The position numbers and the translations under genes are program-made. Positions 1 through 33,249 of a stretch of DNA of 33,249 nt are shown here, piece after piece. Source of the stretch: Deltaproteobacteria bacterium. Its GTDB lineage: Bacteria; Desulfobacterota; Desulfomonilia; Desulfomonilales; Desulfomonilaceae. The notes under the pieces are model-generated. The model made no database searches. It was given only the letters and a program-made list of their open reading frames with translations, and was not told where the DNA came from. The stretch lies in assembly GCA_016875095.1 (NCBI GenBank), contig VGSG01000046.1, positions 1 to 33,249 on the forward strand, in the 5' to 3' direction. Positions within the stretch are counted from its first letter, which is position 1. Each line of letters begins with the position of its first letter.

Positions 1-1
1 G

Positions 2-1921
2 GTACGGATCGGTGGGTCGGAGATCAAGAACCGCGTGGCGATGACGGCCATGGGAGTGAACCTCGCCGCGGCGGGGGGCGGCGTCAACGACGACATCATC
101 GCTTTCTACGAGGCACGGGCACGGGGCGGAGTAGGCCTCATCATCAGTGGACTATGCCGAGTCATGGACGGCGTGGGCGCATCTGAACCATGCCAGCTCG
201 CCTCTAGAAACGGTGCGGATGTGCAGGGGCTCGCGCGGCTCATGGACACGGTGCACAAATACGGCGCGAGGATGTTCATCCAGTTGCAGCACCCCGGCCG
301 CCAGGCCAGCGTCACGGTCGGAGGCGAGCAGCCAGTCTCCGCTTCGGCGGTGCTAAACCCCACTACGGGAGAGGCGCCCCGCGCGCTCACGGTAGCTGAG
401 ATCGGGCAAATCCGGGAGGCGTTCGTGAAAGGGGCATTCCTGGCGCAGATGGCGGGAGCGGACGGCGTCGAGCTGCACGGAGCGCATGGCTACTTGATCA
501 ACAGCTTCCTATCCCCGTATCTCAACCGGCGTGACGACGATTATGGCGGCGCCTTCGAGAACCGCCTGCGGTTCGTGATGGAGATCCTCTCGGGTATCCG
601 CGCGGCATGCGGCAACCGCTTCCCACTCGGCGTCCGGATCTCGGCCGAGGAATTCCTGGGAGACCAGGGGAACGACCTGGCCGCAAGCTGCAGGATCGCA
701 GCCGAACTGGAGAAGGCCGGCGCCGACTTCCTCGACATCAGCCAGACCATCCCGGACAGCCCCAAGTTCACCGCCTGCATCGAACCGGGCACGATCGAGC
801 AGGGATGGAAGAAATACATGGCGGCTGAGATTAAGAAACACGTGAAGATACCGATCATCGCTGTAGCGAACATTAAGGAGCCGGCGGTCGCGGAGGCGAT
901 CCTGGCAGAGGGCTGCTGCGACCTGGTGGGCGTCGCGCGCGGGCATCTCGCGGACCCGGAGTGGTGCAAAAAGGCGAAGGCCGGCAAGACGGAGACCATA
1001 CGCAAGTGCATCGGCTGCCTCGTGTGCTTCGACGAGATCGTACACGAGCGACACGCCAAGTGCTCGGTGAACCCGACCACCTGCCGCGAACGCGAGTTCG
1101 CCAACCCGGCCCGCGATGGCGCGGGGCGAACGGTGGCGGTGGTGGGCGGCGGCCCCGCGGGGGTCACGGCCGCCATGGTCCTTCGGGAACGCGGCTTTCG
1201 CGTCGTGCTGTTCGACCCGTCCCCGAGGCTCGGCGGCACGCTGAATGTGGCCGACAAGGGCTTCGACAGAGAGAAAATCACTCGGTACGTCGATTCCCTG
1301 ATCGCACAGGTGGAGGAAAGCGGTGTGGAGCTGCGCCTCGGGGAAGAGGCGACAGTGGAGAAAGTTGGGGCCCTCTCCCCCTGCGGTGTCTTCATCGCGT
1401 GCGGCTCGCGGCCGATCGTACCGCCGGTCCCAGGGATCGACGGGAAAAACGTCGTCATCGCGGAAGACGTGCTTGTGGGGCGGGCGGAGGTCAAAGGCGA
1501 CTGCGTGATCGTCGGTACGGGTATGACGGGCCTCGAGACCGCGGAGGTGGTGATGCGGGCCGGGCACAAGACGACCCTCGTGGACATGCTGCCGCAGATC
1601 GGCGCTGGCGCGAACATTATCGTGATCATGGACGTCAAGGAGCGCATGGCGTGCTACGATCCGGTCAATTTGCCGGGGCACCGGCTGCTGAAGATCACCG
1701 CGGAGGGAGCAGAGCTCGAATGTGTGGAAAGCGGCGCCTCCGTGTTCGTCGCGGCTGACACCGTGATCCTGGCGCTGGGCGTCCGGCCGCACAAGGAGGT
1801 CGTCGACCGCTTTAAAGCGGCCTTCCCCGACGCGCGGGTCATGGGCGACGCGGTGCGCCGCGGGCGGATAGTGGATGCGACCCAGGACGCCTACGGCCAA
1901 GCGTTCGTGTTCGAGCCGTAG
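2..1921 (+). CDS. Old Yellow Enzyme-type FMN/[4Fe-4S]/FAD reductase (enoate or 2,4-dienoyl-CoA reductase family), 5'-truncated by window edge
   Basis: The reading frame is open from base 2, and its first codons (V R I G G S E I K N R V) match the usual start region of the family, so the true start lies before the window; the GTG at 35 is internal. An N-terminal FMN TIM barrel carries the family motif HGAHGYLINSFLSP (about 477-518). It is followed by a cysteine cluster C-x2-C-x2-C-x11-C (about 1009-1065) that should bind a [4Fe-4S] cluster. Two Rossmann motifs follow: VAVVGGGPAG (about 1135) for FAD and VIVGTGMTG (about 1507) for NAD(P)H. The family transfers hydride from NAD(P)H through FAD, Fe-S and FMN to an activated C=C bond. 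The GWHE motif that holds the FadH catalytic His in the second reductase of this window (14208-16211) is not seen here, so the substrate probably differs. It heads a plus-strand series of CoA-ester genes. Family is confident, substrate unknown. Confidence 0.9.
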   Translation, partial: VRIGGSEIKNRVAMTAMGVNLAAAGGGVNDDIIAFYEARARGGVGLIISGLCRVMDGVGASEPCQLASRNGADVQGLARLMDTVHKYGARMFIQLQHPGRQASVTVGGEQPVSASAVLNPTTGEAPRALTVAEIGQIREAFVKGAFLAQMAGADGVELHGAHGYLINSFLSPYLNRRDDDYGGAFENRLRFVMEILSGIRAACGNRFPLGVRISAEEFLGDQGNDLAASCRIAAELEKAGADFLDISQTIPDSPKFTACIEPGTIEQGWKKYMAAEIKKHVKIPIIAVANIKEPAVAEAILAEGCCDLVGVARGHLADPEWCKKAKAGKTETIRKCIGCLVCFDEIVHERHAKCSVNPTTCREREFANPARDGAGRTVAVVGGGPAGVTAAMVLRERGFRVVLFDPSPRLGGTLNVADKGFDREKITRYVDSLIAQVEESGVELRLGEEATVEKVGALSPCGVFIACGSRPIVPPVPGIDGKNVVIAEDVLVGRAEVKGDCVIVGTGMTGLETAEVVMRAGHKTTLVDMLPQIGAGANIIVIMDVKERMACYDPVNLPGHRLLKITAEGAELECVESGASVFVAADTVILALGVRPHKEVVDRFKAAFPDARVMGDAVRRGRIVDATQDAYGQAFVFEP

Positions 1922-2033
1922 GACATAATCGAAACAGTCGTTGAATGGACGCCGGCATCTTCGCCTTGTGCACAGGTCGGAAGTCGGCGCAGCTCCAACT
2001 TGAGGACTCGAATGTTGCGGAAGAGGAACGAAC

Positions 2034-2846
2034 ATGAGCGAAACGAAAGAGTACTACCGGGATAAGGTTGCCGTCGTAACGGGCGGGGCCTCGGGCATCG
2101 GACTGGCGCTGGCGGAAACCATGCTTTCCTATGGAGCGAAGCGGGTCGTCCTCGCTGATATTAACGAGGCGAACCTGGTCCGGGAGACCGCACGGCTAAA
2201 CGCGGCCCACCCCGGCCAGGCCCTCGGAGTCCGGTGCGACGTCACGAATGAGGAAGAGGTCGAACGCATGATCCAACAAGCGTCTGAATTTGGCGAAAGA
2301 CGCATAGACCTCCTTTTTAATAATGCAGGCGCCGGTTTCTGGGGACATTTTGAGGAGCAGACCAATGGGGACTGGGAGAAAGCGTTTGCCCTGAATTTCT
2401 ACGCGGCAGTCTACTGTATCCGTGCCGTCTTGCCGGTCATGCGGGCCCAGGGAGATGGGCACATTGTTAGCATAATTTCCGGCATCGCATTAGTGCCGAT
2501 GCCCCAGCAAACGATGTATTCCGCTACGAAAGCCGCCCTGAACGGGTTGACCATCGCTCTCCGCTACGAGCTCTGGGACGAGAACATACGCCTGACATCG
2601 GCCACGCCCGGCACCACAGCCACCCCGATCTGGGGAGACATGGAAGCCCCTCCGGGCTCCCAGTCGCCGGAGCAGTCCGCTCGGACGGTCCTGAGAGGAG
2701 TGGCGAAAAACGAGCGACTTGTTTTTGGGGACGAGACGGACGTTTACTCGGGCAGGTATTGTTTCAATACCGACCTTGCTAAAAACTTCGATGAGTACCT
2801 CCTGGACGTGGCCAGGAAGCGGCGACGTGGCGAGGGTATTTTCTGA
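2034..2846 (+). CDS. short-chain dehydrogenase/reductase (SDR)
   Basis: A classical SDR of 270 residues. The nucleotide-binding motif TGGASGIG is at residues 16-23, an acidic residue (Asp42) after beta-2 suggests NAD(H) preference, NNAG is at 96-99, and the catalytic set Ser149, Tyr162 (YSATK) and Lys166 is intact with normal spacing. The ATG is preceded by AGAGGAAC as ribosome-binding site. It lies 112 bp after the flavoprotein gene and 34 bp before the acetoacetate-decarboxylase-family gene, in the same direction, so co-transcription is likely. By context it probably oxidises or reduces a hydroxy/keto group on an acyl or cyclic intermediate of the same pathway; this is inference. The C-terminal tail is Arg-rich (RKRRRGEGIF). 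Substrate cannot be read from the sequence. Confidence 0.9.
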   Translation: MSETKEYYRDKVAVVTGGASGIGLALAETMLSYGAKRVVLADINEANLVRETARLNAAHPGQALGVRCDVTNEEEVERMIQQASEFGERRIDLLFNNAGAGFWGHFEEQTNGDWEKAFALNFYAAVYCIRAVLPVMRAQGDGHIVSIISGIALVPMPQQTMYSATKAALNGLTIALRYELWDENIRLTSATPGTTATPIWGDMEAPPGSQSPEQSARTVLRGVAKNERLVFGDETDVYSGRYCFNTDLAKNFDEYLLDVARKRRRGEGIF

Positions 2847-2880
2847 TAAGGGTTTCACTACAACAAGGAGGTATTGATTC

Positions 2881-3750
2881 ATGAAAAACGGCAGCTATTT
2901 TATCCCGCGTGAACAGATTTACTCGTTCATGAACCCCGGCGCGATGAACAACGAAGAGGGCCTCTACATTGCCTGGGAGACCGACCCCGGCGCAGCGCGA
3001 CGCGTACTGCCGCCGCAGTTCGATCTCGTCGACCCCGCGCACCCCATGGCTATGGTGTACGTCGTCAACATCCGCGAGCCCACGTTCGCACCGTGGTACA
3101 TGGAAGGCGGCATCAGCCTGCTCTGCCGATACGGAGAGACCGTGGGCGTCTACTTCCTGAACCTCCAGCTCAGCGGCCCGGGCGCGCATATGGGCCTATG
3201 CAGCGGGCGTGAAACGTCCGGGCTGCCCAAGAAGATGTGCGAGCGCATCGTCGTCGAGCGCAACGGCGACTGGGCGAGCGCTCTCATCGAGAGAAAGGGC
3301 CGGCGTATCTTCTCTGTCGAGGTGGAGATGGGGGAGTACAACGACCCCCTCATGGAAGTCATGCGCAAGGATTACGGGCCGGGATATCGGGAAAGGGGCG
3401 CCTGCCTGCTGTTCCGGTACGAGTACGAACCGGAGCCGGACGGCCACATAACGGTCCCGAAGATGCGCCTGGTCCACTACGACAGCGTCACCGACTTCCA
3501 GACCTGGGAGCCGGCCCACGTCACATCGCTCCACATGGAGCCATCGCTCGACGATCCCTGGGCAGAGCTCGCGGTAGTGAAGCTCCTCGGCGCCGGGTAC
3601 AGCGTCAATTCCAACTGGATCGCCGGCATCTCGCCACTCGCACAGTTCGAGGGGGACGAGGCGGACAGCCTGATTTCATACCTGTTCTCGGGCCGCTGGG
3701 ACCGCTCCACCCTCGTCACGGGCCGTTATCAACGCTACGGACAGTTCTAA
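2881..3750 (+). CDS. acetoacetate decarboxylase (ADC)-family protein
   Basis: 289 residues with the ADC-family fold signature. The segment ETSGLPKK (residues 111-118) matches the active-site loop of acetoacetate decarboxylase, in which the first of two adjacent lysines forms the Schiff base; here these are Lys117 and Lys118. A strong ribosome-binding site AAGGAGG sits 9 bp before the ATG. True acetoacetate decarboxylases are about 245 residues, so this is a longer member of the superfamily, which also contains hydratase- and aldolase-like enzymes. Placement between an SDR and a 3-hydroxyacyl-CoA dehydrogenase suggests it acts on a 3-keto acid or related intermediate of the local catabolic pathway. 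The lysine pair supports Schiff-base chemistry; the actual reaction is not determinable. Confidence 0.85.
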   Translation: MKNGSYFIPREQIYSFMNPGAMNNEEGLYIAWETDPGAARRVLPPQFDLVDPAHPMAMVYVVNIREPTFAPWYMEGGISLLCRYGETVGVYFLNLQLSGPGAHMGLCSGRETSGLPKKMCERIVVERNGDWASALIERKGRRIFSVEVEMGEYNDPLMEVMRKDYGPGYRERGACLLFRYEYEPEPDGHITVPKMRLVHYDSVTDFQTWEPAHVTSLHMEPSLDDPWAELAVVKLLGAGYSVNSNWIAGISPLAQFEGDEADSLISYLFSGRWDRSTLVTGRYQRYGQF

Positions 3751-3769
3751 TGCTTCAGGAGGACTCATC

Positions 3770-4684
3770 ATGAAAGTCGAGGACATCCGCAAGATACTCG
3801 TGGTGGGCGTAGGCAAGATGGGGCAGATGATTGCTCTTCAGTGCGCCCGCTGCGGCTACGAGGTGGTCGCCTATGACGCGTTCCCCAAGTCCCTGGAGAC
3901 CGCGCGGGTACAAATACCCGCCTTGGCCGCTGATTTGGTGGCACGGCAGAAAATGACGCCAGAAGACGCCGAGGCCGCTCTGTCCCGGATCCACTACACT
4001 TCCCACCCAGAGGACGGGGCCGACGCGGACCTGCTGAGCGAGTCGGTGGTTGAGGACGTCGAGCTGAAAGCAAAAGTTTTTGGCCAGTTTCACCAGATCT
4101 GCCAGCCGAAGGCGGTCTTTACGACCAACACGTCCACGCTGTTACCTTCCATGTGGGCTGAGGCCACGGGTCGGCCCGCCCAGTTCGCCGCGCTGCACTT
4201 CCTCGACGCGTTCGATGCCCCCCTGGTCGACATCATGCCGCACCCAGGAACCTCTCCGGAAATCGTGGAGCTCCTGGCGGCTTTCGCAAAACGAATCAAG
4301 CAGGTACCGCTGATTTTCAAGAAAGAGTACCGCGGCTATGTGTCGAACGCCATCTTCGGGGCCATGAACGATATGGCGTTCAAATTGGTGTTTATGGACA
4401 AAGTCGCGTCTGTGGAGGACGTGGACAGGGCGGTCATGATTCACTTACGAATGCCCGCCGGAATTTTCGGACTGCTGGACCGCATAGGGCTGGATACCAT
4501 CTGGCACGTGATGGAGAGCAATGCGAAGACGTCAAGCGACCCCGGCGCCCAACAATTCGCGGACGAATTCAAGCAGCTCTATATCGACAAGGGCTGGCTG
4601 GGCGTCAAATCGGGCCGGGGCTTTTATACCTACCCTGACCCGGCTTACCTCCGTCCAGAGTTCCTGGGCCTTGACCCCCAGTAA
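3770..4684 (+). CDS. 3-hydroxyacyl-CoA dehydrogenase family protein
   Basis: 304 residues, the normal size of a stand-alone 3-hydroxyacyl/3-hydroxybutyryl-CoA dehydrogenase. The NAD-binding motif GVGKMG (residues 13-18) opens the Rossmann domain, with Asp36 ending beta-2. The catalytic-region serine (TNTS, about Ser122) and the HF histidine (His143) are present, but the conserved HFFNP segment reads HFLDAF and the usual catalytic Glu of LVE reads Asp154 (LVD). The C-terminal helical domain ends with the family motif GRGFYTYPDP. AGGAGG lies 6-7 bp before the ATG, and the gap to the upstream gene is only 19 bp, so it is operonic. It should interconvert 3-hydroxyacyl-CoA and 3-ketoacyl-CoA; the altered loop hints at a non-standard substrate. 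Confidence 0.87.
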   Translation: MKVEDIRKILVVGVGKMGQMIALQCARCGYEVVAYDAFPKSLETARVQIPALAADLVARQKMTPEDAEAALSRIHYTSHPEDGADADLLSESVVEDVELKAKVFGQFHQICQPKAVFTTNTSTLLPSMWAEATGRPAQFAALHFLDAFDAPLVDIMPHPGTSPEIVELLAAFAKRIKQVPLIFKKEYRGYVSNAIFGAMNDMAFKLVFMDKVASVEDVDRAVMIHLRMPAGIFGLLDRIGLDTIWHVMESNAKTSSDPGAQQFADEFKQLYIDKGWLGVKSGRGFYTYPDPAYLRPEFLGLDPQ

Positions 4685-4699
4685 CAAGCCCTAACCATT

Positions 4700-4728
4700 C
4701 GGCGGAAGAAAAGTATGTTCTTCCGTCG
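4700..4728 (+). other. 11-bp stem-loop between dehydrogenase and porin genes
   Basis: The arms 4700-4710 and 4718-4728 are complementary over 11 positions (one G-T wobble) around a 7-nt loop. It begins 15 bp after the 3-hydroxyacyl-CoA dehydrogenase stop and lies 33 bp before the porin ATG. No T-run follows, so it is not a standard intrinsic terminator; it could be an mRNA-stability or processing hairpin that uncouples porin expression from the enzymes. Confidence 0.5.
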
Positions 4729-4761
4729 ACCATCTCATATATCACCGCTGGGGGTGAAGGC

Positions 4762-6558
4762 ATGAGACAGAGCAAACAGATCGGTCTCCTTCTGGTGCTG
4801 TTCTTTCTTTCGGTTTCACAGGCCGGCGCCTGGGAGTTCTCTATGACCGGGAATTTCACATGGGAGTATTATCAATTCTCCCAACTGGGCGACAAAGGCT
4901 TTTTCGGGCCGTACAATCAGGATAACAGCTCAGTGAAAGGGACCGTGAGGCTGGCCGCTCGCAATGGTTGGCTTGGTCACGAGGTTGCCAGTCGTCCGCT
5001 GTCTGCCTCTGGTGATGATCTGGCTTCCGGTTCGGATGTCGCGGCGAACTATATGTACACAATTTTCTCGCCGCGCGTAATAGTGAATGACGCACTTTCA
5101 CTTCAGGGAAGTTACAGAATTGGAAGCTGGTTGGACCCTACTGTGGACTTTTCGGCAGCGAAGCTTAGTAGCTCCAGGTACTTGAATAGTCAGGCTCCAG
5201 GCATCGGACAGTCATTTTCCCCCGGTTATTGGCAAGTCTGGTATGTTCAGGCTAATCTTCCCTGGGGAACGGTACAAATAGGGAAGCAGCCAAACACCAT
5301 CGGTCTTGGTACGATTATCGACTCTTTGGAAAACGCGAGTGAGTCGGTGTGCCTAGGCATTCCCTTTGGCCCCTTCTCTATTAGTCTGCAATACTACGTC
5401 TGGGGGCCGGGTGTAAACGCAGATAGCGGCAGTTCAAATTATCCCCTAAAAACCGACCGGAGCGGCGCGGCTCAACCTCATTTTGCTGCTTTACTCATGT
5501 ATGGCGCCGGAAACATCAGTTCTCAGACCTATATCGAATACAGGAACGGTCATAAGGGCCCGGAATCTCTCCTTTTAGGACCTGTTTTCGCAACCCCAAA
5601 ACCGGGCGATCCCCCAAAAACCCCGATCTTCTCGGTGGTCTCCTCGGATTTTTTCGGATTCACCAATTTCAGATATTTCAACGGGCGGTTCTTCTTCAAT
5701 GCCGAAGTCGGGTTTGTTCACCAAGTCTACCGGCAGAACGGCATCGCTTTGAATTCAAGTATTTTGACGCAGTTTAGTCCCCTTCCCCAAACTCGTTACT
5801 GGGAATTGTGGACAGGCGTGATCGAGTGCGGCGCGGTGGCCGGTCCGGCAAAGATTAGCTTTCTCTGGGCCTACTATCCAGGTTTCGATAGACGCGGAGG
5901 CAAACTCATCGACAGACAGCCTGGCATTTCTGCCCTATTGTCTCCTGACGGCGGTGTGAACCTGTATTTCCCGTACAGCCTGTTGCTGGGTTATGCTTAC
6001 GGAGCGGGAAACGGTTCCATATCTCGCTCTTCCAACCACGGCTTCATTACCGATGCGAGCACGTATGGCGTGAGATTGGATTACGCTGTGGCAGCTAATC
6101 TCAATGCATATGCAACCTTCTTGTACGCCAGCAGGGTCTCCCAAGGATACGGGTGGGGATGGATAAGGCCGAATCCTCTTACCATTGACTCTCCTGCGCT
6201 GCAATACGGGGTTTACGGGGTTCCGAATATTGATGTACTGCCGGGTCCGAACCTCGTGGACCTTTCATTCGCTGGCGCCAACAACACGAGCGGGTTGATT
6301 CCAGCTCCCAACATTCTGGAGAGAGACCTTGGGTACGAAATTGGCGGCGGGATAGATTGGAAACTCATCGAAGGATACACGTTAACGGCCAGGGTGGCCT
6401 ATTGGAAGCCCGGCGGCTGGTTCAAGTACGCATGTGTGGACAGGAGACAGCCCAACTGGGACAGTGCGCCGACCGCGAGCAACATGTGGGGCATAAACCC
6501 AAATCGGGAAATTGACCCGATTTTCGGTATGCGTGTGACGCTTCAAGTGGACTTCTGA
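4762..6558 (+). CDS. outer-membrane beta-barrel porin-like protein
   Basis: 598 residues. The N-terminus has a clear Sec signal: basic MRQSK, a hydrophobic stretch, then a cleavage site after about QAGA. The mature part is rich in aromatic, Gly, Asn and Ser residues with alternating polarity. It ends in VTLQVDF; a terminal Phe is the usual recognition signal for outer-membrane barrel assembly. No transmembrane helix is seen after the signal. There is a GGGGGTGAAGG-like ribosome-binding region just before the ATG. It follows CoA-ester genes in the same direction, so it may be the uptake channel for the substrate of that pathway; this is inference from position. I recognise no named family beyond a general porin type. 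AT content is slightly higher than in its neighbours. Confidence 0.75.
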   Translation: MRQSKQIGLLLVLFFLSVSQAGAWEFSMTGNFTWEYYQFSQLGDKGFFGPYNQDNSSVKGTVRLAARNGWLGHEVASRPLSASGDDLASGSDVAANYMYTIFSPRVIVNDALSLQGSYRIGSWLDPTVDFSAAKLSSSRYLNSQAPGIGQSFSPGYWQVWYVQANLPWGTVQIGKQPNTIGLGTIIDSLENASESVCLGIPFGPFSISLQYYVWGPGVNADSGSSNYPLKTDRSGAAQPHFAALLMYGAGNISSQTYIEYRNGHKGPESLLLGPVFATPKPGDPPKTPIFSVVSSDFFGFTNFRYFNGRFFFNAEVGFVHQVYRQNGIALNSSILTQFSPLPQTRYWELWTGVIECGAVAGPAKISFLWAYYPGFDRRGGKLIDRQPGISALLSPDGGVNLYFPYSLLLGYAYGAGNGSISRSSNHGFITDASTYGVRLDYAVAANLNAYATFLYASRVSQGYGWGWIRPNPLTIDSPALQYGVYGVPNIDVLPGPNLVDLSFAGANNTSGLIPAPNILERDLGYEIGGGIDWKLIEGYTLTARVAYWKPGGWFKYACVDRRQPNWDSAPTASNMWGINPNREIDPIFGMRVTLQVDF

Positions 6559-7389
6559 GGATTCGGAGGGACGTTGGGCTGATTGTCATTGTTGGCTCTG
6601 ATTCTCTGATCGTCTTCTCAGGACCATATTGCCGGTAAGGGAGGGAACGTCTATATTTGTAACTCGTTCCCCAGGCAAAAGGACTAGAGACAGGTGCACC
6701 GTGAAGAAGAGAGCGTTATGAAGACTTGAGTCTGAGTTCTCTTGCCTTCCTGCACGGCCTCTCCCGAACAAAAAGTGAATTTGGGCTGTAGCCGTCCGGT
6801 AAGCCCTACAAAATACCGATGCTGCGAGCGGGCAGGACAACATCCGATTTCCCCTTCACGAGGCCCTTACCGCGTAAATACAGCAGACGAGCATTCCTGA
6901 TCCATACTGCTGACTCCTATTCCGCCCCTCCTCTTACAGTCACCCGTATCTCCGTCTCTCCAGAATCCCATCTCATCCGGTCGATGGCGTTGTGAAGGTC
7001 CGCGTTGCTATCGACCAGGCACAGGCTCCAATGGACCGACTCATTAGGCGTTGATCGAGGTCGGAGCGAAAGTCGCGCATCATGGTCGAGGAGATATGTC
7101 CATGCGGCTTCAGCCTTCCCCCTTGGTCCGGCGCTACCAAGCCGTGTTCGGGGGCGGGGCGACGAAAATTCTGTCTTTGACCGACCGGGGCGTGGTGAGG
7201 TACGCTCAGAAACAGGAGAAAAGAGGCCTCTTCATCAACTTGACGACGGTTTTGCTTGGTCCGGCGGTTTCGGATTCCACACGGAGACCTTATTCAAGGT
7301 CAGCGGAGCTATCCCTCGATCACTCACGGGTTCCAAAACAGGCAGAACAGCAAGACCGCAGCATAATTCCGGATAAGGGGAGATTTATC
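6559..7389 (+). other. 831-bp intergenic stretch without a supportable gene
   Basis: No reading frame here resembles a known protein. The frame of the downstream acyl-CoA dehydrogenase stays open back to about 7051, but that extension shows no domain and lacks a good start site, so it is treated as leader sequence. I find no tRNA or clear sigma-54 element by eye. The promoter for the acyl-CoA dehydrogenase gene should lie here. Decayed coding sequence cannot be excluded. Confidence 0.5.
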
Positions 7390-8562
7390 ATGATCAGTTT
7401 TGAACTATCGCAAAACAGAAGGATTATGAGGGACACGGCCGCGAAATTTGCACGTGAGGAAATTTTGCCTGTGCGGAATCAGTTCGAACTCGACTACGCC
7501 GACGGGAAGTGTATGGACAAGATCTTTCTGGAGGCGGCTAAACTAGGACTGCTCGGATTCCCCATCGAGGAGAAATATGGTGGTTCCGACGGGAACAATT
7601 TGGACGTCATGGTTATTCTGGAAGAGATCGCGGCTGTAGACGGCGGAGTGGCTACGGCTATCGGTGATACATGGTTCGCGATGACCCCCATCATCATTGC
7701 TGCGGACTCCGAGCAACGGGAAAGGTTCTTGAGACCGTTGGCTTCAAGAACAGAGGCAAACCTGGCCGCCATATGCATGACCGAGCCGCAGTCAGGAGCA
7801 GACATCGAGGATCCCCGAATGGGACTTCGCACCTGCCGCACCATTGTCACGCAGGACGGAGCGGATCTTGTCATAAACGGAACCAAGGCCTGGCCGAGTA
7901 ATGCGGGGATCGCCCATCTCTATGTTGTCGTTGGAACAGTGGACCCGAAGCTTGGCGAGCAAGGCTCGTGCCTGGTGGTGGTTGAGAAAGATCGTAAGGG
8001 ACTATCCTTTGGCAAACCGGAACAGAAGATGGGGATGCATGCGGATAGGAATTCCGAGGTCATCCTCGAGAATGTCCGGGCGCCCCGAAAAAATCTGCTG
8101 GGCAACATCGGGGATGGAGCCAAGATTCTGCAAAGGACCCTGATTTATAATCGGCTCGGCGGAGGAATGATATCCGTTGGCATTGCTCGCGGCGCATTTG
8201 AATATGCGCTCGGGTACTGCAAGGAACGGGTGGTGGGTGGAAAACCTCTCATCGAGCACAGCCTGATCGCCGACATGTTCGCGAAAATGGCGACTAATAT
8301 TGATGCCGCTCGCCTCCTGGTCTTCCGTTCCGCATGGGCGAATATGAATCGTCATCCAGACCGTGCACGGTTTTCCGATATGGCAAAAGTCTTTGCTACC
8401 AACATGGCTATGGAGGTCACCACCCAGTGCGTACAGGTCATGGGCTCTTACGGGTATTCGAAGGAGTATCCAGTGGAAAAGTACATGCGGGACGCCAAGA
8501 TTGTGCAAATCTTCTTGGGTCCGAATGAGCTTCTGACGCAACTCATCGGGAAAAGCCTTTAA
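7390..8562 (+). CDS. acyl-CoA dehydrogenase-fold flavoprotein lacking the canonical catalytic Glu
   Basis: The ATG at 7390, preceded by AAGGGGAG, gives 390 residues, the standard family length, and the N-terminus MISFELSQNRRIMRDT fits the usual first helix; the longer open frame upstream is not used. FAD-contact motifs are recognisable: CMTEPQSGADIED (129-141) and NGTKAW (163-168), and the C-terminal domain has YPVEKYMRDAK (360-370). Family members normally read YEGTNE next, with Glu as the base that removes the alpha proton. Here it is FLGPNE (375-380), so Leu376 replaces that Glu. The alternative base position used by isovaleryl-CoA dehydrogenase (ERL in helix G) reads NRL (Asn254). Either another residue serves, or the enzyme catalyses a different flavin reaction. 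It is monocistronic by appearance and co-directional with the upstream CoA-ester genes. Confidence 0.88.
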   Translation: MISFELSQNRRIMRDTAAKFAREEILPVRNQFELDYADGKCMDKIFLEAAKLGLLGFPIEEKYGGSDGNNLDVMVILEEIAAVDGGVATAIGDTWFAMTPIIIAADSEQRERFLRPLASRTEANLAAICMTEPQSGADIEDPRMGLRTCRTIVTQDGADLVINGTKAWPSNAGIAHLYVVVGTVDPKLGEQGSCLVVVEKDRKGLSFGKPEQKMGMHADRNSEVILENVRAPRKNLLGNIGDGAKILQRTLIYNRLGGGMISVGIARGAFEYALGYCKERVVGGKPLIEHSLIADMFAKMATNIDAARLLVFRSAWANMNRHPDRARFSDMAKVFATNMAMEVTTQCVQVMGSYGYSKEYPVEKYMRDAKIVQIFLGPNELLTQLIGKSL

Positions 8563-8848
8563 GAAAGCGGAAAGGTTTTGCGTGGAACAGGTCGTCAGGA
8601 GAAGCGGATATCCATCTGGCGCAAGCCAAGAGGCACATTTTGCCCCAAAGTCGTAATGGGCGGGAGGGGCGGTCCAGAAACCTGTGTAAATAAAGCAAAG
8701 AAATCCCGGCGCCCACGCGTTGAAGGCCACAGAGTGGATGGCCGCCTCGATGTGAACGGCCTTGAGCACACCTAGAATCCCAGGGCCCTCAAATGGCCTC
8801 TCTGTGAGAGAAGCGCCTGATTTTTCGAGTCCCCATTTGACGGGAATC
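8563..8848 (+). other. intergenic stretch without a supportable gene
   Basis: No convincing coding sequence was found. A weak hairpin (about 8796-8814, stem GCCTCTCT/AGAGAAGC with one mismatch) followed by a T-run at about 8821 could terminate the acyl-CoA dehydrogenase transcript. A minus-strand frame is open across this stretch but continues antisense through the dehydrogenase gene and was not called. Confidence 0.35.
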
Positions 8849-8940
8849 GCCCCCAATATCGGATAATATATTGATATGATTAGGTGCGCCGCCCGCCTCT
8901 CACGACGGAGACAGGGATTCGATTCCCCTTGGGGCCGCCA
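8849..8940 (+). pseudogene. degenerate tRNA-Glu(CTC)-like sequence
   Basis: From about 8880 to 8940 the sequence follows a bacterial tRNA-Glu: TAGG of the D arm, an anticodon-loop-like CTCTCAC (anticodon CTC), a T arm with loop TTCGATT, and a 3' end GGGGCCG followed by CCA. Several features are broken. The anticodon stem has mismatches, the base pair closing the T loop is A-C, and the 5' half is AT-rich and about 15 nt too long. A possible 5' acceptor strand GCCCCCA at 8849 pairs with the 3' strand with one mismatch. It is therefore probably a tRNA pseudogene or a tRNA 3'-end copy of the sort left by integrating elements. A working tRNA is unlikely. Confidence 0.5.
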
Positions 8941-9045
8941 TGCGATGAAAAAACACGTTCACATCACAAGATTCGTCACCCCTTCGTCATATCTTTCCAT
9001 ATCCGGACGCCGACTTACTGGCATTACGTCCAAAGGGGTTGAAAG

Positions 9046-9198
9046 ATGACCGTTCAGGAAATAGCCGTAAAGACTATTGAGCAACTCCCGACTGATGCTG
9101 CTTGGGAGGAAATCCTGGAGCGCATCGATTTTGTCGCCGCGGCGCGTAAAGGCCTTCGCGAACTCAATGAAGGAAAGGGCATGCCCATCAGACGCTAA
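9046..9198 (+). CDS. small antitoxin-like protein (addiction-module type)
   Basis: A 50-residue ORF starting MTVQEIAVKTIEQLP and containing AAWEEILERIDFVAAARKGL then NEGKGMP. This N-terminal pattern (VQEIAxKxIExLP...ARxGLxxxxEG) is typical of short antitoxins encoded upstream of RelE/ParE toxins. It is preceded by AAAGGGG about 9 bp from the ATG. Normal relatives run to about 70-80 residues with a toxin-wrapping C-terminal tail; here the tail ends at IRR, so it may be shortened. It is followed after 16 bp by a toxin start that breaks off early. The assignment rests on pattern recognition of a very short protein. Confidence 0.55.
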   Translation: MTVQEIAVKTIEQLPTDAAWEEILERIDFVAAARKGLRELNEGKGMPIRR

Positions 9199-9214
9199 AG
9201 GAGGAATTCGCCGA

Positions 9215-9274
9215 ATGGCTTTCAAGCTGATCCGGTCTCCTTCAGCTCAGCTATATCGATGCCTCCGTGACTAA
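9215..9274 (+). pseudogene. truncated RelE/ParE-type toxin remnant
   Basis: A good Shine-Dalgarno AAAGGAGG (about 9197-9203) precedes an ATG at 9215, and the first residues MAFKLIRSPSAQ match the common start of plasmid-stabilisation/RelE-family toxins (MxxKxxWSPxA). The frame stops after only 19 codons, and no other frame restores the family sequence before the convergent gene ends at 9271. The toxin of the module is therefore lost or cut off, probably by the rearrangement that brought in the downstream block. Confidence 0.5.
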
Positions 9275-9837
9275 GGATTGTCAGCCTGACCGACATCCAA
9301 CCATTCAGCGAGCATGGACGCGTAATCCGGATCCAAATGGCGACTGGAGTAGAGAAAGGTCTTCCCGACGGAGGTGATCGTCTGCGCGATGTCCTGATAC
9401 TCTTTGTCCTCTCCCATGACTCTGAGACACTCCAAGATTGCTTCCAGGGTCAGGTCGAAGGGCGACTCCATAAATCCTGCTACAGGAACAGGTCTCGGAT
9501 AACGCTTGGAGTTCTCTCGAACCACCTCGGCTATCAGCCAAAGCGGGTTCTCCGATTTCAACACCAGAATTCCAGCGTAAGTTTCGCTCAAGCGCCGAAC
9601 AGAATAATAGTAACAAACTCCGTTTGGCGCTAAGATCTCTTTGACGTCTCGATTCTCTTGCAGCGCTTGTTTGAGCGCGGTTTCCAGATGGGTTTTGGGC
9701 TTAATCTCTTCTGATGTGAGAAGCCCTCGTCGTTTTAGTTCGGTCAAGATCTCCTCAGCGCTGATGAGGCGCCCCGACTCGCTTCTGTCGCGGATGATAT
9801 TCAGAATATTTGCACGGACTTCTTCTTGGCGTTCCAT
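9271..9837 (-). CDS. uncharacterised 188-residue protein coupled to the AOR-family gene
   Basis: I do not recognise a named family. The protein is soluble, with no signal or membrane helix. The N-terminal half looks helical and charged (MERQEEVRANILNIIRD; then EEILTELKRRGLLTSEE, which could be a winged-helix-like segment). The middle has CYYYSVRRLSETYAGIL and the C-terminal part is again helical. A ribosome-binding site GAGAGG precedes the ATG, and only 9 bp separate it from the stop of the AOR-family gene, so it is the third gene of that operon. A role in regulation, cofactor loading or maturation of the oxidoreductase is possible but unproven. The homologous E. coli ydh operon has no such gene that I recall. 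Confidence 0.7.
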   Translation of the reverse strand: MERQEEVRANILNIIRDRSESGRLISAEEILTELKRRGLLTSEEIKPKTHLETALKQALQENRDVKEILAPNGVCYYYSVRRLSETYAGILVLKSENPLWLIAEVVRENSKRYPRPVPVAGFMESPFDLTLEAILECLRVMGEDKEYQDIAQTITSVGKTFLYSSRHLDPDYASMLAEWLDVGQADNP

Positions 9838-9846
9838 GGTCGCCTC

Positions 9847-11952
9847 TCACGGTAGCAGCCCTCTCTTGGCAAGCTCGTCGGCTACAGTCCCCAGACCGAG
9901 CCTGCGGTATGTCGCCTTGGTGGGGGAGCCGGTTTCCTTGTCCCAGGCCATCTCCTCGTAAAACATGTCCATTGCGAGCTTGATGTCTTCTTTGTCCATG
10001 CGAATGGTTCCTTTGCTAAATGCGGCTTTATCTTTGGGGTCCGTGAACACCCAATCGGGGATCGTGTCGTGTTTGGTCCGCATGTCTTTGGCGCCCATAT
10101 CGCGAATGGTCAGAGCCCTATGGAGCAGGAAGATCCGCTCTGCTATCGTATCAAGCTCCTGACGGGATTTCTTGTCGCCGGTAGCCAAGCTGTAGAGCAA
10201 CGATTCGATGGAGTCGTCGCCTCGATACTCACGCTCTTTAAGGGGCGAAGCAACCCATGGCCCCATCCAGTTGCAGAGGGACAGGCAGTCGTGCAATTCT
10301 TTTCTCAAAAGGGACCATTTGGCCATTTTGGCTTTGTGCGCATTCATCGGCGTGAAAGCCGCGACTGCGTCTACCGCATCGGGTGAGCCCCAAAGCTCGG
10401 CAGCCAGCCTCTTTTGGACCTCTATGGGTAATCCGTTTCGAGTGAAATTGCTGTGGGAATGGCACTGAGCATCACGATTGTATTGCGTGTTAATGATCAC
10501 TCCGCATTGTCCCGCATCCTCGTTTGAATGATGTTTGGGATGCCCCAGCTTCCAGTACAGCAGGTCATGATTCTCCAGCCACTCCTGCTCCGGGATACCC
10601 CATCGTTCGAGAAGGTGACCGGTCCCCAAGCCGAGCGCGGTCGCCAGCTCGCCTTCCTTATTCGCGATTCTTGGAAGCAGTTCGAAGAGGAATGTGGGAT
10701 CTCCTTGCTCGTATTTGTTCCAAGAATAGCTGTTGAATTCCTTCTCAGCCACCTTGCGCTTGAAAATGCCGTTATAGTAGAGCGCTTGAAAATCGCGTTG
10801 CAGTTGACCGTAATTGTCCCACACTCCAAGATCGTCCGCCAAATACATGCCGACCATACAAGCCTCAATTGCGGTCTGGCCCTTGGGACCGTCCGGAAAA
10901 GACTTGAAGAACGCTCTGCCAAACAGCAACCCAACGCAAGTGTTCTGGCCCAGTTCCGGAATACCATATTTTGCGGAAACCGCCGGCACTTTGAGCATGG
11001 TATGGCAACGGATGGGACAAGCTGTGCAGCCATTTCCTCTGACCGTGTGCTGCCAAGCCTTGTCTCCCAGAAAGTAGGCCGCATTGTTCGTTCGATATGC
11101 AATCCTATTAAGGTTGTGGGGTTCGCACGCGCCTGTGTCGATGCTCGGGTTCGCTGCGCCCCATCGCCGACCGGCCGAAGCCATCCACCTGGAACCTGCG
11201 TTGTAGTGTTCCGCCCACGGTTGAGGATTACTAGGAACCACATGCTGGTTGTTCGCTCCTAAGAGAGAAAGGTGGAGCTTAATGAGCTTCTCCCATTCTT
11301 CTTTGTTCCCGGCAATGCGCACACTGCCGGTTCCTCGAACACCGATGGCTTTGAGGTTCTTGGACCCCATGACCCCGCCGACTCCCCCGGCAGAATGAGA
11401 ATAGGAATTCATCACCACAGACATCGGCGCCAAATTCTCACCTGCTTGGCCGATAGCAGCCACCGATGCCTCCGGTCCCATCTGTTGGTTAATTTCAATT
11501 GTAGTCCGCCGTATACCCTGCCCCCAAAGTTGTCGGGCATCCTTGATTTCCACCTTCTCATCCCAAACTGAGAGCCACACCGGACGGTCGGCCCTCCCTT
11601 CGATGATGATGGCATCATAGCCGGCATACTTAAGTTCCGCAGCAAACTGACCACCCATATGACCACTGGCAACGAGGGCTTTTGGCCAACAGGTAGGCCA
11701 CAAAGTTGTTATGGCAGTCCTTCCGTTACAAGGAGCGCCCGTCCCAGCCAACGGGCCGACCCCGTAGACGATCTTGTTCGCCGGATCAAAAGATTTGACC
11801 CCGGCCTGAACCTCATCCCAAATCACCTTGTATCCTATTCCCGTGCCCCCTAAGTAATCTCTGTATTTCTCTAAGGTATCTTCAGTTGAGATTTTCCCGG
11901 TCGACAAATCAACCCGCAGGACCTTTCCCGCCCAGCCTCCGTGCTTAGCCAT
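9847..11952 (-). CDS. aldehyde ferredoxin oxidoreductase-family (W/Mo pterin) enzyme, YdhV-like
   Basis: 701 residues, the same length as E. coli YdhV and similar to it throughout, beginning WAGKVLRVDLSTGKI and including the pterin-binding region with NGRTAITT and GHMGGQFAAELKYAGYDA. The [4Fe-4S] ligands appear as C-T-A-C-P-I-R-C (C-x2-C-x3-C) in the middle, with the distal ligand probably in LSLCNWMGPW. The family binds tungsten or molybdenum bis-pterin plus one Fe-S cluster and catalyses low-potential two-electron oxidations or reductions (aldehydes, and in BamB aromatic CoA esters). No signal peptide is visible. GAGGAG lies upstream of the ATG, and the gene follows the ferredoxin gene by 20 bp. 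Substrate unknown; the nearby CoA-ester genes make an aldehyde/acid or acyl-CoA redox role plausible. Confidence 0.92.
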   Translation of the reverse strand: MAKHGGWAGKVLRVDLSTGKISTEDTLEKYRDYLGGTGIGYKVIWDEVQAGVKSFDPANKIVYGVGPLAGTGAPCNGRTAITTLWPTCWPKALVASGHMGGQFAAELKYAGYDAIIIEGRADRPVWLSVWDEKVEIKDARQLWGQGIRRTTIEINQQMGPEASVAAIGQAGENLAPMSVVMNSYSHSAGGVGGVMGSKNLKAIGVRGTGSVRIAGNKEEWEKLIKLHLSLLGANNQHVVPSNPQPWAEHYNAGSRWMASAGRRWGAANPSIDTGACEPHNLNRIAYRTNNAAYFLGDKAWQHTVRGNGCTACPIRCHTMLKVPAVSAKYGIPELGQNTCVGLLFGRAFFKSFPDGPKGQTAIEACMVGMYLADDLGVWDNYGQLQRDFQALYYNGIFKRKVAEKEFNSYSWNKYEQGDPTFLFELLPRIANKEGELATALGLGTGHLLERWGIPEQEWLENHDLLYWKLGHPKHHSNEDAGQCGVIINTQYNRDAQCHSHSNFTRNGLPIEVQKRLAAELWGSPDAVDAVAAFTPMNAHKAKMAKWSLLRKELHDCLSLCNWMGPWVASPLKEREYRGDDSIESLLYSLATGDKKSRQELDTIAERIFLLHRALTIRDMGAKDMRTKHDTIPDWVFTDPKDKAAFSKGTIRMDKEDIKLAMDMFYEEMAWDKETGSPTKATYRRLGLGTVADELAKRGLLP

Positions 11953-11972
11953 TTATCCGCATCTCCTCTTTC

Positions 11973-12704
11973 TTACTTCTTATGGCACTCGTTGCAGGTC
12001 TGCGCCTTCTCAGGCGCGACTATGGCCGTGGGCGCCACTCTTGGTGGAATCTTGCCTGTCAAGTCGCGCCAAGCAGCGTAGGTAAGGGCTCCGGACGGAC
12101 ATGCTTCGACACACTTGGGGCTTCCGTCGCAGAGGAAGCACTTGGTGGCCTTATTCGTGCCCGAATCGAATGACATCATTTCCCAGGGGCAAGCCCGCCG
12201 GCACATTTTGCAGCCACTACACCTTTTGGAATCCACAACGCGAGCATTTGTCGGGGGTCTCACAACGATGGCGTCATTCGGACAGGCGTTCGCGCAAGGC
12301 ACAGGATGGGGACATTGGTTGCAAATATCCTGGATCACCAACCCATTTCCCCACGCGCCTCCGCCACGTTGCCCGGTAGGAATGCCATTGACTCCGAAAT
12401 TAAGGTTTCGACTGATCTTGATCCTTGCAATCGTTGGAGAAGCCTTTCCGTCATTAAACTCTGTACAGGCCAGCTCGCATCGCCTGCAGCCCACGCATTT
12501 CGTCGGATCTGCTATTACGAGGCCTTCAGCCTGATCCATAATGATGACAGGTCCCTCTTTAGCGGCCTTTGCTCCCGAAGCGGAAAACGCAATAATGAGA
12601 CCCCCGGTCATAAGAAAAAACTCACGCCGTGAAGAAGAATGGCTCGAATTAATAAAATCCAGAGCGCTTTCCAAAATTTCATGCTTTTGCTTTTCGCCAG
12701 TCAT
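11973..12704 (-). CDS. four-cluster ferredoxin with Tat signal, YdhY-like electron-transfer partner
   Basis: 243 residues. Sixteen cysteines are arranged as four [4Fe-4S] groups: C70/73/76/80, C128/131/137/141, C162/165/168/172 and C189/192/198/202. The order and the segment CVGCRRCELACTEFNDG closely resemble E. coli YdhY. The N-terminus contains a twin-arginine motif SRREFF (25-30) followed by a hydrophobic stretch ending ASGAKA, so export by Tat or membrane anchoring is predicted. The C-terminus has an extra tail ending CNECHKK (237-243), which fits the CxxCH haem c attachment pattern and is unusual in such ferredoxins. It is the first gene of the operon with the AOR-family enzyme and should carry its electrons. 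It may bring the signal-less enzyme to the membrane or periplasm. Confidence 0.88.
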   Translation of the reverse strand: MTGEKQKHEILESALDFINSSHSSSRREFFLMTGGLIIAFSASGAKAAKEGPVIIMDQAEGLVIADPTKCVGCRRCELACTEFNDGKASPTIARIKISRNLNFGVNGIPTGQRGGGAWGNGLVIQDICNQCPHPVPCANACPNDAIVVRPPTNARVVDSKRCSGCKMCRRACPWEMMSFDSGTNKATKCFLCDGSPKCVEACPSGALTYAAWRDLTGKIPPRVAPTAIVAPEKAQTCNECHKK

Positions 12705-12895
12705 CTTGTTTACCCATCATCCTTGGCGGTAGCGGTCTCTCTTTCCATCACTTCCGGGGTCACGAGCGTCACGGTTGTGAAAAATCTTGGGGTGATTTCA
12801 ATTCCCTCCTTTGAACCACGGAAAAGAAGATGGCCTGAGACATATTGGCCGCTGGTGCGAAATCCCGTGGGACCCAGTCCGTGGAGCCCTTGTTC

Positions 12896-13020
12896 GTCAT
12901 TCCCGCGAAAAGCGTGTCCCCGACTGAAACAGGGGCGGGAATCCAGGAAGTCGGCAAGCGGGTATTGGGAAAGGTTACGCCACGTTTCCTAAGCCGGATC
13001 GCTTCCCTCGCGGGAATGAC
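12896..13020. repeat. 125-bp element bounded by 13-bp perfect inverted repeats (REP/MITE-like)
   Basis: The 13 bases at 12896-12908 (GTCATTCCCGCGA) recur as exact reverse complement at 13008-13020. The inside contains GGCGGGAATCCAG, another piece of the widespread GGGAATCC-type bacterial repeats, and a short minus-strand frame through it gives the SWIPA...FAGMT pattern known from translations of such elements. It lies in the 426-bp gap between the ferredoxin gene (12704) and the MBL-fold gene (13131); nothing else was recognised in that gap except the presumed promoter of the ferredoxin operon. It is probably a dispersed non-coding repeat. Confidence 0.65.
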
Positions 13021-13130
13021 GCAATGCGGCCGCAGGTCTTATCACTACTACGCCATCCTCATCAGTCGGTTGGACGTCCCCACGAAGGAAGCTACAACCG
13101 AGCGTCGAGACAGTGTCTCGGTTCAGCTTC

Positions 13131-14120
13131 TCAAATCTCCATCAGGTCTTTTCCGACGATCACCTTTCCGTCGAAATGGGCTCGCGCGCCCTCGATCCAC
13201 ATTTCATCAGTGACCGACGTGTCGTCCGAAGGCACAATGTGAGACAGGACCAAAGTCTTGACTCCTGCGGCCTTTGCCACTTTTCCCACATCATCATGCG
13301 TGGTGTGGCTGGCAACGATGTGCTCAAGGAGTTTTTCCGCATTGGGGATTCGGGCAATAAGCTTGGCCAGAGACGGTTTGTGAATTACTTCATGCACCAG
13401 CACGTCCGCGCCCTGAGCCAGCTTTATCAAATTGTCCGAAGGCGTGGTGTCTCCCGAGATCACAATGGACCGATCGGCCGCATCAAACCGGAAGGCAAAG
13501 GCAGGAACCACAGGGGGATGATGAACGAGGGTCGCTGTTACCTTAACGTTCTCGTCCCGCATTACCAACCCTTCTTTGTCGAATTCGTGGACCGTTACGA
13601 GGGGCACCAGAGGCACTCTTTGCTCGTCGGCTATTCTTGTGTCGATGTCATAAGCGTTCAATTCAAAGTACAGCTTGGTCATTTTCTCTATCGGCGGCGG
13701 TCCGTACGTATCCACCGGCGTTTTGAGCCCGCTGGCCCATGCCAACAAAAGAAGGTTCCCGTAATCCGCGTTGTGATCTGAATGATGATGAGTTAAGAAC
13801 ACGCGCCGAAGTTTGAGCAGAGGAACTCCCGCCATGACCAGTTGCCGGGAAACTCCCGAGCCGCAATCGACCACATAGGGAACGGAATTGACCAGTATGA
13901 CCTGAGCCGGCGAGGATCGCACTTTGTTGGGGCGCGGCCCGCCCGCGGTGCCGAGGAGAATCAACCGTGTCCCGGACAATTTTTTGTCGGCGGAACTCGA
14001 GCCTCCGGTCGCAGCTTGCCCGGCCGAGGCTGTTTTCGCTCCACCACTCAACAGAGCCTGACCGGCAGCCAGGGCTGAAATGCCCGCTGCCACGAATCTG
14101 CGTCGAGTCATCTTTTTCAT
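13131..14120 (-). CDS. Tat-exported metallo-beta-lactamase-fold hydrolase (RNase Z/arylsulfatase-like)
   Basis: The ATG at 14120 is preceded by AAAGGGGG and gives 329 residues starting MKKMTRRRFVAAG, a textbook twin-arginine signal followed by an Ala-rich hydrophobic core; the open frame upstream adds 22 residues with no support. The zinc-binding motif THHHSDH (110-116) and the later SGDTTPSDN and VLVHEVIHK segments are those of the MBL fold, RNase Z/ElaC-like branch. Presence of a Tat signal argues against tRNA processing and for a periplasmic hydrolase acting on an ester, lactone, sulfate or similar. It lies 87 bp after the dienoyl-CoA reductase gene on the same strand, so it could be co-transcribed with it. 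Confidence 0.85.
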   Translation of the reverse strand: MKKMTRRRFVAAGISALAAGQALLSGGAKTASAGQAATGGSSSADKKLSGTRLILLGTAGGPRPNKVRSSPAQVILVNSVPYVVDCGSGVSRQLVMAGVPLLKLRRVFLTHHHSDHNADYGNLLLLAWASGLKTPVDTYGPPPIEKMTKLYFELNAYDIDTRIADEQRVPLVPLVTVHEFDKEGLVMRDENVKVTATLVHHPPVVPAFAFRFDAADRSIVISGDTTPSDNLIKLAQGADVLVHEVIHKPSLAKLIARIPNAEKLLEHIVASHTTHDDVGKVAKAAGVKTLVLSHIVPSDDTSVTDEMWIEGARAHFDGKVIVGKDLMEI

Positions 14121-14207
14121 GACAACCCCCTTTGTTGGAGAAAGGAAGAGGCGCTCGCAGGGCTTGCGGGATGACACCTCAGTCACCCATGCCTACCGCA
14201 ACCGCTC

Positions 14208-16211
14208 TTACACTTCGAGCGCGAGATTGAATCCTTCTTCTACCGCGTCGCCGATTTTGCCTACTTTCGCGGCGTCACCGATAACCTTGACTTCCACCCC
14301 CGTGGTCTCCAACTCCTTGGCCAAGAAGTTTTCCGAGCGAGCGCCCATTGCCAAGACCACTGTGTCAGCGGGGAGGGTTTGTTCGTTCCCCTGTGAGTCG
14401 GTATAGGTGACCTTTCCCTCTGAGATGGACTTCATGGTTGCGCCGGTTATGATTTGAATTCCCCTGGTGTGCAGGTCCTTCATGAGCACCCATCGGGTCG
14501 AGGGGCCCAGGTCCTGGCCGACACGGCCGAGCATCTCCAGGACCGTTACGTTCTTGACCCCTTTCGTGATGAGCTCCCGCAGCGCCTCCGGCCGCTCCGC
14601 TTGATGCAGAGTGAGGAAATAGAGCTGCTCCGGTGAGATGGTCCCCTTGGATGCAAGGAAAACCGCGGTTTCCAGCCCCACGGAGCCTCCTCCGACGACG
14701 ACGACATTGGTCCCGGTCTTGAGGTCGTCTTTCAGCACATCCCAGGCCTGGAGAACATAAGGGAGGTCCACCTCCGGAATGGGAGGTTTGAAAGGCGCCG
14801 CGCCGGTCGCCACGACCACGAGATCGGGTTTCTCTCGGGCAACAAAGGCGGGCGTGAGTTCCGTGTTCAGGCGCACGTCAACTTTGAGCTTGTCCAGCAT
14901 TGCCCGATAGTATGTGAACATATTCAGGTACTCCGGCTTTCGAGTGCGGACCGCAGACCAGTGGACCTGGCCGCCGAGGTAGTCAACCCTGTCAAATAGG
15001 ACTACTTTATGGCCGCGTTCCGTTGCGGCGCATGCAAACTCGCACCCTGCCGGACCAGCGCCTGCCACGAAAATCTTTTTGGCCTTTGTGGCTGGTTTCA
15101 GTTCAGTCTCACCTTCGCGGCCCGCCTTCGGGTTTACCATGCAGCCCACCGGCCTGAGTTGGAATACGTAATCAAAGCATCTCTGATTGCAGGCCACGCA
15201 GCGACGAATCTCATCGAACTTTTGTTGACGAGCCTTGTTCACGAATTCAGGATCGGCCAGGAGACCTCTGGCCACGCCCACGAGATCTGCGATGCCTTCA
15301 GCAAGGACATCCTCGGCAATCAGCGGATCGTTGATGCGATTGCAGCCGATCACCGGCACGCTCACATTTTCTTTGATGCCTCGGGCGAGATAAACGTACC
15401 CGGCCTGAGGCAAATCCATGGTGATCTGGGGAACTCGGCTTTCATGCCACCCACCCGTGACATTGATGCAGTCCGCGCCCGCATCCTGACATGCTCTGGC
15501 GAAGACGCGGGCCTCCTTGTTGGTGTGGCTGTCCTGGACAAAGTCGTTGCCGGCCACTCGAACGATGACCGCCATGTCCGATCCTGCTTCTTCCCGCACC
15601 TTGCGGATCACCTCAAGGCCGAATCGCATACGATTTTCCAGCGGTCCGCCGTATTCGTCGTCCCGCTTGTTCGTCTTGGGCGAAAGGAACTGGCAGATCA
15701 GGTACCCGGCCGACGCCAGGACCTCCACCGCGTCGAAACCCGCTGCTTTGGCCCGGCGAGCTGCTTGGACGAAATCGTCCTGGACCCTTAGTATGTCCGC
15801 CAGGGTCATCGCGGTGGTCTTCTGCCGCGTGAAGTACGACTCATACTCGGATGGCGCAAAGATCGGCAGGCCTTTCATACTCGCGAATGAGTATGCGCCC
15901 GCCATGTAGAGCTGGACAGCTATCTTGCCGCCCTCTTCATGAACCGCATCCACGAGCCTCTTCAGCCCGGGAATGTACTTGTCGTCTTTGATGGAGAGGA
16001 ACAGATCGACACCCGATGCTTCTGCGTCGATCTCCGCGCCTCCCACGATGACCAGACTCGCGCCCCCCCGGGCGCGGGCGCGGTAGAAGTTCACCATCCT
16101 GTCCGTCATTTCCCCTTGCGGACAGTAGTTCAAGTGCATTGCGGTCATCACCACCCGATTGGACAGCTTCATAGGGCCGACCGATATGGGCTCAAGCAGC
16201 TTTTGAATCAC
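14208..16211 (-). CDS. 2,4-dienoyl-CoA reductase-like FMN/[4Fe-4S]/FAD enzyme (FadH-like)
   Basis: I place the start at the GTG at 16211, because GGGAGG lies 5 bp upstream and the resulting N-terminus MIQKLLEPISVGPMKLSNR is typical; a GTG at 16244 overlapping the upstream stop (GTGA) is the alternative. The 667-residue protein has an FMN barrel with ASAGYLICQFLSP. Tyr170 and His256 (in GGWHESR) match the catalytic Tyr166 and His252 of E. coli FadH. Cluster ligands are C338/C341/C345/C357. FAD (FVAGAGPAG) and NAD(P) (VVVVGGGSVGLE) motifs follow. It should reduce the diene of 2,4-dienoyl-CoA using NAD(P)H. The crotonase directly upstream has dienoyl-CoA isomerase residues, so the two probably form a unit for unsaturated acyl-CoA. 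Confidence 0.9.
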   Translation of the reverse strand: MIQKLLEPISVGPMKLSNRVVMTAMHLNYCPQGEMTDRMVNFYRARARGGASLVIVGGAEIDAEASGVDLFLSIKDDKYIPGLKRLVDAVHEEGGKIAVQLYMAGAYSFASMKGLPIFAPSEYESYFTRQKTTAMTLADILRVQDDFVQAARRAKAAGFDAVEVLASAGYLICQFLSPKTNKRDDEYGGPLENRMRFGLEVIRKVREEAGSDMAVIVRVAGNDFVQDSHTNKEARVFARACQDAGADCINVTGGWHESRVPQITMDLPQAGYVYLARGIKENVSVPVIGCNRINDPLIAEDVLAEGIADLVGVARGLLADPEFVNKARQQKFDEIRRCVACNQRCFDYVFQLRPVGCMVNPKAGREGETELKPATKAKKIFVAGAGPAGCEFACAATERGHKVVLFDRVDYLGGQVHWSAVRTRKPEYLNMFTYYRAMLDKLKVDVRLNTELTPAFVAREKPDLVVVATGAAPFKPPIPEVDLPYVLQAWDVLKDDLKTGTNVVVVGGGSVGLETAVFLASKGTISPEQLYFLTLHQAERPEALRELITKGVKNVTVLEMLGRVGQDLGPSTRWVLMKDLHTRGIQIITGATMKSISEGKVTYTDSQGNEQTLPADTVVLAMGARSENFLAKELETTGVEVKVIGDAAKVGKIGDAVEEGFNLALEV

Positions 16212-16240
16212 GGCAACCTCCCACATCAAGGGGCGTAGGA

Positions 16241-17074
16241 TCACGCTCCCTTGAACTCTCCTTTTCGTTTTTGCATGAATGCGGCCATAGCCTCAAAGAG
16301 GTCTTCGGACGGCATGATCATACTGGACCTGGCCGCGTTGTAGTCCAGGGATTCTTCGAGCGCGGCTCTTTCCTGGAAGAGGAAGACCTCTTTGGCGCCC
16401 TGCACCGCTAACGGCGGATTCGCGGCGATCTCCAGGGCCATCTCGCGGGCAGCCGTCTCCAGGGCTTGAGGATCCCCGCACACGTGGTTCACCAACCCGA
16501 TGGACCGGGCGTATTCTGCGTTGAAGCGATGCCCTCGAAAAGCAATCTCACGGGCGAAACCTTTGCCCACAACTCTCGGGAGCCTCTGCAAGCCGCCCAC
16601 GTCCGTGATAATAGCCAGCGTAGCTTCGGGCAGCGAAAACACGGCATCTTGAGAGCAGATGCGAATATCGCAGCACAGCGCCAACTCAAGACCCGCGCCG
16701 AGACAGTGCCCCTGTATCACCGCAATCGTAGGCTTGGCGAGCCGTTCCAGCCGGGTGTGGATACCCTGAATCCTTCGGACCGTCCGATAGAAGGCCATTT
16801 TTTGAGTAGCGCTCGGTTGCCCGCTGAGGGCACCCACAATTTGGTTCTCCGGGCTCAAGTCCAGTCCCGCGCAAAAAGATTTGCCTGCGCCTTTCACAAG
16901 CACGATCCGCGCTTCCTCATCTTCTTCGGCTTTGGCTATAGCTGCGTCCAAAGCGCGCCAGAGGTCTAGGTTCAACGCATTCCGCTTATCAGGCCTGTTC
17001 AGCGTCAGTGAACCGATCCGATCCTCGCGATGATAGGTCACGAGCGCATCGTGCATAGGATCTTCCGTGCTCAT
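16241..17074 (-). CDS. enoyl-CoA hydratase/isomerase (crotonase) with dienoyl-CoA isomerase-like active site
   Basis: 277 residues with crotonase motifs: the oxyanion-hole segment SFCAGLDLSPE, then GHCLGAGLELALCCDIR and SLPEATLAIITDVGGLQRLP. Both hydratase-type glutamates are present (GLELA and LPEA). In addition, Asp lies 8 residues after the second Glu in TDVGGLQRLP. In mammalian delta(3,5)-delta(2,4)-dienoyl-CoA isomerase the catalytic Glu196 and Asp204 have the same spacing and the same DVGxLQRLP context. It may therefore shift double bonds rather than, or as well as, hydrate. AAGGAG lies upstream of the ATG. It directly precedes the FadH-like reductase gene, which supports joint action on dienoyl-CoA; the reaction assignment is inference from motifs. 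Confidence 0.88.
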   Translation of the reverse strand: MSTEDPMHDALVTYHREDRIGSLTLNRPDKRNALNLDLWRALDAAIAKAEEDEEARIVLVKGAGKSFCAGLDLSPENQIVGALSGQPSATQKMAFYRTVRRIQGIHTRLERLAKPTIAVIQGHCLGAGLELALCCDIRICSQDAVFSLPEATLAIITDVGGLQRLPRVVGKGFAREIAFRGHRFNAEYARSIGLVNHVCGDPQALETAAREMALEIAANPPLAVQGAKEVFLFQERAALEESLDYNAARSSMIMPSEDLFEAMAAFMQKRKGEFKGA

Positions 17075-17199
17075 TGATTCTCCTTCGTCTTCGGTGGCGA
17101 CAACAGTTGTTTCGCGACTGTTTCTCCAGAATTATATCGGTAACCGTTTAGAGAGCTATATCTCCTTGCAAAAGCTCCCACTTCGTTAGGCTGTTTCCG

Positions 17200-19587
17200 T
17201 CATTCCTCAGCGTGCAGGCCGTGCACGATGGGGTTAATTGGATTTCCGATACGTCTGCCGAGCATCTCCCGATCCAAGGCGGCATTCACCCTGAGATCCA
17301 TCACGTGGCGCTCCAGCGACGGAATACGCTCGGATGTAGGGCGCGCTCGTTTGAGACACTCCAGCAGCGTCTGGTGGAACTCCAGATCCTTGCCCTGGGG
17401 AAGCGTTTCGATGAGCCCCAGAGCCACCTCAGCCTTGTCTATGTGCAAAAGGCATTGGACCCGTTTGAGCTGAGCGCCCGCAACCTCATCCAAAACCTTC
17501 TCGTAGTACGGAAGCGCCCATGCAAACTTGCCCGTATTCATTAGGGTGTCGGCAAGGGCTTTGAGCGCATTGGGCTTCTGCTCCAGAGTTCGCGCCAGCT
17601 CCTCCACGACCTCACGCTTGCCCAGCTTTGCCGACTGGTGAGCGAACATGAGGAAATGGCTCGGGGTTTTCGCGAGCGCTTGAGGGTCGGCGCGCCTCAG
17701 CGCCAGATAGTAGAGGATCTCGTTTTGCTCTCTCAGAGTGTCAAGGTCGGAAACGGGATACTCGTTTTGGATCTTCAGGTTCCTCACCTCGTCGATGGTT
17801 GTCGCCTCAACGGACTGAAAGACCTTATGAATTTTTGCCTGAACTTCCACCGTCTTCCCGCGAAGCTCCTCCTGAGCGTAATCATCCGGAAAGACGAAAT
17901 CGAATGAGATGTCGTCACCTTGCCGCGCGCCGAGAAAACCTTCTTCAAATGAAGGGAGCAGCAGGCCTCTTCCCAGTAATACATCCCAAAATTTGCCCGA
18001 AATGCCCGTAAAGGGAACTCCTTCCAGAAAACTACGGGAGTCGAAGATCACGCGATCCATAGGCCCAATGGGGTCCTTCGACTCCCTAAAAAAGCTGAGC
18101 CCGGATATGACCTCCTGGAGAGTATCTTCTTGTCCGTCGGCATGCTTTTCGAGCCCTTCAAGGAACTGAAGCAGTATGTCAAATTCTTCCAAGGCCGAGC
18201 TGGCCAGGGCCCCGTAAACATAGAAGCTGGTCTCGTCTTCGAGTTCGCGCCGGTTCTCCAGAAGGAAATCGAGCACATCGAAGATGCGTTGTTTGAAGTA
18301 AACGTCCCGTTCCATCTTGTCATTGGCCAGGACCCAGATGTTCCTGACCTTCTTCAGGTCCTGCTTGGACATGGTTTCGGTTTCGTATTCATCTCCGACG
18401 GCCATGTATTGAGGCCGGTACTGGGAAAACGGCCGGAACCCCCATCGCAGAGGGTTTTTTTCGTAGATTGACCCGAAGTAGAGTTGCATCTGCTGGGATC
18501 CGGAATTGGACTGGATCGGAATGCCCAAAGACTTAACGAATTCCAACGTTTCGCGGGCCGATTCCACGGTCTCTCCAGGTAAACCGAAAATGGTAAAGAG
18601 CTCTGTCTCCATGCCCAAGGATTGAGCAGCCTTCACATTTTCTCGGAGCTGCTCCAACACGATCTTCTTGTTCGTGCCCGCAAGCACTCCGGGACTTCCT
18701 GATTCGAGACCGAACGCAATCGTGTCCGCGCCTGCTTCTCGCAGTTTCTTAAGAAGTGAAGGGTCAATCAGGTCCGACCGAGTCTGACACCAGAACGGCG
18801 TCTGAACGCCGCGAGCCAGCTTGGTATCAAGGAGCCGTATGGTGCGGTCCCGATCTTCCGTAAAATTGGGATCCGCGAACCAGAAGCGTTCGATACCCTG
18901 TCCCGCGAGCAATTCCATCTCGGCCACGGTGCGCTCCACTGAATGGAATCTCACTTTCCCGCCGCAGACGCTCGGAGTGATGCAGAAGCGGCATGCGTGG
19001 CTACACCCTCGGGAAGAGAGTAGAATGGCGGTATCCTTCCCTTCCAGATTCAGCAGCCCCGTCAGATACGGGGAAGCATATGCATCCAAGTCAACCGGAG
19101 GTTTCGGTCCCGGGCCGGTGTCTACAATGCGGCCCTCGCACCGGCACACGATCCCGTCCACCGTTTCCAGCGGGTCATTCGCTTCAATAGCCTTGGCCAT
19201 CGCGGCCGTTACGGGCTCGCCTTCACCGTGAACCAAGATGTCAACGTCTTCCAAATGCTCCAGAGCCGAAGGCGGCATACGCACCGCCTGCGGACCGCCG
19301 AGGATAACACGGATCTTTCGATGCCTGGACTTGATATAACGGCAGAGGAAGCGGATGCGATCCATTGTGCTCCGATACGCGGTGAAGCCGATAACAGCCG
19401 GATCGATACGTCTGATCCACTTCTCCAGTCCGTTCAGGCTGAGAGGACGGCCGCGTAGATCGTCAACAATGATTCCGTCCCAGCCTTGTTCCTTTAGCGT
19501 GGCCAGGACGTAACCCTGAGATATGGGTATGCTCTCCGAAGACTCGGGGCCTACGTCGTGATTCACATTAATAAGGAGAAAGGTCAT
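17200..19587 (-). CDS. cobalamin-binding radical SAM protein with helical-repeat C-terminus
   Basis: The ATG at 19587 gives MTFLLINVNHDVG, the usual first strand of a B12-binding domain; a TTG/ATG pair at 19632-19635 would add 16 residues, and neither start has a strong ribosome-binding site. The protein has about 795 residues. A cobalamin-binding-like Rossmann domain (about 1-150, no DxHxxG motif) is followed by a radical SAM core with C195-x3-C199-x2-C202 (RGCSHACRFC). A region without recognised motifs follows, then about 170 residues of TPR-like helices. Such class B radical SAM enzymes are often methyltransferases or C-C bond-forming enzymes. The substrate cannot be told. It lies 125 bp before the crotonase gene on the same strand and may belong to that unit. 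Confidence 0.85.
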   Translation of the reverse strand: MTFLLINVNHDVGPESSESIPISQGYVLATLKEQGWDGIIVDDLRGRPLSLNGLEKWIRRIDPAVIGFTAYRSTMDRIRFLCRYIKSRHRKIRVILGGPQAVRMPPSALEHLEDVDILVHGEGEPVTAAMAKAIEANDPLETVDGIVCRCEGRIVDTGPGPKPPVDLDAYASPYLTGLLNLEGKDTAILLSSRGCSHACRFCITPSVCGGKVRFHSVERTVAEMELLAGQGIERFWFADPNFTEDRDRTIRLLDTKLARGVQTPFWCQTRSDLIDPSLLKKLREAGADTIAFGLESGSPGVLAGTNKKIVLEQLRENVKAAQSLGMETELFTIFGLPGETVESARETLEFVKSLGIPIQSNSGSQQMQLYFGSIYEKNPLRWGFRPFSQYRPQYMAVGDEYETETMSKQDLKKVRNIWVLANDKMERDVYFKQRIFDVLDFLLENRRELEDETSFYVYGALASSALEEFDILLQFLEGLEKHADGQEDTLQEVISGLSFFRESKDPIGPMDRVIFDSRSFLEGVPFTGISGKFWDVLLGRGLLLPSFEEGFLGARQGDDISFDFVFPDDYAQEELRGKTVEVQAKIHKVFQSVEATTIDEVRNLKIQNEYPVSDLDTLREQNEILYYLALRRADPQALAKTPSHFLMFAHQSAKLGKREVVEELARTLEQKPNALKALADTLMNTGKFAWALPYYEKVLDEVAGAQLKRVQCLLHIDKAEVALGLIETLPQGKDLEFHQTLLECLKRARPTSERIPSLERHVMDLRVNAALDREMLGRRIGNPINPIVHGLHAEE

Positions 19588-19732
19588 AGGTTTTGCATCC
19601 GAACCGCGTGCGCGTTGAGCAGGGAGCGGCATCAACGCACGGCTTGCTCAGACGGGCAGAATAGCATCAAACGCCCTGTGCTCACAACACCTCATATTGA
19701 CGGCCTCAAGCACAAACTGATAAACCCATGCC

Positions 19733-20035
19733 ATGAAGAAGATTAAGAGTCCTTACTACGCGCTGGTCTGGGTGGGGATATGGACCGCGGCGCTTATCTG
19801 GTTTCTCACATCCGGCATGTTCACGTTCAGCGAGAATGTGGGCCTGGTGGTGGTATGGCTTGTCCTGGTGGGCGTCACCGTGTGTCTGCTGGTCCAGTAT
19901 TACCGAAAACAGCCTCGAGGCGCCTTGCAAGCCAAACCGGCGACTCCCACGACGCCGGCCCTGAACGCGCCCTGCCCGTGCGGTTCAGGGAAAAAATTCA
20001 AACGTTGCTGCGGCGCAGCGGCGCACGGCGCATGA
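19733..20035 (+). CDS. small membrane protein with C-terminal SEC-C zinc motif
   Basis: 100 residues. Two hydrophobic segments (about residues 8-28 and 35-56) predict two membrane helices with both ends cytoplasmic. After a Pro/Thr-rich linker comes CPCGSGKKFKRCCG (about 81-94), the SEC-C zinc-binding motif known from the end of SecA and many small proteins that contact ribosomes or proteins. A SEC-C motif fixed to a two-helix anchor is less common and suggests a membrane-tethered adaptor. It is transcribed divergently from the radical SAM gene and followed by a strong hairpin, so it is probably monocistronic. Confidence 0.75.
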   Translation: MKKIKSPYYALVWVGIWTAALIWFLTSGMFTFSENVGLVVVWLVLVGVTVCLLVQYYRKQPRGALQAKPATPTTPALNAPCPCGSGKKFKRCCGAAAHGA

Positions 20036-20060
20036 CAGGAGGGTATTTTGAAAGAGTTGG

Positions 20061-20100
20061 CCGAGGGAAACTTTTTTGATTGCAAAAAAGTTTCCTCCGG
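20061..20100. repeat. strong hairpin element (12-bp perfect core) after the SEC-C gene
   Basis: The arms 20066-20077 and 20084-20095 are perfectly complementary around a 6-nt loop (GATTGC), and the pairing extends outwards to 20061/20100 with one mismatch and one wobble. The A/T-run core gives a T-run in either strand, so it may act as a bidirectional transcription end. Similar GGAAAC-T6/A6-GTTTCC hairpins look like dispersed elements of this kind of genome. Confidence 0.65.
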
Positions 20101-20227
20101 CGCCCCCTTCAAAAAACGCCACCTGGCGAGCGTCAACCAACGTGATCAAAGCAGCCGGTGTTTGCAACAAGATCTGTTGGCGCTAGAGATGAGGTCCCGC
20201 TAGACCGCGGGCGATGCCGCGCAGTAG

Positions 20228-20247
20228 GGGCGCAATTCATTGCGCCC
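20228..20247. repeat. short palindromic repeat (8-bp stem, TTCA loop)
   Basis: GGGCGCAA and TTGCGCCC form a perfect stem around TTCA, inside a GTAGGGGCGCAATTCATTGC segment of the type often dispersed in bacterial genomes. It lies just upstream of the QueG-like gene, 27 bp before its proposed start, so it could influence its leader. The stretch 20101-20227 shows nothing else. Confidence 0.5.
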
Positions 20248-20274
20248 GGGGCAACGAAGAGTGGAGAACAGGAC

Positions 20275-21066
20275 GTGGAAACGGACAAACTCAAGAAATT
20301 CGCTCATGAGTGTGGCGCAGACTTGGTGGGAGTCGCGGACCTCGCGCTTGTCAACGGCGTCGAGACCGAGCCTGCCAACCTCCTGGAGGGCTATACAAGG
20401 GCCCTGAGCATGGCGGTTCGGCTGGCGGACGGGGTGATCGACACCATCCTGGATCAGCCCACACCCATTTATCAACAGCATTACCTCAAAGTGAACGCTC
20501 TGCTGGATGATATCGCGCTACGGGTCTCGCAGTTCATTCAGCAGGAGGGCGGGAAAGCGCTCCCTATTCCCGCGTCCCAGCTCCTCGACAAGAAAAAGTG
20601 GACCTCGTATATCTCCCATAAAGCAGTGGCCCTCGCGGCAGGCCTTGGATGGCAAGGAAAGAGCCTCCTGGTCGTGAACCGCTCTTTCGGTCCGCGGCTC
20701 CGATTGGTCACCGTGCTGACAGACCTCCCGCTGGACCCCGATAGCCCCGTCAAAAACCTTTGTGGGAAGTGCTCAGCCTGCGCGGAATCATGCCCGGCTC
20801 AAGCCATCAAGAATGTGAACACCCAGCGCCACTACAAAACTCGCAACGAAGCTTTGCATTTCAACCGTTGCGTCAAAAAGGTTACCAAGGAGTTCCCGCA
20901 ACTCCCCTTTATCGACAGCCCAATATGTGGCGTTTGCATTAGAGCCTGCCCCTGGGGCGCGCGAAGGGCGAGCGCGTATCACACCAGTTCGCTTTCAAGA
21001 AAAAAGAAGGGGGGAATTGTTTCTTCACGAGCGGTCGGGCCAGTCTCTGAGGGTGAAACTTGGTGA
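20275..21066 (+). CDS. double [4Fe-4S] protein, epoxyqueuosine reductase (QueG)-like
   Basis: A GTG at 20275 with GGAG 9 bp upstream gives 263 residues starting METDKLKKFAHECGADLVGVAD, which matches the start of the QueG/DUF1730-type domain; the open frame further upstream runs through a repeat and is ignored. GWQGKSLLVV and the strand VTVLTDLPL precede two ferredoxin-like clusters: C163/166/169/173 with C-P, and C199, C218/221/225. QueG uses cobalamin and two [4Fe-4S] clusters to reduce epoxyqueuosine in tRNA. This protein is shorter than QueG (about 370 residues) and lacks its C-terminal HEAT-like part. A different reductive role is therefore possible. Its 3' end overlaps the convergent gene by 42 bp. 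Confidence 0.75.
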   Translation: METDKLKKFAHECGADLVGVADLALVNGVETEPANLLEGYTRALSMAVRLADGVIDTILDQPTPIYQQHYLKVNALLDDIALRVSQFIQQEGGKALPIPASQLLDKKKWTSYISHKAVALAAGLGWQGKSLLVVNRSFGPRLRLVTVLTDLPLDPDSPVKNLCGKCSACAESCPAQAIKNVNTQRHYKTRNEALHFNRCVKKVTKEFPQLPFIDSPICGVCIRACPWGARRASAYHTSSLSRKKKGGIVSSRAVGPVSEGETW

Positions 21067-21588
21067 GAGCAGTTCCAGCAACTTGCGAAGCTCAAGCCGG
21101 TCCTCCTCGGAAATGTCCACTATTTCGAACCCGGCCACGTAGTTTCTTTCTGCAAGGTCTTTACGAGCCCAGCGGCAAAGCGCATAGAATTCGAACGGCC
21201 TGATGTTGTGAAATTCCTCGGTTTCGACTCTCAAGAGCCTGATCTCGTCAACCTCCGCCTTGATGCCCGTTAGTTGAACTTCTGTGTCGGTGAGATCCTG
21301 AAGGTAGCATTTGGTGTCAGGCTGGCCTACGACTTGAATCGATACGCGGTCCTCTATAAAGTCCCTCGGCAGATTACGCAGGTCTTCAATCGCGACGGTG
21401 TCATCGTAGAGCGTGGAGCGCGACGCGAGCTCCGACGGACGAACGGCCTTGGCGGCAAGCAGCTTGCGGAATATGCTCTGGAGGCCCTTGGAAGAGAGCT
21501 TGTACTTCTCCATAAGCTCTGAATCCGGCATACCGGATAAGATATCATCCACGACGTCTTTGGCCCGGATAAGTCTCTTCTGAGCCAT
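21025..21588 (-). CDS. helix-turn-helix protein with PilZ-like C-terminal domain
   Basis: 187 residues. The N-terminal part (about 8-45), with DILSGMPDSELMEKYKLSSKG, looks like a helix-turn-helix in which the second helix follows YKLSSK. The C-terminal part has beta-rich segments and ends in YVAGFEIVDISEEDRLELRKLLELL, reminiscent of PilZ-like domains, but the RxxxR c-di-GMP motif is not clearly present. It starts inside the last 44 bp of the upstream radical SAM gene, so it is translationally coupled at the end of the dcw transcript. A regulator tied to cell envelope or surface behaviour is plausible; binding of c-di-GMP is doubtful. Confidence 0.65.
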   Translation of the reverse strand: MAQKRLIRAKDVVDDILSGMPDSELMEKYKLSSKGLQSIFRKLLAAKAVRPSELASRSTLYDDTVAIEDLRNLPRDFIEDRVSIQVVGQPDTKCYLQDLTDTEVQLTGIKAEVDEIRLLRVETEEFHNIRPFEFYALCRWARKDLAERNYVAGFEIVDISEEDRLELRKLLELLSPSFTLRDWPDRS

Positions 21589-23323
21589 CAGCGCAATCCT
21601 CCCCGCCTTGACTCGTTGTTGGAATCAGAATCCCCCCTGGTTGACTTTTACCAGAACTCAGGGATTTAAGGTAGATCTCCCGCAATCTTTTTCTTGAGAC
21701 ACCGTGATTCACCACGTCCCACGGGAAGATCTCGTTGTAATCGCGTTCCCGCAGGGCGTAGAAAGCCGGACCAAGCTTCTCCTGCTTGAAAACGCCGGCC
21801 CATCGTCCTTGCTGGGATGCGACCCTCAGTATTGCAGCCGCGATTCTTCGGTCCCCGCGCGAAAGCACGGCCTGACGCAGCGCCTCACGGGGAGACTCGA
21901 CACGGAGCCCCACATTGGGGGTCTTGGCCAGGGCTTTCCTCAGCGCGGCGATCTTGCGCTCCAAAACCGGGCCGGAGGCCATGCCCGCCCATTGGAATGG
22001 TGTCCAGGCCTTTGGCACAAACGGGTTGACCTGGACGCCTATTTTGCCAATCTTACCGCGCGGCCTGGATGCGCCCACGAAGACCGTGCGACTCTGTGTC
22101 ACGAAGTCCACGATCTGATCCACATCCTCGTCCGTTTCCGTAGGCAGCCCGATCATGAAATAGAAACGGATATTCGGGATACCGGCTCCAACCAGTTTGG
22201 CCACAAGCTCGTGGAAGCGCGCCGACGGAATTTCTTTCCCGATGACTTTCTTCAGACGGTTTGATGCGACTTCCGGCGCGAGGGTGGCGATCTGTTGCCC
22301 TGTTTTGGCCATAAGTTCAATGATTCGCTGGGAGAGACCCTCGGGACGAATCGAAGACAGGCTGAACGCGCCCCCGCGGTCAACAATCCACGTAAGGATC
22401 GATTCCAGCTCCGGGTGTCCCGCAAGATCGGATCCGATCAGGCCGATGGAGCGACTTTCGGCCACGGCCTCTTCCGCTTCCCTGCGGAATCGGTCAAATC
22501 CGGCATAACGGACGGGGAAATGGATCCAGCCCGCCGCGCAGAACCGACAGCCGCGACCGCATCCTCGGTTCGTCTCCACCAGCAATGACTCGCCGAATTC
22601 AGAATCCGGCGAAAAGAGGACCGACACGGGGACCGGCGAGCGTTTTGAGCGCCGTTTGGCAGCGCTGACGGTCCGGGGGAAACCCGGTTGAGGGTCAATA
22701 GCATGGATCAGGCCTGAATCCGCGAACGTGAACCGATACGCGGAAGGCACGTACACCGCGGGCTGGTCTCGAAACTCGTTAAGGAGCGCAGCCCGGTCCG
22801 TCGGACGGCTCCCGGGACGAAGCCGGAGTTCCTCAATTCGGTCAAAGAATCCTGTTTGCGCCATTTCCGGATCATCTTCGATTTCTCCAATGAAGATCAG
22901 ATCCATAAATGCCGCGAGCGGTTCGGGATTGATCGAGACCGCAACCCCTCCCGCGACGATCAGTGGATGGGATGGCTTCCGGTCTTCGCTCAGGGGCGGG
23001 ATGCCCCCTACGGACAACATCGCGGGAACAGCGGGGTAATCGTTTTCAAAGGACACGGAAAAGGCGATCAAAGTGAAGTAAGACAGAGGCCTCGCGTGCT
23101 CTTCAGAGAGCAAGCGGCTTATGGCTCCGCCTCGGCGAGCCACGGTTTCAGGGAGGAAGAATCGCTCGGCGGAATATCTCGGATGTGAGTTGAGATAATG
23201 GTAGAGGCGCTGAAACCCAAGATTCGCCATGCCCACCCGATATGCGTTCGGGTAGACGAGCGCCACGGGAAGGGAGGCGCGCGGTCGTCTACGGATTGCT
23301 CCCGTCTCCCGTGGTCTTGTCAT
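21545..23323 (-). CDS. radical SAM protein of the B12-binding type, co-transcribed with ftsZ
   Basis: The ATG at 23323 lies 8 bp after the ftsZ stop and gives 592 residues; the open frame that extends into ftsZ is rejected. The N-terminal domain (VALVYPNAYRVGMANLGFQ, then VAGGVAVSINPEP and FIGEIED) resembles the B12-binding-like domain of the radical SAM family often called TIGR03960. The SAM core has C255-x3-C259-x2-C262 (RGCGRGCRFC). Members of this family are often encoded next to ribosomal, cell-wall or rRNA/tRNA genes, and most have no known substrate. Its position directly behind ftsZ is consistent with expression in step with cell division, though it may only reflect operon placement. 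Confidence 0.85.
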   Translation of the reverse strand: MTRPRETGAIRRRPRASLPVALVYPNAYRVGMANLGFQRLYHYLNSHPRYSAERFFLPETVARRGGAISRLLSEEHARPLSYFTLIAFSVSFENDYPAVPAMLSVGGIPPLSEDRKPSHPLIVAGGVAVSINPEPLAAFMDLIFIGEIEDDPEMAQTGFFDRIEELRLRPGSRPTDRAALLNEFRDQPAVYVPSAYRFTFADSGLIHAIDPQPGFPRTVSAAKRRSKRSPVPVSVLFSPDSEFGESLLVETNRGCGRGCRFCAAGWIHFPVRYAGFDRFRREAEEAVAESRSIGLIGSDLAGHPELESILTWIVDRGGAFSLSSIRPEGLSQRIIELMAKTGQQIATLAPEVASNRLKKVIGKEIPSARFHELVAKLVGAGIPNIRFYFMIGLPTETDEDVDQIVDFVTQSRTVFVGASRPRGKIGKIGVQVNPFVPKAWTPFQWAGMASGPVLERKIAALRKALAKTPNVGLRVESPREALRQAVLSRGDRRIAAAILRVASQQGRWAGVFKQEKLGPAFYALRERDYNEIFPWDVVNHGVSRKRLREIYLKSLSSGKSQPGGILIPTTSQGGEDCADGSEETYPGQRRRG

Positions 23324-23331
23324 GGATCGGG

Positions 23332-24549
23332 TTACAGATCGGCCTGCTTGCGCAGGAACGTGGGAACATCGAGATCCTCGCCTCCTTCCGCGCAATAGTC
23401 GTCAACGAGGCCCAGGTGGCGGCTGCTTCTTTCCCTCTTAGATTGTCGAATAAATGCGGGGAGCTGCACGTCTCGGTTTTCGCCGGGGATAATGGTTTTC
23501 GCGTGGTGTATTTCGTGCTCCATTTCGTCGTACTGGGCCGTCACGGGCCTGACAAGGTGTTTCCGTTCGTCGGTGGACGCTGCGAGCTGCACGTCTCGGC
23601 CGAATCCGGTTGCAATGACCGTGACGTTGACAGCGTCGCCCATTTCTTCGTCAATCACGGCGCCGAAGATGATATTTGCGTCGTCATGGGCTTCACTTTG
23701 GATGACGGAGATCGCGTCGTTCACTTCGGCTAAACTCAGGTTGGATGAGCCGGTTATGTTAATAAGGACTCCCCGCGCCCCTTCCATGCTTATTTCGTCG
23801 AGCAGAGGACTGCTGATGGCCATTCGAGTGGCTTCCTCCACGCGGCCTTCACCTATGCCGGAGCCGGCGCCCATGAGCGCGACACCCTTCTCGCGCATAA
23901 CGGTCTTCACGTCCGCGAAGTCGAGATTGATCAGGCCGCTTACGGTGACCAAATCGGCTATTCCGCGCACACCCTGGAGGACCACGTCGTCGGCCTTTCG
24001 AAAGGCTTCAAGAAACGAAATATCCTTCTTGAGTGAAAGAAGGCGCTGGTTCGGTATGATGATGAGCGTGTCCACCTCTTTTCGGAGGAGGTCGATGCCT
24101 TGCTCGGCCTGGCGCATTCGCCTTCTGCCCTCGAACAGGAAGGGCTTGGTTACCACCGCGACGGTGAGCGCGCCTATCTCTTGCCTGGCGATCCTGGCGA
24201 TTATGGGCCCGGCGCCGGTGCCGGTGCCGCCTCCCAGGCCCGCGGTGATGAAGACCATGTCCGAGCCTTCCAGGACATCCTTGATGGTCTCGTAGTCCTC
24301 GTTGGCCGCGATCCTGCCCACGTCGGGATCCGCCCCGGCCCCGAGACCCTTGGTGTGCTGGGCCCCAATCTGGAGCTTGATCTCCGCGAGATTGGCTCGG
24401 AGAGCCTGCGCATCCGTGTTGGCCGCGATGAAATCGACCCCCCTCAGGCCGGAACGTATCATGTTGGTCAGAGCATTCCCGCCTCCGCCTCCCACACCAA
24501 TGACCCGAATAAGAGCGCTTCGCTCTGAAGACACTTCGAACTCCAGCAT
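23332..24549 (-). CDS. ftsZ: cell division GTPase FtsZ
   Basis: 405 residues. The tubulin signature GGGTGTG and the N-terminal IRVIGVGGGGGNALTNMI are exact for FtsZ, and the C-terminal peptide EDLDVPTFLRKQ matches the conserved tail that binds FtsA and other anchors. FtsZ polymerises with GTP into the cytoplasmic division ring. GGGAGG lies about 10 bp before the ATG. It follows ftsA after a 103-bp gap holding an inverted repeat, while the next gene begins 8 bp after its stop. Confidence 0.98.
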   Translation of the reverse strand: MLEFEVSSERSALIRVIGVGGGGGNALTNMIRSGLRGVDFIAANTDAQALRANLAEIKLQIGAQHTKGLGAGADPDVGRIAANEDYETIKDVLEGSDMVFITAGLGGGTGTGAGPIIARIARQEIGALTVAVVTKPFLFEGRRRMRQAEQGIDLLRKEVDTLIIIPNQRLLSLKKDISFLEAFRKADDVVLQGVRGIADLVTVSGLINLDFADVKTVMREKGVALMGAGSGIGEGRVEEATRMAISSPLLDEISMEGARGVLINITGSSNLSLAEVNDAISVIQSEAHDDANIIFGAVIDEEMGDAVNVTVIATGFGRDVQLAASTDERKHLVRPVTAQYDEMEHEIHHAKTIIPGENRDVQLPAFIRQSKRERSSRHLGLVDDYCAEGGEDLDVPTFLRKQADL

Positions 24550-24612
24550 TGCCGGAATACCTCCCGCAACCGAGAATCACGAGCCAAGCAAACCTAATCT
24601 TCCGAATCCTCC

Positions 24613-24640
24613 TAAACCCCCTTTACTAAAGAGGAGTTTA
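24613..24640. repeat. imperfect inverted repeat between ftsA and ftsZ
   Basis: The arms 24613-24624 and 24629-24640 pair at 10 of 12 positions (including a G-T wobble) around a 4-nt loop. The surrounding CCTAAACCCCC / TTTAGGGGG context resembles dispersed palindromes common in related genomes. In the ftsA-ftsZ mRNA it would form a hairpin and could alter the ratio of the two proteins. Confidence 0.45.
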
Positions 24641-24652
24641 GGGGGAGGTTTA

Positions 24653-25885
24653 TCAGAATGCGTCCGCGAACCACTGCTTCATTTTTCCGACGACCCGGTC
24701 GAATGCGCTGGCGTCGAACAACGCGGCGCCAAGGTCCAGGCCGCGGTTTCGCGCGCCCCACAGGACCAGCCCTACGCCAGTGGCGTACACAGGCGAGCTC
24801 ACGATATCGACGAGACCGCTGATTCCCGTGGGATACCCAACACGCACGGGCAAGTCGAAAATTTGTTCGGCAAGTTCGCAGATTCCCTCGATTGCCACGG
24901 TTCCGCCGGTGAGCACGACACCTGAACGCACCTCATCCATCAGCTTGTGCTTCTCCAGTTCTCGCTTCACCAGGCCAAGTATTTCCTCGAGCCGCGGTTC
25001 CGCGATATCGGCAAGGACAGATCGGGACAAGACCCGCGGAGCGCGGCCGCCCACTCCCGGAACCGAGACCGTCTCGTCCCTGGTCACCAGCGCTCCCAGC
25101 GCGCAACCGTACTTCCTCTTAATTCTCTCGGCCTCAACCATCGGGGTCTTGAGCCCGACCGCGATGTCGTTGGTCAATTGCTCTCCGCCGACAGGCAGGA
25201 CGGACGTATGGTGAATGGAGCCGTCAACAAAGACCGCCAGGTCGGTGGTCCCGCCACCGATGTCCACCAGGGCAACGCCAAGCTCCCTTTCGTCCGAGAG
25301 GAGCACGGCCTCTGCGGAGGCCATCTGTTGGAGCACGACTTCGTGGACTCGCAGCCCGCTGCGATGGGCGCAGCGAATGATATTCTGGGCCGCGGAGACT
25401 GCGCCGGTAATAATGTGGACTTTGGCTTCCAGTCTCACTCCGGCCATGCCGACGGGTTCCTTGATACCTTCCTGATCGTCAACCATATATTCTTGGGCGA
25501 CGATATGGAGGACCTCCCGATCCAGGGGAATAGCAACCGCCCTGGCCGCGTCGATGACCCGTTCCACGTCCACCTGGGTCACTTCGCGGTTCTTGACGGC
25601 TATGACGCCGTGGGAATTGATCCCTTTAATGTGCCCCCCCGATATTCCCGCGAGGACGCCGTCGGCCTTGGATCCGGCCATGAGCTCGGCGTCCTGGACA
25701 GCCTTCTTGATGCTGGCTACCGTGTGGTCTATGTTGACTACGACACCGCGTCTCAAGCCCCGGCATGGAGCGATCCCCAGGCCGATGATGTCCACCATGC
25801 CGTCCTCATTGATTTCGCCTATGATCGCGCAGGTCTTGGTAGTGCCGATATCAAGCCCTACCACCGTATTCTCGCTGTGAGACAT
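24653..25885 (-). CDS. ftsA: cell division protein FtsA (actin-like ZipN/FtsZ anchor)
   Basis: The ATG at 25885 has AGGGG upstream and gives 410 residues; a GTG at 25909 would add 8 residues inside ftsQ. The actin/Hsp70-type phosphate motif VGLDIGTTKTCAIIGE is at the start, the second nucleotide motif VDIGGGTTDLAVF is in the middle, and the C-terminus ends VGKMKQWFADAF, an amphipathic helix that binds the membrane. FtsA tethers FtsZ filaments to the membrane and recruits later division proteins. It follows ftsQ by 4 bp. Confidence 0.97.
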   Translation of the reverse strand: MSHSENTVVGLDIGTTKTCAIIGEINEDGMVDIIGLGIAPCRGLRRGVVVNIDHTVASIKKAVQDAELMAGSKADGVLAGISGGHIKGINSHGVIAVKNREVTQVDVERVIDAARAVAIPLDREVLHIVAQEYMVDDQEGIKEPVGMAGVRLEAKVHIITGAVSAAQNIIRCAHRSGLRVHEVVLQQMASAEAVLLSDERELGVALVDIGGGTTDLAVFVDGSIHHTSVLPVGGEQLTNDIAVGLKTPMVEAERIKRKYGCALGALVTRDETVSVPGVGGRAPRVLSRSVLADIAEPRLEEILGLVKRELEKHKLMDEVRSGVVLTGGTVAIEGICELAEQIFDLPVRVGYPTGISGLVDIVSSPVYATGVGLVLWGARNRGLDLGAALFDASAFDRVVGKMKQWFADAF

Positions 25886-25889
25886 GATC

Positions 25890-26729
25890 CTACCCCTGCT
25901 CACGTGCACGGCCCGGACTCACGAGAGCACGGTCCTCGAAGTCCAGATCGATAAACTTGGCGTTATTCCATTCTCCGCGTCGGGTCAAGAATCTTTTCAG
26001 GCGTTCATACCGTCGCAGCTTGAGTTCAAAGTCCTCCGTGCCCAACACGAGGGTTCGTCCGCGGTTCGTATGGAGGGTGAGCCCTCGATCCAGGCTGATT
26101 CGCACCTCATTGACCGAAGCGACTGCAAGACCCGAGACGCCCTTTTCCAGCGCTTCGAGAACCATAAGTCCCCTGCGAACCGACTTCCTGACTTCCGCGC
26201 CCTTTTTGGAGAGCTCCTCCAAAGTCACGCCGGTGAGAAGCGGGTATCGAACCGAATTTCCCGGAAGAACTCGGGTGAAGATCTCACCCTGCTCGTCCAC
26301 GTAGTATAATTTCCCCGCTGCCAAGATAGCCCTGGGGTTTCGCTCTTGAATTTCAATCACCAGACGCCCGGGGAGCTTCCGGTATACGGAGACGGCCTTG
26401 ACCCACGGATGGCGCTTAAGCCTGCTCGCGACGGCCCCAAGATCCAGCGTGAGGAGATTTGTTCCTGTCTCTACTTCTGAGGCTTCGATTACTTCCGCGC
26501 CGGAAAGGTGATGATTGCCCATCACTTCCACATGATGGAGGGTGAAGTACGGAAAGTGGAGGAAGATCACGTACGCGAGCAGAACAGCCAGAGCGGCGTT
26601 TCCGCAAAGCATCACCAGAAGCACGGACCGCAAGATGCTCCCGGCCCCGCTCTGCCGGTCCCCGGCCTCGGAATCGGACGGAAAGATGGCGGGAACCGCC
26701 GCCATTCCGATATCTCCGCCTCTAAGCAT
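25890..26729 (-). CDS. ftsQ: cell division protein FtsQ
   Basis: 279 residues. A short cytoplasmic N-terminus is followed by one membrane helix (about 27-51, VLLVMLCGNAALAVLLAYVIF). A POTRA domain starts FTLHHVEVMGNHHLSGAEVI, and then comes the FtsQ beta domain. It belongs to the FtsQBL division complex linking the ring to septal wall synthesis. The start overlaps the murB stop by 8 bp; an internal ATG ten codons later is an alternative. No ddl gene lies before it, unlike many proteobacterial clusters. Confidence 0.93.
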   Translation of the reverse strand: MLRGGDIGMAAVPAIFPSDSEAGDRQSGAGSILRSVLLVMLCGNAALAVLLAYVIFLHFPYFTLHHVEVMGNHHLSGAEVIEASEVETGTNLLTLDLGAVASRLKRHPWVKAVSVYRKLPGRLVIEIQERNPRAILAAGKLYYVDEQGEIFTRVLPGNSVRYPLLTGVTLEELSKKGAEVRKSVRRGLMVLEALEKGVSGLAVASVNEVRISLDRGLTLHTNRGRTLVLGTEDFELKLRRYERLKRFLTRRGEWNNAKFIDLDFEDRALVSPGRAREQG

Positions 26730-27660
26730 GATCCGGTTCGACTCCTATGACAGAGACTTCCAGTTCAAGCTCGATGCCTTCCTCACTCCTGACCCTGGAG
26801 CGAATCCGCTCGATCAGCTCCAACACCTGAGCCGCGGTAGCACGGCCCCGGTTGATGATGAAATTCGCGTGGAGTTCCGATACCTGCGCATCACCCACGC
26901 CCTCGCCCTTGAAGCCCAGACGGTCGATAAGCATGCCCGCGGGCTTGTCCGGTGAAGGGTTCTTGAAAACGCACCCCGCGCTGGGTCGGTTGATGGGCTG
27001 GGTCGCGCGTCGTCGGGTCCGCGCCTGCTCGATGGCCTGATTTATGACATCGGTGTCTCCGCGTCGCAACCTGACGGTTCCTTCCAGCACGGCCGCAGAT
27101 TGAGGAAGCTTCATTCGGCGATACCTTGAGTCCAGATCTCCCGCGTCAAGACTTATCTCCGCTCCTGACAAGGTCATGAGTTTCACATGGATCAGAAGAT
27201 CGCCCATGCAGCTTCCACCCGCGCCCGCGTTGGTAACCACAGCGCCGCCGAAGGATCCGGGAATACCCCAGAGCTGCGCCATTCCGTCCAGGCCTAACCG
27301 GGCCGTCTGATTCACCACATACGGGAGAGGCGTGCCGGCGCCGACCGTGACCCGGGCGTAATCGAAACCGTTTTCATTCACCCGGAAGCCGCCTAAAGAG
27401 CAAGTTCGGATCACCACACCGCGAAAACCGTCGTCGTGGAAAAGCACGTTAGTCCCGGCGCCCAGCAAGAGAAACGAAAGCCTGTTCTCATCCACATACC
27501 GGAGCAGCGCCGCCAGCCCTTGGGCATCCGCGGGTTCTACGACGAGGTCCGCGGGCCCGCCGATGCGAAAGGACGTATACCGGCTCAAAGGAACGGCGAC
27601 CCGTGCTCGTCCGACGACCAGCTCTTGGATTTGGCGGATACGGTCCGGGGACAAACTCAT
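26722..27660 (-). CDS. murB: UDP-N-acetylenolpyruvoylglucosamine reductase MurB
   Basis: 312 residues with MurB motifs: TSFRIGGPADLVVEP (FAD domain), LLLGAGTNVLF, GIPGSFGGAVVTNAGAG and a C-terminal domain with PSAGCVFKNP. MurB reduces UDP-GlcNAc-enolpyruvate to UDP-MurNAc with NADPH. The residue that protonates the intermediate is usually a Ser in SAGSxFKNP; here it is Cys230, a change that could still serve as acid. The gene starts within the murC stop (ATGA, 4-bp overlap). Confidence 0.97.
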   Translation of the reverse strand: MSLSPDRIRQIQELVVGRARVAVPLSRYTSFRIGGPADLVVEPADAQGLAALLRYVDENRLSFLLLGAGTNVLFHDDGFRGVVIRTCSLGGFRVNENGFDYARVTVGAGTPLPYVVNQTARLGLDGMAQLWGIPGSFGGAVVTNAGAGGSCMGDLLIHVKLMTLSGAEISLDAGDLDSRYRRMKLPQSAAVLEGTVRLRRGDTDVINQAIEQARTRRRATQPINRPSAGCVFKNPSPDKPAGMLIDRLGFKGEGVGDAQVSELHANFIINRGRATAAQVLELIERIRSRVRSEEGIELELEVSVIGVEPDHA

Positions 27661-29057
27661 GATCTGCCCGTCTCCTTGCGTCGGAGCTCTTCAAGAATCA
27701 TGGGTCCGAGCTGGGTTACGTCACCTGCTCCCAGAGTGATGACCATGTCTCCTTCTCGCAGGTCCCGACAGACCTCGGAGGGAATGGTCTTTCGATCGAG
27801 CAGCAAACGGACCGCCTTGTGACCTCGCCGGCGAATGGCTTCACACAATGCGGCGCCGGAGACTCCGTCTATGGGCTGCTCGCTGGCGGCATATATTTCC
27901 ATGATGTAGAGCAGGTCCACATCAATGAACGCGGTGAGGAATTCTTCAAACAACGCCTTAGTTCTCGTGTACCTGTGAGGTTGAAAAATCACCGCGATCC
28001 GTCCCTGTGCGATCTGACGGGCCGCTTGCAGGACCGCCTTGATCTCCGTAGGGTGATGGCCGTAATCGTCGATCACCATGACCCCAAAGGCCGTGCCCCG
28101 TTCGGTGAAGCGTCGTTGCACTCCCGGGAATGATTCAAGCGCGTGGCGCATGGTCTGAAAGGGAATTTCGAACACGTCGGCCACCGCGATAGCAGCCAGC
28201 GCGTTCTGAACATTATGAATTCCGGGCACCGGCAGGCGAACTTCCCCGAGCAATTCTTGCTCCCGGTGCGCCGCAAATAGGGTAGAGCGGCCCTCGGTCG
28301 AGCGACTCCGGCCATGATACTGGGCCTGGGAAGAAAGACCATAGGTGATGAACCGCTTCCGGATAAGGGGGATTATCTTTTGGACCTCTTCGTCGTCCAG
28401 GCACACAATCGCATATCCGTAGAAAGGGAGCCGATTAATGAACTCCACGAACGTCTCGCGTATCTCCGCCATAGATGAGTAACAATCCATATGCTCCAGA
28501 TCCATGTTCGTGATCAGGGCGACATTTGGATAGAGCTTAAGGAAGGATCGATCCGATTCATCGGCCTCGGCGACCAACAGATCACCCTGACCCAAGCGCG
28601 CTCCTCCCCCAAGAGTGTTGAGTTTACCGCCGATGATCACCGTCGGATCAAGCCCCGCAGCGGAGAAGATAGAGGCGATCATGGAAGTTGTCGTGGTTTT
28701 CCCGTGCATCCCCGCCACGACCACCGAGGTCTGCATGCGCATAAGCTCGGCAAGCATCTCGGCCCGCGGGATCGCCGGGATCCGACGCTCCGCGGCCGCT
28801 ATCAACTCAGGATTCTCCTCGCTCACGGCAGAGGAAAAGACAACCACGTCAGCCTTATCCAAGTGTTTCGCGTCATGGCCGATTGAAACGCGCGCGCCCA
28901 AGCGCTCCAGCCTTGCCGTTATGTCGGAAGCCTTGAGGTCGGAACCGCTGACGCGGAAACCCAGAGCGAGCAGGATCTCCGCGATCCCACTCATACCCAC
29001 TCCACCGACGCCGACGAAGTGGACATCCTTTACCCTTTTGAAAAGGGTTCCGATCAT
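27657..29057 (-). CDS. murC: UDP-N-acetylmuramate--L-alanine ligase MurC
   Basis: 466 residues, normal length. The N-terminal Rossmann motif HFVGVGGVGMSGIAEILL and the ATP-binding loop GMHGKTTTTSMIA (about residue 115) are diagnostic, and the later YGHHPTEI is the conserved ligase motif. MurC adds L-Ala to UDP-MurNAc in the cytoplasm. Its start overlaps the murG stop by 4 bp and its stop overlaps murB by 4 bp (both ATGA), indicating translational coupling. Confidence 0.98.
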   Translation of the reverse strand: MIGTLFKRVKDVHFVGVGGVGMSGIAEILLALGFRVSGSDLKASDITARLERLGARVSIGHDAKHLDKADVVVFSSAVSEENPELIAAAERRIPAIPRAEMLAELMRMQTSVVVAGMHGKTTTTSMIASIFSAAGLDPTVIIGGKLNTLGGGARLGQGDLLVAEADESDRSFLKLYPNVALITNMDLEHMDCYSSMAEIRETFVEFINRLPFYGYAIVCLDDEEVQKIIPLIRKRFITYGLSSQAQYHGRSRSTEGRSTLFAAHREQELLGEVRLPVPGIHNVQNALAAIAVADVFEIPFQTMRHALESFPGVQRRFTERGTAFGVMVIDDYGHHPTEIKAVLQAARQIAQGRIAVIFQPHRYTRTKALFEEFLTAFIDVDLLYIMEIYAASEQPIDGVSGAALCEAIRRRGHKAVRLLLDRKTIPSEVCRDLREGDMVITLGAGDVTQLGPMILEELRRKETGRS

Positions 29058-30136
29058 GCGTGGCTCCCTGCCATACTCAGCAGTTCCCGTGCGATAGAGC
29101 GTGCGGCCTGGGGCCGTCCAAGCTTTCGCGAATTGGCCGCCATTTTCACCAACTGTTCCGGATTCTCCGCCAGTTCAGTGATCTCTTGAACCAGCGCTCC
29201 GTTCCGAAGACGCGAGTCCGGAATGACCCTCACCGCTCCCCGAGCCGCAAGAACTTCCGCGTTCCGGGTTTGATGATCGCCGACTGCATGGGGATAGGGA
29301 ACCACGATGGCCGCCTTCCCCAGAGCCGTTATCTCTGCCAACGAACTTGCTCCCGCGCGGCAGACCACGAGATCCGCCCAGTGGTAAGCCGCTCCCATAT
29401 CATCAATGAATTCAACCACGTCCGCGTGTATGCCCGCATCGGAGTAAGCGCGGAGAGTCTCCTCCACTCGACCCCGCCCTGTCTGATGCACGAAGGATAT
29501 ACGGTCCGCCAGCGGTTTGAGCTGATCGAGGCTGTTCGTGATAGCCGCATTGATACTCAGGGCCCCTTGAGATCCTCCAAAGACCAGCACGTGTAATCCC
29601 TCCCTTTCAGGCTCGGCCTGGGCAGGCGCCGTAAGATCCCCGCGGATCGGATTGCCCGTGAGCTTAGTTTTTCCTTGAGGCGGCTGCGGCTCGGTCTTTT
29701 CCCACGAAATAAAGACCCGGTCCACGAGTCGTGCGAGCGCTCGATTGGTGGCGCCCATGACGGAGTTCTGCTCCTGAATCGCCGTGGGAATCCGCATCGC
29801 GAGCGCTGCGAGCATGGTGGGCCCCGATGCGTATCCGCCCACCCCAAGCGCCACATGGGGCCGAAAGTCACGCAAAATAAAGAGAGACTCCACGATACCG
29901 CGTGGGATCTCCAGGATCGCTCGAAGGACGTTCGTCGCCTTGACGCCTCGCATTCCCCTGGCAGTGATGAACCGGATGGGAAACTCCGTTGAAGGGATTA
30001 TCTTGGCCTCGAGACCTTGCCGGGCGCCCACGAAGAGCACCTCGGTCTCCGGGGCTTCCGCCCTGACCGCTCTAGCCACGGCCAAAGCCGGAAAGAGATG
30101 GCCCCCGGTGCCGCCGCCCGCGATAATTACCCTCAT
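29054..30136 (-). CDS. murG: UDP-GlcNAc:lipid I N-acetylglucosaminyltransferase MurG
   Basis: The ATG at 30136, with GGGGGAG upstream and overlapping the ftsW stop as ATGA, gives 360 residues; the longer open frame inside ftsW is a shadow. MRVIIAGGGTGGHLFPA carries the GGTGGH loop, and FGGSQGA and the C-terminal VCRAGASSLAEI are the glycosyltransferase family 28 donor-site motifs. MurG converts lipid I to lipid II on the inner face of the membrane. Confidence 0.98.
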   Translation of the reverse strand: MRVIIAGGGTGGHLFPALAVARAVRAEAPETEVLFVGARQGLEAKIIPSTEFPIRFITARGMRGVKATNVLRAILEIPRGIVESLFILRDFRPHVALGVGGYASGPTMLAALAMRIPTAIQEQNSVMGATNRALARLVDRVFISWEKTEPQPPQGKTKLTGNPIRGDLTAPAQAEPEREGLHVLVFGGSQGALSINAAITNSLDQLKPLADRISFVHQTGRGRVEETLRAYSDAGIHADVVEFIDDMGAAYHWADLVVCRAGASSLAEITALGKAAIVVPYPHAVGDHQTRNAEVLAARGAVRVIPDSRLRNGALVQEITELAENPEQLVKMAANSRKLGRPQAARSIARELLSMAGSHA

Positions 30137-31302
30137 GACACGCTCCCCCGAGAGTTGGTCCCTTCGTGTCTGGCGATAGAGAGCAACATGCCTAGGCCCG
30201 CGAGATTCATGACGAGCGACGTGCCTCCCAGAGAAACAAACGGCAAAGGAAGTCCCTTGGTGGGCAGCATTCCCATAGAAACGCCCATATTGATGATTGC
30301 CTGAAGACCGATGAGGCAGATAACGCCAAAAGCCAAATATTGGTGAAAACTGTCCCGGGCCCTGATCGCCACCACGAAGCCGCGGCAGATAAGTATGTAG
30401 AACAGGAGAATCAAGGCCACCACGCCGACCAAGCCCATTTCCTCTCCCAGGACCGAGAAGATGAAATCCGTGTGGGGCTGGGGCAAGTAGTACAGTTTCT
30501 GGACGCCTTTCCCCACACCTACACCCCACAGCCCCCCGCATCCGAAGGCCACGAGGCTCTGAATGACCTGAAACCCTGCGTCCAGGGGATCTCTCCACGG
30601 GTCTACAAAGGCTTTCAGTCGGCTGATTCGGTAAGGAGCTCTGAAGGCCCAATAGATGAGGAGCGGCGAACAGATGACAAGACTTGCAAAGAGATGCCGG
30701 GGTCTTACTCCTGCCACAAAGAGCATCAGGAACCCGACCACCGTTATGATAATTGCCGCGCCGAAATCAGGCTGACTCAGCAGCAGTCCCACGACCGCGC
30801 CAACCGCCAGAATGTTCGGCAGGAACCCCACCGCGAGATCCTTTATACCCTCACCCTTTTTTGCCAGTGACGCGGCGAGAAAGAGCACGAGAGCGTACTT
30901 CACGAACTCCGAAGGTTGAAGAAAAAGACCGAAAGGCAATCGCATCCAGCGCCTGGAGCCGCCCATCTCCGCGCCCACCCCGGGCAGGAGGACCAACAGG
31001 AGGAGGACCAAGCCCAGGATCATCAGGTGCGGAGCAACGCGCCTCCAGAAATCGGGATTGATAATTGACATCCCGTACATGACGCTCAAGCCCAATGCCA
31101 GGGCCAGAAGCTGCTTCTTGGTGTAATAGAAGCCGTCTCCAAATCTCCCGGTCGCAATGATGTACCCCGCGGACGTGACCATAACAAGACCGATCGCGAT
31201 AATAAGCGCGGTCACCGTCAGGAGCGCCGGATCAGGCCCTATTCGTCGGTCCGACGCGAGATCCGGCGTATGCGCGGTTTGCAAGCGGGCGGTTAAGCCC
31301 AT
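30133..31302 (-). CDS. ftsW: septal peptidoglycan polymerase FtsW (SEDS family)
   Basis: 389 residues with about ten membrane helices. SEDS motifs include SRRWMRLPFGLFLQPSE, SQPDFGAAIII, YYLPQPHTDFIFSVLGEE and the C-terminal GLPLPFVSLGGTSL. FtsW polymerises lipid II at the septum with its cognate PBP. It precedes murG with a 4-bp overlap. Its ATG follows the short orphan ORF by 9 bp with GGAG as ribosome-binding site, at the place where murD would normally end. Confidence 0.96.
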   Translation of the reverse strand: MGLTARLQTAHTPDLASDRRIGPDPALLTVTALIIAIGLVMVTSAGYIIATGRFGDGFYYTKKQLLALALGLSVMYGMSIINPDFWRRVAPHLMILGLVLLLLVLLPGVGAEMGGSRRWMRLPFGLFLQPSEFVKYALVLFLAASLAKKGEGIKDLAVGFLPNILAVGAVVGLLLSQPDFGAAIIITVVGFLMLFVAGVRPRHLFASLVICSPLLIYWAFRAPYRISRLKAFVDPWRDPLDAGFQVIQSLVAFGCGGLWGVGVGKGVQKLYYLPQPHTDFIFSVLGEEMGLVGVVALILLFYILICRGFVVAIRARDSFHQYLAFGVICLIGLQAIINMGVSMGMLPTKGLPLPFVSLGGTSLVMNLAGLGMLLSIARHEGTNSRGSVS

Positions 31303-31311
31303 TCTCCGCTC

Positions 31312-31635
31312 CTATGAGCCATCGTCGGGCTCCAGTGTGGGCCGGGGCTCTGCGTACGCGTCGTTTGGAGGTTGCACAAGGCCGAGTAGTCTCTTTCCGT
31401 TGCTGCGGGGCGAATGGTACGGTTCGCTTTCAGGAAACCGACCCGGCAAGCCCTTTGCGCTCCGCGATGCGGTTCTCCGCGAGCGGAAAGGCGCCGAGGC
31501 ATCCGTCGCTCTTAGCGGACGTTCTCTGCGTTCGCCAGAGCCCCTCGCGCTTCGGAGCCGGCTGGTGGCTCGTTCAATTCGAGCCCACTCCACGGCGATA
31601 GTCTGCTCGGCGCCCGTATGTTCATGTTCGCTCAT
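31312..31635 (-). CDS. orphan 107-residue ORF at the murD position
   Basis: The ATG at 31635 lies 11 bp after the mraY stop with GAGG as ribosome-binding site, and its stop lies 9 bp before ftsW, so it fits the operon as a gene would. The product (MSEHEHTGAEQTIAVEWARI...) is rich in Arg, Ser, Pro and Glu with no domain, signal or membrane helix, and would be largely disordered. It has no MurD motif. Part of it (EWARIERATSRLRSA) resembles translations of antisense tRNA sequence, and a tRNA 3'-half-like stretch does lie on the other strand. It is either a genuine unknown small gene or a frame left by replacement of murD. Coding status is uncertain. Confidence 0.4.
   Translation of the reverse strand: MSEHEHTGAEQTIAVEWARIERATSRLRSARGSGERRERPLRATDASAPFRSRRTASRSAKGLPGRFPESEPYHSPRSNGKRLLGLVQPPNDAYAEPRPTLEPDDGS
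31550..31592 (+). other. tRNA 3'-half-like sequence inside the murD-position spacer
   Basis: The loop-like CTTCGGA (31550-31556, would be anticodon TCG, Arg) is followed by GCCGG, a 6-nt spacer and a perfect T arm: stem GCTCG/CGAGC (31568-31572, 31580-31584) around TTCAATT, a consensus T loop. Seven bases and an A follow, but no CCA. Upstream there is no matching anticodon or acceptor strand, so it stops at the anticodon loop. It could be a tRNA 3'-end copy of attachment-site type or chance. Confidence 0.3.
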
Positions 31636-31646
31636 AATCGAAATCC

Positions 31647-32723
31647 TCACCGGAGCTTGAGTGTGCTGACCGCCATGAGCGCCAGCACTACGGAAACGAT
31701 CCAGAAACGCACGATAACTTTTGGTTCGGGCCACCCTTTGAGCTCGAAATGGTGGTGGATGGGGGCCATGTTGAAAATCCGCTTACCCGTGGCCTGGAAC
31801 GATATGACTTGGAGGATCACGGATAGCGCTTCCACCACGAAAAGGCCGCCCGCAATGGCGAGCACTATCTCGTGTTTGGAGATCACCGCCACGGATCCGA
31901 GCAGCGCGCCGAGAGAGAGCGATCCGACATCTCCCATGAAGACTTCGGCCGGGTACGCGTTGTACCAGAGGAAACCCATACCCGCGCCGAGCATCGCGCC
32001 GCAGACCACGGCCAATTCGCCCGCCCCGGGAACGTATGAGATTTGCAGATACTGGGCGAGTTTCAGGTGTCCGGACATATACGAGAACAGGAGGTACGTG
32101 GCGCCGCACACCATGACCGGGCCTATAGCAAGCCCGTCCAGGCCGTCGGTGAGATTCACCGCGTTTGCTGTTCCGGCAATGACCAGCGCTGCAAAGAAGA
32201 TGTACCAGACACCCAGATCAGGGTGGACATTCTTGAAGAAAGGAACTGCGAGCGTCGTCTTGAAGCTTGGATCCCACCAGAGAATCAGACCCACCAGCGC
32301 GCCGATGCCCAGTTCGACCATGAGCCGACGCTTTCCCGGAAGCCCACGATGATTCTTACGCTTGAGCTTCAGGTAATCATCTACAAAGCCGATGGCGCCG
32401 AAAGAGAGCGTGACACCCAGGACGAGCCAGAAATAGAGGTTGTCCATTCTCGCCCAGAGCAGGCAAGAGATCGTCATGGCGAACAGAATCAGTAGACCGC
32501 CCATAGTCGGCGTGCCGCTCTTTTCGATGTGAGACTGAGGCCCATCGTCTCGAATCTGCTGGCCCACATGCACGGCCTTGAGATAATCCACCAGAGGTCG
32601 CCCCAGCAGAAAGCTGATCACCAATGCGGTCAGGGTGGCCATGACCGTTCGAAAAGAGATATACCGGAACACATTGAAGAGTATGAAATCCGAGCCCAGG
32701 GGGTAGAGCAGGTAGTAGAGCAT
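31647..32723 (-). CDS. mraY: phospho-N-acetylmuramoyl-pentapeptide-transferase MraY
   Basis: 358 residues, polytopic (about ten helices). Signature segments include [19 protein letters not shown] with the catalytic Asp pair, [13 protein letters not shown], and the terminal [15 protein letters not shown] with the HHH motif. MraY transfers phospho-MurNAc-pentapeptide to undecaprenyl phosphate, making lipid I. Its ATG is 3 bp after the murF stop; a short orphan ORF follows 11 bp after its own stop where murD is expected. Confidence 0.98.
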
Positions 32724-32726
32724 GGG

Positions 32727-33249
32727 CTAGTTCTCCTCCAGTATGCTCTCGGCCATGGTCTCCATCTTCGTGGCGCGGGACCCTTTCACCAGGATGGCGC
32801 CGAAGTTCTTGATCTCGGGTCTGATGGCCCTCCAGGCATCCTGCTTGTCCTGAAAGACCTCTACCGCCCCGGGATCGCCGCGCGCGGAGCGAAATCCTTC
32901 GGCAACGCGCTCTCCGTATTCACCCACGAATACCAGCCGATCGATGCCGAGGCGGGCAACCTCTTCTCCAATCTCCTGATGGAGCTTCGCGGAATACGGA
33001 CCCAGCTCCATCATGTCCGCGAGGATTGCGAGCCGTGGACGTGTGTCTCCTCGGAGCGCCAGCGCCTGGAGCGCGGATTTCATCGACTGGGGATTGGCGT
33101 TGTAACAATCCCGGATCAGAATTCGTCCTCCTGAGAGCGACAGTATCTCCATGCGCCACGTGGGAGGAACGAAGGCGCGCAGCGCATCCGCGATTTCAGG
33201 CAAGGGAACACCCACTGCCGCGCAGGCTGCGGACGCTGCCAGAGCATTG
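32727..33249 (-). CDS. murF: UDP-MurNAc-tripeptide--D-Ala-D-Ala ligase MurF, N-terminal part outside window
   Basis: The frame is open to the window edge, with NALAASAACAAVGV at the edge being the MurF segment where the central domain ends, so only the C-terminal third is visible and the start lies beyond 33249. YNANPQSMKSAL, LADMMELG and VKGSRATKMETM are typical MurF C-terminal motifs. MurF adds D-Ala-D-Ala to UDP-MurNAc-tripeptide. It leads directly into mraY (3-bp gap) in the usual murF-mraY order. Confidence 0.95.
   Translation of the reverse strand, partial: NALAASAACAAVGVPLPEIADALRAFVPPTWRMEILSLSGGRILIRDCYNANPQSMKSALQALALRGDTRPRLAILADMMELGPYSAKLHQEIGEEVARLGIDRLVFVGEYGERVAEGFRSARGDPGAVEVFQDKQDAWRAIRPEIKNFGAILVKGSRATKMETMAESILEEN

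Follow-up and report, generated by a model that had tools for sequence, protein, structure and literature searches.

A conserved acyl-CoA dehydrogenase subfamily without the catalytic glutamate in uncultured deltaproteobacteria

Results

A solitary acyl-CoA dehydrogenase gene

The window analysed here, a stretch of 33,249 nucleotides from a deltaproteobacterial assembly, carries at positions 7390–8562 of the plus strand an intact open reading frame of the acyl-CoA dehydrogenase (ACAD) family. The 390-residue product (P0001), whose assignment draws on translation, Pfam, orthologs and a structural model, contains the ACAD N-terminal, middle and C-terminal domains (PF02771, PF02770 and PF00441), all above the Pfam cut-off. 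The start codon is sound, since a Shine-Dalgarno-like stretch, AAGGGGAG (7375–7382, +), places GGGGAG 7 bases before the ATG and the same Met is the start in every full-length ortholog.

The gene is solitary: a predicted outer-membrane-type protein is encoded 831 bases upstream, a ydhW/ydhV-like cluster lies convergent to it, and the window holds no ETF or AOR partner linked to it in the same direction. The convergent cluster (9271–12704, −) encodes a ferredoxin-like protein and an AOR-family enzyme above the PRK09849 cut-off (1063 bits). We considered this AOR gene (9847–11952) as a linked partner and rejected it: it is convergent, it is a YdhV equivalog, and its product is only 35–38% identical to the AORs that adjoin the orthologs described below; its best match within its own genome, on a different contig, is 37% identical. 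The outer-membrane-like protein was likewise discarded as a neighbour common to the window and to the ortholog locus L040, the two proteins having no similarity. Elsewhere in the window are two gene clusters, one for an OYE-family reductase (BaiCD-like), an SDR, an acetoacetate-decarboxylase-fold protein and a 3-hydroxyacyl-CoA dehydrogenase (35–4684, +), the other for an OYE-family reductase, an enoyl-CoA hydratase and a metallo-β-lactamase-fold protein (13131–17074, −), and a gene for a B12-binding radical SAM protein of 811 residues (17200–19635, −). Positions 8885–8943 (+) resemble the 3′ part of a tRNA-Glu (GGAGACAGGGATTCGATTCCCCTTGGGGCCGCC); neither ARAGORN nor Rfam reports a tRNA there, and two sites similar to it (3 mismatches) occur elsewhere in the genome. 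This element is possibly an integration-site remnant, which would fit the patchy distribution of the gene described below.

Both usual positions of the catalytic base lack glutamate

The original prediction held that the YEGTNE motif of the family reads FLGPNE here, and that the alternative base on helix G, ERL in isovaleryl-CoA dehydrogenase (IVD), reads NRL. Both readings are borne out by HMMER alignments to solved ACADs and by the orthologs. In the JK-loop motif (residues 375–380; 8512–8529, +), within the local sequence IFLGPNE, Leu376 (8515–8517) stands opposite the catalytic Glu of IYEGTNE. In LCAD and IVD the catalytic base is a Glu on helix G (PMC11153573), and at that position, immediately preceding a conserved Arg, the window protein has Asn254 (AAT, 8149–8151, +; IYNRLGG).

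The FAD motifs had also been taken to be intact, which is largely but not wholly so. FAD is contacted in IVD by T200, R312, Q323, G384, T409 and E411 (PMC12369846). Judging from the alignments, S170, R280, a Gly near 352 and E380 of the window protein appear to retain such contacts, whereas at the positions of Thr409 and Gln323 it has Pro378 and Ser291, respectively, and RVVGG stands in for the RxxFG motif. The flavin-contact motif GTKAWPSN (7879–7902, +) has Pro169-Ser170 instead of Ile-Thr.

Conservation and distribution of the subfamily

Scanning 84,980 species, with one genome per species, we found in this first scan orthologs at 61–83% identity, all from MAGs of uncultured ‘Deltaproteobacteria’, Desulfobacterales or Syntrophales. 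Leu376, Asn254 and Asp93 (GAT, 7666–7668, +) are present in 14/14 distinct sequences of this ‘LGPNE’ subfamily, with the motifs [FY]LGPNE and YNRLG, whereas Glu occupies position 376 in 55 of the 64 other ACADs fetched, so that the Leu376/Asn254 pattern is beyond chance. Asp is found at position 93 in only one of those 64 sequences. A sister clade (n = 5), with [YF]IG[AS]NE and YNR, also has neither acid: it carries Ile376 in the four sequences that cover the site, Asn254, and, at position 93, Ala in all five and Asp in none. Pro169, Glu140 and Asp219 are invariant across both Glu-less clades, the latter two residues reaching at most 6% in other ACADs.

Comparison of the window gene with its ortholog at L039 gave a pN of 0.10 against a pS of 0.81, and the subfamily evolves under strong purifying selection; together with conservation in independent genomes, this rules out a pseudogene or a sequencing error. 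In an ACAD tree computed with the catalytic columns left out, the LGPNE and sister clades have SH-aLRT values of 99 and 94, respectively, and group with L036/L037 (WEGGAQ) and L051 (WLGGGQ) at 100. The LGPNE proteins are a conserved, uncharacterised, Glu-less ACAD subfamily.

A profile search found the LGPNE or sister group in 7 of 395 genomes of the phylum, and 9 of 85 genomes of one class carry one or the other; the gene is therefore rare and patchy. One ortholog, L047:131-691, has an in-frame internal deletion, at a short AKI-like repeat, that removes about residues 166–369 and is either real or an assembly chimera.

Predicted structure

An AlphaFold model built with 67 aligned sequences (pLDDT 95.9, pTM 0.94) was used, an earlier model from eight close sequences (pLDDT 40.6) having been discarded. 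This confident model predicts a classical ACAD fold, with Asp93 placed in helix E (85–104), Asn254 in the helix spanning 243–279 and Leu376 in the JK loop (373–378). Its structural matches comprise classical ACADs as well as MCAD:ETF, bifurcating Bcd-ETF and Ch1CoA dehydrogenase, with Z values of 57.7 for 1ukw (1.1 Å over 376 residues), 55.0 for 7p9a, a Ch1CoA dehydrogenase (1.4 Å over 377), and 50.5 for 5ahs, a desulfinase (1.8 Å over 370). Most Z values lie near one another, and the fold alone therefore does not choose a function.

Gene neighbourhoods of the relatives

Three relatives (L095, L096 and L099) share the gene order ACAD, etfB, etfA, LGPNE ACAD, the gap between etfA and the LGPNE gene being 30 bp in L099; the second ACAD of the L095 operon has the helix-G Glu. 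The L095 EtfB is closest, at about 200–233 bits, to ETFs that belong to complexes of Bcd, caffeyl-CoA reductase and lactate dehydrogenase (233 bits to 5ol2, 222 to CarD and 81 to human ETF), and by sequence the ETF in these operons appears nearest to the electron-bifurcating type. At L039, L040, L080 and the truncated L047, an AOR-family gene lies directly 3′ of the LGPNE gene, within about 15 bp (overlapping in L047), and the sister-clade gene of L082 is also followed by a distant AOR. The remaining LGPNE copies are solitary. No ACAD adjoins the LGPNE gene in the window or in most orthologs, no B12-dependent mutase lies near LGPNE genes, and no iaa genes (mutase IaaGH, CoA transferase IaaL) occur in the window or in LGPNE neighbourhoods.

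Several other clusters came to light. At L083:6613-13046 and L082:2-6081, a sister-clade ACAD accompanies B12-dependent mutase subunits, an amidohydrolase and a second ACAD, joined at L082 by a 3-hydroxyacyl-CoA dehydrogenase and the AOR; these clusters possibly encode a new degradation pathway. L085:2562-10891 holds in one run a related ACAD (WEGGAQ), an AOR, an acyl-CoA dehydratase/benzoyl-CoA reductase-type activase, two HGD-D/benzoyl-CoA-reductase-like subunits, a MinD/NifH-like ATPase and a short CdhC-like protein. The window’s own genome encodes a close homolog of Ch1CoA dehydrogenase (L053:258-1580; 563 bits to 7p98) adjoining a Glu-bearing cyclohexanecarboxyl-CoA dehydrogenase (L053:1492-2802; 646 bits to NF043006), and this organism can probably process CoA esters of alicyclic acids.

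Discussion

We have found that an ACAD-fold protein with neither of the usual catalytic acids belongs to a conserved subfamily, and we consider it most likely to be redox-active and not a desulfinase. A redox role is likely because etfB and etfA are syntenic with the LGPNE gene in three relatives, although the other ACAD of the ETF operon could be the partner of the ETF. The protein may be a flavin oxidoreductase of the ACAD family, linked to ETF and acting on an acyl-CoA, in a subfamily that would have abandoned Glu-driven deprotonation of Cα; FAD would be bound, and electrons would pass to or from ETF.

We tentatively favour a reaction of the vinylogous (1,4-type) kind on an unsaturated or alicyclic acyl-CoA, either a dehydrogenation or, in reverse, a reduction, with Asp93 serving as the relocated base. 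Ch1CoA dehydrogenase performs a 1,4-dehydrogenation (PMC9795900). Like the LGPNE protein, it combines the ACAD fold with an Asp in helix E and a helix G without Glu. Its base is reportedly Asp91, which aligns with Phe96 of the LGPNE protein; an exact match to that base position was therefore rejected, and it is because Asp93 lies three residues earlier, one helical turn from the position of Asp91, that we lean towards relocation of the base and a reaction of the vinylogous type. The loss of Glu from both sites in a conserved fashion and the near confinement of Asp93 to the clade also speak for this reading, whereas the offset from Asp91 speaks against it, as does helical-wheel reasoning that puts Asp93 on the flank of the helix. 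The case for Asp93 is weaker because the Glu-less sister clade has Ala at this position. A relocated base is nevertheless plausible, and the suggestion of a displaced base or a non-dehydrogenase has gained in Asp93 a concrete candidate for the former, while its desulfinase form is disfavoured. More tentatively still, the LGPNE proteins may represent an undescribed ACAD subfamily in which the base has moved to helix E for a vinylogous or remote-carbon dehydrogenation or reduction of a CoA thioester, with a dedicated bifurcating ETF in some hosts and a dedicated AOR-family enzyme in others.

The main rival, which we regard as rather unlikely, is an oxidative decarboxylation of a 2-carboxyacyl-CoA (an alkyl- or arylmalonyl-CoA) like that of IaaF, in which loss of CO2 from C2 would give the enolate and hydride would pass to FAD, making a base unnecessary. 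This chemistry would account for the missing acid in both clades, and the sister-clade genes of L082 and L083 sit beside genes for B12-dependent acyl-CoA mutase subunits; in the iaa pathway it is a mutase of this type that feeds IaaF. However, the small GGG has been proposed to be necessary for the carboxy group in IaaF, and the LGPNE subfamily has Phe/Tyr375 followed by a bulky Leu/Ile376. The sister-clade mutase, moreover, is nearest to 2-hydroxyisobutyryl-CoA mutase and carries Val and Gly in place of the Tyr and Arg by which MCM presumably deals with dicarboxylic substrates, and the LGPNE genes are without a mutase nearby.

It is unlikely, to our reading, that the protein catalyses an ordinary 1,2-dehydrogenation or reduction with the Cα proton moved by another acid (Glu140, Asp219 or Asp93) or by water. 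The ACAD-typical fold and the ETF synteny would suit such an enzyme, and the invariance of Glu140 and Asp219 in both Glu-less clades draws attention to these residues, but Asp219 is located in the β domain and Glu140 aligns with the LCAD loop 179–182, near the CoA moiety and not Cα (PMC11153573). Loss of the Glu also inactivates both LCAD (E291Q, PMC11153573) and IVD (E286A, PMC12369846).

We think it improbable that the protein is the base-less subunit of a mixed (α2β2) tetramer or a non-catalytic binding protein. Actinobacterial FadE pairs form mixed ACAD tetramers, and the L095, L096 and L099 operons do contain a second ACAD, which in L095 carries a helix-G Glu; most copies, the window’s included, have no neighbouring ACAD, most FAD contacts appear to be retained, and the gene is under strong selection. 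Least credible, and very improbable in our estimation, is a lyase acting without net redox change, such as the 3-sulfinopropionyl-CoA desulfinase raised in the original prediction: although loss of the base has turned an ACAD-family enzyme into a desulfinase and the desulfinase structure 5ahs superposes on our model, the protein scores 181.9 bits on the desulfinase family model NF042439 (NCBIfam), whose cut-off is 600 bits, comes 21st among the 28 matches from its own genome, lacks AGG and has relatives with co-linear ETF genes.

ACADs are among the best-understood flavoenzymes, and several Glu-less branches of the family have given new chemistry, namely decarboxylating oxidation, desulfination and 1,4-dehydrogenation. 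The LGPNE subfamily adds another conserved branch, one in which both acids are missing, a candidate replacement residue is open to testing and, in relatives, ETF or AOR genes lie alongside. Once defined, its reaction would widen the range of chemistry known for ACADs and could fill a gap in anaerobic degradation as uncultured sediment bacteria carry it out.

Members of the family without the catalytic Glu are known (PMC8360864). The desulfinase (5af7/5ahs) has the ACAD fold and no loop Glu, but it has AGG in place of YEG (PMC8360864) where all LGPNE sequences have [FY]LG, and its reaction is non-redox whereas LGPNE relatives are linked to ETF. IaaF, a benzylmalonyl-CoA dehydrogenase encoded in iaa operons, likewise lacks the loop Glu but has a GGG motif (PMC8360864) in place of the [FY]LG of the LGPNE clade; unlike the room-making GGG and AGG, the LGPNE loop keeps an aromatic residue at 375 and replaces Glu with a bulky Leu. 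IVD and LCAD share the missing JK-loop Glu, but where they have the base on helix G the LGPNE protein has Asn254. The butyryl-CoA and caffeyl-CoA dehydrogenase-ETF systems (5ol2, 6fah and 4l1f) have the same fold, and three LGPNE relatives have ETF genes of the apparently bifurcating type, but 5ol2 and 4l1f retain the catalytic Glu (IYEG), unlike the LGPNE protein. Ch1CoA dehydrogenase (7p98), finally, resembles the LGPNE protein in keeping the aromatic residue and replacing the loop Glu with a neutral one (IYTGTN), although the two are about 36% identical, fall in separate clades and differ in the JK loop, which reads TGTNQ (YTG in 7p98) in the former and LGPNE (FLG or YLG across the clade) in the latter.
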